A stretch of 64,000 nucleotides of DNA, taken from contig JAHJUE010000010.1 in the NCBI GenBank assembly GCA_018829205.1, forward strand, positions 62,001 through 126,000, in the 5' to 3' direction. Position 1 is the stretch's first letter. Each line of letters begins with the position of its first letter. Origin of the DNA: Bacteroidota bacterium (GTDB lineage Bacteria; Bacteroidota; Ignavibacteria; Ignavibacteriales; Melioribacteraceae). The translations under genes were made by a program, and so were the position numbers. This document shows, piece after piece, positions 1 to 64,000 of this stretch. The notes under the pieces are model-generated. The model was not told the DNA's origin and searched no databases. It worked only from the letters and a program-made list of their open reading frames with translations.

Positions 1-434
1 GAATCAACATTTTCCATAACTTTTACTAAAGTTCCCATACTGTCATAGATATTAACATTTACTTCATGGGCATCAGCCAGTAAATTATAACCTAGACCAA
101 TGTCGCCTTGTCCAACATTTGATAAAGCAGTCCCCTCAAGTTTTGCTTCTTTGCCGATTAATGCAGCTGTCATGGTGTTATTAACCGACTGCGTCAATTG
201 AAGATTCGCTAGAATACTTTGATCCAGCGAACTTGACATATTGCTCAATTGTTCAAGCGAACTGAACTGAGCAAGCTGAGCAGTAAATTCGGTTCCTTCC
301 ATTGGAGCAAGCGGATCTTGATATTTTAACTGAGCTATCATAAGATTTAAAAAATCTTCTTTGCCAAGTTCACTTTTACCTTTTGCGGCATTTAAATTAT
401 TCTGATTGCTTGCCGAAGAAATTCCGTCTATCAT
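1..434 (-). CDS. flgD: Flagellar hook assembly scaffold FlgD, 3' end cut by window edge
   Basis: FlgD caps the growing hook and is needed for polymerisation of the hook protein. The ATG is at 434-432 and the frame stays open to base 1, so about 144 N-terminal residues are visible and the C-terminus lies outside. The visible part carries the family hallmark: a GKEDFLNLMIAQLKYQDPL block, then PMEGTEFTAQLAQFSSLEQL, then the start of the beta domain (IGKEAKLEG). The gene begins 11 bp after the fliK stop and is the last visible gene of the long flgB operon. Order fliK-flgD is common; the hook gene flgE would be expected next, outside the window. Confidence 0.93.
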   Translation of the reverse strand, partial: MIDGISSASNQNNLNAAKGKSELGKEDFLNLMIAQLKYQDPLAPMEGTEFTAQLAQFSSLEQLSNMSSSLDQSILANLQLTQSVNNTMTAALIGKEAKLEGTALSNVGQGDIGLGYNLLADAHEVNVNIYDSMGTLVKVMENVD

Positions 435-444
435 AATTTTTTCC

Positions 445-2751
445 TTATGCTAAATATTCTACTGTGTTATAACCCATCATTTTAACTTTTTCTTTTTCAG
501 CTTCATCCATATTTTTATCATTCGTATCAAAACCAGTTGACTTCTTCTTATTTGCAAATTGTTTCGCGGTTTTCTGTTCCCCTTCAGACAACATAACATT
601 CACAGAAGTTAATTGAATCCCGCTCTTGCTCATTTGATTTTGCAGTTCTGATATATTTTTTTCAATAATTGTTTTTACAGCTTCGTTTTCCACATGGATA
701 TTTGCTTTTACACTTTGTTCAGTTATATCCATTGTGATTTTAACCTTTCCCAATTCTTCAGGAGAAATCTTAATTGTTAAAGTTGAGTTATCCTGTTTTT
801 CAATAAACTTTGAGATTTCTTTCATAATCTCAGCTGCTTTAACAATTCTATCTGAATTTGAATTTGGAGTTAAAGTCTCCAGTGTAAACTTTTCTTTCAC
901 ATCGCCTGTAGTAACTCTATTTGTTTCGATCGGAACATTTTTATTATCTTCGTTTTGTTTAGAAGAGTTTTCATTCTGCGAATAATTCTTTTCGTTTGAA
1001 TCAGATATTTGAATCTTGCCGCTTTGATCATCACTTTTATTTATTTTTGTATCTGTATTCTCTTTAACAGTCTTATCAACGTTCTGGCTTTGAGTATTTT
1101 CTGATTTAATTGTGGTTATGTTTTTTACGGCTTTGGCTACTTTCAAGTTTAACTGTTCATTTTCTTTGTTTTCTGCAGCAAACTTTTCAAAACTTTTCGG
1201 GTTTACTTCCTTTGTATTATTATCATCAGTTTTTTCTTTTGATTTATTTACGGGAGTTTCATCAATATGATCTAAAACTTCTTTTTTCAATTCCGGTTTA
1301 TTTTCCTGTATTACTTCCGACTTTGATTGGGTGTTGTCGGTTAATATATCCTTGATCATGGTTTTTGAAAAACCTTCAGCTTTTAACTCACCATTTTTTA
1401 TTTCACTATTAAGACTGTCCTTTTGATTTTTAAACTGTTCATGAGATACTTTTTCATCTTTTAAACTGATCTTACTTGGATTTACAGATTCAGCAACATT
1501 AGTTTTTGATGAAGCTGTTTTTTCAGGGTTTATTTCTTGTCCGGTTGTTTTAACCGAAGTATCATTTAATTTTTCATGATTACTTTTCTGTCCAGATACA
1601 TTAACCTGCTCACTTTTTATTTTACCGGATGTTTTTACTTCCTCCGGAGGTGAATTTAAATTTGGTTTTTGCATTACTTGTTTTGCCTCAACAATTTTCC
1701 CCTCAATTGTTACCGGAGATTGATTTGTTGAATTTGGAATAACGGCTTCTGTTTTTAAATTCTTCGCTCCTTCACCGGTTAAAATTTTTACTTCTTCGTT
1801 TACCGTCTCGCCGTTAGTTTTATTCTGCGTTGCTGCTTCATTAATTTGAAAATGCTGACTATCTTTAGTGCCATTTTCGGAATTAATTTTAACAGGGCTG
1901 CCTTCAATATTTATTTTGTTTTTTAGCGGATCAGGCAATGAGTTTTCACTGCCGGGATTCTGATATTTAAATACCTTTAATTTTACAAAGAGACTGGAAT
2001 CAGCCTTCTCTGCTGCTAATTCAGAAGGAAAAGGAAGCAAACTTAACTGAGAATTATTTACGCCTTTATTTGCTAATAAATTATTTCCCTCAGAATTTAA
2101 TAATGAATTTTCGTTAATAGCCGAGAATTTAATTTTATAAATATTTTCAATTTGACCGCTTTCATTATCGTTTTTTAAATTGTCCCCGGCGTTTTGTTTC
2201 GAAATATTTACATTAAATATTTTATCCGCGGTTTCTATTATTAAAAATACGCCGTCATTATTTTCCAATAATTCCGTTGTTTCGGTTAATTCTAAATCTT
2301 TGTTTTTTGAATCTGACTTTAAGTTTTTATTCCCGAGTTTAAATAAATTATTAATAGTTTCTAAAATTTGAGCGAGTTGAGTTTTGTTTACCGTAATTCC
2401 TTTTTCCAAAATATTATTATTCTCACCCTCTGTTTTAACCAGTTTTTTCTTTAGTCCGGAAGGAAGAAGATCTTCAATTTTCAGCTGCAAATTATTTGAT
2501 ACATCAGCTAATGGAAGTGCTGTTTCACCCAACAAACTCAGTATAACAGGCGTACCGTTGGTTTCTTTGATTTGCGCGGACCCTAAAAACTCTTGTGTAA
2601 GTTTCGCGACCGAATCTGTTTCATCAGCGTTCATAAAAACATTAATTATATCGGAGAATAAATATCCGCTGCCGCTTAATTTATTTGTTTTTTCGGGATG
2701 AATGCCGTCTACGCTTGTTTTATTTTGAAGAAACAAAGGATTAAAGTTCAT
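445..2751 (-). CDS. fliK: Flagellar hook-length control protein FliK
   Basis: FliK is the secreted ruler that sets hook length and switches the export apparatus from hook to filament substrates. The recognisable part is the C-terminal Flg_hook domain, about residues 655-735, with LTIKISPEELGKVKITMDI and the helix around ISELQNQMSKSGIQL. The rest (about 640 residues) is low-complexity, rich in Asn, Lys, Ser and Glu, as expected for the disordered ruler. About 768 residues is long for FliK. A GTG at 2754 is also in frame, but the ATG at 2751 overlaps the stop of the previous gene as TGATG and is preferred. It lies between a MotE-like gene and flgD, which supports the call. Confidence 0.9.
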   Translation of the reverse strand: MNFNPLFLQNKTSVDGIHPEKTNKLSGSGYLFSDIINVFMNADETDSVAKLTQEFLGSAQIKETNGTPVILSLLGETALPLADVSNNLQLKIEDLLPSGLKKKLVKTEGENNNILEKGITVNKTQLAQILETINNLFKLGNKNLKSDSKNKDLELTETTELLENNDGVFLIIETADKIFNVNISKQNAGDNLKNDNESGQIENIYKIKFSAINENSLLNSEGNNLLANKGVNNSQLSLLPFPSELAAEKADSSLFVKLKVFKYQNPGSENSLPDPLKNKINIEGSPVKINSENGTKDSQHFQINEAATQNKTNGETVNEEVKILTGEGAKNLKTEAVIPNSTNQSPVTIEGKIVEAKQVMQKPNLNSPPEEVKTSGKIKSEQVNVSGQKSNHEKLNDTSVKTTGQEINPEKTASSKTNVAESVNPSKISLKDEKVSHEQFKNQKDSLNSEIKNGELKAEGFSKTMIKDILTDNTQSKSEVIQENKPELKKEVLDHIDETPVNKSKEKTDDNNTKEVNPKSFEKFAAENKENEQLNLKVAKAVKNITTIKSENTQSQNVDKTVKENTDTKINKSDDQSGKIQISDSNEKNYSQNENSSKQNEDNKNVPIETNRVTTGDVKEKFTLETLTPNSNSDRIVKAAEIMKEISKFIEKQDNSTLTIKISPEELGKVKITMDITEQSVKANIHVENEAVKTIIEKNISELQNQMSKSGIQLTSVNVMLSEGEQKTAKQFANKKKSTGFDTNDKNMDEAEKEKVKMMGYNTVEYLA

Positions 2752-3365
2752 CACTTGGCCTGGGTTAATTTTACAATTTGTTCTGAATTAAGATTAGAAA
2801 GTATTTCAGCAGCTTTTTTATTTTTCATTTTATATATAATATCTCTTGCCACATTATCGGAATAATTACTTATTATTTTAGCGGCCCTTTTGGAATCCAT
2901 CGCTTCATATAATTTTACAGTAGCCGCAACCCAGTCATTATACTCTTTTTTGTTATTAGTACCGAGCGCTTCTCTAAGCTCTTCCAGTTCTTTTGATTTT
3001 TTAGCCATGTTGTTTTCGGCAATTTCTTTAGCCTCGGACACTGTTTCCAAACTATCCAGCAATTTTTGATCCGGTACAATTTTCACTATTTCTTTATATA
3101 CAGTATCTTGCCCCGTATTCTTAAAATTAGAAAGCGAATCAATTAACTCGTTTTTAATTTCGGAAATAATTTTTTTTGTATACTCTTCAATACTCGCGTT
3201 TTCAAAACTCATTTTTTCTTTTTCGGCGATACTTACTTTTTTTGCTTTCTTATTAAAATCGAATTTAAAAATATTTATAAAATTATCGTTAAGAACATAT
3301 ACAAGACCCGTAGTGCTTACAAAAGCGATAATAAAAGCAAATATGTACACAACTATTTTTTTCAC
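2751..3365 (-). CDS. MotE-like flagellar protein with MgtE-N-type domain
   Basis: A 204-residue protein with one N-terminal membrane anchor (about residues 4-25), a charged middle region with coiled-coil tendency, and a C-terminal helical domain (about 145-204). The last domain resembles the MgtE N-terminal/FliG-like fold (AVKLYEAMDSKRAAKIIS, then NKKAAEILSNLN). Proteins of this build next to fliJ are called MotE; they act as periplasmic chaperones or stabilisers of the motor protein MotC in some bacteria. Family membership is from architecture and position only. The start is GTG at 3365, overlapping the fliJ stop by 4 bp, with AGGAG about 9 bp upstream. No motA/motB genes are in the window. 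Confidence 0.7.
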   Translation of the reverse strand: MKKIVVYIFAFIIAFVSTTGLVYVLNDNFINIFKFDFNKKAKKVSIAEKEKMSFENASIEEYTKKIISEIKNELIDSLSNFKNTGQDTVYKEIVKIVPDQKLLDSLETVSEAKEIAENNMAKKSKELEELREALGTNNKKEYNDWVAATVKLYEAMDSKRAAKIISNYSDNVARDIIYKMKNKKAAEILSNLNSEQIVKLTQAK

Positions 3366-3805
3366 TTTTTCATACTCCTGACAAACTTTTTAGTAGCAAT
3401 ATCGTCAAGTTCAATTTGTTCAAGTTTATCTTGTTCTTTTAAGAATTCGCCGTGATGTTTTATTTCAAGTTTTTCAAACATTTTTGTTTCTTTAGATTTT
3501 TCAACAAGTTCTTCCTGTTTTATTCGCCTGCTGGTTTCCAGATTCAAAATTTCTTTTTCTACGGAATTAATTTTCACAATCATGTTTTTCTCAAAGTTAT
3601 CATAAAAGTTCAGTTCCGCTACCTTCACACTTTTTTTTAGCTTTAATTCTTCTTTCCTTCTTTTTTTTTCCGCTTCTAATTCCGATAATTTTATTTTTGC
3701 TTTTTCAATTTCAAGATCGATTACCGATAACTCTTTCTGTACTTTTTTTTCAATCGTATTTTTAATTCTTTGCACCGAGGCAAATTTATAATTAAACTTT
3801 GCCAT
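3362..3805 (-). CDS. fliJ: Flagellar export chaperone FliJ
   Basis: A 147-residue, almost entirely helical coiled-coil protein, rich in Lys and Glu, starting MAKFNYKFASVQRIKNTIEK. FliJ is the soluble stalk of the flagellar type III export ATPase complex and escorts chaperone-substrate pairs. Length, composition and the N-terminal F-x-Y-x-L/A-x-x-V-x-x-I/L pattern fit the family. Sequence conservation in FliJ is low, so the position right after fliI (1-bp gap) is a major part of the evidence. Confidence 0.85.
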   Translation of the reverse strand: MAKFNYKFASVQRIKNTIEKKVQKELSVIDLEIEKAKIKLSELEAEKKRRKEELKLKKSVKVAELNFYDNFEKNMIVKINSVEKEILNLETSRRIKQEELVEKSKETKMFEKLEIKHHGEFLKEQDKLEQIELDDIATKKFVRSMKK

Positions 3806-3806
3806 G

Positions 3807-5138
3807 TTATGCTAAAGGCATATTTATTATTGATTTCAGTTTGCTAATAGAATCTTTTAATGTTGCTTTTTCTTTCATGTCCTGCTTAAGAAAATTTCTC
3901 AATGCGCCGATATTTGACAAAGCGTGATCAACCTGCGGATTGCTTCCTTTTACGTAAGCGCCAATATTTACAAGGTCTTCGGCTTCATTATATGTTTGAA
4001 GAATTTCGTTAAACTCCATAGCTCTTAAACGATGGTCTTCCGAAACAATATCGGGCATAACACGGCTTACACTCTGTAGAGGATCAATTGCCGGGAATTG
4101 TCCCTTGTTTGCGATTTTTCTTGAAAGCACTATATGACCGTCAAGAATTGATCTTACCGCATCGGCTATTGGTTCGCTCATATCATCACCGTCAACAAGC
4201 ACAGTATAGAAACCTGTAATGGATCCTTTAATTGACGTACCGGCTCTTTCGAGCAGTTTAGGGAGTATCGCAAAAACGCTGGGTGTATATCCTTTTGTAG
4301 TGGGCGGTTCGCCAATTGTTAATCCAATCTCTCTTTGCGCTAAAGCAAATCTTGTAACCGAATCCATCATTAACACAACATCTTTGCCAAGATCTCTGAA
4401 ATATTCGGCAATTGTAGTTCCAATAAACGCGGCTTTAATTCTCATAAGCGCAGGTTTATCGCTGGTTGCGACAACTACAACTGATCTTTTTAATCCTTCT
4501 TCGCCTAAATCTTTTTCAATAAATTCTCTTACTTCCCTTCCTCTTTCTCCAACAAGAACAATAACATTTATATCGGCGTTTGTATTTCTTGCAATCATTC
4601 CGAGCATAACGCTTTTGCCGACGCCCGAACCGGCGAATATTCCTACACGCTGGCCTTTTCCGCATGTTAATAAACCGTCGATTGAACGCACTCCTGTCTG
4701 AAGTGGACTTTCAATTCTTGCTCTATCAAGCGGGTTCGGCGGTTCTCTATATACATTTCTATATGATTGACTTACAATTTCACCTTTACCGTCAATAGGA
4801 TTTCCAAGACCGTCAATTACTCTTCCCAACAGATTTTCGCTTAAAGGAATTCCGAACTGTTTTCCGAAGGATTTAATTTCGCAAGAGGGAGAAATATTTT
4901 CTACTTCACCCAATGCAATTGACAATACTTTCCCGTCTTTAAATCCAACGACTTCTGCTTTGCAGACTATTTTTCCGTTTTTATCAACAATTATACATAC
5001 TTCACCTAATGAAACATTCGGTCCAACCGATATAATCACTAAACCGATAACGTCAGTTACTTTCCCGTTTACTTTTATCGGATCAATCTTGTCGATTAAT
5101 TTTCCGTATTTATCAATATATGTTTTGGCAAGTTCCAT
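3807..5138 (-). CDS. fliI: Flagellum-specific ATPase FliI
   Basis: Hexameric export ATPase of the flagellar type III secretion system, related to the F1 beta subunit. The 443-residue length is typical. Visible motifs are a Walker A loop GSGVGKS (about residues 170-176), a downstream GERGREV segment, and a Walker B stretch VVLMMDS (about 254-260) followed by TRFALAQREIG. The N-terminal barrel contains GRVIDGLGNPIDG. It lies 2 bp downstream of fliH, its negative regulator, and 1 bp upstream of fliJ, the classical export-ATPase gene set. Confidence 0.97.
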   Translation of the reverse strand: MELAKTYIDKYGKLIDKIDPIKVNGKVTDVIGLVIISVGPNVSLGEVCIIVDKNGKIVCKAEVVGFKDGKVLSIALGEVENISPSCEIKSFGKQFGIPLSENLLGRVIDGLGNPIDGKGEIVSQSYRNVYREPPNPLDRARIESPLQTGVRSIDGLLTCGKGQRVGIFAGSGVGKSVMLGMIARNTNADINVIVLVGERGREVREFIEKDLGEEGLKRSVVVVATSDKPALMRIKAAFIGTTIAEYFRDLGKDVVLMMDSVTRFALAQREIGLTIGEPPTTKGYTPSVFAILPKLLERAGTSIKGSITGFYTVLVDGDDMSEPIADAVRSILDGHIVLSRKIANKGQFPAIDPLQSVSRVMPDIVSEDHRLRAMEFNEILQTYNEAEDLVNIGAYVKGSNPQVDHALSNIGALRNFLKQDMKEKATLKDSISKLKSIINMPLA

Positions 5139-5140
5139 TA

Positions 5141-5770
5141 TTATTCTTTTATTATAATATTATTTTCAAGCGCCTTGGTTATTTCATCAAGCTGAGTTGA
5201 TATTCTAGCGTCAACATTACCGACTTCACTTTCAATAAGACAACCGCCGATATCAATATTACCATCTTGTTCGAATCTGATTTTAGAAAAATATTTTTCA
5301 AGATCTTTCTGTGTTCCGTCAAGTGAAATACCTTTGTAGTCTTCGGGATTTATTTTTATAACTATTTCATTTGCGCCAAGTATTTTCTTAACTGCTTCTT
5401 TTAACGTGTTTTGAATTACAGTTTTATTTTCAATTTCTTTATGAACAATTTTTTCCGCTATTTTTGTCGATACATCAATAATTATTTTATCAAAGCTTTT
5501 TTCGTAATCAATTATTTTCTGCTCAAAACTTGCGAGTATCTGATAAAAATTCTCAGTCTTTCTAAGAAGCTCATCAGAATAATCATTTTCCATTTCATCC
5601 TTTGCCTTTTGATAACCTTCATCAAATCCGGACTGATATTTTTTCTCCATTTCTTTTTTTAATGCGTCTTCCTGCGTAAATGCCGTAAACTGAGAAAAAT
5701 CAACTCCTGCTTCAGGAACAAAAGCTTTTAAGGATTTTGACCTTATGTTTAATCTTATAACATCAGACAT
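5141..5770 (-). CDS. fliH: Flagellar export ATPase regulator FliH
   Basis: A 209-residue FliH/YscL-type stator protein that binds FliI and links it to the C-ring. The middle is a charged coiled coil (about 40-110). The C-terminal half carries the typical IAEKIVHKEIENK helix, then ILGANEIVIKINPEDY and GGCLIESEVGNVDARIST, the conserved FliH C-terminal pattern. The start codon overlaps the end of fliG by 8 bp, so the genes are probably translationally coupled. Confidence 0.92.
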   Translation of the reverse strand: MSDVIRLNIRSKSLKAFVPEAGVDFSQFTAFTQEDALKKEMEKKYQSGFDEGYQKAKDEMENDYSDELLRKTENFYQILASFEQKIIDYEKSFDKIIIDVSTKIAEKIVHKEIENKTVIQNTLKEAVKKILGANEIVIKINPEDYKGISLDGTQKDLEKYFSKIRFEQDGNIDIGGCLIESEVGNVDARISTQLDEITKALENNIIIKE

Positions 5771-6803
5771 AAACTTCCTCAGTACCGCCGCGGAAGTTTA
5801 TAGAAATTACTTCACGTTCTTCGAGCATTTTTATTGTATCAACAATTCTGGCTTGCGATGTTTCAACTTCTTTTAATCTTGTCGGACCCATATACTGAAG
5901 TTCTTCTTTAAGTAGGTCTGCTGCACGTTCAGACATATTACCGAATATTTTATCTTTAACTTTATCGTCGGCGATCTTAAGTGCAAGTGCCAGATCTTTT
6001 CTATCAACTTCTTTAAGAATAGCCTGAATATCTCTGTCCTGAAGATGAATAATATCGTCGAATATGAACATTAATCTTTTTATTTCAGCGGCAACGTTAT
6101 CGTCCCTATCCTGTATTCCGTCTATAATTTCTTTACTTAAACTAACATTTGTGCGGTTTAATATTGTAGCAACGCTTTTGGGTCCGCCCAATTTTCCCAT
6201 TGATTGATTAATCGAGAATCCAGCGAGTTCATCGACAACTTGTTCAATCTTCTTTAAAGTCTGCGGCGATATTTTACCAAGAGTGGCAATACGGTAAACA
6301 ACATCATTTCTTAAATCATCGGGAAGTTCTTTTAAGGCTTCAGCGGTTTGGTCGGGACTTAAATGCGAGAGTATAAGCGCGATTGTTTGAGGATGTTCTT
6401 TATTTAGAAAGTTAACCAATTGTGTCGAGTCTGCTTTTTTTAATACATCAAAACCATGAAGGGTAGTTATGTTTTTAACCTTTTCAATAATTTCAACGGC
6501 TTTAGCCATTCCGAATGATTTTTCGAGCACCTGCTGAGCGAACTCCAATCCTCCTTCAAGCACGTATTCATTTGCCGTAACCATTTCATAATAATCAATC
6601 ATAACCTGGTCAACGACGTGCGAAGGAATATTTCTTACCTTTGTAATTTCGGCGGATATGGCTTCAACATCGGCTGCGTCAATATTTTTTAAAACTGTTG
6701 AAGCTGTATCAACATCAAGCGCAACTAAAAGAAGCGAAGCTTTTTGCAACCCCGTCAGATCGCTGACCGAGGTTTCTTTTCTTTTTGATGATTTAGAACT
6801 CAT
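5763..6803 (-). CDS. fliG: Flagellar motor switch protein FliG
   Basis: FliG is the C-ring protein that couples the stator to rotation and binds FliF. The 346-residue protein has all three domains: N-terminal (about 10-100), middle with the EHPQ motif at 136-139, and C-terminal with the charged helix around ADDKVKDKIFGNMSERAAD, which contacts the stator, ending in an EEREVISINFRGGTEEVYV-like tail. It overlaps the fliF stop region by 11 bp and is preserved at full length. Confidence 0.97.
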   Translation of the reverse strand: MSSKSSKRKETSVSDLTGLQKASLLLVALDVDTASTVLKNIDAADVEAISAEITKVRNIPSHVVDQVMIDYYEMVTANEYVLEGGLEFAQQVLEKSFGMAKAVEIIEKVKNITTLHGFDVLKKADSTQLVNFLNKEHPQTIALILSHLSPDQTAEALKELPDDLRNDVVYRIATLGKISPQTLKKIEQVVDELAGFSINQSMGKLGGPKSVATILNRTNVSLSKEIIDGIQDRDDNVAAEIKRLMFIFDDIIHLQDRDIQAILKEVDRKDLALALKIADDKVKDKIFGNMSERAADLLKEELQYMGPTRLKEVETSQARIVDTIKMLEEREVISINFRGGTEEVYV

Positions 6804-8409
6804 CTTCCCTCAACCATGAATTTATTAGTTTTGCGGCTTCAGAAGGTTTTTTCTGAACATAGTTAATTATTTTATCGTGCTGTGTTTTCTTTCTTAACGC
6901 CTCGTCTGTAATTTCATCTTCAAGGTCGCCTATTTGCAGAATTGGTTTTTTCTTTGGGAGAGCGCTTGGCGTCATCTGCATTGATTGCGAACCGAAACTA
7001 CCTGAAGGAATAGAGGGCATTAAATCGTTAAAAGCATTATCAGAGTAATTTACATTGCCTATCATTATTTTTTCATTTTTAAGTCTGTTCATTAATCCTT
7101 TCAGCACAAAAAATGAAGCTCCAATTGCGAAGAATATTAAAATAAAATTTGACCAATCCTGAATATTATCCATAGGTGATTCTTCTAATTTGGGCAGCTC
7201 CTCAACAAAATTTGTTTCAAAAGGAATGCTTACCAAGGAAACCTGATCTTGACGCGAATCGTCAATACCAACAGCCTGTCTAACAATCTGTTCCAATTTC
7301 TGAAGCTGTTCCGGCGAACGCGGTTCAATTACAGTTTCGGTAACATCCCCGTTTTTAACTTGTTTGCTAACGCCATTAATAACTGCTGCAATAGTTACCC
7401 TTTGTATATTTCCCGCGCCGTCAATAACTCTTTCAATGGTTTTGCTGATTTCATAATTTGTAGTTGTATTTTCAGAAGTTACAGCATTGGAATCGCTCAT
7501 GCTCAATCCTGCGCTTTCGGATTTAACGCTCTGTTCGCTTACCGCAACCTGAGAGTTAGGATCAAACGATTCCATTGTTTTATCAACTTGTTTAAAATTC
7601 AGATCTACGTTTACCCTTACAACTGAATTGCCGTAACCTAAAACATTATCTAAAAGGCTTTGAGCTTTTTGAGCCAAATATGTTTCTACGGAACTTTTAA
7701 TTTCATATTGTTTTCCGCTTGCCGCGGTAAAAGAATTTTCATCTTCTTCTCTTGAAAGCAGCCGGCCTTGAGTATCGAGAACAGTTACTTTGCCGGGTTT
7801 TAATCCTTCAACGCTGCTTGCTACAAGGTTTGAGATTGCAATTATATTATTTTGCGAAACCTGAATGCCTGTATTCATTTTCAGTACTACAGAGGCGGTT
7901 GGTTCTTTTTTGTCTTCTTTAAAAATTGATTTTTCTGGAAAAACTATATGAACTCTTGCCCCTTCAATTCCGCTCTGCTGCATAATTGTTCTTGAAATTT
8001 CTCCTTCAAGAGCGCGTTTATAATTTAACTTCTGCATGAATTCCGACATGCCCATTGTATTTTTATCGAAAATTTCATAACCGACAATTCCTGAGTTTGG
8101 AATTCCTTTTGAAGCCATTGAGAAACGGATTTCATAAACTTTATCTTTCGGGACTTTGATAGTTGTGCCGCTGTCCTCAATTTTATATTGAACCTTTTGA
8201 CTGGTAAGCTGTTCAATTACCTTCGATGCATCTTCACCTGCAAGGTTCGAATACAGCGTTGTGTAAGTCGGTTCGTTAAAAACGAAAATTACAAAGCCAA
8301 GAAGCAGAAGCGATATTGCGAAAATACCAACCAGCATCATGCGCTGCTGCATAGATAGTTTGTTAAAAATTCCGATGACGGAGCCGAGAGAACCTTTATT
8401 ATTATCCAA
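6793..8409 (-). CDS. fliF: Flagellar MS-ring protein FliF
   Basis: FliF forms the membrane MS-ring on which the motor and export gate assemble. The 538-residue protein has transmembrane helices at about residues 25-44 and 421-440 with ring-building motifs between (LYSNLAGEDASKVIEQL, RVHIVFPEKS, VLDTQGRLLS). The C-terminal tail EAAKLINSWLREDEF is the FliG-binding peptide. The start is TTG at 8409, with GAGGA about 8 bp upstream; the nearer ATG is out of frame and runs into TAA. It follows fliE by 2 bp. Confidence 0.96.
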   Translation of the reverse strand: MDNNKGSLGSVIGIFNKLSMQQRMMLVGIFAISLLLLGFVIFVFNEPTYTTLYSNLAGEDASKVIEQLTSQKVQYKIEDSGTTIKVPKDKVYEIRFSMASKGIPNSGIVGYEIFDKNTMGMSEFMQKLNYKRALEGEISRTIMQQSGIEGARVHIVFPEKSIFKEDKKEPTASVVLKMNTGIQVSQNNIIAISNLVASSVEGLKPGKVTVLDTQGRLLSREEDENSFTAASGKQYEIKSSVETYLAQKAQSLLDNVLGYGNSVVRVNVDLNFKQVDKTMESFDPNSQVAVSEQSVKSESAGLSMSDSNAVTSENTTTNYEISKTIERVIDGAGNIQRVTIAAVINGVSKQVKNGDVTETVIEPRSPEQLQKLEQIVRQAVGIDDSRQDQVSLVSIPFETNFVEELPKLEESPMDNIQDWSNFILIFFAIGASFFVLKGLMNRLKNEKIMIGNVNYSDNAFNDLMPSIPSGSFGSQSMQMTPSALPKKKPILQIGDLEDEITDEALRKKTQHDKIINYVQKKPSEAAKLINSWLREDEF

Positions 8410-8411
8410 TT

Positions 8412-8693
8412 TTACATCCTCGATAATTCTTTATACATATCAATGGTTTTGTTTCTTATTTCAATTAGTAAATCCAAACTTGTCGCTGCTTTTTCACCGG
8501 CAATCATAACTTCATGAATCTCAACATCTTTGCCTTCAATAAAATCATTCGTAATTTGTTTTGAATTATTCTGATCCGCGTTTACCTGCTTCACAAAATC
8601 ATTTAATACATTTCCGAAGTTTCCCTCGCTGCTTTTATTTATATCATTAATTTTTGCTATTTGCGGAAAACTGTTAATACCTGATATTTTCAT
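8412..8693 (-). CDS. fliE: Flagellar MS-ring/rod adapter FliE
   Basis: FliE links the MS-ring to the proximal rod and is among the first exported proteins. The C-terminal half shows the family pattern: FGNVLNDFVKQVNADQ, then DVEIHEVMIAGEKAATSLDL and IRNKTIDMYKELSRM. The frame is open 13 codons further upstream, but the ATG at 8693 has a strong GGAGAGG ribosome-binding site 6 bp before it and gives the usual length (about 93 residues), so it is chosen. It begins 1 bp after the stop of the small upstream ORF. Confidence 0.93.
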   Translation of the reverse strand: MKISGINSFPQIAKINDINKSSEGNFGNVLNDFVKQVNADQNNSKQITNDFIEGKDVEIHEVMIAGEKAATSLDLLIEIRNKTIDMYKELSRM

Positions 8694-8694
8694 T

Positions 8695-8946
8695 TTAACC
8701 TCTCCTATCGAATAATGAACCGACAGAGACACCCGACATTTTACCGGATGACTTGTAGAAATGATAATCTATTATTTCACTTTTGTTTTCTGGATACATT
8801 TTTGTAAAAAACTTTTTTTCTTCATTCGAAATTATATCTGTGTTTTTAGATTCTTTTGCTTCAGCTAATTTTTGAGTTTTAGCAACATTATTAACCTTAG
8901 AAGCATATGGACTATAATTACCGACGGCATTGGAACTGATTTTCAT
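8695..8946 (-). CDS. Small protein of unknown function between flgC and fliE
   Basis: An 83-residue ORF tightly packed between flgC (4-bp gap) and fliE (1-bp gap), so it is very probably translated. I recognise no family. The N-terminus MKISSNAVGNYSPYASKV resembles the start of the FlgM-like protein at 19548-19814, which also begins with a GNYxPF/Y block. The C-terminus has FFTKMYPENKSEIIDYHFY and ends GSLFDRRG. No membrane segment is visible. Its position among rod proteins suggests an export substrate or assembly factor of the rod/MS-ring junction; this is inference only. Confidence 0.7.
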   Translation of the reverse strand: MKISSNAVGNYSPYASKVNNVAKTQKLAEAKESKNTDIISNEEKKFFTKMYPENKSEIIDYHFYKSSGKMSGVSVGSLFDRRG

Positions 8947-8950
8947 TTTA

Positions 8951-9442
8951 CTATATCTCCAGCGAATCTTTAGCTATTTGTTTTGAAGCGTTAAATGCCG
9001 TTAAATTTGCTTCATAATTTCTTGTTGAAGTAATCATGTCAATCATTTCCGTAACAACATCAACGTTGGGCATTTGAACATAACCTTCTTTATCGGCGTC
9101 TGGATGTTCCGGATTATATACCATTTCGCCAACGCTTGAATCCTGCTGAATATTTGTTTTAATTCCGTCAAATTTCAGCTGGTCCGAGTTCGAATCTAAA
9201 CCGGGAATGTGACCGTCTGATGATATATCCATTTTAAATCCGTTACCGGAGTTTGCAGAATTAATTGTTTTATTGTTTACTTCTTCAACAAGCAAAAATT
9301 TTCTTTTATATGGTCCGCCCGAAGTAGTTTTAGTAGTGCTTGCGTTTGCAATATTTTCAGCTACAATGTCCATTCTTTTTTTCTGAACACTCATTCCTTT
9401 AGCGCTTATGCCGAATGCCGATAGGTTAGGTCCAATTTTCAT
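8951..9442 (-). CDS. flgC: Flagellar basal-body rod protein FlgC
   Basis: Proximal rod subunit. The 163-residue protein has the N-terminal rod signature (FGISAKGMSVQKKRMDIVAENIANASTTKT) and the C-terminal one (PNVDVVTEMIDMITSTRNYEANLTAF), the paired helices shared by rod, hook and hook-associated proteins. The middle insertion around residues 70-110 is somewhat longer than in enteric FlgC. The start ATG overlaps the flgB stop by 1 bp. Confidence 0.96.
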   Translation of the reverse strand: MKIGPNLSAFGISAKGMSVQKKRMDIVAENIANASTTKTTSGGPYKRKFLLVEEVNNKTINSANSGNGFKMDISSDGHIPGLDSNSDQLKFDGIKTNIQQDSSVGEMVYNPEHPDADKEGYVQMPNVDVVTEMIDMITSTRNYEANLTAFNASKQIAKDSLEI

Positions 9443-9834
9443 TATCCGCCTCCTTTAATTACTTTTTGCATATTTCTGTAGTAAGCGTTTAACTTTCTGG
9501 CGGCAAATTTGAACATGATTGTATTTTCCGCCATCTCAGCCATTTCTTTATCGATATCAACATTATTGATTCCTGAATTGCTTACCGCGTTCTTATCATT
9601 AACAACGTTTATTTTATTATCAGCAGGTCTTTCAATTTCGTTCATTGTGATATGTTTTGAGGATGTAATTTTAACAGATGCATTGGCGTCGTTCTCGAGA
9701 AAATCCTTAAACTCAATATCTTTTCTCTGGTAACCTATCGTACCTGCATTAGCTATATTTTTGCTGATCACTTTTTGTTTAAGCGATGTATAATCCAGCA
9801 AATTTTTTAATTGATCAACGTTAGTCTTCGGCAT
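9442..9834 (-). CDS. flgB: Flagellar basal-body rod protein FlgB
   Basis: Proximal rod subunit, 130 residues. It shows the rod N-terminal pattern LLDYTSLKQKVISKNIANAG followed by GYQRKDIEF, and the C-terminal helix VDIDKEMAEMAENTIMF that ends in YRNMQKVIKGG. It is the first gene of the flgB-to-flgD operon. A -24/-12-like promoter lies 28-43 bp upstream, and palindrome half-sites lie further up (see separate entries), so expression probably depends on σ54 and the nearby activator. Confidence 0.95.
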   Translation of the reverse strand: MPKTNVDQLKNLLDYTSLKQKVISKNIANAGTIGYQRKDIEFKDFLENDANASVKITSSKHITMNEIERPADNKINVVNDKNAVSNSGINNVDIDKEMAEMAENTIMFKFAARKLNAYYRNMQKVIKGGG

Positions 9835-9861
9835 AGTTTTGACTTTTTTTTATAATGAAGA

Positions 9862-9878
9862 GTCAAAACTAATGCCAG
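9862..9878 (-). promoter_or_regulatory. σ54-like -24/-12 promoter of flgB operon (site A)
   Basis: On the minus strand CTGGCATTAGTTTTGAC: a TGGCA -24 block and TTGA at the -12 position with σ54 spacing (12 bp from TGGC to TTGAC). The expected start point is about 15-20 bp before the flgB ATG. The usual C at -12 is A here. The same arrangement recurs at 17207, 48069 and 59086. Assignment to σ54 is inference from spacing, neighbours and the σ54 activator gene nearby. Confidence 0.55.
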
Positions 9879-9895
9879 TGGTAAATTGTGTAATT

Positions 9896-9943
9896 TTGGT
9901 TAAAAAGAATGGTATTTTTATAATAATTGGCTAAATATGAACA
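9896..9943 (-). promoter_or_regulatory. Candidate activator half-sites upstream of flgB
   Basis: Two half-sites, TTGGTTAA (9896-9903) and TTGGCTAA (9927-9934), lie 31 bp apart, upstream of promoter A. The second extends into a degenerate copy of the 16-bp palindrome seen at 17271, 48142 and 59212 (10 of 16 positions). Its centre is about 60 bp upstream of the -24 element, a normal distance for an enhancer-binding protein. Confidence 0.4.
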
Positions 9944-9951
9944 GGTGATAA

Positions 9952-10197
9952 TTATTCTTCATTATAATCAAGAATTACTGATTTTGTTTCGCCGCAGGAG
10001 CAAACGAATTTTATTTCTTTGATATTATCGTTCGCATCTTTTTTAAGAATAATTTTTATTCCTTCATGACTGTCTTCTTCAATTGAAATTTTTGACGAGC
10101 CAGTAATTTTAGCGTCTTCGGCTTTAATTAGGTTTTTACTTACAAGTTTTGAATAACCGATTTCTCTATATACTATGTCTTGAAATTCTTCTTTCAT
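9952..10197 (-). CDS. Small CxC protein at the end of the chemotaxis operon, unknown function
   Basis: An 81-residue ORF starting 2 bp after cheB. I do not recognise the family. The first 45 residues are charged and helical (MKEEFQDIVYREIGYSKLV); the rest looks like beta strands, and a C-x-C-G motif (FVCSCGETKSV) sits near residue 70. Two cysteines are too few for a classical zinc ribbon in a monomer, so a dimeric metal site or a redox-active pair is possible. It is the last gene of the che operon, 117 bp before flgB. Its link to chemotaxis is by position only. Confidence 0.7.
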   Translation of the reverse strand: MKEEFQDIVYREIGYSKLVSKNLIKAEDAKITGSSKISIEEDSHEGIKIILKKDANDNIKEIKFVCSCGETKSVILDYNEE

Positions 10198-10199
10198 TT

Positions 10200-11267
10200 T
10201 TATATTGCCTTATTTATAATTTCCGGAATTTTATCTAATGACGCAATTACATCGGCATAACCGGCATCCACAATTGCTTTTGGCATACCGTAAACTATGC
10301 AGGAATTTTCATCCTGAGCTATGCAATAACCGCCTAATTGTTTTAAATGTTTTATGCCTTCGGCTCCGTCTTTTCCCATGCCAGTCATAATTACTCCAAG
10401 AGTATGTTTCCCGTATACTTCCAATACCGAATTGAGCATAACATCCACTGACGGACGGTGCAATGTATCAGCTGGAGTATCACTTATATTAATATAGACT
10501 TTGCCGCTTATATTTTTATTCAGTTTCATATGGAAGCCGCCCGGAGCTAAATACACAGTCCCGTTTTTAACTTCTTCCCTATCTTCAGCTTCTTTTACAG
10601 ATATAACGCTTAAATTGTTCAGTCTATCGGCCAGCGATTTTGTAAATTTAGGAGGCATATGCTGAACAATAAAGATGGGCAGATTACAATTTTCTTTTAT
10701 TACGGGAATTACTTTCTGCAGTGATAACGGCCCGCCTGTTGAAATGCCCAATGCAATAGCTTTAAATGCAAAACGCGGCAGACTTCCAGTAGATTTATGT
10801 TTTATTGGCAATTCCTCACCGGAACCGACACCTCTGATTTTTTGAAGTCTTGAAGTAAGCGCTTTATTCTTAACAAGAGTTTTAATTTTTCTGATTAACT
10901 CTTCTTTAATATTTACAATATTAACACTTACGAAAGACATTTCTTTAGGGATAAAATCAACGGCTCCAAGTTCCAAAGCTTTCAGAGTTGCTTCCGCACC
11001 GTCAGTCGTCAAAGAACTTACCATAATAACCTGGGTAGGACATTCCGCCATAATTTTTTTAAGAGCAGTTAGTCCGTCCATTCTGGGCATTTCAATATCC
11101 AACGTAACAACATCAGGTTTAACTGATTTAACGAGTTCAAAACCTTCCAATCCGTCTTTTGCCGTACCCACAATTTCAATATCAGGATCCGAAGCAAGAA
11201 TAATAGAAAGAGATTTCCGCATAAACGCGGAATCGTCAATTACTACGGCTCTAATTTTATTTGTCAA
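10200..11267 (-). CDS. cheB: Chemotaxis protein-glutamate methylesterase CheB
   Basis: CheB removes methyl groups from, and deamidates, chemoreceptors when phosphorylated by CheA. The 355-residue protein has a receiver domain (DD at 11-12, phospho-acceptor D57, K108) and a C-terminal esterase domain with catalytic S176 in GISTGGP, H203 in VQHMPP and D300 in MTGMGKDGAEG. The start is TTG at 11267, overlapping the cheA stop by 4 bp (TTGA), which suggests coupled translation. It pairs with cheR in the same operon. Confidence 0.96.
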   Translation of the reverse strand: MTNKIRAVVIDDSAFMRKSLSIILASDPDIEIVGTAKDGLEGFELVKSVKPDVVTLDIEMPRMDGLTALKKIMAECPTQVIMVSSLTTDGAEATLKALELGAVDFIPKEMSFVSVNIVNIKEELIRKIKTLVKNKALTSRLQKIRGVGSGEELPIKHKSTGSLPRFAFKAIALGISTGGPLSLQKVIPVIKENCNLPIFIVQHMPPKFTKSLADRLNNLSVISVKEAEDREEVKNGTVYLAPGGFHMKLNKNISGKVYINISDTPADTLHRPSVDVMLNSVLEVYGKHTLGVIMTGMGKDGAEGIKHLKQLGGYCIAQDENSCIVYGMPKAIVDAGYADVIASLDKIPEIINKAI

Positions 11268-13237
11268 TTTTTATCCAATAGTTTATGAACAAGCTCAGCA
11301 ATATCCACAATCATAACAACTTTTCCGTCTCCCATAATGGTTGAGCCGGCAACTCCTTCAATGTTTCCCAAATAGCTGCCAAGAGTTTTAATCACAATTT
11401 CTTTTTGACCAACCAATTCATCAACCGTAATGCCGAAACGTTTTTCAGCAATTCCAACAATGACAACAAACTGCCAATTTTTATCCTTACCGTTGCCGTT
11501 AGCAGAATATAATAATTTATCAATACTTATCAGCGGATGCACGGTATCGCGCAATTTAATACAAGGTGTTTGATTGACTTTATAAATTTGGTTTTTAGGA
11601 ATTCTAACTACTTCTACTACCGAATTAAGAGGTATTACAACTGTTTCATGAGAAATTTCAACAAGCAATCCCTGTATAATCGCTAATGTTAACGGGAGTT
11701 TAATAATTATTTTTGATCCTTTGCCGACTTCCGATTCAATATTAATAATGCCTCTTAATTTAGCGACATTGGTTTTAACCACGTCCATACCAACGCCTCT
11801 GCCGGAAACATTGGTGACTATTTCGGCTGTAGAAAAGCCGGGGGCAAAAATTAAATTATATGTTTCAACTTTAGAAAGTTCTTTTGCTTTTTCTGCGGAA
11901 ATTATTCCTTTGCTGATCGCTTTAGCTTTTATTTTTTCGGGATCAATTCCAAAGCCGTCATCCTGAATCGTAATAATTATATTATTTCCTTCATGTTCAG
12001 CTGAAAGCGTTACCGTTCCTTGCGGATTTTTACCGGCTGCTTTTCTTACTTCGGGTGATTCAATTCCGTGGTCAATGGCATTTCTTACAAGGTGAACAAG
12101 AGGATCGTTTATTTCTTCAATTAATGTTTTGTCAAGTTCGGTGTCTTCACCGTTTATTACAAGCTGAATATCTTTTTTAAGATCCTTGCTTAAATCGCGC
12201 ACCAATCTCGGAAAGCGGTTAAACACCTTACCGATTCTAATCATTCTTGTTTTCATTACAGCAAGCTGCAGTTCGGTAGTCATCAAATCAATATGCCTGC
12301 TTGTTTCGGCAAGGTCTCTTGAAATTTTTGATCCTTCAAATTCAAGACTAACTTCATGCGTAATTTGAGATAATCTGTTTCTTCCAAGCACAAGTTCCTG
12401 AACAAAATTCAACAACTCATCCAAACGTTCAACATCAACGCGAATTGAATTTTCCCCTTTCTTAACAGAGGCGGTTTTAGATTCGGCTTGCGAAATATTA
12501 ACATCGGGTATAGATTTATTTGCTTCTTCAATTTCTTCATCAGCTTCAATTTCATCTTCAATTTCATTATCATCATAAGTTTCAGTCTGAAGTATAATTT
12601 CTTCGGGATTTATTTCATCCTTTATTTCTTCCTCTTCGGAAACATTTTGATTTTTAGCTGTTTTCTTTTTCGAAACTGTTTTTTTAGTTACTTTAGATTT
12701 AGCATCGGTTTTTTTAGAAACAGTTTTTTTTGTTTCAGCTTTTTTTACATCAGCTTTTTTAGAGGCGACTTTACCTTTTTTAGCAGTAACTTTAACATCG
12801 CCGTTGCCGCCGCTTTCAAGATCATTAATTATTGCAATTAATTCATCCAAGGAATTTTGAATATTACAATCTTCATTTTTCTGGTTTTCAATAACTGTAA
12901 GAAGCTGACGCAGATTATCATATGCATGGAGTATGCCATCCATAATTCGGCCGTTAACCTTTGCTTCCCCTTTTCTAAGTTTGTTAAGAATATCTTCGAG
13001 ATGATGAGTTAGATTTTGAAGTTTTACCAAACCGAGAAATCCCGAAGTTCCTTTAATTGTATGAAAAGAGCGGAAGATTTCGTTTAACAAATCCGCATCG
13101 TCCGGACGTTTTTCAATTTCAACCAAATCCAAATCAAGTTTCTCAAAAATTTCGTTTGTTTCAATAACGAAACCTTCAAAGATTTCCTGCATATCAGGAT
13201 CATTCAACAATGCATAGTCTACAGTTAAAGTTTCCAT
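11264..13237 (-). CDS. cheA: Chemotaxis histidine kinase CheA
   Basis: CheA phosphorylates CheY and CheB in response to receptors. Order of domains: HPt (about 10-110) with phospho-accepting H59 in FHTIKGTSGF; a linker (about 145-255); dimerisation P3 helices (about 265-330); HATPase (about 335-510, with NAIDHGIE and GRGVGMDVV); and the CheW-like regulatory domain (about 515-655). No clear P2 CheY-binding domain is visible. In its place is a very Lys/Ala/Thr-rich stretch made of repeats such as TKKTVSKK, resembling histone H1 tails, followed by an acidic stretch. No separate cheW is seen in the window. Confidence 0.95.
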   Translation of the reverse strand: METLTVDYALLNDPDMQEIFEGFVIETNEIFEKLDLDLVEIEKRPDDADLLNEIFRSFHTIKGTSGFLGLVKLQNLTHHLEDILNKLRKGEAKVNGRIMDGILHAYDNLRQLLTVIENQKNEDCNIQNSLDELIAIINDLESGGNGDVKVTAKKGKVASKKADVKKAETKKTVSKKTDAKSKVTKKTVSKKKTAKNQNVSEEEEIKDEINPEEIILQTETYDDNEIEDEIEADEEIEEANKSIPDVNISQAESKTASVKKGENSIRVDVERLDELLNFVQELVLGRNRLSQITHEVSLEFEGSKISRDLAETSRHIDLMTTELQLAVMKTRMIRIGKVFNRFPRLVRDLSKDLKKDIQLVINGEDTELDKTLIEEINDPLVHLVRNAIDHGIESPEVRKAAGKNPQGTVTLSAEHEGNNIIITIQDDGFGIDPEKIKAKAISKGIISAEKAKELSKVETYNLIFAPGFSTAEIVTNVSGRGVGMDVVKTNVAKLRGIINIESEVGKGSKIIIKLPLTLAIIQGLLVEISHETVVIPLNSVVEVVRIPKNQIYKVNQTPCIKLRDTVHPLISIDKLLYSANGNGKDKNWQFVVIVGIAEKRFGITVDELVGQKEIVIKTLGSYLGNIEGVAGSTIMGDGKVVMIVDIAELVHKLLDKN

Positions 13238-13243
13238 TTTCCT

Positions 13244-14008
13244 CTAAGAGAATAATTTATCAATTTCTTCTTGCGAAGCTACCTGTTTCTGATCAGAAAT
13301 AATTTGATCAACTTCCTGCTGTTTATGTTCTCTGTCAATATAGGAAGCGTTCCCGTCAAAATGCGTTGATTCCGAGTCTTCCCATTTCATACTGCCGAAT
13401 TCTTTTTTTAGGTCCGAGCTATCAATTTCTTTTACTAATCCGGTAAGTCTTGTATTAACCGATTCAATTAAATGATTTACCGCGCTTAATTGCTGCGAAG
13501 TAATATCCTGAACCTGAAGCGACATTGTAATTTTAAATGCATCGTTGCTTATTTTAGCGAGTACTTCTCTTACAATATTAAAGGTATCATCATAAGTTGA
13601 AATAGTTTTGTATTCATTAAGCAATTCAATAACCTTATCGTTTTTTTCTACATGTTTAATTATTTCATTAAACTTGTCATCACGAGTTTGGTTGAGTTCA
13701 AGGATTTTTGTTATTGCCTGTTCTATATCATTAAGCTCGTTTGAAATTTCATCGACAAGATCGAGGATTTCCGTTGTTGCAAGTTCGGTAGCGCTTGTTA
13801 CATTATTAATCTGGTTCGAAACTTTTGGCATCTGATTAGTGCTGTCCGAAATAGATGTATTAATGTTTTCGAGAAGCGGAATAATTTCACCCATAAAATC
13901 AATTAAGCTTGTAAGAATAGGCAGAATTCTTTCGCCTACTTTAAAAACCGCTTTCAGATCATCTATTTTCCCGAAAATTTCTTTCATGTTTTCAGTTTGA
14001 ATACTCAT
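13244..14008 (-). CDS. cheZ: CheZ-like CheY-P phosphatase
   Basis: A 254-residue helical protein. Two features point to CheZ. First, LQVQDITSQQL has the CheZ catalytic pattern D-x-x-x-Q (here D168 and Q172; E. coli D143 and Q147). Second, the last residues ASQEEIDKLFS form an amphipathic peptide after a flexible linker, as in the CheZ C-terminus that binds CheY; it is also nearly the FliM N-terminal CheY-binding motif. The long N-terminal helices (about 10-130) would make the four-helix dimer. It lies between cheY and cheA. Overall similarity to enteric CheZ is low, so this is a family-level call. Confidence 0.8.
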   Translation of the reverse strand: MSIQTENMKEIFGKIDDLKAVFKVGERILPILTSLIDFMGEIIPLLENINTSISDSTNQMPKVSNQINNVTSATELATTEILDLVDEISNELNDIEQAITKILELNQTRDDKFNEIIKHVEKNDKVIELLNEYKTISTYDDTFNIVREVLAKISNDAFKITMSLQVQDITSQQLSAVNHLIESVNTRLTGLVKEIDSSDLKKEFGSMKWEDSESTHFDGNASYIDREHKQQEVDQIISDQKQVASQEEIDKLFS

Positions 14009-14018
14009 TGTATTTCCC

Positions 14019-14399
14019 TTATGAAATGTTTGCTAAAACCTGGTCTAATTTTTCTTTTAGTACCTGAGGCGTAAACGGTTTAACAACATAGTTATTAACT
14101 TTTGCCTGTAATGCTTGAACAATATCTTCTTTAACTCCGCGTGTTGTTACCATTAGAATAGGCATATTTCCTAATTTCGCATCACCGCGTATGGCCTGAC
14201 TTAATTCCAAACCCGACATTACAGGCATGTTCCAATCTGTGATTACAAAATTTATGGATGAATCAGCAGCCAGTTTTGAAAGTGCGTCTTTACCGTCGCT
14301 TGCTTCAACAACATTAGTGTAACCAAGGGTTTTCAATGAATTGTTAACAATCCTTCGCATTGTAACAGAGTCATCGACGACTAAAAATTTCAACTCCAT
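14019..14399 (-). CDS. cheY: Chemotaxis response regulator CheY
   Basis: A single-domain receiver of 126 residues with the acid pair D9 D10, phospho-acceptor D55 in VITDWNMP, T85/T86 and K107 in VVKPFT. ITDWNMPVMSGLEL and the C-terminal helix are typical of true CheY, the diffusible signal that binds the motor switch. It lies next to the CheZ-like gene and 17 bp after a second receiver gene; of the two, this one looks more like motor-binding CheY. Confidence 0.92.
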   Translation of the reverse strand: MELKFLVVDDSVTMRRIVNNSLKTLGYTNVVEASDGKDALSKLAADSSINFVITDWNMPVMSGLELSQAIRGDAKLGNMPILMVTTRGVKEDIVQALQAKVNNYVVKPFTPQVLKEKLDQVLANIS

Positions 14400-14415
14400 T
14401 GATATTCCTCTTATA

Positions 14416-14781
14416 TTAGTTTAAATATTTCGCAACTTCGTATTGAATTCTTTTCGGGTCAAACGGTTTTACAAGATATGAGTTTGCCCCGCAGCTCATT
14501 CCCTTTTCTATCTCCTCGCTTCCGGCAAGAGAAGAAAGAATAATAATTGGTAATTCCACATAATCCTGATTTTGTCGAATAGATTTTATTAGTTCAAATC
14601 CGTCAAGGTTCGGCATATTCAGATCTGTGATAATCAAATCAATTTTTTTAGCAGGCAGCTGTTCAATAGCTTCCATACCGTCTTTAGCGGCTACAACTTC
14701 AAACCCCTGCATGGTAAGTGAAAAAGCAACAAATTTTCTAATTGTCGGAGAATCATCCGCAATTAAGATCACCTTTTTCAT
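14416..14781 (-). CDS. Second CheY-like single-domain response regulator
   Basis: A 121-residue receiver with D9 D10, phospho-acceptor D53 in IITDLNMPNLDG, the S83/S84 switch position and K105 in YLVKPFDP. No output domain. It shares the operon with cheR and the other cheY. Two CheYs in one system often divide the work: one signals the motor and the other acts as phosphate sink or serves another target. Which applies here cannot be seen from the sequence. Confidence 0.9.
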   Translation of the reverse strand: MKKVILIADDSPTIRKFVAFSLTMQGFEVVAAKDGMEAIEQLPAKKIDLIITDLNMPNLDGFELIKSIRQNQDYVELPIIILSSLAGSEEIEKGMSCGANSYLVKPFDPKRIQYEVAKYLN

Positions 14782-14788
14782 TTATTTA

Positions 14789-15700
14789 TTACTCCTTTTT
14801 ATATCCAATTGTTTTGGGGAAACTGGCAAGTTTAAATGCTTTCGATATTCCGTGAAGAGTTTCAGAATATCCGATAAACAAATAGCCGTTTTTATTTAAC
14901 GAGTTATATAGCTGCGAAACAACTTGTACTTTTGATTTTAAGTCAAAATAGATTAATACATTCGCGCAGAAAATTACATCGAAACCTGTCATTGATTTCA
15001 TAGCCATTTGATCGTATAAGTTAAGCATCTTAAATGTAGCCATATTTCTAATTTGAGGATCAAGATGATAATTGGAACCGTCCTGTTTAAAATATTTTTT
15101 CATATAATATGAAGGTGTATTTCTGACGGCATATTCTTTAAATACCCCGCTTCTAGCTGTTTCTATTACTTGATAATTAATATCGGTACCAACTACCTCA
15201 AGACTTAAGCCAGGATATTTAGGTTTTATCATTTCGTTAAAAGCCATTGCAATTGAATAGGCTTCTTCTCCTGATGAAGATGCCGCGCTCCAAATTCTAA
15301 TTTTATTTTTATTAATTTTTAACGGTGAATTTAGAATTTCCGGAATAATCATTGTAACAAGAGCGTCAAGCTGAGGCTGATTCCTGAAGAAAAACGTTTC
15401 ATTAATTGTAATTACTTCATACAAGTATTTTAATTCGTCTGACTTACGGGGATTAAATTTTACATATTCAAGATATTTTTCGAAAGTATCTATTTTTAAA
15501 AAAGCTATTCTTTTTTGAAGACGGCTTTCCAGAAGATATTTTTTATTATCCTGAAAATAAATTCCGCATTGATCGTAAATTAATTTCCGCCAATCTTCAA
15601 ATGTTTTATCGGTAAGTTTATTACCCGTACCGTTATTTCCGAAAGAAAAATTTAATGCCGGACGATTACTCTGAAATGTATTAAGAGCGGGTTGGTTCAT
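14789..15700 (-). CDS. cheR: Chemotaxis receptor methyltransferase CheR
   Basis: CheR methylates glutamates of chemoreceptors using S-adenosylmethionine. The 303-residue protein has the N-terminal helical domain (about 30-100, with TINETFFFRN) and a Rossmann methyltransferase domain with the CheR motif RIWSAASSSGEEAYSIAM (about 132-149), VVGTDI, and DVIFCANVLIYFD. The first 30 residues are an extra Asn-rich stretch. Second gene of the che operon, 3 bp after the HEAT protein. Confidence 0.95.
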   Translation of the reverse strand: MNQPALNTFQSNRPALNFSFGNNGTGNKLTDKTFEDWRKLIYDQCGIYFQDNKKYLLESRLQKRIAFLKIDTFEKYLEYVKFNPRKSDELKYLYEVITINETFFFRNQPQLDALVTMIIPEILNSPLKINKNKIRIWSAASSSGEEAYSIAMAFNEMIKPKYPGLSLEVVGTDINYQVIETARSGVFKEYAVRNTPSYYMKKYFKQDGSNYHLDPQIRNMATFKMLNLYDQMAMKSMTGFDVIFCANVLIYFDLKSKVQVVSQLYNSLNKNGYLFIGYSETLHGISKAFKLASFPKTIGYKKE

Positions 15701-15703
15701 GTT

Positions 15704-17098
15704 TTATGCCTTAATTTCTAAATTGTTAATCCCGCGCTGGTTAAGCAACCAGACGGCTTTTTCTTTAACCATTTCTTCAGGGTCATCAGATAATTTTTTC
15801 AAAGTTTCTATTATACGTTCATCTTCAACTTGTTCCAGAATTTCTAGAAGTCTAAGTCTATTCCAGAAGTTATCATCATTTATTATAGTATCTAAAAACA
15901 ATATTGCGGTTTCATAATTGCAGAAAAATAAAAGTTCAATTGAACTTCTTCTAACTTCTTCATCGGGATTATCCAAATTATCGGTAAATACATCGCACAA
16001 ATTTCTCATATTTACGCTTGAAAGCTCTTCTAAAGATTGCTGATCAGATGAAATTAATTCTTTTATTAAATCGAACAATTGTTTTGTATTAACGCTTGAT
16101 TCCCTTAAGCATTCAGTAATTTTGGGGAATACAAGGGCAGGATTTTCAAAAAACTTGGGTTTCAGAAAATAATCAATTTCTTCATCTTGACCGTAAACCT
16201 TTAATGCAGTCTCAATAATATCTTTATCACTAAAAAATGAGATAAGATCCGCGGCGGCTTTTTTATGTTCAAGTTCTCCTTCTACAAGCGTACTTAACAA
16301 TGAGTTTTTCATACTTTCATCAAATGGAACATCAAGTCCGTACCTGTCTTTTAATTCTCTCAGCGATTTAATTGCCGCCCATGCAAGCGCGCCTTTTAAA
16401 TTTTTCAACTCGGATAACAACAAGAAAAACGCTTCTTCGTTTCCTACGGTGCCCAAACTTTCAATCATTGGGAATTTACTGAGATCGTCCACTTCATTAA
16501 ATTTGTTATAAATAAATTTCAGCGATTTTTCGGTTCCTATTTTACCGAGTGATTCAGTAACGGTAGGCTGATAAAGTTCGTTTTCGTTAAACTTGGCTAT
16601 TATTTCGTCTTCAGCCTCTTCGGCTTTAATATTTCCCAAAGCTTCTAAAGCGGCTAAAACAACATTTTCGTTCTGCGAGGTTTTTAACACTTCAACTATT
16701 TCTTTAACGGGTTTCAAATCGCCTATAAGTCCCATTACATCTATAACAAATTTCTTATCATCATCATCGCCTTTTGGCAGATATTCAATCATAGCGTCAA
16801 GCGAATTGATTCCTTTTTTAAGTAAAATTTCCCCGGCGAGGTTTCTAACAGATATATTTTTTGAAGATACAAAAGGGACAACGTATGTTGGGATATCCGG
16901 ATTCTCAGATGATATTAATACGGACGAAACTATATCTCTTACGCCGTTGTCTTCATCCTCTAATTTATTAGTTAATGGTATTACCAATTCCGTTGGTATT
17001 TCTTCAAAAAGGAATTTTTCCGCTGCCGATCTTCTTATAGAGGGATCTTCGGAATTCAATTCATTTATTACCAAAGTAAAATCTGATCCAACTTCCAT
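15704..17098 (-). CDS. HEAT-repeat protein heading the chemotaxis operon
   Basis: A 464-residue protein made of helical HEAT-like repeats along most of its length, for example SEDPSIRRSAAEKFL-type units near the N-terminus and KKLSDDPEEMVKEKAVWLL at the C-terminus. It is acidic and has no signal peptide or membrane segment. HEAT proteins are scaffolds for protein-protein contacts. It opens the che operon directly before cheR (3-bp gap), behind a σ54-like promoter, so a role in assembling or localising the chemotaxis array or basal body is likely (inference). I know no named gene for it. Confidence 0.85.
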   Translation of the reverse strand: MEVGSDFTLVINELNSEDPSIRRSAAEKFLFEEIPTELVIPLTNKLEDEDNGVRDIVSSVLISSENPDIPTYVVPFVSSKNISVRNLAGEILLKKGINSLDAMIEYLPKGDDDDKKFVIDVMGLIGDLKPVKEIVEVLKTSQNENVVLAALEALGNIKAEEAEDEIIAKFNENELYQPTVTESLGKIGTEKSLKFIYNKFNEVDDLSKFPMIESLGTVGNEEAFFLLLSELKNLKGALAWAAIKSLRELKDRYGLDVPFDESMKNSLLSTLVEGELEHKKAAADLISFFSDKDIIETALKVYGQDEEIDYFLKPKFFENPALVFPKITECLRESSVNTKQLFDLIKELISSDQQSLEELSSVNMRNLCDVFTDNLDNPDEEVRRSSIELLFFCNYETAILFLDTIINDDNFWNRLRLLEILEQVEDERIIETLKKLSDDPEEMVKEKAVWLLNQRGINNLEIKA

Positions 17099-17206
17099 AT
17101 TTTTTCCCTTAAAGTGAGAATTTTTTCCCCGATATTTTCAGAGAATTAATTTATGTTTCTATTCCAGAAATACTATCGTATAAAAAACATTTTTTTTTAG
17201 TTATAT

Positions 17207-17222
17207 CTCAATTTAAGTGCCG
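17207..17222 (-). promoter_or_regulatory. σ54-like -24/-12 promoter of the che operon (site B)
   Basis: On the minus strand CGGCACTTAAATTGAG: GGCAC at -24 and TTGA at -12 with σ54 spacing. It lies about 110 bp before the start of the HEAT gene, with the perfect 8+2+8 palindrome (17270-17287) a further 59 bp upstream, centre to -24. The first T of the -24 block is C and the -12 C is A, so the assignment depends on the repeated context. Confidence 0.5.
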
Positions 17223-17269
17223 AAAAAAAACGATATAATTGAATCAATTTCAGATTTTTTGATATAAGA

Positions 17270-17287
17270 ATGGCTAATTTTAGCCAT
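17270..17287. promoter_or_regulatory. Perfect palindrome ATGGCTAA-TT-TTAGCCAT, likely activator binding site
   Basis: Two 8-bp arms, ATGGCTAA and TTAGCCAT, separated by TT, in the 227-bp gap between the σ54 activator gene and the HEAT/che operon. It matches the palindromes at 48142 and 59212. Position relative to promoter B fits an upstream activating sequence for an NtrC-type protein. The activator encoded immediately beyond it (17326-18717) is the natural candidate. Confidence 0.6.
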
Positions 17288-17325
17288 GTGGGTAAATGAG
17301 ATTTAGGTTGGTCTAATATAAAAAG

Positions 17326-18717
17326 TTATTGTATTTTTTTTGTTACTTCAATTCCAAGCTGTTCCATTCTGTAACGCAGTTTTGAACGGGAAAGTCCCAG
17401 TACTTTTGCGGCGCGTACTTGATTTCCCTTGGTAATATCCAAGGTTTTAAGAATTAGATCCTTTAATACTTTTTCTATCTTAATTCCTTCCGGAGGAATT
17501 GTGAGCATAAATTTATCGGCGCCGACTGGGGAATCGTCTTTCCCGAATTTTAAGAAGGTAAGATGTCTTTCCATTAAAACATCCCCTTCCATCATAAGCA
17601 CTGCTCTTTCCATTGCATTTCTAAGCTCGCGTACATTTCCTTTCCAGTACTGATTTTCAAGAAGATGAATCGCCTCTTCGTCAATTCCTTTTATTTGTAT
17701 TCCGAATTTACCGGCAAATTCTCTTACAAAAGTAAGAGCTAGTACGGGAATATCACCAAGTCTTTCGCGTAAAGGAGGAATTACTACTTTAGCCACATTA
17801 AGCCTGTAAAAAAGATCTTCTCTGAAATTCCCTTTTTCAATTTCTTTTTCGAGATCTTTATTTGTTGCCGCAAGAACACGTACATTGACCGAAATTTCTT
17901 TTTCGCCGCCAACGCGGTAAAATTTTCTTTCCTGAAGAACTCTTAAAAGTTTTACCTGCAGGTCCAATGAAAGCTCGCCGATTTCATCAAGCAGGATTGT
18001 ACCTCCGTCGGCAAGCTCAAATTTACCGAGCTTAGTTTTTTGAGCCGCTCCTGTAAAAGCTCCTTTTTCATGCCCGAACAATTCGCTTTCGGCCAAATCT
18101 TTCGGAATTGTTCCGCAATTTATCGGAATAAACACTTTATTTGCGCGCGGGCTTTTCTGATGAATATATTGAGCGAAAACTTCTTTACCGGTACCGCTTT
18201 CACCTTCAAGTAGAATTGTAGTATCCTCGCTGCGGGCCAATTTTTCTATTAGGTTTAAAACTCTTAATATCGGTTTGCTTTTACCGAAAAACTCATGACT
18301 AATTTCATTCGCGGTTAAGACCGACTGCAGTCGGTGAACTTCATTTGTAAGATTTAAATGGTTAACGCATTTGGTAAGAACTAACTGAAGCTGTTCCAAA
18401 TCCATTGGTTTCAAAAGAAAATCATAAGCGCCGGATTTCATTGCGCTGACCGCAATTTTAACGTCGGAATAAGCTGTAATCATAATCACGGGAATATGAA
18501 AATATTTATTTTGAAGATCTTTTAAAATGTCGAGTCCGTTATGAGTTGTTAAATAAATATCGAGCAAAATAATATCAGGCTGGTATAATTCAACAAAGTT
18601 AAAAACCTTATCCCCTTCCATGCAGACATCAACATCATATCCCAGTTTAATTAATACTTTTTTTAGCGAGATACAGACAAGATTATCATCATCAACAATT
18701 AATATTTTTGCAGTCAT
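17326..18717 (-). CDS. σ54-dependent response regulator, FlrC/NtrC type, probable flagellar master activator
   Basis: Three-domain enhancer-binding protein of 463 residues. The receiver has D9-D11, phospho-acceptor D53 and K103. The AAA+ σ54-interaction domain (about 142-365) has Walker A GESGTGKE (172-179), the GAFTGA loop that contacts σ54 (219-224) and GGTILLDEIGELS (Walker B). The C-terminal Fis-type helix-turn-helix is around NQVRAAKVLGLSRSKLRYRM. It forms a pair with the kinase 3 bp upstream. By analogy with FlrBC/FleSR it should activate σ54 flagellar promoters; the repeated palindrome and -24/-12-like sites in this window support that (inference). Confidence 0.93.
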   Translation of the reverse strand: MTAKILIVDDDNLVCISLKKVLIKLGYDVDVCMEGDKVFNFVELYQPDIILLDIYLTTHNGLDILKDLQNKYFHIPVIMITAYSDVKIAVSAMKSGAYDFLLKPMDLEQLQLVLTKCVNHLNLTNEVHRLQSVLTANEISHEFFGKSKPILRVLNLIEKLARSEDTTILLEGESGTGKEVFAQYIHQKSPRANKVFIPINCGTIPKDLAESELFGHEKGAFTGAAQKTKLGKFELADGGTILLDEIGELSLDLQVKLLRVLQERKFYRVGGEKEISVNVRVLAATNKDLEKEIEKGNFREDLFYRLNVAKVVIPPLRERLGDIPVLALTFVREFAGKFGIQIKGIDEEAIHLLENQYWKGNVRELRNAMERAVLMMEGDVLMERHLTFLKFGKDDSPVGADKFMLTIPPEGIKIEKVLKDLILKTLDITKGNQVRAAKVLGLSRSKLRYRMEQLGIEVTKKIQ

Positions 18718-18720
18718 AGT

Positions 18721-19413
18721 TTATATCGTAATTATTTTAGGGAATAAAATTCTAAATTTGGTTCCATTATTTTCTTCACTTTCAAAAGATATTTCGCATT
18801 TACTTTCTTCTAAAAGTTTTTTGCAGACACTTAAACCAAGTCCTGTGCCGTTTCTTTTATTTGTATAAAAATCGGTAAATATTTTTTCCTTAGCTTCTTC
18901 GCTGATTCCAACACCCTTATCTTCAATTTCAAAAATAACATCTTTTTTACTGTTTAAATACGAGCGCAGTGTAATCATGCTGTTTTTGTCGGAAGCATCA
19001 ATAGCATTTGTTATTAAATTAATAAAAACCTGTAAAATTTTATTTTTATTTATTAATACCATTGGAATGGTTTCACTTAGTTCACTAATAATTCCAATAT
19101 TTTTTTTCTTTGCGGTTCCGGTTAATATATCGACGGCTTGAATTGAAATCTCGTTTATAGATATTTCTTTTTCATCCTTTGTAGGTGTTCTTGAAAACTC
19201 CAATGTATTTTCAATTAAATCCTGAATTCTATCTGCGGCTTCAACGCAGGAGTTAAGACATTCAATAACCTCAGGGTCAAATTCTTCTTCTGACATTTTA
19301 AGATAGTTTAAATTAAGCTTAAGTGCGGATAACGGATTTCTTATTTCATGCGCAAGGGTAGCCGAAAGCTTCCCCATAATTAAAAGTTTATTGTTCTGTA
19401 TTTCGTTTTTCAA
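18721..19413 (-). CDS. Cytoplasmic sensor histidine kinase, FlrB/FleS-like
   Basis: A short 230-residue kinase with only the catalytic core: dimerisation/phospho-acceptor helix with H22 in AHEIRNPLSALKLN, N-box FINLITNAIDA, G1 DKGVGISEE, and G2 GTGLGLSVCKKL. No membrane segment and no PAS or other sensor domain remain; enteric and Pseudomonas relatives usually have a PAS domain. It begins with TTG at 19413; no ATG gives a longer frame because a TAA lies about 30 bp upstream. It is coupled to the σ54 activator and presumably phosphorylates its D53. The input signal may be a protein-protein contact, such as the state of flagellar assembly. Confidence 0.88.
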   Translation of the reverse strand: MKNEIQNNKLLIMGKLSATLAHEIRNPLSALKLNLNYLKMSEEEFDPEVIECLNSCVEAADRIQDLIENTLEFSRTPTKDEKEISINEISIQAVDILTGTAKKKNIGIISELSETIPMVLINKNKILQVFINLITNAIDASDKNSMITLRSYLNSKKDVIFEIEDKGVGISEEAKEKIFTDFYTNKRNGTGLGLSVCKKLLEESKCEISFESEENNGTKFRILFPKIITI

Positions 19414-19539
19414 AAAGACAAACCCCGCATTGAAGTTTTATAATTATATCAAGGGGTTAATTTTACCTATTTTAAGATAAATATGCAATGAAGCTTGGGC
19501 TGATTTTTAATTTATTATTTGAAGATTGGGAGGGAACAA

Positions 19540-19564
19540 CTCCCGAATTAATTCAATTCGGGAG
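19540..19564 (-). terminator. Terminator hairpin overlapping the flgM stop codon
   Basis: A 10-bp perfect stem (CTCCCGAATT with AATTCGGGAG) and a 5-base loop. Half of the stem is formed by the last codons and stop of flgM. Downstream on the minus strand is TTGTTCCC, only a weak U-tract. It probably ends the flagellin-fliS-fliD-flgM transcript. Confidence 0.6.
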
Positions 19565-19814
19565 CTATTTCTTTAAGAATATTATCTGCTATTTTGCTTA
19601 TAACTTCTGATTTGTTATAGAAGCCGTTATCAATTCTTTCTCTAATTTTAGAAAAATCTTTGTCGGATATTCTGTTTGATTTCAACAATTTTGCCTCTTT
19701 CGAAATTTCGATTTTATCTGCAGCCTTAACCGGCTTTCCGTTAGGTACTTCCTGTTTTTTCTGAATTTCGTTAAAAGGATTATAATTGCCGCTTCCTATG
19801 CCTTTGATATCCAT
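19548..19814 (-). CDS. flgM: Anti-σ28 factor FlgM
   Basis: An 88-residue protein whose C-terminal half matches FlgM: KIEISKEAKLLKS, then FSKIRERIDNGFYNKSEVIS and IADNILKE, the helices that clamp σ28. FlgM holds σ28 inactive until the hook is complete and FlgM is exported. The N-terminus (MDIKGIGSGNYNPFNE) is probably the export signal. The gene is last in the unit that begins at the σ28-promoted flagellin, which would give negative feedback. Confidence 0.85.
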   Translation of the reverse strand: MDIKGIGSGNYNPFNEIQKKQEVPNGKPVKAADKIEISKEAKLLKSNRISDKDFSKIRERIDNGFYNKSEVISKIADNILKEIAPELN

Positions 19815-19817
19815 TTG

Positions 19818-20153
19818 TTACCTATTATAATTTGTAAGTTTCTTTTTATTATTAATTTTTTTCAGTTCAGAACCAATTTTATCCTGTTCAGCTTTTTTTT
19901 CAGCTATAATATTATCGAAATTTTCTACAATTTGTTTAATATAATCTTCCAATTCGTAATTAAATTTTTTCAATTCCTCTACAGGGTGAATTTTCAACAA
20001 TTCTTCACGTTTTTTTTTAACTTTTGACAAAGTAGCGTTAATAAAGTCCATTCTACTTTCGAACGTATTTTCACTCACATTTTTAAGATTAAATAGAATC
20101 TTATCCAGATCGTTTTTCAAAACTACAATATCTTTTTCAATATTTAAGTCCAA
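19818..20153 (-). CDS. FliT/FlgN-like flagellar export chaperone
   Basis: A 111-residue, highly charged, all-helical protein between fliD and flgM, start TTG at 20153 right after the fliD stop. No diagnostic motif is visible; two long helices are broken by a KIHPVEEL turn. Size and position after fliD suggest the FliT chaperone (partner FliD); position before flgM could equally suggest FlgN (partner FlgK/FlgL). The call rests on context. Confidence 0.6.
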   Translation of the reverse strand: MDLNIEKDIVVLKNDLDKILFNLKNVSENTFESRMDFINATLSKVKKKREELLKIHPVEELKKFNYELEDYIKQIVENFDNIIAEKKAEQDKIGSELKKINNKKKLTNYNR

Positions 20154-21905
20154 TTAAAAGAACCCTCCGCTTGATTGCGAAAAGAAATTCTGACTGGATA
20201 ACATGCTTATAAGCTGCATCTGCAATTTTTCATATTGACTTCTTAAATTACTGGCGCTTTTTTCAATACTGTTATTAATTGAGGTAATTCTATCGCCAAT
20301 ATATTTAAGATTTTTATCATAAGACGACTTCATATTCGCAATTGTGCCGTTAGAACCAAGATACGCATCAACCGTATTATATAAAGTGTTAGCAATTCCG
20401 TTTTCCGAGTTAAAAAGGTCCGATACCTGACTAGGGGTATTTGAAATAGCATTTTCCAATTTTGAACTATCTGAAACAGTTAGTCCCAAACTTGGGTCAA
20501 ATGAAATCCCAACTTCAGATAAATAACTAAGTTTGTCATCAGTTAAACCTTCTACTTTTGACATGACAGTTTTTGAGAGTTTGTTCATTAATGAAAGCGC
20601 AGAAGTATCACCCGCAAAAATTCCTCTTCCAAGAGAATCAGAAGTAAACCGGTTTTTTATATAAGTATAAGAATCGTTGAATTTTTTTACAAAATCTTCA
20701 ATTTTGCCCTTAATTGCGTCTTTATCGATTTTCACAGCAACACTTACATCATTATCCGTTGCTTCCATAACTGATTTAAGGTCAAAAGTTACATTTGTTA
20801 CAAGATCATCAACAGAGTTAGAATTACGCTGAATATTTATTCCGTTAAACTCTAACTTAGCGTTTAATTCATTATTGGATGAACTCACTGCCGAATATTT
20901 GAAACCTGCATCGTCATCCCCGATATTTTGTGTACGATTAGTCAAAATCGAACTTGTTAATCCGACAAAATCGAGCGCCGAACCGGAAATATCCGACATA
21001 ATTAGTCTGTTGTCATAACCGGATTCTTTAGCTGTAAATGATAATTTGGAATTTCCGGTAGTAGGAGAAAATAATGAAGCGTTAACTAAAGCGGCGGTTG
21101 ATTTTTCATTTTCAACATCAATACCAAGAGTACTTAGCAAATTTCCCGTATCACCGGTTTGTTTGATGGTGATATATTGATCTTTGTCGTCTAAAGTTAA
21201 CTTTAATGAAACATTTGAACCGTCGACAACTTTTTCAGCAGTAAGTCCGCTTGTATTTCCATTAATCTGCTGCACGAGATCTTCAATGACTGTATCATAA
21301 TTTTGATCTGTATAGTCATATGAAATTGTTGTTTCTATTCCATTAATATCCAGCGTAAATTCACCAGCACCTGTATATGTGTTGCTTGAAACCAATGAAT
21401 TTGAATCAATAACAGCATAATCGTCTTTAATTGCTTCTGAAATTTTTGTCATAATTGTGTCATTTGTTTCAGAATCAGTTAAATCGATATCAACAGTACC
21501 TGTATAATCGCCACTTGAAAACTGCACCGTATGAGTTCCTGACATAGAAGCGACAGATGTATCGGAGGCCATTGTATTAGAAAGAACCAAATCGCTTTTC
21601 GCGAGCTGATTTACACGTAACGAATAAGAACTAACAGCCGCGTTTTTACTTGCAGTTGCAGAAAGAAAGTCATTTGTCGGGAAAGAAGTTTTTCTGGAAT
21701 TAAATAAGGAGCTGCTTGTAGAAACCTTTAAATCTGATACAATAGTTTTAAGAGATCCTAGCTTTGAGCTTAAATCGCTCCATGCGGTATTCAGCTGATT
21801 ATACTTATCTTTTCTGCTTTCAAGAGGGTATATTCTCTTGTTCTGTTCAGAAATAGAGTAACTATTAATAAACTGATTTATACCCGATGTTGAAAGAATA
21901 TCCAT
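20154..21905 (-). CDS. fliD: Flagellar filament cap protein FliD
   Basis: FliD caps the filament tip and helps flagellin monomers fold into place. The 583-residue protein has the FliD N-terminus (INQFINSYSISEQ, then the LNTAWSDLSSKLGSL helix), the SYSLRVNQLAKSDLVLS strand typical of FliD_N, repeated beta-rich middle domains, and a C-terminal coiled coil ending in LRSQYEKLQMQLISMLSSQ. It lies 12 bp after fliS and is followed directly by its presumed chaperone. Confidence 0.95.
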   Translation of the reverse strand: MDILSTSGINQFINSYSISEQNKRIYPLESRKDKYNQLNTAWSDLSSKLGSLKTIVSDLKVSTSSSLFNSRKTSFPTNDFLSATASKNAAVSSYSLRVNQLAKSDLVLSNTMASDTSVASMSGTHTVQFSSGDYTGTVDIDLTDSETNDTIMTKISEAIKDDYAVIDSNSLVSSNTYTGAGEFTLDINGIETTISYDYTDQNYDTVIEDLVQQINGNTSGLTAEKVVDGSNVSLKLTLDDKDQYITIKQTGDTGNLLSTLGIDVENEKSTAALVNASLFSPTTGNSKLSFTAKESGYDNRLIMSDISGSALDFVGLTSSILTNRTQNIGDDDAGFKYSAVSSSNNELNAKLEFNGINIQRNSNSVDDLVTNVTFDLKSVMEATDNDVSVAVKIDKDAIKGKIEDFVKKFNDSYTYIKNRFTSDSLGRGIFAGDTSALSLMNKLSKTVMSKVEGLTDDKLSYLSEVGISFDPSLGLTVSDSSKLENAISNTPSQVSDLFNSENGIANTLYNTVDAYLGSNGTIANMKSSYDKNLKYIGDRITSINNSIEKSASNLRSQYEKLQMQLISMLSSQNFFSQSSGGFF

Positions 21906-21917
21906 AAAATTACTTTC

Positions 21918-22262
21918 TTATTTATCTGCTGTTCTAAATACTGTTAACCATGTTTCGCGTAAATCGGATAGAATATTCACAACTATATTAAAATTTTTCT
22001 GTCTCATTTGTTCTTGACAGAACTGGTATAATTTCATCAAACCAATAGAAATTTTCTTTGTTTCTTCAGTATCAAAATTAAGAGCATTTATAAGTGCCGA
22101 AAGAGCGTTGTTAGTTTTAGCAAGATCGCCGCGTTTTGAATTTACAATAGCAAAGTCATAAATTTTCAACAATAGTTTTTTAGGATCGGCGTCAAGAATT
22201 TCTTTTACAAGATAGGCATTTGCTCTGTTTGAAGATCGTGAGTATGATTGAGAATTATACAT
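21918..22262 (-). CDS. fliS: Flagellin chaperone FliS (copy 1)
   Basis: FliS binds the flagellin C-terminus and prevents early polymerisation. The 114-residue protein has the expected pattern: ANAYLVKEILDADPKKLLLKIYDFAI near the N-terminus, AKTNNALSALINAL in the middle, and a C-terminal DLRETW helix. It is clearly paralogous to the protein at 23538-23879. It follows flagellin copy 1 but is separated from it by a good terminator hairpin, so its level may depend on read-through. Confidence 0.92.
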   Translation of the reverse strand: MYNSQSYSRSSNRANAYLVKEILDADPKKLLLKIYDFAIVNSKRGDLAKTNNALSALINALNFDTEETKKISIGLMKLYQFCQEQMRQKNFNIVVNILSDLRETWLTVFRTADK

Positions 22263-22287
22263 GATTTATCCCGAATTCGTTTTTTAT

Positions 22288-22320
22288 AAAAAGCTCTCCC
22301 GGATAAACCGGAAGAGCTTT
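22288..22320 (-). terminator. Intrinsic terminator/attenuator after flagellin copy 1
   Basis: On the minus strand AAAGCTCT(T)CCGG pairs with CCGG(G)AGAGCTTT across a TTTAT loop, directly followed by TTTT. It lies between flagellin and fliS. It would produce abundant monocistronic flagellin mRNA with partial read-through into fliS-fliD-flgM. Confidence 0.8.
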
Positions 22321-22340
22321 ATGTAAATGAACCTTGTAAA

Positions 22341-23210
22341 TTAACCGAGTAATTGTAATACTTGCTGTGGTGCAAAGTTCAATTGAGAAAACATAGCTGT
22401 CGCAGCTTGACCAAGAATACTTGATCTTGTAGCATTTAACTGTTCGAAAGCCATGTCAGCGTCGAATAATCTACTTATACTTGATTCTGCATTTGCGATA
22501 GAAGTGTTTAAGGTATCTTCTTTTATGTCAAGACGTTGAGTGAAGTTACCAATTTTTCCTAACGATGTTGATACCGCTGATTTCAAGTTTGTTAATGCTG
22601 TTTGTAATCCCGCAACTGAAGCGGCAGAACCGCCAACAGATGCTAAAGTACCGGCAGAAACACTAACGAAGCTTGAAATTGAAGCAGAAACATTTGTTCC
22701 ATAACCACCGTTTGCGGAACTTGCCAATGAAGAAGCAAAGTCAAGTTTCAATGTATCGGTAGATTCGCCAACTTGGAATGTGAATCCGGCACCAGCAGCA
22801 GAGAATAACAATTGGGTATCGTTGAATTTTGTGTTCTTTAAGATGTCATGCATTTCGTTTGCAAGAGCAGCAATATCATCTTTAAGAGCTGTACGATCTG
22901 TTGTAGGGTTAGTAGCATCAGAAAGTTTACCCTCAATCTTGGTTAAAAGATCGTTAATACCCATAAGAGCTCCTTCACTTGTAGCTAACATGCTTTTGGC
23001 AGAAGCTATATTTGATTGTGCTCCTTTCATTACAGATACTTTTCCTTTAAGAGAAGTTCCGATGTTGAATCCGCTTGTGTCGTCTGCAACACTTAAAATT
23101 CTCTTGCCAGATGCCAATCTTAACTGTGATTTTGCAGTCGCTTGATTAGCTTTGTTGAGCATATTATATGCTTGCAACGCATCTGAATTAGTGTTTACTC
23201 TGAATCCCAT
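22341..23210 (-). CDS. fliC: Flagellin (copy 1, σ28-promoted)
   Basis: Filament subunit of 289 residues. The N-terminal D0/D1 helices contain ANQATAKSQLRLASGKRIL and VADDTSGFNIGTSLKGK; the C-terminal ones contain NFTQRLDIKEDTLN and LFDADMAFEQLNATRSSILG, ending FAPQQVLQLLG. The middle is short (about residues 140-205) and rich in Ser, Gly and Ala, without large outer domains; such surface serines could carry O-glycans (inference). It is about four-fifths identical by eye to copy 2. Its ATG lies about 80 bp below a near-perfect σ28 promoter, with GGAGG just upstream. Confidence 0.97.
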   Translation of the reverse strand: MGFRVNTNSDALQAYNMLNKANQATAKSQLRLASGKRILSVADDTSGFNIGTSLKGKVSVMKGAQSNIASAKSMLATSEGALMGINDLLTKIEGKLSDATNPTTDRTALKDDIAALANEMHDILKNTKFNDTQLLFSAAGAGFTFQVGESTDTLKLDFASSLASSANGGYGTNVSASISSFVSVSAGTLASVGGSAASVAGLQTALTNLKSAVSTSLGKIGNFTQRLDIKEDTLNTSIANAESSISRLFDADMAFEQLNATRSSILGQAATAMFSQLNFAPQQVLQLLG

Positions 23211-23287
23211 TTTATACCTCCATGTAGTTTGTTATTATAATTTACCAAGTATCCTTACTTGATATTATTAGTTAATTTACACTTGTA

Positions 23288-23314
23288 TTATCGGCTGTCC
23301 TAAAAAAAAGTTTA
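23288..23314 (-). promoter_or_regulatory. σ28 (FliA) promoter of flagellin copy 1
   Basis: Minus strand: TAAA at -35 (23314-23311), a 15-bp spacer, and GCCGATAA at -10 (23295-23288). This is an exact match to the σ28 core consensus in both boxes and spacing. The predicted start point is near 23280, giving a leader of about 70 bases. Confidence 0.92.
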
Positions 23315-23484
23315 TAGTAAAAATTCATTTTGTTTTCCATTTTTAATTCTTCTATTGACAACCAAATACATAATCGTGCATTAGGTTAAGAAGTTTAGTA
23401 CAAATTTTAAGAGTGTTGTTAGAGGTGTGAATTTTAATTGAAATAAAGAAGTTTTTATGTGACGTATACTAAATCTGTTTAATG

Positions 23485-23515
23485 TTAACCCGGTTTCTTT
23501 ATGAAACCGGGTTAA
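23485..23515. terminator. Strong 13-bp hairpin behind fliS copy 2
   Basis: TTAACCCGGTTTC and GAAACCGGGTTAA form a perfect stem with a TTTAT loop, 23 bp past the fliS stop. The minus-strand 3' flank is not U-rich, while the plus-strand flank is (TTATTGTTTTAT). It still is the best candidate for ending the flagellin copy 2-fliS unit. Confidence 0.65.
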
Positions 23516-23537
23516 TTATTGTTTTATAAAACAACTA

Positions 23538-23879
23538 TTACAAACCCGCGCTGAATACTGTCTGCCAGGTATCTCTTAATCCTGTTAGTATTTGAAGAAC
23601 AACTTCATTATTCTTTTTTCTCATTTCTTCTTGCGAGTATTGATAAAGCTGAAGAAGACCAAGCGACATTTCTCTTGCTTCGGGATTATCAAAATTTAAC
23701 GCCTTAATTAATTCGCTCAATGCTTTGTTAGTATTTTCCACATTTCCTTTTTTGCAATTAACAATTGCAAAATCGAATACTTTAAGAAGCAGCTTCTGGG
23801 GGGTTGATTCCAGAACTTCTTTCACCAAGTAAGCATTAGCGCGTGATTGGTCATTTGCTAATTGTGTTGAAGTATTCAT
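23538..23879 (-). CDS. fliS: Flagellin chaperone FliS (copy 2)
   Basis: A 113-residue paralogue of the FliS at 21918-22262, sharing ANAYLVKEVLESTPQKLLLK, the VNCKKGNVENTNKALSEL segment, and a C-terminal LRDTWQTVF. It lies 34 bp after flagellin copy 2 and is presumably its dedicated chaperone. A strong hairpin follows. Confidence 0.92.
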   Translation of the reverse strand: MNTSTQLANDQSRANAYLVKEVLESTPQKLLLKVFDFAIVNCKKGNVENTNKALSELIKALNFDNPEAREMSLGLLQLYQYSQEEMRKKNNEVVLQILTGLRDTWQTVFSAGL

Positions 23880-23913
23880 TTTATTTTTCCGTTATTATTT
23901 TTTAATTATTTTA

Positions 23914-24783
23914 TTAACCGAATAACTGCAATACCTGCTGCGGTGAAAGATTAAGCTGCGACAGCATCGCTGTTGCGGCTTGTGACTTAATACTTCCTCT
24001 AGTTGCGTTTAACTGCTCCATTGCCATATCAGCGTCAAATAAGCGGCTTACGCTTGCTTCAGCGTTTGCAATTGATACGTTTAATGTATCTTCTTTAATA
24101 TCAAGTCTCTGAGTAAAGTTACCTATCTTACCTAAAGATCCTGAAACGGCAGTCTTTAAATTTGAAAGAGCTGTCTGAAGTCCGGCTATAGTTCCCGCAC
24201 TTCCGCCGACACTTGCCAATGTTGCAGCTGCGACATTTACAAAACTGCTGATTGATTCAGAAATTCCAACGCCGTATCCGCCTGTGGCTGTGCTTGCCAA
24301 TGAAGAAGCAAAATCGAGTTTTAATGTATCGGCCGCTTCTCCGACCTGGAATGTAAATCCCGCGCCGGCTCCTGAGAATAATACGCTGGTGTTATTATAT
24401 TTAGCTCCCAGCAAGGTATCTTGTAATTCTTTCGCTAAAGCTCTTATATCATCCTGAATAGCGGTTCTGTCTGTTGTAGGGTTTGTCGCATCTGAAAGTT
24501 TACCTTCAATTTTTACGAGAAGGTCGTTAATACCCAGCAAAGAACCTTCAGCCGTTGAAAGTAATGTTTTTGCCGCGGCAACGTTTCCTTGCGCGCCTTT
24601 CATTACGGAAATTTTTCCTTTTAATGAAGTGCCTATGTTAAAACCTGAAGTATCATCTGCTACGCTTAAGATTCTTTTACCTGAAGCGAGTCTTAATTGT
24701 GCCTTGCTGCTTTCCATGTTAGCTTTTGCCAATTCATGATACGCCTGCAATGCATTTACGTTTGTGTTTACTCTAAAGGACAT
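23914..24783 (-). CDS. fliC: Flagellin (copy 2)
   Basis: A 289-residue flagellin of the same length as copy 1, with the same conserved termini (QLRLASGKRIL and VADDTSGFN at the N-terminus; LFDADMAMEQLNATRGSI and LSPQQVLQLFG at the C-terminus). Differences are concentrated in the Ser/Ala/Gly middle. It lies only 23 bp below the 1702-residue glycosyltransferase gene, with GGAGG as ribosome-binding site, and I find no σ28 promoter upstream. It is therefore probably transcribed with the glycosyltransferase, unlike copy 1. Confidence 0.96.
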   Translation of the reverse strand: MSFRVNTNVNALQAYHELAKANMESSKAQLRLASGKRILSVADDTSGFNIGTSLKGKISVMKGAQGNVAAAKTLLSTAEGSLLGINDLLVKIEGKLSDATNPTTDRTAIQDDIRALAKELQDTLLGAKYNNTSVLFSGAGAGFTFQVGEAADTLKLDFASSLASTATGGYGVGISESISSFVNVAAATLASVGGSAGTIAGLQTALSNLKTAVSGSLGKIGNFTQRLDIKEDTLNVSIANAEASVSRLFDADMAMEQLNATRGSIKSQAATAMLSQLNLSPQQVLQLFG

Positions 24784-24806
24784 TTAATCCTCCCTATTTT
24801 GGTTGT

Positions 24807-27800
24807 TTAATCTAGAAATTGAGTTAGTTCTTTTTGTAATTGTATTTTTATTCTTAATAATAATTCCTGCCAATCGTCAAATTTTTTCTGTCTGAATAAT
24901 TTCATTGTCGGATACCAGGGACTTTCGTCAGTATCTTTAAACCAGCGCCAATCCGCTTTATATGAAAGTAGTGTCCAAACTTTTTTGCCGAGTGCTCCGG
25001 CTAAATGCGCAACGGATGTATCAACGCTTATAACCAAATCAAGATTATTTATAATCGCCGCTGTATCATTAAAATCTTTTATTTGTCCTGATAAATCTAC
25101 TATGTTATAATCGGCCATCATTTGTTGGTTTTGTACTGCGGTATCGCCAATTTGAAGGCTGAAAAATTGGAATTCTCTAAGTTCGGTTAAAACAGAAAAC
25201 TGTTTTAACGTGCTTGCGCGATGAATATTATATAAAGGTTTTTTACCTTCCCATACTAATCCGATTTTTACTTTAGATTCGCGACCACCCGATTGACAAA
25301 TTTCTGAGAACCAGCCTCGCCAGTATTGATTTGTTTTTTCATCTGCTTTGATATACGGAACGTTTTGGGGCAAATTTTCAAATTCCGAATTAAAATACTT
25401 GGGAAGACTTAGTAGAGGAACCTGATAATCATGTTCAATATTTTTTAAATCAAAAACTCCTCTTTCGAATACAGCATCGACACCGGTGCAATTTTTCATT
25501 AATTTTGAAAGCGCCGAATGGCATTCAAAATAAACTATGGCGCCAAGTTTTTTAAGTTCATTAATATACCGCGCGAAGTTTAGCGTATCGCCGTAACCCT
25601 GCTCATCAAAAACAAGAATTACTTTTCCTGAAATATCTTTTGTGTCAAGTGAAGGTCTGCCGAAATTTCTTACGTGATATTCTTTTTTCTTCAGTCTCCA
25701 TTCGTATTCGTTTAATCCTTCTTCAAATCTTCTGTCTTTAAGCAGTATTAAAGATTTATTAAAATGAGCGTCGGCATAATCCGGACTTATTTCCAAAGCT
25801 TTGTTAATTGTGTTTAACGCTTTTCCGGTTTCTCCAAGAGTATCATAACAGTTGGAAATATTCAGGTAAGCCTCTGCATAACCCGGATGTATTTCAATTG
25901 CTTTTTGAAATAACTCAACCGCTGTTTTAAAATCACCTTTTAGATCAAAAATAATTCCAAGGTTGTTTAATGCGATTGGATTGTTGTTATTAATTTTTAA
26001 GGACAGCATCAGGCTATTCGCAGCATCATCAAGTCGCATTAAATCTTTTAATATAATTCCGATATTGTTTAAGGCATTATAATCGGTAGGATTAAGCTCA
26101 AGTGTTTTATTATAATTCTCCAACGCGGAAGGCAGATTGTTCTGAAGATGAAAACAATAGCCTAAATCGAAATATATAGCCGATGTTAGTTGAGATTTCG
26201 GAATATTCTGCAAAACCGTTTTAGCTTTTTCAACTTTATTCTCATCTAAAAGCCGGCGCGCTATTAATCTTTGTTCTTCCGAATCGGAATGAATATTTCT
26301 CGCATTATTAACTTCGTTTTTTTTATTTAATACCCAATTTGAAAATTCCATTTCCACTTTATTAAACAATGAATTCCAGTCGCCCGGTTTTTCCTGTCTG
26401 AATAATTTCATTGAGGGATACCATGGCGAATCATCTCTGTTTAACAGCCAGCGCCAATCCGGAAGATAAGGAAGTAAGGTCCATGTGTTTTTATTTAAAG
26501 TTCCCGATAAATGGGCAACGGAGGTTTCAACTGTTATAATAAGATCAAGTTTGTTAATAACTTCCGCCGTATCTAAAAAATTGCGTAGATAAGGAGCCAG
26601 GTTATGAACATTTTTAAATTTATTGCAAGCTACATCAATATCTCTTCCCGAATCTTTCTGCAGACTGTAAAATTCAACCTCACTATTATTAACGAATAAC
26701 CTTTCAAAACTTTTTAAATTGGTTGAACGGATATGATCATTTCCATTATCAGGATTCCCTGCCCATACAAAACCGACATTTATTTTTTCCGCATTTATCG
26801 GAAATTCATTATTTGCAACATTTCTTAAATTTAAGATTTCATTACATGTGGGTATATTATTAGTAGTTGTGTTAAATATTCCTGCTAAAGAAAGCAGAGG
26901 CACATAATAATCATATTCTAAATTTTGGAAATCAGGATTTTCTGAATCGATAACTTTCTCAAGATATTCATTTCCCTTATAAAGCCCCGATAAAGATTGA
27001 GGACAGACAAATATAATATTGTAATCAAGCTCTTTAATTAATCTTAGGTATCTTGAGAACTGAATTATATCGCCTATGCCCTGTTCCGAATAAACAAGTA
27101 CGGTTTCACCGTTGCCTGGTTTTGGACGCCAAATCGGTATTGCATTATTTTTTATAATCTCAACAGGTCTTTTTAATCCCCAAAGGAATTCCTGCCAGCC
27201 TTGTGAATATTTTTCATTTAAGAGTAATATTATGCCTTTGGCAATATGAGCGTCTTTAAAGTTAATCTGTAATTTTATTGCTTCATCATAGTTTCTTATC
27301 GCGTCGTCAAATTTCTTTTCCAGTAAATAAGTATTTCCGATATTTAGATAAATTCCCGAGGTTAAAGGACTAATTTCTTCCGCTTTAAAAAACATTTCTC
27401 TAGCTTCGAAAAGTTTATTGTTTTTTTGAAGAACAAGTCCGAGAATATTTAACAAGTCAAAATTATTCTTGTCAATGTTATACGCTTTTTTCAAGTAATC
27501 TTCAGCTATATCAAATTCTCTTAACCTTCCGAAAATCTCACCTACTTTTACTAATAGATTAAAATCATTTTTATCCCTATCCAGAAGAATTAAATAATTG
27601 GCTGCTGCTTTTTTATAATTTTTAGTCTGTTCATAAATAATAGCAAGGGCTTCAACTGCTTCATAATATTTTGGATTTATTGACAAAGCTTGTTCAAAAT
27701 ATTTTATAGCGTTTGCCAAATCATTCTTAGATTTATAAAGCGAAGCCAGCCAAAAACATAATTCCGTATCTTCGCTGAACATGTTTATCAATTCTATATA

Positions 27801-29915
27801 TAGTTTTTGAGCTTTTTCAATTTCACCTTCAACATGATACTGAAATGCTTTAATCTTCTTGTCATAAAAATCTTTTATAAATTCTTCGCTATCATAATTA
27901 AGTAAGCTTTTCAATTCATTATTCAAATTTTCAAATACATCAAACCAATTCCCTGTCTGCGATTGCCTGAATAGCTTAACCGAAGAATACCAGGGTGAAT
28001 CGTCACGGTCCATTAACCATCTCCAATCCGGGACTTTTGATAACAGTACCCACGTATTTTTTCCAAGCGCTCCAGAAATATGAGCAGCAGCCGTATCGAC
28101 CGTAATTACAAGATCCAGATTAGAGATTATCGCTGCAGTTTCTTCAAAAGATTTAATTTCGTTTGACAAATCAACAACTTTTGTGTTGTTTAACTCATTA
28201 TCCTCATGCTTTAACTGCAGACTGTAAAAAGCAACGTCGTCGTTTTTTAACAAATTATTAAAATTTTCCAGATCACAAGATCGTTTAAAATCATACTCAT
28301 GATTTGCATTGCCTTTCCATACCAAACCAATTTTTAATTTTTTGTCCGTATATAATTTTTCTTTCCAATATTCTGCTTTCTGCTGATCTACTTTTAAATA
28401 GCTGTTTATCGACGGGATATTATTTAATTCTATCTTTAATATATTCGGAAGACTTAACAGGGAGATTTCATAATCATAATTTTCCGGGCAATTGTTTGTT
28501 AATTCAACAATTTCATCAATACTATCAAATTTTTTGTAAAGATTTATTAACTCTTTACGACATTTAAAAATTACAATCGCTCCAAATTCTTTTAATATAC
28601 TTAAGAATCTGATGAACTGAATTGAATCGCCGGCGCCCTGTTCATCGTGTACTAAAATTGTTTTGCCTTGTAAATTTTCCCCTTTCCATTCAGGTTTTAG
28701 AAAATTAGGTTTTACCAATTTCCCTTTTCCGCTATGGGCAGAAGATGTAAAAAATCTCCACTCATATTCTTTCCAGCCGTCGGAAAAATTTCCTGAGAGC
28801 AGAAGTGCAATTGCTTTGTTAAAATGAGCTGTGGCGTCGGAATTATTGATATTAAGAACTTCATTGTAATTCATAACAGCTTCTTCAATATTTCCCAATT
28901 CCAATAATGAAGCGCCTAGATTAATTTTTGCATCTGAATAATTCTTGTCCAGCTCTATTGCGGCTTTATAGTTTATAATTGCTTCTTCGTATTTTCCCTG
29001 CCGGTGACGCGCAAATCCGAGATTATTTAGAATCCGCGGGTCTATTTTATTTTTTAACGCATTTAAATAATAGCTCTCCGCTTTAATCCAGTTTTTTTCT
29101 GTTTTATAAATGTTGCCTAAATTAAAATTAAGCTCTGCCGATTCGTTATTTAAACGTTTTGCTGCTTTATAAAATACTTTCGCTTTTTCAAAATCATTTA
29201 GCTGTTCATTTACAAAACCCAGATTAAAAAGCACATCAAAGTTTTCCGGTATTATGTTATTTGCTTTTTCAAGATTTGATTTCGCATTTATAAAATCGTT
29301 TTCACTAATATTTATCAACGCGATATTGTAAAGAGCTTCTATATATTCTGGGTTTAATTCAACAGCTTTTGAATAATATTCTAATGCTTCTTTAACATAA
29401 CCTTGATTATGTAAAACCGCGCCAAGATTATAATTTGTTTCATCGTCGTTTTCATCTAATAACAAACTTGTCTTTAATACTTTTACCGCATTATTATAAT
29501 CGCCTGCAAGCTGGTAACAAATACCAAGGTTGTTATAAGCGCTCAAATAATTTTCATCTTCATTAATTGCCGCGGTAAACATTTTAACGGCATCTTCATA
29601 CCTGCCCATTGACTGATACGCAAGACCGAGATTATTTATAGCTTTAATATCAGAAGGGTTCTGAGAAATGCATTTGCCAAGGAATACTGAAGAAACATCC
29701 GGTTTCCCAAACTGAAGATACAGAGTGCCGAGAAGAAAGTTTAACTTCCCGTCGTCCGGATTTTCCTTAATCAACTCAAGATACCCTTTTTCCGCCTCTT
29801 CAAGGTTTCCGTTTTGATGATTAAGAATAGTTTGTTGTAGTTCTAATTCCAAAATCCCTTTTCCAATATTCCGTTTGAAACTTTCCCCAAAATTCGGAGA
29901 CTTTTTTTTATCCAA
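24807..29915 (-). CDS. Giant protein with three TPR + GT9-like glycosyltransferase modules
   Basis: A 1702-residue protein built from a triplicated unit: TPR repeats then a heptosyltransferase-like (GT9-type) domain. Modules: TPR about 25-375, GT about 400-670; TPR about 685-940, GT about 955-1230; TPR about 1240-1390, GT about 1400-1695. Each GT carries an EQGxGDxIQF-type motif (HDEQGAGDSIQFIRFL; YSEQGIGDIIQF; FDEQGYGDTLNFARY), a nucleotide-binding region (KIGLVWKGN), and D(T/S)xxAHxxGxLGK followed by DWRW and SPWY. It is directly upstream of flagellin copy 2, so flagellin glycosylation is the likely role (inference). The frame opens with TTG at 29915 without a clear ribosome-binding site; TTG at 29852 is an alternative. 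Confidence 0.85.
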   Translation of the reverse strand: MDKKKSPNFGESFKRNIGKGILELELQQTILNHQNGNLEEAEKGYLELIKENPDDGKLNFLLGTLYLQFGKPDVSSVFLGKCISQNPSDIKAINNLGLAYQSMGRYEDAVKMFTAAINEDENYLSAYNNLGICYQLAGDYNNAVKVLKTSLLLDENDDETNYNLGAVLHNQGYVKEALEYYSKAVELNPEYIEALYNIALINISENDFINAKSNLEKANNIIPENFDVLFNLGFVNEQLNDFEKAKVFYKAAKRLNNESAELNFNLGNIYKTEKNWIKAESYYLNALKNKIDPRILNNLGFARHRQGKYEEAIINYKAAIELDKNYSDAKINLGASLLELGNIEEAVMNYNEVLNINNSDATAHFNKAIALLLSGNFSDGWKEYEWRFFTSSAHSGKGKLVKPNFLKPEWKGENLQGKTILVHDEQGAGDSIQFIRFLSILKEFGAIVIFKCRKELINLYKKFDSIDEIVELTNNCPENYDYEISLLSLPNILKIELNNIPSINSYLKVDQQKAEYWKEKLYTDKKLKIGLVWKGNANHEYDFKRSCDLENFNNLLKNDDVAFYSLQLKHEDNELNNTKVVDLSNEIKSFEETAAIISNLDLVITVDTAAAHISGALGKNTWVLLSKVPDWRWLMDRDDSPWYSSVKLFRQSQTGNWFDVFENLNNELKSLLNYDSEEFIKDFYDKKIKAFQYHVEGEIEKAQKLYIELINMFSEDTELCFWLASLYKSKNDLANAIKYFEQALSINPKYYEAVEALAIIYEQTKNYKKAAANYLILLDRDKNDFNLLVKVGEIFGRLREFDIAEDYLKKAYNIDKNNFDLLNILGLVLQKNNKLFEAREMFFKAEEISPLTSGIYLNIGNTYLLEKKFDDAIRNYDEAIKLQINFKDAHIAKGIILLLNEKYSQGWQEFLWGLKRPVEIIKNNAIPIWRPKPGNGETVLVYSEQGIGDIIQFSRYLRLIKELDYNIIFVCPQSLSGLYKGNEYLEKVIDSENPDFQNLEYDYYVPLLSLAGIFNTTTNNIPTCNEILNLRNVANNEFPINAEKINVGFVWAGNPDNGNDHIRSTNLKSFERLFVNNSEVEFYSLQKDSGRDIDVACNKFKNVHNLAPYLRNFLDTAEVINKLDLIITVETSVAHLSGTLNKNTWTLLPYLPDWRWLLNRDDSPWYPSMKLFRQEKPGDWNSLFNKVEMEFSNWVLNKKNEVNNARNIHSDSEEQRLIARRLLDENKVEKAKTVLQNIPKSQLTSAIYFDLGYCFHLQNNLPSALENYNKTLELNPTDYNALNNIGIILKDLMRLDDAANSLMLSLKINNNNPIALNNLGIIFDLKGDFKTAVELFQKAIEIHPGYAEAYLNISNCYDTLGETGKALNTINKALEISPDYADAHFNKSLILLKDRRFEEGLNEYEWRLKKKEYHVRNFGRPSLDTKDISGKVILVFDEQGYGDTLNFARYINELKKLGAIVYFECHSALSKLMKNCTGVDAVFERGVFDLKNIEHDYQVPLLSLPKYFNSEFENLPQNVPYIKADEKTNQYWRGWFSEICQSGGRESKVKIGLVWEGKKPLYNIHRASTLKQFSVLTELREFQFFSLQIGDTAVQNQQMMADYNIVDLSGQIKDFNDTAAIINNLDLVISVDTSVAHLAGALGKKVWTLLSYKADWRWFKDTDESPWYPTMKLFRQKKFDDWQELLLRIKIQLQKELTQFLD

Positions 29916-29931
29916 GTTTCAAGATTCAAGC
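29911..29931 (-). repeat. Three heptad repeats CTTGAA-type at the glycosyltransferase start
   Basis: Minus strand reads GCTTGAA, TCTTGAA, ACTTGGA, three 7-bp units. The same heptad family occurs at 37534-37568. It overlaps the frame start at 29915. One register of it also mimics a σ54 -24/-12 pair (TGGC at 29933-29930, TTGA at 29922), so it is uncertain whether this is promoter or repeat. Confidence 0.45.
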
Positions 29932-30024
29932 CAGAATTTTAGTGTTCATTATTTAGAAAATATTTTGCGTTTTTGAGTGAAAAACAAATTTTTTGATTAA
30001 TCTTTTGTGATTATATAAACCATG

Positions 30025-30040
30025 TGCACAATATTGTACA
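30025..30040. promoter_or_regulatory. Near-perfect palindrome TGCACAAT/ATTGTACA
   Basis: A 16-bp inverted repeat with one mismatched pair in the divergent region between the 1702-residue and 728-residue glycosyltransferase genes. It would be a plausible operator if the plus-strand gene starts at 30157 rather than 30022. A TTGATT/TATATA-like promoter lies just upstream (about 29993-30017). Confidence 0.35.
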
Positions 30041-30156
30041 GTTATTATTCTTCGAATAATAAGCCGATTGACTTAATTGATGCGCTATATAATTATTATA
30101 AGGATGGTATTAAATTTGAACATAATTACTACTTAACCATAATTTATGAAGATTAT

Positions 30157-32208
30157 ATGAATTCAACAGAAAAATTAACAATATGGCTTTCTTACGTCTC
30201 ATATCCTGTTACAACCGCGGTATTTTTTGAAAGAGCTTTAAGAAAAAAATACAATGTAATAACTTGCGGTCCGGTGATTACCGATGAAGTGATTAAGAGA
30301 TGGAACCTTGAGAATATGAAATTGGAGGTTAAACCCCTTGATTTACCGCTTGACCCTGATGTTGATATTCTTGAAATATATAATCAAGCTCCCAAAGAGA
30401 TTAAACCGGATATATTTTTATGGATTGAATCGGTAAACGGGAATTACCCAAAGAATATTAAAGATTTGAATATTCCTACCGCATGCTACTTTGTTGATTC
30501 GCATTTAAATCTGCCTATGCATCTGGAATGGGGAAAGAATTTTGATTTTGTATTTATTGCACAAAGAGAATATATACCTGAATTTATTAAAGCCGGAATA
30601 CAAAATGTTTTCTGGCTGCCGCTGGCATGCGACAAGGAATTACTGAAATCTAACGGCGAGCAAAAGACACATAACTTAGGATTTGTCGGTTCAATATCCG
30701 GCAATAAAAGACGCGAACTTCTCCTTGCCCAGTTAATTAAAAACTTTAATCTTTATTACGAAAGATGTTTCTGGGATGAAATGGCACGAGTTTTTGCCGA
30801 ATCAAAAATAGTGTTTAATAATGCGGTTAAAGATGATCTTAATATGCGCGTATTCGAGGTTATGTCGACCGGATCATTCCTTTTAACCGATTTCGCTAAA
30901 AACAGCGGACAGGAAGAACTGTTTGTAAGAAATGAGGATCTGGCAGTTTATGAAGATTCTTTCATTTCTAATACTGCTCAATTTTACCTGGAGAATGATG
31001 AGCTGAGAGAAATAATTGTAAAACGCGGAATGGAACTTGTTCATAACGCGCACACATATTTTCATAGAGTCGAAGAATTATTAAACGTAGTACTCGGCAA
31101 AAATGAGACTACCCCAACAGCCAAACAATGGAGAAAAAGATCTTTGGAAAATATAAGCGTTTCTGAAAACGATATAAATAATTTAAAGAGAAGTTTTGTT
31201 ATCCCCGTTTTAGATTATTCGCCAGCAAGCCCGTTTAATATTAATACCCTGCTTAAAAGTCTTGAAAACATAGGCGGCAAAGTTATTGTGATATTTAATA
31301 ATGAAGAAGTCGCAAACGAAATGAAAAATCATCCTAGAATTGACTATTACACAATAATGAAAAAAAATGTAGGGGTTTCACGAGCATGGAATATTGGACT
31401 TCATATGTCGCAGACTCCAATCACATTTATATTAAACGCCGATTTAACAATTACGAAAGAAACAGTAGAAACACTTGAGCAGAATTTGATTCAATTGCCC
31501 GAGGCGGCAATTGTGGGTCCGCAAGGTTCTTATTTTAACTTCCATCAAAGCAAGGATTTAATGTATTTGGATAAGGGAACATTTAATGAGCCCACGGAAG
31601 TTGACGCCGTTTCCGGATTTTTATTTGCAGTAAAAACAAAATATTTTCATAACGGAACTTTAATATTCGAAAATAAGTTTACACCATGTTACTTTGAAGA
31701 ATGGGATACAGGACTTCAGATTAAAAAAGCAAATCTTAAAAGCTGGGCAGTTCCATGCAAAGGATATGAACACGAATGGAGCGGTTCGATTAGGGCGCTT
31801 AGAACAATAAAATATCTTGATAAAGAAGAAACAGCGGGACAAATATTAGAAAGAAATAAAAAGATCTTTTGGCAAAAATGGAAATTAATTGATGAAGAGA
31901 TTAAAATGAACGGCAGGGATACAATACTTAATAGTCTGCTCTTGGATAAATTCAACGTTCATGCCGATAATCTAATTTCAGAAAATAAAGTTGACGAAGC
32001 CATAAATATTTATAATCTCCTGCTAAAAGAATACCCCAAAGAAAAAAGCATATTAACAAATTTGGGAGTTCTGAATTATTATCAGGGCAATATTGATATA
32101 GCTAAAGAATATTTCCAAACTTCACTTTCAATTGATCCGGATTATGTAATCGCTAAAGAAAATTTAGATATGATTTTAAATGAAGGTAAATTAGAGGATA
32201 TTCAGTAG
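30157..32208 (+). CDS. CgeB-like glycosyltransferase fused to GT2 domain and TPR
   Basis: About 683 residues. The N-terminal part (to about 335) resembles CgeB/DUF3880 plus a GT1-like domain: SYPVTTAVFFERAL, PTACYFVDSH, LGFVGSISGNKR, and MRVFEVMSTGSFLLTDF. A GT2-type domain follows (about 345-580) with SFVIPVLDYS, VGVSRAWNIGL and a DxD-like NADLTI. The end is TPR (ILTNLGVLNYYQGNIDIA). The frame is open from an ATG at 30022, but that stretch is more AT-rich, lacks a ribosome-binding site and carries a palindrome, so 30157 is preferred with moderate confidence. It is one of only two complete plus-strand genes and belongs functionally with the surrounding glycan genes. Confidence 0.82.
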   Translation: MNSTEKLTIWLSYVSYPVTTAVFFERALRKKYNVITCGPVITDEVIKRWNLENMKLEVKPLDLPLDPDVDILEIYNQAPKEIKPDIFLWIESVNGNYPKNIKDLNIPTACYFVDSHLNLPMHLEWGKNFDFVFIAQREYIPEFIKAGIQNVFWLPLACDKELLKSNGEQKTHNLGFVGSISGNKRRELLLAQLIKNFNLYYERCFWDEMARVFAESKIVFNNAVKDDLNMRVFEVMSTGSFLLTDFAKNSGQEELFVRNEDLAVYEDSFISNTAQFYLENDELREIIVKRGMELVHNAHTYFHRVEELLNVVLGKNETTPTAKQWRKRSLENISVSENDINNLKRSFVIPVLDYSPASPFNINTLLKSLENIGGKVIVIFNNEEVANEMKNHPRIDYYTIMKKNVGVSRAWNIGLHMSQTPITFILNADLTITKETVETLEQNLIQLPEAAIVGPQGSYFNFHQSKDLMYLDKGTFNEPTEVDAVSGFLFAVKTKYFHNGTLIFENKFTPCYFEEWDTGLQIKKANLKSWAVPCKGYEHEWSGSIRALRTIKYLDKEETAGQILERNKKIFWQKWKLIDEEIKMNGRDTILNSLLLDKFNVHADNLISENKVDEAINIYNLLLKEYPKEKSILTNLGVLNYYQGNIDIAKEYFQTSLSIDPDYVIAKENLDMILNEGKLEDIQ

Positions 32209-32297
32209 TAATTTTTCGAATGCTTTGAAACAGGTAATATATTCTAAAGTTCGTTAGTATAAATGCTATTGGTGCAAAATAACGAGAATGAGAAGAA

Positions 32298-34259
32298 TTG
32301 ATTATAACTAAAATATTATTATTGACTTACTTAATAAAAGCGTATTCATTCGCTTTTGTACCGTTAAGTGAGTCTGATCAGACAGAACTTAGGGAGCTAA
32401 ACGATTCTTCAAAAATTGAATTAGTGTTGGATGAAGTATGGGACAAAAGAAGCAACGATCCTTTAAATGCTATTAAAATAGCGAACCTCGCAAAATCTTC
32501 GGCCGAAAAAATTAAAAATTATAGTCTGCTCGCCAAAGTCAACAATTTTTTAGGTGTTATATATACAAACATTGGCGCCAATGAAGTCGCTCTTGAATAT
32601 CATTTTGACGCATTAATTAAGAGCAAGGAAGCCGGTGATAAAATCCAGAAAGGTTATTCTTATAACAATATAGGCGGCATCTACAGAATTAAAAACGATT
32701 TCGTACCTGCATCGGAAAACATAGTTTCCGCGATATCAATTTTTGAAGATCTTAAAGACTTTAGAGGTCTGGCATACTGCAATATAAATATGGGTAGGGT
32801 TTTTAAAGACCAAGGTAATTTCGACAACAGTTTAAGTTACTTTAACAAAGCTCTGAGTTTTGCCAATCAAATTAATAATGAAGACTTAAGTTCAAGAATA
32901 CTTCTTGAAATTGCCGATATTTTATTTAAGAAAAAACATTTTGAAGAAGCGGAAAATATATATAAGCAATTGGAAAATATTTATCAGAAAAACAATTACT
33001 TAAAAGGACTTGCTGAAATTTGGAACGGATTAAGTGAGCTGCACCTAAATGAGAATAAATACAATGACGCAATTAAGTTTTCAAATAATGCTATTGAGCT
33101 TAACAGGAAAATTCTTAATACCGAAGGAGAAATTAACAACCTTAACAGCAGGGCGTTAATATACCTTGCGCTTAATCAAAAAAAATCGGGAGAAGAATCT
33201 CTTTCACTCTCATTGCAGAAAGCTATTGAAGTAAACGATCCGGATTTATTATTAAACTGTTATAAGGCGCATTATAAGTTTTATAAAAAAACCGGGGACA
33301 TAAATAAATCTTTTTTTTACTATGAAAAATTCATTAATCTGAAAGATTCCGTTTATACAAAGGAAGAGATAATAAAATTAAACGAGCTTGAATCTATATT
33401 AAAAATTGAAAAAGCCGAAAAGGAGAATCAAATTTTACAATATGATCTTAATCAGCAGATTATCCAGCGTAACTATCTAATAATCTCAATAATCCTGATT
33501 ATTTTTATCATAGGAATTATTACATACAGATTTTATGAAAAAAAGAAATTGAGCGAAGAATTAAAACAAATAAATTTGGTAAAAGATAAATTCTTTAAAA
33601 TAATTGCACATGATTTGCGCGGACCTTATTATGCAATATTCAGCGGAATAGAATTATTAAAAACGAATTATGACAATTTAAGCGAACATGAACGTAAATC
33701 AACTATTGAAACTATAGGAGAATTAATTAAATCCGATTATGATTTGCTTGAAAATTTATTGATCTGGGCTAAAAACCAGGGTAACTCAATTGAATTTTCA
33801 CCAGTGGATCTAAAAGTAAAACATATAATTAATAATGTTTTGAAATTATTCCATAATAATATTATTAGAAAGAATATTGCTGCAACTGTTGAATGCGCCG
33901 ATGATTTGATTGTTCAGGCCGACGAACAAATGCTAAATACTATTTTCAGAAATTTAATTTTAAATTCAATTAAATTTTCCAAACCCAACGGCGAAATACT
34001 TATATCGGTTTCCCTTATTAATAATAATAAGACTGAAATTATTATTAAGGATAACGGAATAGGAATGGATACAGAAACATTGAACGGATTGTTTATTAAT
34101 CCTGTAAATAAATCGGTTAGAGGGACCAAGGGTGAATCAGGTTCAGGTATTGGTCTGGTTTTAGTAAAAGAATTTATTGAACGGCACGGCGGGACTATTA
34201 CAGCGGAAAGCAAATTGGATGAAGGCAGCACATTTACAATTGTCCTGCCAGTTTCCTAA
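32298..34259 (+). CDS. Periplasmic TPR-type sensor histidine kinase
   Basis: 653 residues starting at TTG with AGAAG just upstream. A signal peptide (about 1-20) leads to a periplasmic sensor of TPR repeats (about 75-350), a coiled coil, one membrane helix (393-411) and a cytoplasmic kinase core with H438 in FKIIAHDLRGP, N-box NLILNSIKFS, DNGIGMD and GSGIGLVLVKEF. This build is common in Bacteroidota and Ignavibacteriales. No response regulator is adjacent; the STAS gene lies tail-to-tail with it 52 bp away. Confidence 0.92.
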   Translation: MIITKILLLTYLIKAYSFAFVPLSESDQTELRELNDSSKIELVLDEVWDKRSNDPLNAIKIANLAKSSAEKIKNYSLLAKVNNFLGVIYTNIGANEVALEYHFDALIKSKEAGDKIQKGYSYNNIGGIYRIKNDFVPASENIVSAISIFEDLKDFRGLAYCNINMGRVFKDQGNFDNSLSYFNKALSFANQINNEDLSSRILLEIADILFKKKHFEEAENIYKQLENIYQKNNYLKGLAEIWNGLSELHLNENKYNDAIKFSNNAIELNRKILNTEGEINNLNSRALIYLALNQKKSGEESLSLSLQKAIEVNDPDLLLNCYKAHYKFYKKTGDINKSFFYYEKFINLKDSVYTKEEIIKLNELESILKIEKAEKENQILQYDLNQQIIQRNYLIISIILIIFIIGIITYRFYEKKKLSEELKQINLVKDKFFKIIAHDLRGPYYAIFSGIELLKTNYDNLSEHERKSTIETIGELIKSDYDLLENLLIWAKNQGNSIEFSPVDLKVKHIINNVLKLFHNNIIRKNIAATVECADDLIVQADEQMLNTIFRNLILNSIKFSKPNGEILISVSLINNNKTEIIIKDNGIGMDTETLNGLFINPVNKSVRGTKGESGSGIGLVLVKEFIERHGGTITAESKLDEGSTFTIVLPVS

Positions 34260-34311
34260 ATTAAATTTATTACAAATAAATAATTAAAAACTTGTAAAAG
34301 CATTTGTATAA

Positions 34312-34650
34312 TTATCCAAAAGAAGAAATCGCTTCTTCCTCTGTTTTATAAGTATTAAAAATTGAAATTACCTTCGTTACCCTAAGCATTTTATTAACCT
34401 TTTCAGGAATACCGCAAAGTTTAATCATTCCTCCGCGGTTAGTTACAGATATATATGCACCCACGAGTTCTCCAATTCCGGCCGAATTAATGAATTCAAC
34501 ATTATCCAATTTGAAAAGAATTTTTTTATCGCCGTTATTAAGCAAATCGGTAATAGTTTTCTTTATGTTATATTCTCCTAAATTCATTGTTAGGAATCCG
34601 TTTAATTCAATTACAGATATATCATTAATTTTTCTTAATCTTAATTCCAT
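34312..34650 (-). CDS. STAS-domain anti-sigma factor antagonist
   Basis: A 112-residue protein of the SpoIIAA/RsbV type. The pattern VIELNGFLTM at the start, FKLDNVEFINSAGIGELVGA with the phosphorylatable S56, and a C-terminal RVTKVISIFNTYKTEEEA region match the family. Such proteins act in partner switching with an anti-sigma kinase, neither of which is seen nearby. GGAGA lies just before the ATG. It may regulate sigma factors or membrane traffic at a distance. Confidence 0.9.
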   Translation of the reverse strand: MELRLRKINDISVIELNGFLTMNLGEYNIKKTITDLLNNGDKKILFKLDNVEFINSAGIGELVGAYISVTNRGGMIKLCGIPEKVNKMLRVTKVISIFNTYKTEEEAISSFG

Positions 34651-34730
34651 TTTGTCTCCGTTAAATTCATAAATCCAAGGAGAAGGAACCTTTACTAAAC
34701 AGTATTAATTATATGTTTATTAAATACGTT

Positions 34731-36317
34731 TTATTTAATATCATTATCCTGATAAAAATTAATATCCAATATTTTCAACCGGTTTTTATGAAGATTCAGT
34801 CTTTGACTGTAATTTTCCCATTGCCTCAGATGCTGTTTCGACCAGCCTATTTCTGCCGCGCCAATTAATCTGGGGAATGCCATGTATTCAATATCATTCA
34901 TTGTTTTAACTGTTTCAGTCCATAACGGCGCTTCAACTCCTAAAATATTTTCATCGGTAACGCCGTCAATTTCAGTAGAAGGATCCCAATCGTAGGATTT
35001 TTTTATATCTATATAACCCGCCCAAAATAATCCGATCGGAGTTGAGGGATTATATTTCATGTCCAAATAAATTCTAGTTGAAGGAGACATGATAATTTGA
35101 ACCTTTTTTTGAGAAGCCTTAACCGCATTGCTTTTTGTTGCCCAAAATTGGGCGATTGATAAATTTGAAATATCTGCGTTTACTATTTCATCCCAGCCTA
35201 TAATTTTTTTGCCGTTTGATTTTACAATTTCTTCCACCCTATTTATAAATTTTATATAGTCTTCTTCTTTAGTAGATTTCGCCTCATCTCCGCCAATATG
35301 AATATAAGGTCCTTTTGTTATTTGAGCCAGTTCACCAATAACGTCATTAATAAATTCATAAGTAATTTCTTTTTCTACACAAAGACTCGAAAATCCCACC
35401 TTAATACCTGTAAATAATTCGGGAGCTATTCCGTCGCAATTTAATTCTGGATAAGAGGCAAGCGCCGCGTTTGTATGTCCGGGCATATCAATTTCCGGGA
35501 TAACCGTTATGTATCTTTCGAAGGCATAATCTATTATTTCTTTATAATCATCCTGTGTAAAAAATCCGCCGGGATCACCGTCAACTGCAGTTGACGCTCC
35601 GTGTGCAGTTAAATTTGGCCATGATTTAATTTCAATACGCCAGCCCTGATCATCGGTAAGGTGCAGGTGAAGTCGGTTAATTTTATAAAGTGCGAGCATA
35701 TCAATATAATGTTTAACATCTTCAACAGGGAAAAAATGACGAGCAACATCCAGCATTGCCCCGCGCCATTCGTAACGGGGATAGTCTTTTATTGAAACGG
35801 TTCTAACGCGCCATTCGATATTCTTTATTGTATTACTTTCAATTTCATCCGGCAGCAGCTGTCTAAGTGTTTGAACACCGTAAAATATTCCGTTTGTTTT
35901 TGCTGCTTCAATAATTATGTTTTTTTGAGTAACGGTAAGTTTATAGCCTTCAGTGCCGAGAGTTTCATCTTCAACAATTCTTAAATATATATTACCGTCT
36001 TCACTTAAATTTCCTGAATCAAACACGCTTAAATCAAAGCCGGTGGGCGTATTTATTTTTCCGGCAATGTATTGGCCTATTCTTCTTAACTCATCATTAT
36101 CTTTATCAACATAAATATTTGTATTATTTGTTAACCGGAAATAATTGTTAACTGCCCGGTCATAAATAACCTCGGATGGAATAGGTATTATTGATATTAC
36201 TTCCGGCGATTCTTTTACCGCGATTTTCTTTGTAACGCATGAAACCGCTATAAGCATTATCATTGAAACAAAGAATATTCTATAAAAGTATTTTTCCGTT
36301 TTTGAAATGCTAGACAA
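34731..36317 (-). CDS. GH20 beta-N-acetylhexosaminidase, probable lipoprotein
   Basis: Removes terminal GlcNAc/GalNAc from glycans such as chitin oligomers or peptidoglycan fragments. 528 residues, start TTG at 36317. A signal sequence ends in the lipobox LIAVSC with lipid-attached C27. The GH20 beta/alpha barrel (about 175-500) contains RGAMLDVARHFFP, HLHLTDDQGWR, PEIDMPGH and the catalytic pair D344-E345 in HIGGDEAK. An N-terminal GH20b domain precedes it. No obvious link to the flagellar genes; a nutrient or cell-wall turnover role is most likely. Confidence 0.94.
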   Translation of the reverse strand: MSSISKTEKYFYRIFFVSMIMLIAVSCVTKKIAVKESPEVISIIPIPSEVIYDRAVNNYFRLTNNTNIYVDKDNDELRRIGQYIAGKINTPTGFDLSVFDSGNLSEDGNIYLRIVEDETLGTEGYKLTVTQKNIIIEAAKTNGIFYGVQTLRQLLPDEIESNTIKNIEWRVRTVSIKDYPRYEWRGAMLDVARHFFPVEDVKHYIDMLALYKINRLHLHLTDDQGWRIEIKSWPNLTAHGASTAVDGDPGGFFTQDDYKEIIDYAFERYITVIPEIDMPGHTNAALASYPELNCDGIAPELFTGIKVGFSSLCVEKEITYEFINDVIGELAQITKGPYIHIGGDEAKSTKEEDYIKFINRVEEIVKSNGKKIIGWDEIVNADISNLSIAQFWATKSNAVKASQKKVQIIMSPSTRIYLDMKYNPSTPIGLFWAGYIDIKKSYDWDPSTEIDGVTDENILGVEAPLWTETVKTMNDIEYMAFPRLIGAAEIGWSKQHLRQWENYSQRLNLHKNRLKILDINFYQDNDIK

Positions 36318-36458
36318 TTTATTTACCCCGATTTTTTATGTATTAAAATAAATATTATTGACTAAGAATACTATTATAGAATTTAGGCAATTAAATAATT
36401 TTATAACCGGCGACGCTCTTTTTAATTCTTTATCAAATTATAAATAAGTAAGACAGGG

Positions 36459-38243
36459 TTATATTTTATCAATAATTTTTATTAATTCTTTCGCAGTGTC
36501 TGTCCATGTAAACTTCTTCATAAACTCACCCGCGTTTTTGCCTATTTGTCTTATCGCGGACCGGTTATGATAAGCATATTCGAGTTTCGAGATTATTTCT
36601 TCAAGAGAAGGCTCTTCCCAATCGGCCCAGAGATTATTGTTAAAATATATTTTATCTTCTGCCATTTCGGTAAGCATTAAAGAATTGTTTTGAGTGAGGA
36701 TATCTTTATGTCCTGTATTGTAAGATGCTATTACAGGTTTTGCGCATGCCATATATTCCATTAATACAAGGTTTGTTCCGCCTTCGCATCTATTAGGGAA
36801 TAACCCTATATCCGTTTGCGAATAAAAATTTCTTAATTCTTTGTTATTAATTAATTCATACGTAAAAATTCTGTTTTTGTCCAAACCGTTTAATGAATAA
36901 AGGTTGTTCATTACTTCCAGATAATTATCGCTATTCCTTTCATATTTTATGTAGGTTGAGCGGCTCATTAAGTCCATTGTTTTCGGCCACATATTATACC
37001 AGGCATTAACTAAAATCACGTTATTGTATTTTTCCTGCATAATTTTAACGGCTTTTAAGACAAGGTCCTGCCCTTTTCTAAGTTCAAACTTACCGCCTGA
37101 AAATATTATAAAGAAATCTTCATTTAATTTTTCCTCTACCGGATAAAACACTTCAGGGTCAATTCCTTGAATCAATACTCCGGCGTTAGATATGCCTTTT
37201 TCTATCATCTTCTCTTTATTCCATGATGATCCGCCTAATACCATTTCATATTTTTTAGAGTTTACAACCGATAAGTCATTTAACTCGTTTTCAAAAAAAG
37301 TATAACCCACATTTTTAGCGCCTCTTAATTTTGAAAGGGTATCAAATTCAAGTCCAGTCAGAGCATGAAAAACTAATCCTTCAACCTTTGAGTCAACTTG
37401 TCCTTTCTCATGAAAATTCCAAATTTCCGAATTAGGACGCAGTTTAGGGACTTCATTATTTAAGTATTTGCTGCATACTCCCCATCCAAAATTTTCGCCG
37501 GCAGATAACGCCAGATACAATCGTAATTCAGATCCTTGATTCTTGATACTTGATACTTGTTCCTTGATACTAGTGAAAATTTTCTTCTTGCAAAATATTC
37601 CCCAATAAGTTTCATGGGCCTGAGGAAGATCAAAACTTAAATTCAAAACAGCATCATAGTTTAATTTCGACTTGTCCAGCAATGAACCCCACATTTCTTT
37701 ATGAAGCACACTGTAGTGGTTGGGATTATTCTCATGCAGACAAGGAGAATTACTGCTGGGCACCTCAATGTAAATAATACCGTCATCTTTTAATACACGG
37801 TAATATTCGCTAAGAGTAAACAGGGGGAAAATACTGTGTTCAAGCACATGACGCGCCCATATTACATCAAAGTATTTGTCGGGAAAATCTAAAAAAGACT
37901 GATCCATTTTATAAGTTTCAAAACCTTTTTCCCTGCATACGATTAAATCTTCATCATTAAGTGTAATGCCGACGGGATTAAAACCTTTTGATTTTGCCGC
38001 TTCAAGAAAAGGCCCTTGTCCGCATCCGATGTCCAGAATTCTGCTGTTTGCCTTAGGTTTGTAATCATCAATTAATTTTTGGAACATTTGAACGGTAATA
38101 TTATTATGCCAAAATGAAATTTCTTCCGGATAAGTTTCACCCTCAATTCTTTTTAGAAATTCCTTTAGCCGTTTCATTCCTTCTTCAACGGAAACATTAT
38201 ATTTTTCGTATTCATGTCGAGTTAGTTTATTTGATTTATCCAT
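36459..38243 (-). CDS. Methyltransferase-GT4 glycosyltransferase fusion
   Basis: About 594 residues. The N-terminal half (about 40-225) is a class I SAM methyltransferase with ILDIGCGQGPFLEAA, VIWARHVLEHS and LKDDGIIYIEVPSS. The C-terminal half (about 235-590) is a GT-B, GT4-type domain with FSGGKFELRKGQDLVLKAV, the late motif LFPNRCEGGTNLVLMEYMAC and a helical end. The junction contains a heptad DNA repeat (37534-37568). The frame opens at TTG 38252, but ATG 38243 is preferred. Last gene of the five-gene glycan operon. Confidence 0.88.
   Translation of the reverse strand: MDKSNKLTRHEYEKYNVSVEEGMKRLKEFLKRIEGETYPEEISFWHNNITVQMFQKLIDDYKPKANSRILDIGCGQGPFLEAAKSKGFNPVGITLNDEDLIVCREKGFETYKMDQSFLDFPDKYFDVIWARHVLEHSIFPLFTLSEYYRVLKDDGIIYIEVPSSNSPCLHENNPNHYSVLHKEMWGSLLDKSKLNYDAVLNLSFDLPQAHETYWGIFCKKKIFTSIKEQVSSIKNQGSELRLYLALSAGENFGWGVCSKYLNNEVPKLRPNSEIWNFHEKGQVDSKVEGLVFHALTGLEFDTLSKLRGAKNVGYTFFENELNDLSVVNSKKYEMVLGGSSWNKEKMIEKGISNAGVLIQGIDPEVFYPVEEKLNEDFFIIFSGGKFELRKGQDLVLKAVKIMQEKYNNVILVNAWYNMWPKTMDLMSRSTYIKYERNSDNYLEVMNNLYSLNGLDKNRIFTYELINNKELRNFYSQTDIGLFPNRCEGGTNLVLMEYMACAKPVIASYNTGHKDILTQNNSLMLTEMAEDKIYFNNNLWADWEEPSLEEIISKLEYAYHNRSAIRQIGKNAGEFMKKFTWTDTAKELIKIIDKI
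37534..37568. repeat. Five imperfect 7-bp repeats (TTGATAC family) inside the fused glycosyltransferase gene
   Basis: Plus strand units: CCTTGAT, TCTTGAT, ACTTGAT, ACTTGTT, CCTTGAT. It encodes a Ser-Ile-Lys-rich linker between the methyltransferase and GT4 domains. Since 7 is not a multiple of 3, gain or loss of a single unit would shift the frame. Confidence 0.75.
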
Positions 38244-38248
38244 TTGTC

Positions 38249-41170
38249 TCAAATCTCTTTTTCCAAATCATTAATAACATTATCTATTACACTTTCCCAT
38301 CTTCCTCTGCGACTCTGTCTGAACAATTTCATTGATTTATACCATGGCGTAAAAGATGAATTTAATCCCCAACGCCAGTCGGCAATAAAAGGAAGCATCG
38401 TATATACTTTTTTGCCCATTGCTCCGGAAAGATGCGCAATGGAAGTATCGATTGTTATTACCAAATCAAGATTATTTATTATCGCTGCCGTATCTTCAAA
38501 GTTTTCTATTTCATCTGAAAAATCAAAAATATTAAATCGTTCTGTATATTGCTTTAATTTTTTAGATTCCCCGTCAACCTGTAAACTGTAAAAATCAACA
38601 TTACTCAAATTAAATAACGGGATAAAATCAGTTAAACTTAAGTGACGTTTTCTATTAATGGAAGGATATTGATTGCCGCTCCATACAAACCCGACTTTGT
38701 AATTTTTTGTTTCACCAATTTTATTTTTCCACTTTTCATTTATTTCAGTACTTACATTTAAATTGGAAGAATATGGCGGAATTGAATCAAGACTGGTATT
38801 AAAAATTTCAGGCAGATTTTGAAGAGGAATATGCAGATCATAATTTTCCGTAATATTCAAACCGGGATTTGTTTTTACAATTTTATCAAACCCTTTTATA
38901 TTTTTCAACAAGTTAAAAAGTGCAGGCTGACATTCAAATATTATTTCGCCGCCGCGTTCTTTTACAAACGGTAAATATCGTATAAACTGAATTACATCAC
39001 CAAAACCCTGGTCAGGGTATATATATAATATTTTTCCTCTAAAATTATCGCCATTCCATTTGGGTTTATTAAAATGTCTGATTGTTCTATTGCCGGTTTT
39101 GAATGCCCAATAATTATAATCTTTCCAAGTATTCTGATAGTTACCCTTCAACAGATTCAGCAATGCCAAATTAAAATGTGCATCCGCAAAATTGGGATTA
39201 TGTATAATTGAACTATTATAACATTCAGTGGCTTTTTCAATCTCGCCAACTTCCTGAAAAGCGTATGCAAGGTTAAAATATGATTTATAGTTATCCCGGT
39301 TTAAGCTAACTGCCTTTTCAAGAAATTGAATTGACTCTTCAAATCGTTCATGTTCAAAATAAATTACACCCAGATTGCTCAAAGCATCTGAAAAATCAGG
39401 CTGCATATTTATTGTTTTAATGAAGTATTCCTCGGCTTTTGCGAAATTTTTTGTTTTCGCGAAAAGTATTCCTAAATAATTAAATGCCTTAAAAGGGTTT
39501 TGATCGTTTAACAAAACAATTTCTATTTGTTTTAATGCCTTATCGAACTCGTTATTGTTAATAAAGATTTCTATCGAATTATAGATTTCATTAATATCAG
39601 CTTTATCCTTATTAACTAAATCTGCGTCAAGCATTGGTTCAATTTTCTTGTTAAGGTGCAATTCAATATTCCGAAATACTTCTGTCCAATCATCTTTATT
39701 TTTTTGCCGGAATAATTTTACAGACTGATACCAGTGAGAATCAATTCCGTTTAACATCCAGCGCCAATCTGGATTATACGGCAGAAGGATCCATGTTTCT
39801 TTTCCCATTGCTCCGGCTAAATGAGCGGTTGAAGTATCAACAGAAACTATTAAATCGAGATTTTCAATAAAAGCCGCGGTATCTGAAAAATCTTTTATAT
39901 TATCTGCAAAATCATTTACTCCGTATTTATCAATTATTTGCCTTTCTTTTTTATTAGGATTAATCTGCAGACTGTAAAGCGCCGTGTTATTGCCGCGAAG
40001 TTTATTAATTAAAAGCTCAGGATCAACCGACCTGTATTTATCATTCTGATGAATAGGATTTCCCGACCATACAATTCCAATTTTAATTTTTCCCGTACTA
40101 TTTATTTTTTCTTTCCAGTAACCGGATTTTGTATTTTCAGCTTTTAGATAGGGAGTATTGTTAATAATATCTAAAACAATTCCCAATTTATAAGGCAGAC
40201 TCATAATTGAAACATAATAATCGTAATCATACTTTTTATACTCAGAAGATCCGCGGATTATATTATGATCTATATAATCAATTGAATCAAAGAGCGGTTT
40301 CAATTCTTTTCTGCATTCAACAGTTATGCATGCCGCATTTAATTGTTTTATAAACCGCAGAAACTGAATTGCGTCGCCGAATCCCTGTTCGCAATAAATC
40401 AGCAAATTTTTATTTGACAAATCTTCCCCTTTCCACTCAGGGAAAGGAAATTCTCTTATAAATTCTTTTTTCTTTAAGCGCCATTCATATTCATTAAAAC
40501 CGTTTAAGTAATCTCCCTGCTGCAGCAGTAAAAGCGACTTATTCCAGTGAGCCTGTATATTTTCTTGGTTTATCTTTATAGCTCTATCATAATGATTAAG
40601 CGCCAGCGATTTCAAATTTAAGGCTTCTTCAACCACGCCAAGATTATAAACAGCATCATCAAAATCCGGATTAATAAAGAGAGCTTTTTCGTAAGCATCT
40701 TTTGCTTTGCCATATTCATCAATTTCGCGATAGCAATTACCCAGGTTGTAGTAGCATAAATAACAATCAGGATTTAAGTTTATACTTTGCTGAAAAGCAT
40801 CAACCGCTTCTTCATATTCCTTCATTTCGCAAAGCAGAATTCCATAATTATAGAATATTTTGAACAGTGAAGAATCGAGAGAAATTGATTTCTTATAATT
40901 AATTTTTGATTCTTCAAATTTATATTGTCTTTTTTGAGACAAAGCCAGCGATGAATAGAATTCAGGTTCATTAAACGCGTTTGCGAGGATCTGTAATATT
41001 TTTTCTGCTTCGTAAAATTTTTTCTCAGTCGCAAAGGTATCAACAATTACAAGCAGATCGTATAATAAATTATTCCCGGGGTTTTCAAGAAGCGCGGCAA
41101 CTTCAGGTTCATTAGTACATGACCTAAGATCATTTAAGAATTCTTCATATGTTAATTCGGCGTTATTCAT
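38249..41170 (-). CDS. Protein with two TPR + GT9-like glycosyltransferase modules
   Basis: 973 residues with the same module as the 1702-residue protein, present twice: TPR about 40-240, GT about 250-510, TPR about 520-690, GT about 700-970. GT motifs: IYCEQGFGDAIQFLRFI and YPDQGFGDVIQFIRYL; KIGIVWSGNP and KVGFVWSGNQ; SVDTSTAHLAGAMGKET and TIDTSIAHLSGAMGKKV, each followed by DWRW and W(Y/F). The paired modules suggest repeated addition of sugars, or binding of several acceptors through the TPRs. It starts 3 bp after the GT2-TPR gene. Confidence 0.87.
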   Translation of the reverse strand: MNNAELTYEEFLNDLRSCTNEPEVAALLENPGNNLLYDLLVIVDTFATEKKFYEAEKILQILANAFNEPEFYSSLALSQKRQYKFEESKINYKKSISLDSSLFKIFYNYGILLCEMKEYEEAVDAFQQSINLNPDCYLCYYNLGNCYREIDEYGKAKDAYEKALFINPDFDDAVYNLGVVEEALNLKSLALNHYDRAIKINQENIQAHWNKSLLLLQQGDYLNGFNEYEWRLKKKEFIREFPFPEWKGEDLSNKNLLIYCEQGFGDAIQFLRFIKQLNAACITVECRKELKPLFDSIDYIDHNIIRGSSEYKKYDYDYYVSIMSLPYKLGIVLDIINNTPYLKAENTKSGYWKEKINSTGKIKIGIVWSGNPIHQNDKYRSVDPELLINKLRGNNTALYSLQINPNKKERQIIDKYGVNDFADNIKDFSDTAAFIENLDLIVSVDTSTAHLAGAMGKETWILLPYNPDWRWMLNGIDSHWYQSVKLFRQKNKDDWTEVFRNIELHLNKKIEPMLDADLVNKDKADINEIYNSIEIFINNNEFDKALKQIEIVLLNDQNPFKAFNYLGILFAKTKNFAKAEEYFIKTINMQPDFSDALSNLGVIYFEHERFEESIQFLEKAVSLNRDNYKSYFNLAYAFQEVGEIEKATECYNSSIIHNPNFADAHFNLALLNLLKGNYQNTWKDYNYWAFKTGNRTIRHFNKPKWNGDNFRGKILYIYPDQGFGDVIQFIRYLPFVKERGGEIIFECQPALFNLLKNIKGFDKIVKTNPGLNITENYDLHIPLQNLPEIFNTSLDSIPPYSSNLNVSTEINEKWKNKIGETKNYKVGFVWSGNQYPSINRKRHLSLTDFIPLFNLSNVDFYSLQVDGESKKLKQYTERFNIFDFSDEIENFEDTAAIINNLDLVITIDTSIAHLSGAMGKKVYTMLPFIADWRWGLNSSFTPWYKSMKLFRQSRRGRWESVIDNVINDLEKEI

Positions 41171-41172
41171 TA

Positions 41173-42690
41173 TTAATTTGCGACGGTATTAATTTTGGCT
41201 TTAATGTTTTGAAGTTTCTCCAGTATGGCTTTATTATCCTTAAATAAATCCTGCGCCGCTTCGATAAACATTAAAAGTTTGTCAATTAAGTTCAGCTCGG
41301 CGCTTAAAGTTATTAAAGAAAATAAAAGCGCCTGGTCATTATTGCTTATTATAAATGACTTTTCAAAATTATTAAAGGCGTTATTTTTTTCTCCAATTTC
41401 CAGGTACGAATTTCCGAGCATGTTTAAAATTCTGATATCATCCGGATACTTCGCTTTTATTTGTTCCAGAATCTTAATCCGGGTAATAATATTTTCATAA
41501 TTATTTAAGGAGAAAACAAATGCCGGCACAAACTCAATAGTTAAAACTTTTTCAGCAAGTTCTACAATTTCATTCTCGATAGAATAATTATTAAAAACTG
41601 AATTAAACAATAATAGTAATTTATTTCTGCTTGATTCGTTATGTTCGTTTTTATGCAATCTGTAATAGTCGTTAAACAGGGAAACATTGCAGCTTAACAT
41701 TGCGACATTTAATACATGATTAAGCAGATCTTCATTTTTTATTTTGATTTCAAAATCGTTTGAATGATTTCCAATTATTTGTGAATTAAATTCGAATGCA
41801 TTTCGAGCATATTTTTCGGCTAAAATAAAATTATTTTTTCTTAAATATACATTTGAAGCAATAACATTAAGTAGCGGCTGTTTGGGGGATATATTTAATC
41901 CTTCATTTAAGTATTCAATTGATTTATCAAGATCATTTTTAACATTTGATTCTATTGCCGCCAAATATCTGTAGCAATGAGCAAGCTGACTAATTTTTAG
42001 ATTTTTGTTTTTAGCCGCGAAAATAAAATACGGTTCCGATTTCAGCAGTTCCCCCATTACAACGTATGTTTGTCCAATTTGAAACGCATTATAACTTGAA
42101 GCTTTAATTTCATAATCTTTTATAAGAAGCTCGAGATTTCTTCGTGCTTTCATTTTTAGTTCTTCTTCGGATACGTCATAGCCAAGATGAATAATTTTTA
42201 TACCGGAATCGTATATTGAAAATCCGTTTTCCAGTAATGAATTCTCAATCTGTTCGTGCGCTTTACCCTCAAATTTTATTTTAGGATGATTCGCAAATAG
42301 GCGGATGTATTTCATAACGTTAGTTCCGCCGCTTGCCTGCGAGGGACTTTCAACTGTGCAATTATAACCTGCAAGTTTATTTATACTTGTCAGATTCAAT
42401 AATTCAACGGCGGATTCTTCCGATAACCTTTCATCAGCGTCAAGATATAAAACATAGCCGCCGCTATTTTCTGTTTTACTTAAAGCATAATTTCTTGCGG
42501 CAGAGAAATCATTTGTCCAATTATAATGAAATATTTTTGCATTGTACTTTTCAGCAATTTTTAATGAATTATCGGTTGAACCTGTGTCAACAATTATGAT
42601 TTCATTAACTATATTTTTCACCGACTCCAGACATCCTGCCAAATATTTTTCTTCATTCTTAATAATCATGCTTAAGGTTATGTTCGGCAC
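41173..42690 (-). CDS. GT2 glycosyltransferase with TPR tail
   Basis: 505 residues, GTG start at 42690. The GT2 domain (about 1-230) has LSMIIKNEEKYLAGCLESV, IIIVDTGSTDNS, FSAARNYAL and the DxD motif in YLDADERLS. Then helical TPR-like repeats (about 240-500) such as PDDIRILNMLGNSYLEIGE. GT2-TPR proteins of this type glycosylate proteins or start glycans in several bacterial systems. It shares an operon with other TPR-glycosyltransferases. Confidence 0.88.
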   Translation of the reverse strand: MPNITLSMIIKNEEKYLAGCLESVKNIVNEIIIVDTGSTDNSLKIAEKYNAKIFHYNWTNDFSAARNYALSKTENSGGYVLYLDADERLSEESAVELLNLTSINKLAGYNCTVESPSQASGGTNVMKYIRLFANHPKIKFEGKAHEQIENSLLENGFSIYDSGIKIIHLGYDVSEEELKMKARRNLELLIKDYEIKASSYNAFQIGQTYVVMGELLKSEPYFIFAAKNKNLKISQLAHCYRYLAAIESNVKNDLDKSIEYLNEGLNISPKQPLLNVIASNVYLRKNNFILAEKYARNAFEFNSQIIGNHSNDFEIKIKNEDLLNHVLNVAMLSCNVSLFNDYYRLHKNEHNESSRNKLLLLFNSVFNNYSIENEIVELAEKVLTIEFVPAFVFSLNNYENIITRIKILEQIKAKYPDDIRILNMLGNSYLEIGEKNNAFNNFEKSFIISNNDQALLFSLITLSAELNLIDKLLMFIEAAQDLFKDNKAILEKLQNIKAKINTVAN

Positions 42691-42707
42691 TGTATGTCTC
42701 TATTTTA

Positions 42708-44801
42708 TTAGATAAAATTCTTATTAACTTTTTCTAATCCTTTTTCAGCATACACATTATTCGGATTATTCTTTAATGCCCATTCAAACATTGTTTTTGC
42801 CTCCTGGCTTTTTCCTTCCAGCAAAAATATTTCTGCTAAACCCGCGCATGCCTGAGAAGATTTTGAATCCAAGTTTAAAGCTCTTTCAAAGCAATTTTTT
42901 GCTTCACTCATTTTTTCCAAATTTAAGAAGCTAAATCCTTTAAAATTATTAAGTCTTGTAAGCGACTCAAAATTTTCCTCGCGGTTGAAATTATCTTCTA
43001 TAACTTTTTCCGCCGCATCCAGTTTCTTTATGGCTTCATTAAAATTTTTAGTTTCAAATAAACTGTACGCTTCTTCTATTAAATTTCCTATTTCTTCTGT
43101 TTTTTCCTTTTGTGGACGCGCAAGCAAAGTATTATCGTTTTCAGGTAAGCCGAGTCCTTGATTGACCTTTTTTAATCCTGAAATCGCGAATTGATTTAAC
43201 GGTTCATGGCTAACCGCATATTCAAACATTCTTTTTGCTTCTTCGTCCTTGTTGGATAAGAAGAGAACCTCTCCCAGACCGGCACAAGCCTGCGAAGAGC
43301 TCGGATTAATATTTAACGCTTTTTCATAAGCCTCTTTTGCTTTAGCTATATTGTTTAAGGATAAATACGCGAATCCTCTTAAGTTATAAAGACTGGTTAA
43401 TGCTTTTTGAATCTTTATTTCATCAAGATTTTCCACCAAAAGTTTTTCGGCTTTATCAATTTTGGATAATGTTTCATTAAAATTTTTAGTCTCAAACAAA
43501 TCATAAGCCGATGTAATCAAGGATGAAAATTCTTTTTCCACTTCAGCAGGCAGCCCTAAATAGAGTGAGTTATGATCGGGAGAATAACCCAATATTTCAT
43601 TCATTTTTATTAAACCTAAAATGGCAAAATAATTTTTAGGGTTATTTTTAACCGCCCATTCAAACATAATTTTTGCTTCTTTATCAAGCTGCTGAAAATA
43701 AAATATTTCGCCTAAGCCTGCGCATGCCTGTGAACTCGTTGAATTTGTTTGAAGTGATTTTTCAAACGCTTCTTTTGCTTTATCGTACTCTTCCATTCCC
43801 AAGTAATTAAATCCCATAAAATTATTTAACCCGGAAGAAAGTTCTTTATAATTAAATTCTTTCGAATTTTTAATTACGGCTTCAACTTCAATAACTAGAT
43901 TAAGAGATTCCTCAAATTTCTTTTCCTGCGACAATTCGTATGCTTTATTCAATTTTTCGTCGAGTACTTTATTTAATTTGCCGTCGGTTAAAAATGTATA
44001 TGTGGATTGAAGAGTGGGCAGCCCTAAATCATAATTTACTTCCGCCAAACCCATTCCAGCAAATTGATCTTCGGGATTAATGCTTAATGCAAATTCAAAC
44101 ATTGCTTTTGCGTCCCTAAGCATGTTCTTTGATGCGTATAATTCAGCTAAACCGTTATAAGCCGGTACGCACCGTGAATTAATCTTTAATGCTGATTCAA
44201 AACACTCTTTAGCCTTATCATATTTATCCTGAGCCAGATAAGTATTCCCTTTTAGAATATTTACTTCTTCGTAAAAAAGATTTTCCAGCTCCTTTACCGT
44301 TTCAAGCGATTCGTCGTAGCTGCTGTTCATCATTAATTCATACGCTTCAATAAATAATTCATTCAAATTAACATTCATTTCTTCTTCGGTTAATTCCGAA
44401 TCTTCGATAAAATGGCCTTCCGGAAATCCGAGAATATTATTAATGTTTTTTAATGTTTCAACCGCATGCTCATTATCAGGATCATTTTTTACCGCCCATT
44501 CGAACATTACTTTCGCTTCTTTTTTCATATCCGAAGAATAGAGAACCTTACCTAAACCTAAGCACGCCTCAACAGATTTATTATTTTCCATTAGTGCCTG
44601 TTCAAAAGCCGAGCGGCTTTTATCAAGTTCATTTAGAGCGAGAAACGCGCTCCCTTTTAGTATATAATAATCCTCAACAGTATAGTTTCCCAATTGTTCT
44701 TCCAATGATTTTATTTCTTCAAGCATGGAAATCGATTCGCGATAATTACCCGTGCTGAATAAGTTATAAGCGTTTTCAAAAAGTTGTTCATACTGCAGCA
44801 T
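42708..44801 (-). CDS. TPR protein made of four long internal repeats
   Basis: 697 residues composed of four homologous blocks of about 150-170 residues. Each contains a leading helix pair (AYDLFETKNFNETLSKIDKA-type), TPRs ending in SSQACAGLGE, an EAKRMFEYAV-type helix and a short LGLP linker. No catalytic domain. The frame extends to a TTG at 44813, but GGAGG then lies between that codon and the ATG at 44801, so the ATG is the start. In this operon it may present substrate (such as flagellin) to the glycosyltransferases; this is inference. Confidence 0.88.
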   Translation of the reverse strand: MLQYEQLFENAYNLFSTGNYRESISMLEEIKSLEEQLGNYTVEDYYILKGSAFLALNELDKSRSAFEQALMENNKSVEACLGLGKVLYSSDMKKEAKVMFEWAVKNDPDNEHAVETLKNINNILGFPEGHFIEDSELTEEEMNVNLNELFIEAYELMMNSSYDESLETVKELENLFYEEVNILKGNTYLAQDKYDKAKECFESALKINSRCVPAYNGLAELYASKNMLRDAKAMFEFALSINPEDQFAGMGLAEVNYDLGLPTLQSTYTFLTDGKLNKVLDEKLNKAYELSQEKKFEESLNLVIEVEAVIKNSKEFNYKELSSGLNNFMGFNYLGMEEYDKAKEAFEKSLQTNSTSSQACAGLGEIFYFQQLDKEAKIMFEWAVKNNPKNYFAILGLIKMNEILGYSPDHNSLYLGLPAEVEKEFSSLITSAYDLFETKNFNETLSKIDKAEKLLVENLDEIKIQKALTSLYNLRGFAYLSLNNIAKAKEAYEKALNINPSSSQACAGLGEVLFLSNKDEEAKRMFEYAVSHEPLNQFAISGLKKVNQGLGLPENDNTLLARPQKEKTEEIGNLIEEAYSLFETKNFNEAIKKLDAAEKVIEDNFNREENFESLTRLNNFKGFSFLNLEKMSEAKNCFERALNLDSKSSQACAGLAEIFLLEGKSQEAKTMFEWALKNNPNNVYAEKGLEKVNKNFI

Positions 44802-44821
44802 TTGTTCCTCCAATTAAGACT

Positions 44822-47800
44822 TTATAAATTTACGGTTGACGCAGTCCATTGCGCATTCTTCCCATTTAAACTTTGTTCGGCAACTGTTTCTACCTTACTT
44901 AACAATTCTTTTATTTTCTGAAGAGATATATTCCCTTCTTCGGTTTTACCGTTTTTTTCAAATTCATTAACACAATTTGTTAATTCCTCTTTCGCAAGTT
45001 CATATTCATTATCATGAATATTAATAAATCCTCGACGGAAATATTTTTCTATTCTGCTACCCGATATAGGGAATTCCAATGATCTTTTTTTAACGGATTC
45101 CCCTTTCAGCCAGATTTCATCCGGATCGGCACCCCATTTCTCTACAAACAAATTATTATTTCTATTTAACAATTTTTCGTATTTATCATTTCCGTCGGCT
45201 TTAAAACTCTTAGATCCGTAATGATGTATGAACACATCTTTGGCTATGAATGTTTTGTAACCTGCAAGCTGAACCCTTAAACAATAATCGTCATCTTCAT
45301 AATTGCCTGGGGAAAACCTTTCATCAAGTCCGCCTATTTTTTCAATCACTTCTTTTTTAATTAAGGTACAAAGAAACGCGACACGCGGGAATTCCCAATA
45401 TTGGTTTTGATTTTCAAAGCGGATTTTTTCAGCGTAAGTTTTCATTTCATCAATTGTTTGGTAATTAGCATTTTTATCAACCTGAACACCGCTTACAGAG
45501 TTTGATATTCCGCTTATTATGCCGGCTTTTTCGTTATTGGCGGCAATATCAATAAATCGATTGAGCCAGCCTTTATTTACTATAATATCATTGTTTGCAA
45601 TTACAATATATTTGCCCTCTGAAAATTCAATGCCTTGATTAACTGCTTTCGGGAAACCAAGATTCCGAGTGTTAGAAATAGTTTTTACATTCGGTTTTTG
45701 GATTTCCAAATTTCTTAAATACTTTTTTATTTCATCAGAGCTGTTATTGTCGACAATTACAAGTTCAAAATTACCTTTAGTATTTTCATAAATTGAATTG
45801 ATTGTTGATTGTGTAGTTTCAAGCTGATTATAAACAGGTATAATTATCGACGTTTCAATCTGAACCGAAATTTTCCGTGTCTTAAATAAATATTGATAAT
45901 GCTGCGAGTTCTCCTGCAGGGAAGATACATCATAGCCGCTGTTTTTAAATGCTTGCATTAAGTCGGAAGGGAATTCAAATTTAGCATCCATCGTAGCTTT
46001 AACATCAATTACATTAAATCCTTCATTGGTAAACAATTCAGCCGCGCTTTTCAATGTGAAAAATCTAAGATGTGTTTTATCCAGCAGTCCGGCATTTTCA
46101 TAATCCCATTTGCCCTCTATCAAATTTTTAATAACAGACCAATGACGGACATTCGGAATGCTTGCGACTATTTCTCCATTATTCCTAAGTTTTGTTTTAA
46201 TAAGCTTAATAATTTTATAAGGATCAACAAGATGTTCAAGAACATCGGCGAATATGATTGCATCAAAATAATTATTCGGAAGCTGCAGTATTGCGTCTTC
46301 AACATTGCCCCATATAACATTATCTAATTTTGCCGCTGCTCTTTTAGCCGCTTCTTCGAATAATTCGATTCCCCAAACTTCGGCATTCAGTTTTTGCTTT
46401 AGTTCATATGCCATTACGCCGCTGCCGCATCCTACATCCAGTATTCTTTGAGAATTCGGATTTACAAGTTCCTGCACCTCGGGTCTGTTATATTCATAAT
46501 ATGCGCCTACCGATTCGTCCATTTTATTAATAATATTGGAATCGGTTGTATATAATTTGTATGTATCTACCCCGTAATTATTTTTAAAGTATTTGAATTT
46601 ATCGACTATATAGTCGGGGTAATCTTTCTCTTCATTCCAGCCGAGATGATACCCGACAATGTTTTTCGCGAAACCGACTTTGCCGCCGTTTGCTCTAATT
46701 TTTTCGCATGTTTCCCAGTCTGTTGTGTAAGAGAAATTAAAATATTTTCTCTTAATTGCCTGCATTACTGTTCCGACATTGGACAAAGTAATGTCATCAT
46801 TAAATTTCGATTTTTCGCTTATGTAAACATCCGCCATTTTTTCAGGCTTATTAGAGGGATCGAGGTTTAAAGCAATCAATCCCATATCAGGGTTTTGTTT
46901 ATGTAGATCAACTAATTTTTCGAGCCAGCATTTCTCATCCAATTTTGGGACAAGAATATCGGGATCGCAAACAATAAAAGGGTCGGAAGTTGTAACATTA
47001 ATTCCTTTTTGGAAAGCTGCCGTCCATTCATTAGATCCATTAAGAATAAGATCATCGTAAAGAATTTCAGTAAGTTTTAAATAATTGGCAAACTCTTCGC
47101 CGCTTTTGTTGTCAACTATTATAAGTCTATAATTGTATTTTGTATTATGGATTAAATGGTTAATTGTCTCATGAAAATATTTTAGACGATCATGCGTTAA
47201 AAATACAATATCAATAGGGCGGCAGTCATTTATAATTTTTTGTTTAGCAACAAAATTTTTATATGTATTAATTAGAACATTGGTTTCAAAACTGCTTCTT
47301 GAAAAATTGCCAAGTTCTATTCCAGATTGATTATAATAATATAGTCCTAGTATTTGATTAACTCTTTTTAATTTGCTGCCGTTTACAAAAACCATACGGC
47401 TCCAAAATTCAAAATCGCCCGAGGATTTGTATGCCTCATTAAAATATCCAATGTAATTATGAACTTCGGCGCGCCACATTGGTTGCGGCCCCATAAAACA
47501 ACCTTCGTGCATAATGCCGGGTTTAAAATCCGGACGAATAATTTCTTTATCAATTATAGCGTTTTTAAACTGCTGGTTAGGTGTGTTTGTTAAATAAAAA
47601 TCGGAATAGACAAGATCAACGTCTGGGTTTTTATCAAGTTCATTTTTTAATATTTCCAAAGCTTCTGGATGATGCCTGTCGTCTGTGTTTGCGTTTGTTA
47701 AATATTTTCCCGAAGCGGCTTTTACTCCCCTGTTCCATGCAGAATAAATACCTTCTCGGTTTTCTGTTTTAATATATTTTATATTTTGAAATTTTCGCTG

Positions 47801-47980
47801 GAACTCATTAATAATAACTTCTTCATTTTGCTGCGAGCCTGAATTAATAACAAGAATTTCCAATCCGCCTTTTTTATAAAGGGTTTGATTTGTTAAGTCA
47901 ACCAAACACCCTTCAATAAACAGTTCTGAATTGTAGGTTGAAACTATAGCCGAGACTTCGAATTTGGAATCATTATTCAT
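44822..47980 (-). CDS. Fused GT2-GT2-methyltransferase-GT2 protein
   Basis: 1052 residues with four catalytic-looking domains. GT2 (about 5-230): VSAIVSTYNSELFIEGCL, NTDDRHHPEA. GT2 (about 255-480): IDIVFLTHDRLKYFHETI, VCDPDILVPKL. SAM methyltransferase (about 505-690): RILDVGCGSGVMAYEL, DAIIFADVLEHL. GT2 (about 710-970): SIIIPVYNQLETTQSTI, VDNNSSDEI, NNDIIVNKGWL, and GNYEDDDYCLR. A helical, TPR-like tail follows. First gene of its operon, downstream of promoter D and the palindrome at 48142. Such fusions would make one enzyme build and methylate a short oligosaccharide. Confidence 0.9.
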   Translation of the reverse strand: MNNDSKFEVSAIVSTYNSELFIEGCLVDLTNQTLYKKGGLEILVINSGSQQNEEVIINEFQRKFQNIKYIKTENREGIYSAWNRGVKAASGKYLTNANTDDRHHPEALEILKNELDKNPDVDLVYSDFYLTNTPNQQFKNAIIDKEIIRPDFKPGIMHEGCFMGPQPMWRAEVHNYIGYFNEAYKSSGDFEFWSRMVFVNGSKLKRVNQILGLYYYNQSGIELGNFSRSSFETNVLINTYKNFVAKQKIINDCRPIDIVFLTHDRLKYFHETINHLIHNTKYNYRLIIVDNKSGEEFANYLKLTEILYDDLILNGSNEWTAAFQKGINVTTSDPFIVCDPDILVPKLDEKCWLEKLVDLHKQNPDMGLIALNLDPSNKPEKMADVYISEKSKFNDDITLSNVGTVMQAIKRKYFNFSYTTDWETCEKIRANGGKVGFAKNIVGYHLGWNEEKDYPDYIVDKFKYFKNNYGVDTYKLYTTDSNIINKMDESVGAYYEYNRPEVQELVNPNSQRILDVGCGSGVMAYELKQKLNAEVWGIELFEEAAKRAAAKLDNVIWGNVEDAILQLPNNYFDAIIFADVLEHLVDPYKIIKLIKTKLRNNGEIVASIPNVRHWSVIKNLIEGKWDYENAGLLDKTHLRFFTLKSAAELFTNEGFNVIDVKATMDAKFEFPSDLMQAFKNSGYDVSSLQENSQHYQYLFKTRKISVQIETSIIIPVYNQLETTQSTINSIYENTKGNFELVIVDNNSSDEIKKYLRNLEIQKPNVKTISNTRNLGFPKAVNQGIEFSEGKYIVIANNDIIVNKGWLNRFIDIAANNEKAGIISGISNSVSGVQVDKNANYQTIDEMKTYAEKIRFENQNQYWEFPRVAFLCTLIKKEVIEKIGGLDERFSPGNYEDDDYCLRVQLAGYKTFIAKDVFIHHYGSKSFKADGNDKYEKLLNRNNNLFVEKWGADPDEIWLKGESVKKRSLEFPISGSRIEKYFRRGFINIHDNEYELAKEELTNCVNEFEKNGKTEEGNISLQKIKELLSKVETVAEQSLNGKNAQWTASTVNL

Positions 47981-48068
47981 TTAATCTGCCGTTTTATATA
48001 TTATTTCTATTTCTCGCAAGAAGATTTAATCCACCTAGGTTCACTTCGGAGGATAATTAGATTAAAAC

Positions 48069-48085
48069 GCCAATATTTATGCCAG
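48069..48085 (-). promoter_or_regulatory. σ54-like -24/-12 promoter of the 1052-residue glycosyltransferase operon (site D)
   Basis: Minus strand CTGGCATAAATATTGGC: TGGCA at -24 and TTGG at -12, almost identical to the site at 59086-59102. About 90 bp before the ATG at 47980. The -12 C is G here. Confidence 0.55.
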
Positions 48086-48140
48086 TAAAAGATTTGTTTT
48101 TTGGTGAAATTTGAGCAGAAAAGTGTTCTAAATTGAGGAG

Positions 48141-48166
48141 TTGGCTAATAATCGCCATTGGTTAGC
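48141..48166. promoter_or_regulatory. Conserved palindromic activator site before the glycan operon
   Basis: The core TGGCTAATAATCGCCA (48142-48157) matches the cores at 17271 and 59212. Including flanks, 21 of 26 positions match the site at 59211-59236. It lies in a 266-bp gap without genes, about 67 bp upstream of the -24 element. Confidence 0.6.
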
Positions 48167-48246
48167 GGGTTTCTATCAGTTTTTTTCTTTAATTACTTTT
48201 TCTTACTTTTTATTGCAGAATCGAATATTTCGGCCTATTAAATGTA

Positions 48247-51200
48247 TTAAACAGAAATTGTTTTTAAATTATCGGCCGCGACTTCATTCTGCGGATCAAT
48301 TTTAAGTACAAGATTTAAAGTTCTAATAGCTGATTCGTTTTCGCCCAATATTGATAAAACTACGGCAAGATTGTTTAACGCTTCTGTATCCGACGGATTT
48401 TTATTTATAACTTTCTGCAATAGTTGAATTGCGTTTGTATAATTTCCGCTTTTTATTGATTCTTCAATTTCTTGATTTTTCATTTCATCGTTCCTTGTTA
48501 TTTCATTTTTATTTAATTCGTTTCCATCAATGTTATTATTGATATGTATTTTTTTATAAAGCTCAAGATACTTTTCAGCTTGAATTAAAAGAGTAAATTT
48601 GTCTCCCGCAGTTTTTACGGAATTCTGTGTAAGAATCTTTTTATCCTGCCGCAGACACCATGTAATTCCGTTTGATAAATCAGCAGCATTTTTTTCTTCT
48701 GCGATATACCCGTTTAATTTATGCTGAATCATATCCGGAATTCCGCCAATGTTAAATCCTACAACAGGAGTTCCGCATGCAAGTGACTCGACAACAACCA
48801 AGGGAAGATTGTCTTCGAGCGAAGGAATTACAAACACATCGGCAAGCGAATAAATTTTCGCGAGTACTTCAGGGTCATTTACAGCTCCGAAGTTTAAAAT
48901 TTTATATCCGCTAAGCACATTCTGGAAATCGCCAATATTCCCGAAAACAGCGAGATAAATTTCTTCTTTAAAATCTGTTTTATTAAAATCAGTCAACGCT
49001 TTTACTAAATATTCAAAGCCTTTACGTTTGTTGTTATACGTCGCGCCGAAAAGTATAATTTTGGCATTTGCGGGAACACCAATTTCTTTTCTATTCAGTT
49101 CGTCATTTTGAGGTTTAAAAACATCAAGTTCAAATCCGTATGGAATAACTTCTCTTTTATATTTTTTGAACAAAGAACTTTGAGACGCTTGTTCGCCGAG
49201 CCATTTGCTGGGAGTTACAACCGTAATATTTAAATCATCATAAATAGATTTTTTGTATTTCCAAATTTGTGATGAAATATCGTTTTCATCTTTTGAGCCA
49301 AGCTGCGGGCATGCACCGCATTCTTCCGTAAATTTTCGGCATGTATCTGCATAATGGCATCCCCCGGTAAAAGCGTTCATATCATGCAAAGTCCAGACAA
49401 TTGTTTTGTCTTTAAACAATTCTTTTACATCTTCATAATTAATCATTCCAGCGACCCAGTGCAGGTTTATAATATCAGCTTCTATTATTTCTTGAACTTC
49501 GCTTAAATCAACATTTGATTCCGGCGTTGAAAATATTTCTATTTCTTTCGGACGTTCAGGAAAACTGTTCATTATTTGATAAAATCTCTGCCACATTAAT
49601 TGATTTTTTTGTGAAGAGTAAATTTCATTTAAAAGTGTTTTATGTACGCTGTAATCATCCGGCACTGCAAGAACTGAATTATCATTTTTAGTTTTATTTA
49701 AAACTATTAATTTTGAGTCAACGCCGAGTTCATTTAAACCCTTATTTAAAAGATACGCAGCCGTTCCCGCACCGCCGTTATCCTGTGTGCAGATGTGAGC
49801 TACCTTCAACCCAGTACTTGTTTTATTTTCCAAAGGCAGCTGGACAGGTAAATCATAAAAACTTTTAAATACTTCAGAAACCTTTTCATCTAAAAATACT
49901 TTTTCGGGAAATCTTGTTGCTTGTTTCTGCGCTGTTTCGGAATTAAATTTATCCGTCGCGCCGCAATGTACTCCTGTTCCGTCCATACCTATATTTTCAA
50001 TATGAGAGTCAATAGGGTAAATATAATAACCTTTATTTGCATAAACTGTTAACAGCCAAGGCATAGTCCACACATCTTTTAAATTTCCGTTCAGCATATC
50101 AAGCAGCATTACGGGAACATCGCTTCCGGCTTGAGTCAAATCAATTCCGCTGTCTAAAATATTTTTTGTCATGGAACGCAGATCATCATTTTTCATCTGC
50201 CATTTCGATTTCCACGTAGCCCAGCCCCAGCTTCCTATTCTCGGTGAGAAGTATAAATCGTAATTATAATTATCACGAATCTCTTTTGGTATTTGAACAG
50301 AGTAACCGCTTATTCCAAAAACAGATTTTTCATTTTCATATTTATTCAAACAGTCGTTCATAAAATTGAAGAAATGTTTTTGCGGAACGCAATCGTCTTC
50401 AAGCAGAACAAGTTTATCATGTTTTTCAAAAACTAAATTTACAGCGTTCACTATTGATTTTGCCAATCCTTGATTTTGCGTTTGATAAACTTTAACAGGG
50501 TTTGTCCAGTTAATTTCTTCAATGAATTTCCGCGTTTTAATTACACCCTCAATGTGCTCTTGAGTTTTTGGGGCATCTGAAAAAACGTAAAGATTTTTAA
50601 TATTATGTTTTCTAAGAGCATTTAAAACTTTTTTTGTATGCTCAGGGCGGTTATATGTAATTAGAATTACTGGATATTCAAATGAATCTTCACTTTGCTT
50701 GCATAATTTTTGCTGAAAGTCCTTTGTTCTTATAAAAGAATATTCATTTCCCAAAGGAGAAATTGAAAATATATCATAACCATTATTAATCAATTTCTTG
50801 ATTATAACTCTTGAAGCATCTTTACCAACACCTTCAAACCTATCATGGAATTCAACAAGAATTTGCGATACATTTATTTTATTCTTTAATATATCTTCAA
50901 GTACAGAATATTCAGCACCTTCAATATCCATCTTCAGTAAGTCTATTTTACTGTGCTTCAATTCCTTCATAATAGAAGAAATAGATTTTACTGGTACTTC
51001 AATAAAATTCATGGAAGTAATCGATCTATAAAGCAGTGTGTGTGAAACATGATCCGGGTTTTCGGGTGGATAAAATTTAACTGTTCCGTTAAAATCAGCA
51101 ATGCCGTAATCATACAGTTTAAAACTGTCGTTTATATTTTGTTTTTTCAGCCAGTCAATTGATTTTGGAGTAGGGTCAAAACCATGGACAGTTACTCCAT

Positions 51201-54200
51201 ATTTTTCTATTATAGATAAATCAAATGAAATATCTTCTCCAAGTCCGAATGAATAAACAATACTATCCCGATCTAAATTAAATGGAGAAATAAACCAACC
51301 ACCGTATTCTGTCCCGTGAAATTCTTTAGCAACCGAGGTATTAATTTTGTACCCGTTCATAAAATTAAAACTGGGTGCAGGCAAAGCTTTACCATTATTT
51401 ATCTTCCCGAATTCTTCTACAACATAGTTGAATTGCCATATTTCGGGATGCATCCATTCGAGGTATTTGTTCATTACCTCATACCTGCTAAGTTTGGATT
51501 GATTTTTATCATCACTCGCCGGATCATGATATATAACCGCTTCAGGCCAATAGATTATATTAAAGCTTTTTGTTTGTTTATATAGTCGAAAAGATAATTC
51601 AACACCTTCGTGCCCGAATAGAAGCGGATTCATTCCCCCTAACTTAAGATAAACATCTTTTCTAAAAGCAGAGTTGCCTTCTGTTGTAATACTTGTAGGA
51701 ATAGGTTCATCGCCGAGATCATAACACAAGGGGATTATTTTTACTTCTTTGCTTCTCGGAACTACCCTCCCTTTAACACCTTTAACATCCTGCGCTTGAA
51801 AGGGCACATAAATTTTTTCCAGATAATTACCGGGAACAACGGAATCATCGTCCACAAAAACTAATATGTCGCCTTTTGCGAAATGCGCTCCTATGTTTCT
51901 ACCTTCTGCAGGATTTATATTTTCAGGAAGCACGATATAAAGAAGAGGCATTTGCAATAAATTGGGAACTGCTTCTTCATTGCCTCCGTTATCAATTACA
52001 ATTATTTCAAAATTATCTCTTTTATTTTTCATAATTGATTCTACACATTCCAGTAAACTTTTCCCTGTTTTATATGCTACTATAATTACAGAAATTTCAG
52101 GCGAAGCATTATCACGTTTATCATGTTTCGGCAAAGAATTATAATCAAAATGATTTTTAAAGAGATTTATAAATTTTTCTGCGTTTGTGAAATCATATTT
52201 ATTTAAACATTCTCCTGCTTTTTTATAATTATCGAGGGCAATTTTATTTTTTAAACCGCACGTTTCTTTTCTTCTGCTTAACGCATTTATTTTTGCCTTC
52301 AACATAGTTTGAATACTCAATTTTCTGTTATCACTAACATGAGAAATAGAACAAGCAAGTTCACGGTAAAGGTAAAGCGGCTTATCAATAAATTTAAGTT
52401 CTCCCACTTCTTCCATCTTGTAAGAAATATCTTTATCTTCTGCGTGGAGAATTGTTATATCGTATTGAGCGCTGCGCAAATAGTAATCTAATTTGAAAGT
52501 GCGGAAATGGCTGACCGTATCTGTATCAAGATTTGTTTTGTTTTTCTGAACCTCAGCACAGTAACCTAATTTTTGCGGCTTTAGATTTTCATCGCAGTAA
52601 AGAAACTGTGAATATATAAAACCCGCACCGGAATTTTCCTGATGCGCGTTATACATCGTTTCAACTGCTTCGGGAACAAGTGCGTCGTCGCTATCAAGCG
52701 TACCAAAATATTTACTCTTTACTTTACTTATTCCAGTTGTAAGCGCGGTTATATATTTTTTATTTGTCTCGTGCTGAATGAGGATTATTCTTTCATCACC
52801 TAAGTATTTTTTTATTTTGATGACCGAATCGTCTGTCGAGCAGTCGTCCACAATTATTAATTCCCAATTTGCGAAAGTCTGCGCCAAAACTGAGTTTATT
52901 GCTTCTTCTATATATTTGCTGCCGTTATAATTAGCCATTATAATCGAAAACCGAGGGGCATTTTCGTTTTTAAGTTCTTTTTCTTTTACGATTGAATTCA
53001 TATCTGATAAATTCTTTTGAGCTGCTTTGTTTGCAGAATCCAATTTTAAGACAATGTTTGTAATAGCTGATGCTGTATTTTTATCACCTAAATTCATAAA
53101 ACAATCTGCAGCATGATTTAGTGCATTAATATTTCCTGGATGGTGTTTAATATGCTGCACTAATATTTCTGCCGCTTCTTTGAATTTATTTTCATAAATA
53201 AACTTTTGGGCTTCATCAATTGCATTAAATTCAGATTGAGGAAGAACTGTATTTATAAGTTCAACATCCTTTATATCTTTCGCTTCGCCTCTATTTTCTT
53301 TTAAGAGCCTCACAATATTTAATGAAGCAAATTTTACTCCGTTGAAGTAAAAATGATTTTCGGGATTATAAACTATATTGTCAAAATTTGTAGGATAATA
53401 TTTAAGCTCCGAATCGTGTGCATTTATATCATCATTAATTTTTGTAAGATTTGATTTCTCTGCTTTTATATAATCTAGATCGTTCGCGTCACGCAAACCA
53501 TATAAAGCCAAAACGGTGCTGCCTGTCAGGCACAGATCCTCATTATTAATACCTTTTTCTGATGTAATTTTATCAAAGTAATCAAACAGTGATTGGAATT
53601 TTGCAAACGTGTTCAATTTCACATTGTTTAAAAAATGGACACTGTTCTTGTTTAATAATGCTGAAGTTATCCTAATTGTTTCTTCGTGTGTATCGTTTAT
53701 GTGAACAGAATGTTTTGCGATATTATAAATTTTTCTGATCTTTTCTTTAAGTTCAATAATATTAACACCGAAAAAGGGTTTGAACAAAAAGAATCTCAAA
53801 GGTTCATCTGTTTTAAAACAATAATTTGCCTTGCTTTTAGCGCCGGAGAAAAAGTTTTCCCATTTACCTAGCCATTCTTCCCCTTTATAAACCTGCATCA
53901 TTAAATAGAGCGGCCCGTTATTTTTTAATTTTAATTCTTTATAATAATATATTTCGCCGGCCTCTTTTAAAATGGGAATTACTTCATCAGTCCTTCCAAC
54001 CGCAGAAGGGAAAAGCATAACCGTTTTCAAATCTTTTATAAGCATGCAGTATTCAAGCGCAATGCTGTCAAGGCTTTCTTCCGACAAACCTTTATTTCTG
54101 AAATAGTTATAATCGTAGAGCCAGCCTTCGTGAGAAAAAGTAAGAGTTGAAACTGTTTTATTATAATAAAGACTCGCAGCTAATCTATGTGCTCCTTCTA

Positions 54201-55587
54201 TCAAACCGTTTTTAAATGAAACCGGAAGCATTGATTTCTCTTCATTAAAGCCTTCATCTTTTATTGAACTGATTGTTTTGTTAAAAGAAATAACAAAAGA
54301 ATCGCGCCCCTTTTTTCCACTTCCGTCTTTTTCATCATGGCCGTTAAAAACACGAATGTGTTCGTCGTATAAATTTGAAGCCCAATCTGTATTAATGCTT
54401 TTATCAAAATATTTTACATAAATATATTTTGCTATTACATCAATTCTTCTGTGGTTGATAAGTGTAATTGGCTTTACTCTGTTTAATACGGAACCGTTCT
54501 CTGTGTAAAACAATTCAGTGAAATGCGGGTTGAGTTTGTTAAAGACAGATTCTTTATTTAAATAAACAGAAGGAGTAAAGCTTTCCGAGTTAAGATAATT
54601 GTCAAGGTATTCAACAGCTTTATAAATATCCTCGCAATATTTTTTATTAGTAAAAGTATAAAATTTTTCCGAGCCTAGAAATTCTCTGCCGTTTCTTCTG
54701 TATTCTTCATACTCCTTTGTTTTAATAATAGAAATCATTCGTTCGTATAATTCATCAAACGATTCGAATTTCAGCAAATCTATAAAAGTGTTTTCTGGAA
54801 TAAAATCAATCGAGTCGGGCATGGGAACATAAATTGGCACAGTTCCCGTCGCCATGCTTATTAACGGATCGTAAGTTATATAACCCGGGATTATGCAATT
54901 GTCTATGCAAAAACTATAATAATATTTTGAATAAGTTTCAAATTTATCCGGCGTTGTTCCTTTATATATATTTGTAAAAAATGGATCGTCTCTAGTGTTG
55001 TCGTTCCAGCCGTGACCGAATAAATCTAATAAGTTATCGCCGCGGTTTTCAAAATATCTCATTACTTGTCTTCTAAAGCTGTAAAGTTCTCCTTCTTCTA
55101 TTGAAGTTTTGTTGGAGTGCATTATTAATGCAAGGTTTTCTTTTTTATTGTTTGAGTAATGTTCATATCTTGATAAATCTATGGTAACAGGAAAATGATA
55201 ATGAAAAAATTTTTTGTCTTTTTGGGGGGATGTACTTTCCCACGATAAAATTGCTTTATGAAAGAAGTGTGAGTTCTGTATATAGTCCCAGCCCCATCTA
55301 TTATAAACATAAGGCTCGTGTAAAAAGAAAATAACTCTTGAAGGATCAATCTTGTTGTCATGCATAAATTTAACAGTGCCGGGAGTCGGCTCCTGCAAAA
55401 TCCAAATATCCACTTCACCCATTGAACCGTACATATCAAATGTATTTAAGTTGATATTTCTTTCAGCGAGATATTTTCTCAATGCAATATATCTATCCAA
55501 TACATTATTACTGTTACAATCTGCATTGGCATCGAACATTTTATTTTGCCACCAGCTTCTGTACTCAGTAAAGTATGCTATATTCAT
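48247..55587 (-). CDS. 2446-residue multi-domain glycan assembly protein (GT, FkbM, GT4, TPR)
   Basis: An exceptionally large fusion. In order: a GT10/CgeB-like domain (about 1-330; YITYDPLISMATGTVPIYV); a domain with a ParB-like GAHRLAA motif (about 380-560); a nucleotidyltransferase-like segment (about 685-790; LTGSTVLALYGLRDANDLDY); TPR (about 795-865); GT2 (about 880-1130; IIVDDCSTDDS, DSDDALV); GT2 (about 1165-1390; VDDDSVVPGNYL); FkbM-type methyltransferase (about 1410-1615; DLLKMDIEGAEYSVL); a GNT-I-like GT (about 1640-1880; LLEDDCVPQKHFFNF); GT4 (about 1930-2360; VVVESLACGTPVVGF); and a TPR end. The frame opens at TTG 55599; ATG 55587 is preferred. It is last in the epimerase operon. 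Start and domain edges are approximate. Confidence 0.85.
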   Translation of the reverse strand: MNIAYFTEYRSWWQNKMFDANADCNSNNVLDRYIALRKYLAERNINLNTFDMYGSMGEVDIWILQEPTPGTVKFMHDNKIDPSRVIFFLHEPYVYNRWGWDYIQNSHFFHKAILSWESTSPQKDKKFFHYHFPVTIDLSRYEHYSNNKKENLALIMHSNKTSIEEGELYSFRRQVMRYFENRGDNLLDLFGHGWNDNTRDDPFFTNIYKGTTPDKFETYSKYYYSFCIDNCIIPGYITYDPLISMATGTVPIYVPMPDSIDFIPENTFIDLLKFESFDELYERMISIIKTKEYEEYRRNGREFLGSEKFYTFTNKKYCEDIYKAVEYLDNYLNSESFTPSVYLNKESVFNKLNPHFTELFYTENGSVLNRVKPITLINHRRIDVIAKYIYVKYFDKSINTDWASNLYDEHIRVFNGHDEKDGSGKKGRDSFVISFNKTISSIKDEGFNEEKSMLPVSFKNGLIEGAHRLAASLYYNKTVSTLTFSHEGWLYDYNYFRNKGLSEESLDSIALEYCMLIKDLKTVMLFPSAVGRTDEVIPILKEAGEIYYYKELKLKNNGPLYLMMQVYKGEEWLGKWENFFSGAKSKANYCFKTDEPLRFFLFKPFFGVNIIELKEKIRKIYNIAKHSVHINDTHEETIRITSALLNKNSVHFLNNVKLNTFAKFQSLFDYFDKITSEKGINNEDLCLTGSTVLALYGLRDANDLDYIKAEKSNLTKINDDINAHDSELKYYPTNFDNIVYNPENHFYFNGVKFASLNIVRLLKENRGEAKDIKDVELINTVLPQSEFNAIDEAQKFIYENKFKEAAEILVQHIKHHPGNINALNHAADCFMNLGDKNTASAITNIVLKLDSANKAAQKNLSDMNSIVKEKELKNENAPRFSIIMANYNGSKYIEEAINSVLAQTFANWELIIVDDCSTDDSVIKIKKYLGDERIILIQHETNKKYITALTTGISKVKSKYFGTLDSDDALVPEAVETMYNAHQENSGAGFIYSQFLYCDENLKPQKLGYCAEVQKNKTNLDTDTVSHFRTFKLDYYLRSAQYDITILHAEDKDISYKMEEVGELKFIDKPLYLYRELACSISHVSDNRKLSIQTMLKAKINALSRRKETCGLKNKIALDNYKKAGECLNKYDFTNAEKFINLFKNHFDYNSLPKHDKRDNASPEISVIIVAYKTGKSLLECVESIMKNKRDNFEIIVIDNGGNEEAVPNLLQMPLLYIVLPENINPAEGRNIGAHFAKGDILVFVDDDSVVPGNYLEKIYVPFQAQDVKGVKGRVVPRSKEVKIIPLCYDLGDEPIPTSITTEGNSAFRKDVYLKLGGMNPLLFGHEGVELSFRLYKQTKSFNIIYWPEAVIYHDPASDDKNQSKLSRYEVMNKYLEWMHPEIWQFNYVVEEFGKINNGKALPAPSFNFMNGYKINTSVAKEFHGTEYGGWFISPFNLDRDSIVYSFGLGEDISFDLSIIEKYGVTVHGFDPTPKSIDWLKKQNINDSFKLYDYGIADFNGTVKFYPPENPDHVSHTLLYRSITSMNFIEVPVKSISSIMKELKHSKIDLLKMDIEGAEYSVLEDILKNKINVSQILVEFHDRFEGVGKDASRVIIKKLINNGYDIFSISPLGNEYSFIRTKDFQQKLCKQSEDSFEYPVILITYNRPEHTKKVLNALRKHNIKNLYVFSDAPKTQEHIEGVIKTRKFIEEINWTNPVKVYQTQNQGLAKSIVNAVNLVFEKHDKLVLLEDDCVPQKHFFNFMNDCLNKYENEKSVFGISGYSVQIPKEIRDNYNYDLYFSPRIGSWGWATWKSKWQMKNDDLRSMTKNILDSGIDLTQAGSDVPVMLLDMLNGNLKDVWTMPWLLTVYANKGYYIYPIDSHIENIGMDGTGVHCGATDKFNSETAQKQATRFPEKVFLDEKVSEVFKSFYDLPVQLPLENKTSTGLKVAHICTQDNGGAGTAAYLLNKGLNELGVDSKLIVLNKTKNDNSVLAVPDDYSVHKTLLNEIYSSQKNQLMWQRFYQIMNSFPERPKEIEIFSTPESNVDLSEVQEIIEADIINLHWVAGMINYEDVKELFKDKTIVWTLHDMNAFTGGCHYADTCRKFTEECGACPQLGSKDENDISSQIWKYKKSIYDDLNITVVTPSKWLGEQASQSSLFKKYKREVIPYGFELDVFKPQNDELNRKEIGVPANAKIILFGATYNNKRKGFEYLVKALTDFNKTDFKEEIYLAVFGNIGDFQNVLSGYKILNFGAVNDPEVLAKIYSLADVFVIPSLEDNLPLVVVESLACGTPVVGFNIGGIPDMIQHKLNGYIAEEKNAADLSNGITWCLRQDKKILTQNSVKTAGDKFTLLIQAEKYLELYKKIHINNNIDGNELNKNEITRNDEMKNQEIEESIKSGNYTNAIQLLQKVINKNPSDTEALNNLAVVLSILGENESAIRTLNLVLKIDPQNEVAADNLKTISV

Positions 55588-55611
55588 AATTTTAACCAAA
55601 ATATTTGCGGA

Positions 55612-56184
55612 TTAAATTTTGGGTTTATCTGCCATAACATTTAACATCATTAACCTGCCGTTTTCTTTATCCATATGCGGAATATATGCCTGACTGTAAT
55701 CATCTATACCCATTTCATTCAGCTCGGTATCACGCCAATCGTATTTCCTAACATTAACAAAGCCAACTTCTTCAAGTCCGGTTTTTAGATGTTCAAAATC
55801 AAAAATCATTCCGTGCCAGTCATATTCATCTTTTTGTCCACCTATAACTAACCCCAAAAGTTCTTCAATGTTTCCTGCTTCCATATACCTCTCGCATGCT
55901 GCTCTAAAATCAGCAGTTGATAATCTTAATGTTCCTCCTGGTTTAAGTTTTTCAAACCAATGATTTAGAACACCCTTCCATTCTTTTCTTCCAAAGTGTT
56001 CAATTGCCGCGCAAGAGTATATAAAATCGATTGAAGAATTTTCAAAAGGCAGATCACGGAGATCCGCTTTTATATCTATGTGAGGGTAATCCAAAATATC
56101 AATATTAATATATCCTGGAATATCTCTTGTTCCAGCGCCGAGATGTAGTTTCACGCAATTATCTACAACAGTTTCATTTATCAT
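55612..56184 (-). CDS. SAM-dependent methyltransferase (type 11-like)
   Basis: 190 residues. Motif I is KLHLGAGTRDIPGYINIDI, then DLRDLPFENSSIDFIYSCAA, and LKPGGTLRLSTADF as the post-motif strand, typical of small methyltransferases linked to surface polysaccharide and glycosylation loci. It lies 20 bp after another methyltransferase and 24 bp before the 2446-residue fusion. Substrate cannot be read from sequence; a sugar or a protein-linked glycan is likely by context. Confidence 0.87.
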   Translation of the reverse strand: MINETVVDNCVKLHLGAGTRDIPGYINIDILDYPHIDIKADLRDLPFENSSIDFIYSCAAIEHFGRKEWKGVLNHWFEKLKPGGTLRLSTADFRAACERYMEAGNIEELLGLVIGGQKDEYDWHGMIFDFEHLKTGLEEVGFVNVRKYDWRDTELNEMGIDDYSQAYIPHMDKENGRLMMLNVMADKPKI

Positions 56185-56203
56185 TTTGCAACCTTTCTGC
56201 TAA

Positions 56204-56959
56204 TTATTTTTTTTGACAGACAAACATTATTTTCCATGTACTATAATCAGCTTCTACGGAAAAATTCATTGCCTTATTCAAACTGAGTACATTAAATCCG
56301 TTTCTGTTTAAAATTTCTTTCAATATCTCAGGACTCCACAATCTCTGCCTATAATTAAATTCAAAATTATTTGTTTCATTGCCTGAAATTATTTCAACAG
56401 AATTTTTCACATCAACAGTTTGCCGCATATAATTAATTGAAGGAACAGATTTTATTTTTATCACTTCGTCTTGAATTTCTATTGTTGATTCTTTTACCTG
56501 CGGAGGATCGAGCAAAGCGGCAGTTCCGTTCCAGCAGTCAAAAATAAAAATCCCGTTTTCTTTTACTCTTTTATTAATAGCAGTGAAAAATTTCTCCAGA
56601 TAATTTAAATCTGTTATGTAGCTGATAACATTGAATAAACTTACGGCTAATTCAAAATTATTTTGTTCAATCAAATCAACATCTTTGCAAAAAAAATTTA
56701 TGTTGTTTATATTTTTTTCGCGCGCCTTTTCCTGCGCTATTTTTATTTCACTGCAATCAAGATCGCAGCCTGCAACATTGCATCCTGCTTCTGCAAAATA
56801 GAAATCATGACTGCCTGTTCCGCAACCCACATCAATTATGCTTTGCGGAAAATTTCCTTTTAAATTTTTATAATGGTTTAGTACTGCAGATGATTCTTCT
56901 TTATAATTTTTTGTTGAATAAATTTTATCATAGTATTTATAGAAAAGAGAATTATTCAT
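56204..56959 (-). CDS. SAM-dependent methyltransferase
   Basis: 251 residues, class I Rossmann methyltransferase with SIIDVGCGTGSHDFYFAEAG (motif I), VAGCDLDCSEI, AVSLFNVISYI and GIFIFDCWNGTA. The build and the FDCWN segment resemble methyltransferases of sugar modification clusters, for example N-methylation of amino sugars. It overlaps the aminotransferase stop by 8 bp, so it may methylate the amino group introduced by that enzyme (inference). Confidence 0.87.
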   Translation of the reverse strand: MNNSLFYKYYDKIYSTKNYKEESSAVLNHYKNLKGNFPQSIIDVGCGTGSHDFYFAEAGCNVAGCDLDCSEIKIAQEKAREKNINNINFFCKDVDLIEQNNFELAVSLFNVISYITDLNYLEKFFTAINKRVKENGIFIFDCWNGTAALLDPPQVKESTIEIQDEVIKIKSVPSINYMRQTVDVKNSVEIISGNETNNFEFNYRQRLWSPEILKEILNRNGFNVLSLNKAMNFSVEADYSTWKIMFVCQKK

Positions 56960-58085
56960 TTAAGAGAAACTCCTTTATTGTATCGCAAATGAATTTTACA
57001 TCGTCATCTGCCAGAGTTGGATAAATAGGAAGACAAATCCCGTGTTCATATCCGTAAACAGAATTTGCAAAATTATTATCGCTTAAATCCTGAGATCCGC
57101 CGTTATGTATATCGAGAAAATTAAAACACGGTTGTTTGTGCATCGGGTAGAAAAAGCTGCGCGACTGAATTCCTTTTTCTTCGAGAAATTTCATTGCTGC
57201 TTCAGCATCTTCAACAAATATTAAAAATCTGAAAGGAACAATGTTTGAACCTTTTTCAACTTTCAAAAAATTTAAACCTGGAACTTCGTTTAGATATTTT
57301 AAATAAAGGCTGTAAATCTCAAACTTACGGTTTATTATTTGCTGAAGTTTTTCCAACTGCGCAAGCCCGACAGCAGCCTGCATATCTGTAATTCTAAAAT
57401 TGTACCCAATTGCGGGATGAATAAACGAACCGCGGTTATATCTGCCTTGATTTCTTAACAGCAATAATTTTTTGTAAATGTTCTCGTTGTTTGTCACAAC
57501 ATATCCGCCTTCGCCGGTTGAAATTGTTTTGTCGGCAAAAAATGAAAAACATCCTACATCACCGAATGTGCCGACATGCTTATTATTATAATTTACGCCG
57601 ACACCCTGTGCGGCGTCTTCAATTACAAATAAATTATTTTCTCTCGCAAACTCCATTACTTCATTCATGTTCGCGGACATCCCATATAGGTGAACAGGCA
57701 TAATCGCCTTTGTACGTGTAGTTAAAAGCTTTTTTGCTTTTTTTACATCTATTTGATAATTGTAATTATTCACTTCTATAAAAACCGGTTTTGCGCCAGT
57801 TAATAAAACAGAATTGGCGGAGCCGATAAAAGTACAATCGGGCACAAGCACTTCATCTCCTGTACCGATTTCAAGCGCAAGCAAACCAAGAAACAAAGCA
57901 AGCGTTCCGTTGGGCGCAAATACTCCGTATTCAACATTCATAAGTTTGTTCAGTTTATCGCCAAACTCTTTTGTCATCGGGCCTTCAGTTATCCAATTAT
58001 TTTTTAAAGTAGAAACTACATTTGCAATTTCTTCTTCACCGAACCACGGTGAAACTTGCGGCAAAAATGTTTTCTGCATATTCAT
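56952..58085 (-). CDS. DegT/DnrJ/EryC1/StrS-type sugar aminotransferase
   Basis: PLP enzyme that transfers an amino group to a keto sugar nucleotide. 377 residues with FAPNGTLALFLGLLAL, DEVLVPDCTFIGSAN, DAAQGVG, the PLP-binding K186 in SFFADKTISTGEGGYV, and the late YNFRITDMQAAVGLAQ motif. Next to an epimerase and methyltransferases, it would supply an amino sugar donor. In flagellar glycosylation islands such enzymes make pseudaminic acid, legionaminic acid or viosamine-type sugars; which applies here is not determinable. Confidence 0.94.
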   Translation of the reverse strand: MNMQKTFLPQVSPWFGEEEIANVVSTLKNNWITEGPMTKEFGDKLNKLMNVEYGVFAPNGTLALFLGLLALEIGTGDEVLVPDCTFIGSANSVLLTGAKPVFIEVNNYNYQIDVKKAKKLLTTRTKAIMPVHLYGMSANMNEVMEFARENNLFVIEDAAQGVGVNYNNKHVGTFGDVGCFSFFADKTISTGEGGYVVTNNENIYKKLLLLRNQGRYNRGSFIHPAIGYNFRITDMQAAVGLAQLEKLQQIINRKFEIYSLYLKYLNEVPGLNFLKVEKGSNIVPFRFLIFVEDAEAAMKFLEEKGIQSRSFFYPMHKQPCFNFLDIHNGGSQDLSDNNFANSVYGYEHGICLPIYPTLADDDVKFICDTIKEFLLNE

Positions 58086-58086
58086 A

Positions 58087-59004
58087 TTATATTGTCTTGT
58101 AGGCTAAAAATGGTTTATAAAATTTATACAGTTTTATTAATTCCTGAACTCCGTCGTCAAGTGTTCTTGTAACTTTGTATCCGAGCGACGCAATTTTTTC
58201 AAAAGATATTTCAAAGTTGCGAACGTCAAAGTCGCTTAAATCGGAATCTATAATTGTACAGTTTGTATATTTCTTAATGTGTTCAGCTATTTCTAATTTG
58301 GAATAATTTAAATCGTTGCTGCCAACATTATAAATTTGTCCGCGCATTTTATCAAGATTATCTAATGTAAAAGTGTATGCGTTAATTGCATCAAGCAAAT
58401 GAAGAAAAGTTCTTTTTGATTTGCTTTCAAACAAAACAATGCTTCTGTCGTTTACTGCTTTATATGTAAAATCGTTTACGAGTAAATCAATTCTCATCTT
58501 AGGACTTATACCAAAAATTGTTGCGAACCTTAAAGCAACACTATTTTTTCTCTGCATAATATATTGTTCTGCGTGATATTTTGTAATTCCGTATAAACTA
58601 ACAGGTTTGATTGCCATTTCTTCGGTGCAAACTTTTCCAGTATCACCGTAAAATGATGTTGTTGAAGCATATATAATAAATTGATCATTACTTAAATTAT
58701 TAGCCATTGTTTTGGTAGCTTCAACATTTATTAAATGAGCAGAGTGTGGATTAGCTTCACATGCCGGATAACCGCTAATTCCTCCTAGATGATAAATTCC
58801 ATCATAATCTTTTAGGTGGCTTTCTCTTAAATTACGAACATCTTCTCTAATAATTGTCAAATTTTTGTTTTGCACTAAATGTAATACTGATTCATAACCA
58901 TATAAAAAATTATCAAGAATGGTTACTTCATTTCCATTATCAAGCAACTGTTTAGTTAATACTACTCCTTTATAACCGGCACCACCTGTAATAAGAATTT
59001 TCAT
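58087..59004 (-). CDS. NAD-dependent sugar epimerase/dehydratase
   Basis: 305 residues of the extended short-chain dehydrogenase family. The Rossmann motif GGAGYKG (7-13) binds NAD(P); YASTTSFYG supplies the catalytic Ser/Thr; Y138-x3-K142 (YGITK) is the catalytic pair. An R-x-x-x-FGxxP-like RFATIFGISPKMR follows. It acts on a nucleotide sugar, as epimerase or reductase. First gene of its operon, 80-odd bp below promoter E. Confidence 0.92.
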   Translation of the reverse strand: MKILITGGAGYKGVVLTKQLLDNGNEVTILDNFLYGYESVLHLVQNKNLTIIREDVRNLRESHLKDYDGIYHLGGISGYPACEANPHSAHLINVEATKTMANNLSNDQFIIYASTTSFYGDTGKVCTEEMAIKPVSLYGITKYHAEQYIMQRKNSVALRFATIFGISPKMRIDLLVNDFTYKAVNDRSIVLFESKSKRTFLHLLDAINAYTFTLDNLDKMRGQIYNVGSNDLNYSKLEIAEHIKKYTNCTIIDSDLSDFDVRNFEISFEKIASLGYKVTRTLDDGVQELIKLYKFYKPFLAYKTI

Positions 59005-59085
59005 TTTACTCCTTAAAAAACATATTTTACTTTTAATTTGTTTTTAAAATTCCGAATAATTTAACTTTATTTTTCATACAAGTAC

Positions 59086-59102
59086 GCCAAGATTTATGCC
59101 AA
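59086..59102 (-). promoter_or_regulatory. σ54-like -24/-12 promoter of the epimerase/2446-residue operon (site E)
   Basis: Minus strand TTGGCATAAATCTTGGC: TTGGCA at -24 and TTGG at -12. It matches site D at 16 of 17 bases over the core TGGCATAAAT-TTGGC region. It lies about 82 bp before the epimerase ATG. Confidence 0.55.
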
Positions 59103-59210
59103 TTTGATTAGTTCAGAATCTATCTAGTTTTTGTCAATAATTTAATCATTAATCAAAAATTTGAGATAATTGCACAACTAATATTTCAAAAATGTTACTT
59201 ATTCCTACTG

Positions 59211-59236
59211 TTGGTTAATATTAGCCATTGCTTGGC
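59211..59236. promoter_or_regulatory. Conserved palindromic activator site before the epimerase operon
   Basis: The core TGGTTAATATTAGCCA (59212-59227) has one arm change from a perfect palindrome. The flank CATTG-TT-GC is shared with the site at 48141. Centre about 120 bp upstream of the -24 element of promoter E. Confidence 0.6.
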
Positions 59237-59597
59237 ACTGTTTTATTTATATAATCTAACTGCTTTTTATGAAAAGCATAAGATCAAACTTCCCTTATTT
59301 TGATTCAAAATTGAGTTTAATAATAACAGTGTTGTATAATCGTGAGGTTATGAGTTTAGAGTGTTATTAAAAGCTGATAATAATTGTTTATATATTGTTA
59401 AAGAAAACATTAAATATATGAAAAACTTGCTATTCCTTTAATTTCAATTTGATACATACTTATTCTTAAAATTAATTCATATAAATGGAATATTTGGAAT
59501 TTAGGCACTTTTTACTCTTTCAAATATTTTGTTATCTTTGATTTAATAATTTTTCTTTAATAAATGCTGTTGATACTTCTTAATTACTGAAATGATT

Positions 59598-61451
59598 TTA
59601 AAGATGAAAAACAGTAACAAGCCTGTTTTTTAGGTTTTCGATTTTATCGTGGGCGTTTTCTTTTAGTTCTTCGTATTTCTCTTTTCTTTCTGAGTCAAGT
59701 GATGTTATTTTTTTCTCCAGTCCCTCAATGCGGTTTTCAAAACTTTTATCGTACGATTTTAAGCTTTTTTCAGCTTCACTTTTTACCTGCTGAATTTCTC
59801 TTTCTTTATGGTTTTTCAAATACGAAATATCTCTTTGTATCTTTACTTTTTCATTTGTTCTTTCCCAAATTGCCGATGCCGATGAAATAAATGAAATAAG
59901 CAGACCCAACAAAAATGTAACGCCTCCCCATTTAATTCCGGCGACTATTGTTTGTGAAACCATTTCAGCAACGCTTGCTTCGTTTACTGTTTCTAAAAAT
60001 CCGCCTATAAATCCGCCTATAATAAATACTACAAGTGAAATAACCGTATTCAAAACCATTGAATTATTAAAAGCCGAGGAAGGATCAAATTTTTTGATTC
60101 TATCCAAATGTTCCATTCTAAATTCAAGATTTGCTATAGCGTTTTTATGATGCTGGTTTATTTTCTCAATCGTTAATTCCAAATTCTTCTTATACTTAAG
60201 TCGTGTATCCTCAATATCGCTTTTCATTTTTTTAATTGTCTCTATACTATCCTCTATACCGAAATCATAAATAACTAGCTGCGATTCAATTGTTTCTAAA
60301 TGATTTTGCTCAATCTGCGCAGATATTTGCTCAATAATTTTGTCAAATTTCTGCATTAAAAAATTTCCCGCGGTATAACTTAGTATGTTTCTGCTATCTT
60401 TAAAATGCACAAGAAATGTTTCTAGAAAAATTAGTTCATTCTTAATTGTATCGTTATAATATTTCTGCATTCTTAAGTCGGTTAAATTCTGCATCATTTT
60501 ATTAAGCTTATGCAGAATTTTATCCTCCCCCGAAAATTCCGAAGATATTATCATTTCAATTTGCGGCAGCATATCGGCAAATCGAATTTCGGCAAAAACA
60601 TTATAAACGTTTGCGTTTATAAAAAAGTGGTTAAACAGCGGCAGACTATTATTTTCAATTGCATAACCGAATCTGTTTTTATCAAACACTATAATTTTAG
60701 TTAATAGTTCCTGCGTTCTTTCTAAATTGCCCATTATTTTTTCGGAAAGTGCGTTATAAAATACTGCCGACATTCCGTTATGTTTATATTGCTGGGCGAT
60801 TTCAAATTTTGCGTTTGCGCTGTCAATATTACCTAATTTGAATTCTATAAATCCGTGATACAAATTAATAAGGTAAATAAACTCATTTCTAAGTTCCTGG
60901 GTTATTTCGGATGTTTCAATAACCTGAAGCGATTTTTCTAGGAGATTTTCTGCCTTCTCGGGCGAGAATATTCTTTTATCAAATGCGTATATAGTGGCGT
61001 TTAATAAATACTTTAGAAAATTATTAGTATTTATATTTCTTTCTATTAGATTAATTGTTGATAGGGCAAAATACTGCTTCTCTTTTTCGTTGGTTTGAGT
61101 CAGCCATTTTAAATAAAACTTTTTAATTTCCCCGTAATTTCCGCCGGCTGTTAAAACGTTTCTGGACGATACTCGAAATGATTCTTCGGCTTTATATAAG
61201 TTGTTGGAATCTAAAATCCAATAATATGGAGCAGAGTCAATTCTTATAAAGAATTCGTTGATTAGTTCCGGCAAATTAAATGCCGCATGTCGAGCGCTTT
61301 CTTTAAGTAAGTCTAAATATTGAATATCATATTTGACGTAATCAAGAAATTTGTCTTTAGCGTAGCTCTTAAACTTAGCCGCGCCAAGCTCTCGGGCAAG
61401 CTGCTCTTCACCGCCGTCCCCATGTAGGATTCTTAGCGTCTCTGCATTCAT
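59598..61451 (-). CDS. Unknown coiled-coil membrane protein
   Basis: 617 residues; I recognise no family. The N-terminal 340 residues are helical with TPR-like stretches (about 195-270, such as YLINLYHGFIEFKLGNIDSANAKF). A coiled coil spans about 380-460. Two membrane helices lie at about 470-490 (TVISLVVFIIGGFIGGFLE) and 505-535 (GVTFLLGLLISFISSAS). A C-terminal charged coiled coil follows (about 540-610). Both ends would be cytoplasmic. It is separated from the glycan operon by 593 bp, so no functional link is implied. Confidence 0.8.
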   Translation of the reverse strand: MNAETLRILHGDGGEEQLARELGAAKFKSYAKDKFLDYVKYDIQYLDLLKESARHAAFNLPELINEFFIRIDSAPYYWILDSNNLYKAEESFRVSSRNVLTAGGNYGEIKKFYLKWLTQTNEKEKQYFALSTINLIERNINTNNFLKYLLNATIYAFDKRIFSPEKAENLLEKSLQVIETSEITQELRNEFIYLINLYHGFIEFKLGNIDSANAKFEIAQQYKHNGMSAVFYNALSEKIMGNLERTQELLTKIIVFDKNRFGYAIENNSLPLFNHFFINANVYNVFAEIRFADMLPQIEMIISSEFSGEDKILHKLNKMMQNLTDLRMQKYYNDTIKNELIFLETFLVHFKDSRNILSYTAGNFLMQKFDKIIEQISAQIEQNHLETIESQLVIYDFGIEDSIETIKKMKSDIEDTRLKYKKNLELTIEKINQHHKNAIANLEFRMEHLDRIKKFDPSSAFNNSMVLNTVISLVVFIIGGFIGGFLETVNEASVAEMVSQTIVAGIKWGGVTFLLGLLISFISSASAIWERTNEKVKIQRDISYLKNHKEREIQQVKSEAEKSLKSYDKSFENRIEGLEKKITSLDSERKEKYEELKENAHDKIENLKNRLVTVFHL

Positions 61452-61558
61452 ACTTCATCCCTGAAGAAGATAATTATTTAGATGTCCATTCCTGCCAACA
61501 TTATCGAAAGTCATACTTGAAACTTTAGTAATTTTCCCGAGAAAAATTCACCTGTGTT

Positions 61559-61909
61559 TTAAAGCAATTCGTTAATTTTTTCCGCAGGTCGAGCTAAAAT
61601 TGCTTTTTCGCCTATCTCCACAATGGGACGCTGAACCAGGTCGTGATTTTTTACCATTAAATCCAAAATTTGCTCTTCGGAATAATTATTCTCTTTAATC
61701 TTTAATTCTTTATACGCCGCCTCATTTTTTCTTAATAATTCACTCGGACTCATATTCATTTTCTTCAAAAGAGTTTTGAGTTTATTTTTTGAAAAAGGTT
61801 TTATGTAATAATTTACCTTCTCAAAATCGATTTCTTTTTCCGCTAAAATTTTTACAGTGTTCCTGCATGTTGTGCATGTAGGTTTTTCATAAACTGTAAT
61901 CTTTGACAT
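61559..61909 (-). CDS. ArsC/Spx-family thioredoxin-fold protein
   Basis: 116 residues with the family N-terminus ITVYEKPTCTTCRNTVKIL (C12-x-x-C15), the PFSKNKLKTLLKKMN segment, and LVQRPIVEIGEKAILARP with R94. Members are arsenate reductases, YffB-like proteins or Spx-type regulators. The CxxC and the lack of an ars operon nearby make a YffB/Spx-like role as likely as arsenate reduction. It is transcribed divergently from tex. Confidence 0.88.
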   Translation of the reverse strand: MSKITVYEKPTCTTCRNTVKILAEKEIDFEKVNYYIKPFSKNKLKTLLKKMNMSPSELLRKNEAAYKELKIKENNYSEEQILDLMVKNHDLVQRPIVEIGEKAILARPAEKINELL

Positions 61910-61959
61910 ATATTCTCCGCTGTTTATTTTTTATTGTCAAAATTAATTAACTATTTAAA

Positions 61960-61988
61960 GATTGATTGAATCAATCACTCAATCAATC
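61960..61988. repeat. GATT-rich inverted repeat in the arsC-like/tex divergent region
   Basis: GATTGATTGA and TCAATCAATC, 10-bp arms around a 9-base spacer that itself contains ATCAATCA. It could be an operator or simply low-complexity sequence. It lies about 50 bp upstream of the ArsC-like gene start. Confidence 0.4.
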
Positions 61989-62069
61989 AGCCGATCTGCT
62001 TCATCTATTATTAACAGTTATCTTCAAAAAATTTATGATATATTATTTTCAACATGTATATTTTTTTTC

Positions 62070-62086
62070 TTTTGCAAGTTGCAAAA
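62070..62086. promoter_or_regulatory. Perfect palindrome TTTTGCAA-G-TTGCAAAA upstream of tex
   Basis: Two perfect 8-bp arms around a single G, 49 bp before the tex ATG. Looks like a repressor or activator operator, but no cognate regulator is identifiable in the window. Confidence 0.45.
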
Positions 62087-62135
62087 TAACAAAATAAGAG
62101 TTTGATTTACGTTCCTAAAATTAAAAAGGTATAAA

Positions 62136-64000
62136 ATGAATATTCCCTTTGTTGTCTCCAAAGAATTAAACATAAAAGAAAATCAAATTTTAGAAGTAAT
62201 TGGTTTATTTGCCGAAGGCGCCACAATCCCGTTTATTTCACGTTATAGAAAAGAAAAAACAGGCGGACTAGACGAAGAACAGCTGCGCGAAATAGAAACC
62301 CGCTTAAACTATTTAACAATTCTTGAAGAAAGAAAACAGACAGTACTAAACAGTATCGAAGAACAGGGAAAACTTACCGATGAATTAAAGAATAAAATTC
62401 TTGCCGCGGAAAAGCTTCAGGAAGTTGAGGATTTGTATCTTCCTTACAAGCCTAAAAGAAAAACAAGAGGCACAATTGCGAAAGCAAAAGGACTTGAACC
62501 GCTTGCAATATTTATTTTGGAAAACCCTAAATTCTCAGGTGACTTCAATTCTAAACTTGCTGAATTTATTAATGAAGAAAAAGAAGTCCCCACAATTGAA
62601 GATGCATTATCGGGCGCAAAAGATATTATTGCCGAAATGATTAGCGAAACTGCGGAAGTTCGTCAGGTTACCCGCGAATTTTTACTGGAGAAAGCTTCAA
62701 TTGTTTCTCAAAAATCCACTGCAAAGGTAGACGAAACAAACAAAAAGAAGCCTGCCTCGCCGGCAGGCAGGAAAGATGTTTACGATATTTATCACGACTT
62801 CACTTGCGAAATCCCAAAATTAAAGGAATACCAGGTTCTTGCCATAAACAGAGGCGAAAACGAAAAGTATCTTAAGGTAAATTTAAGCTTCGACAAACCA
62901 TTAATACTTTCCGAAATATTTAATGCATTTTTTGAATACGAGGATTCTTTCTTCCTAGATATATTAAATGAAGTAGTTGAGGAATCATTCGGACGATTAA
63001 TTTTTCCTTCAATTGAAAGAGAGGTAAGAAATACTTTAACAGAAAAAGCGGATCTTCATGCAATTGAAATTTTCGCAAGCAATCTTAAACAGCTTCTGCT
63101 TCAGCCGCCCATTAATAATAAAATGATTATGGGAATTGACCCCGGATTTTATTCGGGTTCCAAAGTAGCGGTTATTGACCGTACGGGCAAATATCTTGAC
63201 GGAAGCACAATTTACCCTCATCCGCCTCAAAATAAAATTGAAGCGGCTAAAAAAACTGTTCTGGATTTCGTGAAAAAATATGATGTAGGTTTAATTGCTA
63301 TAGGCAACGGTACCGCCAGCCGCGAAACAGAACTGATGATAGCAGATTTAATTAAAGATAATTCACTTAAGTGCCATTATCTAATCGTAAATGAAGCGGG
63401 AGCTTCCGTTTATTCAGCGTCGCCTTTGGCTAAAACAGAATTCCCCGATCTTGAAGCCAGTCAAAGAGGAAATATATCAATTGCCCGCCGCGTGCTGGAT
63501 CCGCTAGCCGAGCTTGTTAAAATTGATCCTCAGTCCATCGGGGTGGGATTATACCAGCACGACGTTGATCAGAAACATCTTGCGAAAAAATTAGATGATG
63601 TTGTTGTTAGCTGCGTTAATTATGTAGGCGTTGATATTAATACCGCTTCTTCCGCTCTTCTTACATATGTTTCCGGTCTTAATAAAAGAATAGCCAATAA
63701 CATTATAAAACACCGCGAAAAAATTGGCAAGTTTACCAAACGTGAACAGATTCTTGAAGTAAGCGGTGTAGGTGAAAAATTATTTGAACAGTCCGCTGGT
63801 TTCTTAAAAATTCCTTCGGGTGAAAATCCGCTGGATAATACCTTTATTCATCCCGAATCTTATAAAGCGACCGAAAAACTATTAAAACTATGCAATCTTT
63901 CCACTACCGCAATTAACGAACCTGCCTTGCCGGCAGGCAGGAAAGGTGGGCTTGTCGACCTTGTAATAAAACAGAAAGGCGCAGTGAACGTTGCTTTGGA
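62136..64000 (+). CDS. tex: Transcription accessory protein Tex, C-terminus beyond the window
   Basis: Tex is a cytoplasmic nucleic-acid-binding protein that affects transcription. The ATG at 62136 follows AAAAAGG, and the frame is open to the window edge (about 621 codons visible). Motifs: FAEGATIPFISRYRKEKTG near the N-terminus, DLYLPYKPKRKTRGTIAKA, then the YqgF/RNase H-like core GIDPGFYSGSKVAVID and IAIGNGTASRETE, and the helix-hairpin-helix region SGVGEKLFEQSAGFL. The S1 domain would lie beyond the edge. Two GC-rich palindromes are inserted in frame (62751, 63921), each adding a PAxPAGRK peptide in a loop. Confidence 0.95.
   Translation, partial: MNIPFVVSKELNIKENQILEVIGLFAEGATIPFISRYRKEKTGGLDEEQLREIETRLNYLTILEERKQTVLNSIEEQGKLTDELKNKILAAEKLQEVEDLYLPYKPKRKTRGTIAKAKGLEPLAIFILENPKFSGDFNSKLAEFINEEKEVPTIEDALSGAKDIIAEMISETAEVRQVTREFLLEKASIVSQKSTAKVDETNKKKPASPAGRKDVYDIYHDFTCEIPKLKEYQVLAINRGENEKYLKVNLSFDKPLILSEIFNAFFEYEDSFFLDILNEVVEESFGRLIFPSIEREVRNTLTEKADLHAIEIFASNLKQLLLQPPINNKMIMGIDPGFYSGSKVAVIDRTGKYLDGSTIYPHPPQNKIEAAKKTVLDFVKKYDVGLIAIGNGTASRETELMIADLIKDNSLKCHYLIVNEAGASVYSASPLAKTEFPDLEASQRGNISIARRVLDPLAELVKIDPQSIGVGLYQHDVDQKHLAKKLDDVVVSCVNYVGVDINTASSALLTYVSGLNKRIANNIIKHREKIGKFTKREQILEVSGVGEKLFEQSAGFLKIPSGENPLDNTFIHPESYKATEKLLKLCNLSTTAINEPALPAGRKGGLVDLVIKQKGAVNVAL
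62751..62775. repeat. GC-rich palindromic repeat inserted in frame in tex (copy 1)
   Basis: CCTGCC and GGCAGG arms flank a GCCGGC centre, followed by AAAG. It encodes PASPAGRK in the loop before the VYDIYHDF segment. It differs from the copy at 63921 at one base. Its base composition is far above that of the gene around it. Confidence 0.85.
63921..63945. repeat. GC-rich palindromic repeat inserted in frame in tex (copy 2)
   Basis: Same element as at 62751 with T for C at position 8, same orientation and same reading phase, encoding PALPAGRK. It lies in the region between the helix-hairpin-helix part and the S1 domain. Confidence 0.85.

Follow-up and report, generated by a model that had tools for sequence, protein, structure and literature searches.

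A giant multidomain glycan protein with a putative three-domain nucleotide-handling cassette, encoded near flagellin genes in a Bacteroidota bacterium

The giant frame and its domains

The window (the whole 64,000-nucleotide stretch of DNA that we analyzed) carries on its minus strand a frame at 48247..55587 that spans 2446 codons without the stop and begins with an ATG at 55587, a TTG at 55599 being a possible earlier start. Given the base composition of the window, a stop-free run of 2446 codons has a chance of ~10^-88, and the frame lies inside a single contig (G000:C3) of a genome of 4.59 Mb in 39 contigs; the frame is real, and we regard it as established. Its predicted domains, in the order of the chain, and the neighboring genes that concern us here are as follows.

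54553..55587, minus strand: GT10/CgeB-like domain, residues 1-345 (PF00852, E=5.8e-7 on the segment; Pfam span 187-299)
54037..54531, minus strand: cassette domain 1, predicted ParB/sulfiredoxin-like, residues 353-517
53638..54036, minus strand: cassette domain 2, predicted nucleoside diphosphate kinase (NDK) fold, residues 518-650
53203..53637, minus strand: cassette domain 3, predicted AbiEii/MenT/ANT-like nucleotidyltransferase (NTase), residues 651-795
52972..53202, minus strand: TPR block 1, residues 796-872 (PF14559, E=3.6e-6)
52198..52971, minus strand: GT2 domain a, residues 873-1130 (PF00535, Pfam span 881-1031)
51388..52170, minus strand: GT2 domain b, residues 1140-1400 (PF13641 at 1163-1275)
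50713..51387, minus strand: FkbM-type methyltransferase, residues 1401-1625 (PF05050, E=3.4e-15, span 1462-1604)
49843..50712, minus strand: GNT-I/GT13-like segment, residues 1626-1915 (weak; POMGnT1 in the PDB, E=1.2)
48508..49842, minus strand: GT4 domain, residues 1916-2360 (PF00534, E=4.9e-24, span 2163-2316)
48250..48507, minus strand: TPR block 2, residues 2361-2446 (PF14559, E=1.9e-15, span 2378-2437)
44822..47980, minus strand: downstream, a second multidomain glycan enzyme, a GT2-methyltransferase-GT2 protein of 1052 aa
56952..59004, minus strand: upstream sugar-nucleotide genes, a DegT aminotransferase and an NDP-sugar epimerase/dehydratase
20154..24783, minus strand: FliD and two flagellins

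The domain list proposed in the first-pass annotation proved essentially correct, with Pfam returning GT10, two GT2, FkbM, GT4 and a C-terminal TPR domain in the order given there, and this anatomy is established. Both of the TPR blocks it named were recovered, the C-terminal one by Pfam and the first (~797-853) by a Pfam scan of the segment alone, while its GNT-I-like domain is plausible, with a weak PDB match and an EDD-type motif that we read from the sequence; many stand-alone relatives of this segment (~1626-1915), of ~300 aa, exist. At least four glycosyltransferase domains share one frame (GT10, two GT2 and GT4 by Pfam, and, weakly, the GNT-I-like segment), and there is good support for reading the product as one multidomain polypeptide that builds glycans. 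GT2 domain a matches a chondroitin synthase in the PDB (E=6e-18), and the FkbM-type domain exceeds the TIGR01444 cut-off. The GT10-like domain reads CIDN...TYD in place of the usual FENS...TEK, and since these residues are lost, its donor or activity may differ and the donor may not be GDP-fucose.

That all of these domains form one chain of 2446 residues, as had been claimed, agrees with a frame that is open throughout, has no internal stops and lies within one contig. A scan of in-frame starts for signs of several separate genes found a Shine-Dalgarno-like site at M2369 alone, near the C-terminal TPR block, which is one weak internal candidate. As for a gene-fusing assembly error, four joins turn up again elsewhere: G535 has module-TPR-GT2, G056 has a stretch similar to TPR-GT2-GT2 (in a 3071-codon frame, L091, G056:C23, 2968-12183, larger than the giant frame of the window), G007 has GNT-I-GT4 (56% identity) and G034 has GT4-TPR (in a 2329-codon frame). 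The joins GT10-module, GT2-FkbM and FkbM-GNT-I found no independent support among the genomes compared, and this speaks for an assembly artefact or an annotation fusion of several genes, as does the presence elsewhere in the same genome of GNT-I-like, FkbM and GT4 relatives as separate adjacent genes (G000:C22:130437-133399). Against such a fusion stand the open frame with at most one internal Shine-Dalgarno-like start, the four recurring joins and the frequent occurrence in this bacterial order of frames of 2260-3071 codons that combine glycosyltransferase, methyltransferase and TPR domains; we consider it highly improbable. Because giant mixed frames are common in the order, one continuous chain is likely and not exceptional. 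The base composition of the cassette is not distinct from the remainder of the giant frame.

The cassette at residues 353-795

It had been remarked that residues 380-790 have no obvious role in known glycosyltransferases, and indeed this region is not explained by those enzymes. Residues 353-795 alone (hereafter the cassette) match no significant Pfam or PHROG family, and PDB sequence-profile searches with 4 and with 39 cassette sequences returned no credible match; a LacI match in the PDB profile search, at E~1, was rejected as chance. We aligned 39 members of the cassette family and built an AlphaFold model from this alignment, with a mean pLDDT of 91.9. For the cassette as a whole, NDK filled the Foldseek list; a viral structure library gave whole-length matches to giant-virus proteins, of which two are named as glycosyltransferases (E down to 9e-17). 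By the model and the fold searches, the cassette comprises predicted ParB/sulfiredoxin-like, NDK-fold and AbiEii/MenT/ANT-like NTase domains in tandem. The ParB-like and NTase-like segments had already been claimed and were borne out, the former tentatively by PHROG ParB-like matches and the latter by an NTase fold match; the NDK-fold domain between them had been missed.

Of the three assignments, the ParB-like one is the least secure. Domain 1 carries a G-x-H-R motif (EGAHRLAA here, NGAHR in most relatives) whose His and Arg are invariant in all 39 members, and in this motif, of the G-x-x-R type, as well as in its weak profile matches, it resembles ParB-CTPases, sulfiredoxin and SerK. ParB-like PHROG matches were obtained for five of the 39 members (best E=1.3e-5), and the profile alignment to the order's own ParB was weak, with the register as expected; a Pfam ParB match to the domain was not found. 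Unlike in a ParB partition protein, no HTH DNA-binding domain follows, and the NDK-like domain comes directly next.

Domain 2 (model residues 166-297) superimposed on the NDK structure 3pj9_C with a VIA Z of 12.2 and an rmsd of 2.8 over 117 residues, and all of the top fold-search rows for it were NDKs or NDK-domain proteins. When the domain was aligned by profile with NDKs from the same order, IRKIY...SVHINDTHEET fell on IRKLY...NIVHGSDSDENA, with a score that was weak, though the best of the three families tried. In this weak register VHIND falls on the VHGSD of NDK, so that the candidate catalytic His would be His629 and the candidate active-site Arg would be Arg618. Where NDK has its NxxHGSD motif the cassette reads HSVHIND, by the same weak alignment, with the His kept in 38/39 members and the NDK Arg in 39/39. 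The KPDA Lys of NDK is, in that register, replaced by Phe or Trp in 38/39, and the NDK-like domain may therefore not be an ordinary phosphotransferase. Compared with NDK (3pj9, 2nck), the domain shares the predicted fold and, in the weak register, the candidate catalytic His together with one Arg and one Asp, but it has lost the KPDA Lys, has HIND for HGSD, is ~14% identical and stands between two other domains.

Domain 3, folded alone, gave an AF2 pLDDT of 91.1 and VIA Z scores of 10.2 to TM1012, 9.8 to MenT1 and 8.9 to ANT(2'')-Ia, against 3.7 or less to unrelated structures; LicD/FKRP-type transferases were absent from its fold-match list. Its motifs are GS-x(12)-D703-L-D705 and KDxxD (D771, D774). 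The first aspartate of the DxD is kept in 38/39 members and the second in 39/39, both Asp of KDxxD (motif IV; D419 and D422 in the numbering of the model) in 39/39, and K411 of the Lys motif (motif III; same numbering) in 38/39; the conservation of these putative active-site residues is established. The GS-x(12)-DLD and K...R...KDxxD motifs we take to be those of the AbiEii/MenT enzymes, and the GS...DLD and K...R...KDxxD pattern is also visible in the order's AbiEii proteins. While the domain shares its fold, DxD and KDxxD with AbiEii, MenT and ANT(2'')-Ia (8an4, 6y5u, 4wqk), it differs from them in belonging to a glycan enzyme instead of a toxin or a resistance gene, and in its third carboxylate, for which we saw no invariant acid; most cassettes have a conserved His and then Asn/Asp at the likely place.

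In a homologue at L030 (2172-3641), the NDK His and Asp are gone together with one NTase Asp while the ParB-like motif is retained, and a shortened Paracoccus copy lacks most of the NDK-like and NTase domains. The joint loss, in just these two cases, hints that the NDK and NTase sites may work together.

Occurrence and shuffling of the cassette

As a lone gene, the cassette measures about 390-500 aa across bacteria and viruses, and its existence as an independent gene is established. Full-length relatives turned up in a protein search of plasmids: each is a lone gene of 483-493 aa that carries the label 'hypothetical protein' and lies in a polysaccharide locus, in Ilyobacter polytropus (ILYOP_RS13690, WP_013389097, strain DSM 2926) and in Jannaschia. 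The same search gave the shortened Paracoccus copy, and Halopseudomonas oceani has a homologue as well. With the alignment as query, bacterial genomes yielded nine long and five short matches, and viral contigs 44 loci. Most cassettes of uncultured marine viruses are single genes of 388-433 aa; four non-redundant viral records have the cassette fused after an N-terminal stretch with the look of a GT2. A single viral cluster (n=1), read gene by gene, contained GT2, CgeB-like, GT10-like, flavin amine-oxidase-like and TylF-type methyltransferase genes. The T4-type Gp23 capsid gene was present in 5/20 viral records, the four largest among these; three separate queries brought up no cassette relative among the named phage records. 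Wherever we read the context gene by gene, the cassette sat in polysaccharide or glycan clusters, and 10 of its 36 immediate upstream neighbors had a GT2 match.

Within the order, only three of 164 genomes contained a match (one of them weak), and in a sample of the phylum two of 395; being this rare, the cassette is not a core part of the order's giant glycan systems. In a phylogenetic tree the cassette of the window grouped with those of G535 (of the same family) and Smithella (97/89), all three located inside long chains, and the viral cassettes lay to the same side of a branch whose support was modest. Its patchy occurrence suggests that it spread by horizontal transfer.

The order of domains differs between the long chains: GT10-cassette-TPR-GT2-GT2-FkbM-GNT-I-GT4-TPR in the window, FkbM-cassette-GT2-GT2-TPR-GT2 in Smithella, FkbM-cassette-GT2 in G326 and, as read from the sequence, GT10-like-FkbM-cassette-TPR-GT2 in G535. 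These differences bear on the proposal, made in the first-pass annotation, of an assembly line reminiscent of polyketide synthases, which we take here as an ordered one whose domain order would set the order of sugars. Many catalytic domains in a single chain are what such a machine would have, yet the same parts stand in different orders in the relatives and as separate genes on C22, and the Pfam matches of the giant protein include no carrier domain. We find this proposal very unlikely, and the giant chain is better read as an assortment of freely shuffled modules.

Proposed role in flagellar glycan building

FliD and the two flagellins lie ~23-28 kb from the giant gene, and with flagellins nearby the giant protein probably serves flagellar glycosylation; it is from this gene proximity that we infer flagellin as the target. 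Beyond the 1052-aa protein downstream there are TPR proteins and then more glycosyltransferases. A precedent for TPR fused to a flagellin glycosyltransferase is FlmG of Caulobacter crescentus, which combines an N-terminal TPR/flagellin-binding domain with a glycosyltransferase in cytoplasmic flagellin glycosylation (PMC7591256), although FlmG has 596 residues and one catalytic domain. Other multidomain glycan enzymes are known as well. WsaE, from the synthesis of the S-layer glycan in Geobacillus stearothermophilus, is soluble and likewise has a methyltransferase and two glycosyltransferase domains in one chain, but consists of these three domains only, with neither a ParB/NDK/NTase cassette nor TPR (PMC2943079). 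Chlorovirus PBCV-1 A111/114R, which acts on a surface glycan, likewise has several glycosyltransferase domains in one chain (three, of ~300 residues), but is viral and has neither a methyltransferase nor a nucleotide cassette (PMC7826918). The giant chain is a variation on such enzymes.

Our preferred reading, to which we assign a probability of roughly 0.4, is that of a modular glycan protein of a flagellar island with an NTP-consuming cassette that adds a phosphate-linked group to a sugar hydroxyl of the glycan. The protein would be cytoplasmic and part of a flagellar glycosylation island; its four or five glycosyltransferase domains would add sugars, the FkbM methyltransferase would methylate one of them, and the TPR blocks would probably hold acceptor or partner proteins. 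The mobile three-domain cassette would consume NTPs and modify a sugar hydroxyl with a nucleotidyl or phosphoryl substituent while the glycan is being built. ANT(2'')-Ia transfers AMP onto an antibiotic at a sugar hydroxyl, and since the NTase domain shares its fold, addition of a phosphate-linked group is the most economical reading; the three nucleotide-binding folds beside glycosyltransferases likewise indicate NTP-dependent glycan tailoring. Since tRNA or proteins are the substrates of related NTases, the protein itself might instead be the target.

The main rivals to glycan tailoring are regulation and donor regeneration. A regulatory cassette would sense NTP or put NMP on glycosyltransferases or flagellin and have no part in the structure of the glycan. 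AbiEii/MenT-type NTases modify macromolecules, which favors this possibility. So does the action of ParB folds as NTP switches, described in a 2025 survey of ParB-fold fusions (PMC12704722). The cassette is, however, an independent gene in glycan clusters of unrelated bacteria and viruses, with FkbM and GT2 as recurrent partners, and biosynthetic tailoring fits this better; we hold regulation to be unlikely. Alternatively, the cassette might make or regenerate sugar donors in place, with the ParB-like domain as a kinase, the NTase producing the activated donor and the NDK-like domain converting NDP to NTP. All three domains are nucleotide-handling folds beside or inside glycosyltransferases, and ParB-fold kinases such as SerK and SbnI are known (PMC12704722). 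This reading is set back by the loss of the KPDA Lys and by the normal NDK present in those genomes of the order that were searched. AbiEii/ANT-fold NTases, moreover, are not known to serve as sugar pyrophosphorylases, and we consider donor supply even less likely than regulation.

Glycan tailoring may also extend beyond this genome. Tentatively, and with somewhat less confidence than for the giant protein, we propose that the cassette represents an undescribed enzyme family found in bacteria and in marine T4-like viruses, and by fold also in giant viruses, whose members would couple two nucleotide-using sites and place nucleotidyl or phosphoryl groups on surface or virion glycans. Within the open-access literature and the named databases searched it looks like an undescribed family: we found no open-access paper naming the ParB-like/NDK-like/NTase architecture. 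In its main text, the 2025 survey does not list NDK, nucleotidyltransferase or glycosyltransferase domains among the partners of ParB folds, and the survey was built on PF02195, which the cassette does not match (PMC12704722). A conserved nucleotide-handling cassette that has neither a Pfam name nor a PDB sequence match, and whose cultured homologues are labelled 'hypothetical protein', suggests a so far unknown way of decorating surface glycans, and its presence in glycan clusters of uncultured marine viruses, together with the fold match to giant-virus glycosyltransferases, suggests that these share a glycan chemistry to which current annotation is blind. Cultured hosts, such as Ilyobacter polytropus, make direct testing feasible.

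Some further genes were recorded along the way. In the window, a TPR-rich protein of 1702 aa that has a GT9-like match at its C-terminal end (24807-29915) lies directly upstream of a flagellin gene, a GH20 hexosaminidase (34731-36317) is found among the glycosylation genes, and a 617-aa protein that has no Pfam match (59598-61451) combines a membrane-like hydrophobic stretch with charged coiled-coil-like segments. Elsewhere, L086 (3267-10139) encodes a chain of 2290 aa with radical SAM, polysaccharide pyruvyl transferase, GT4 and TPR domains.
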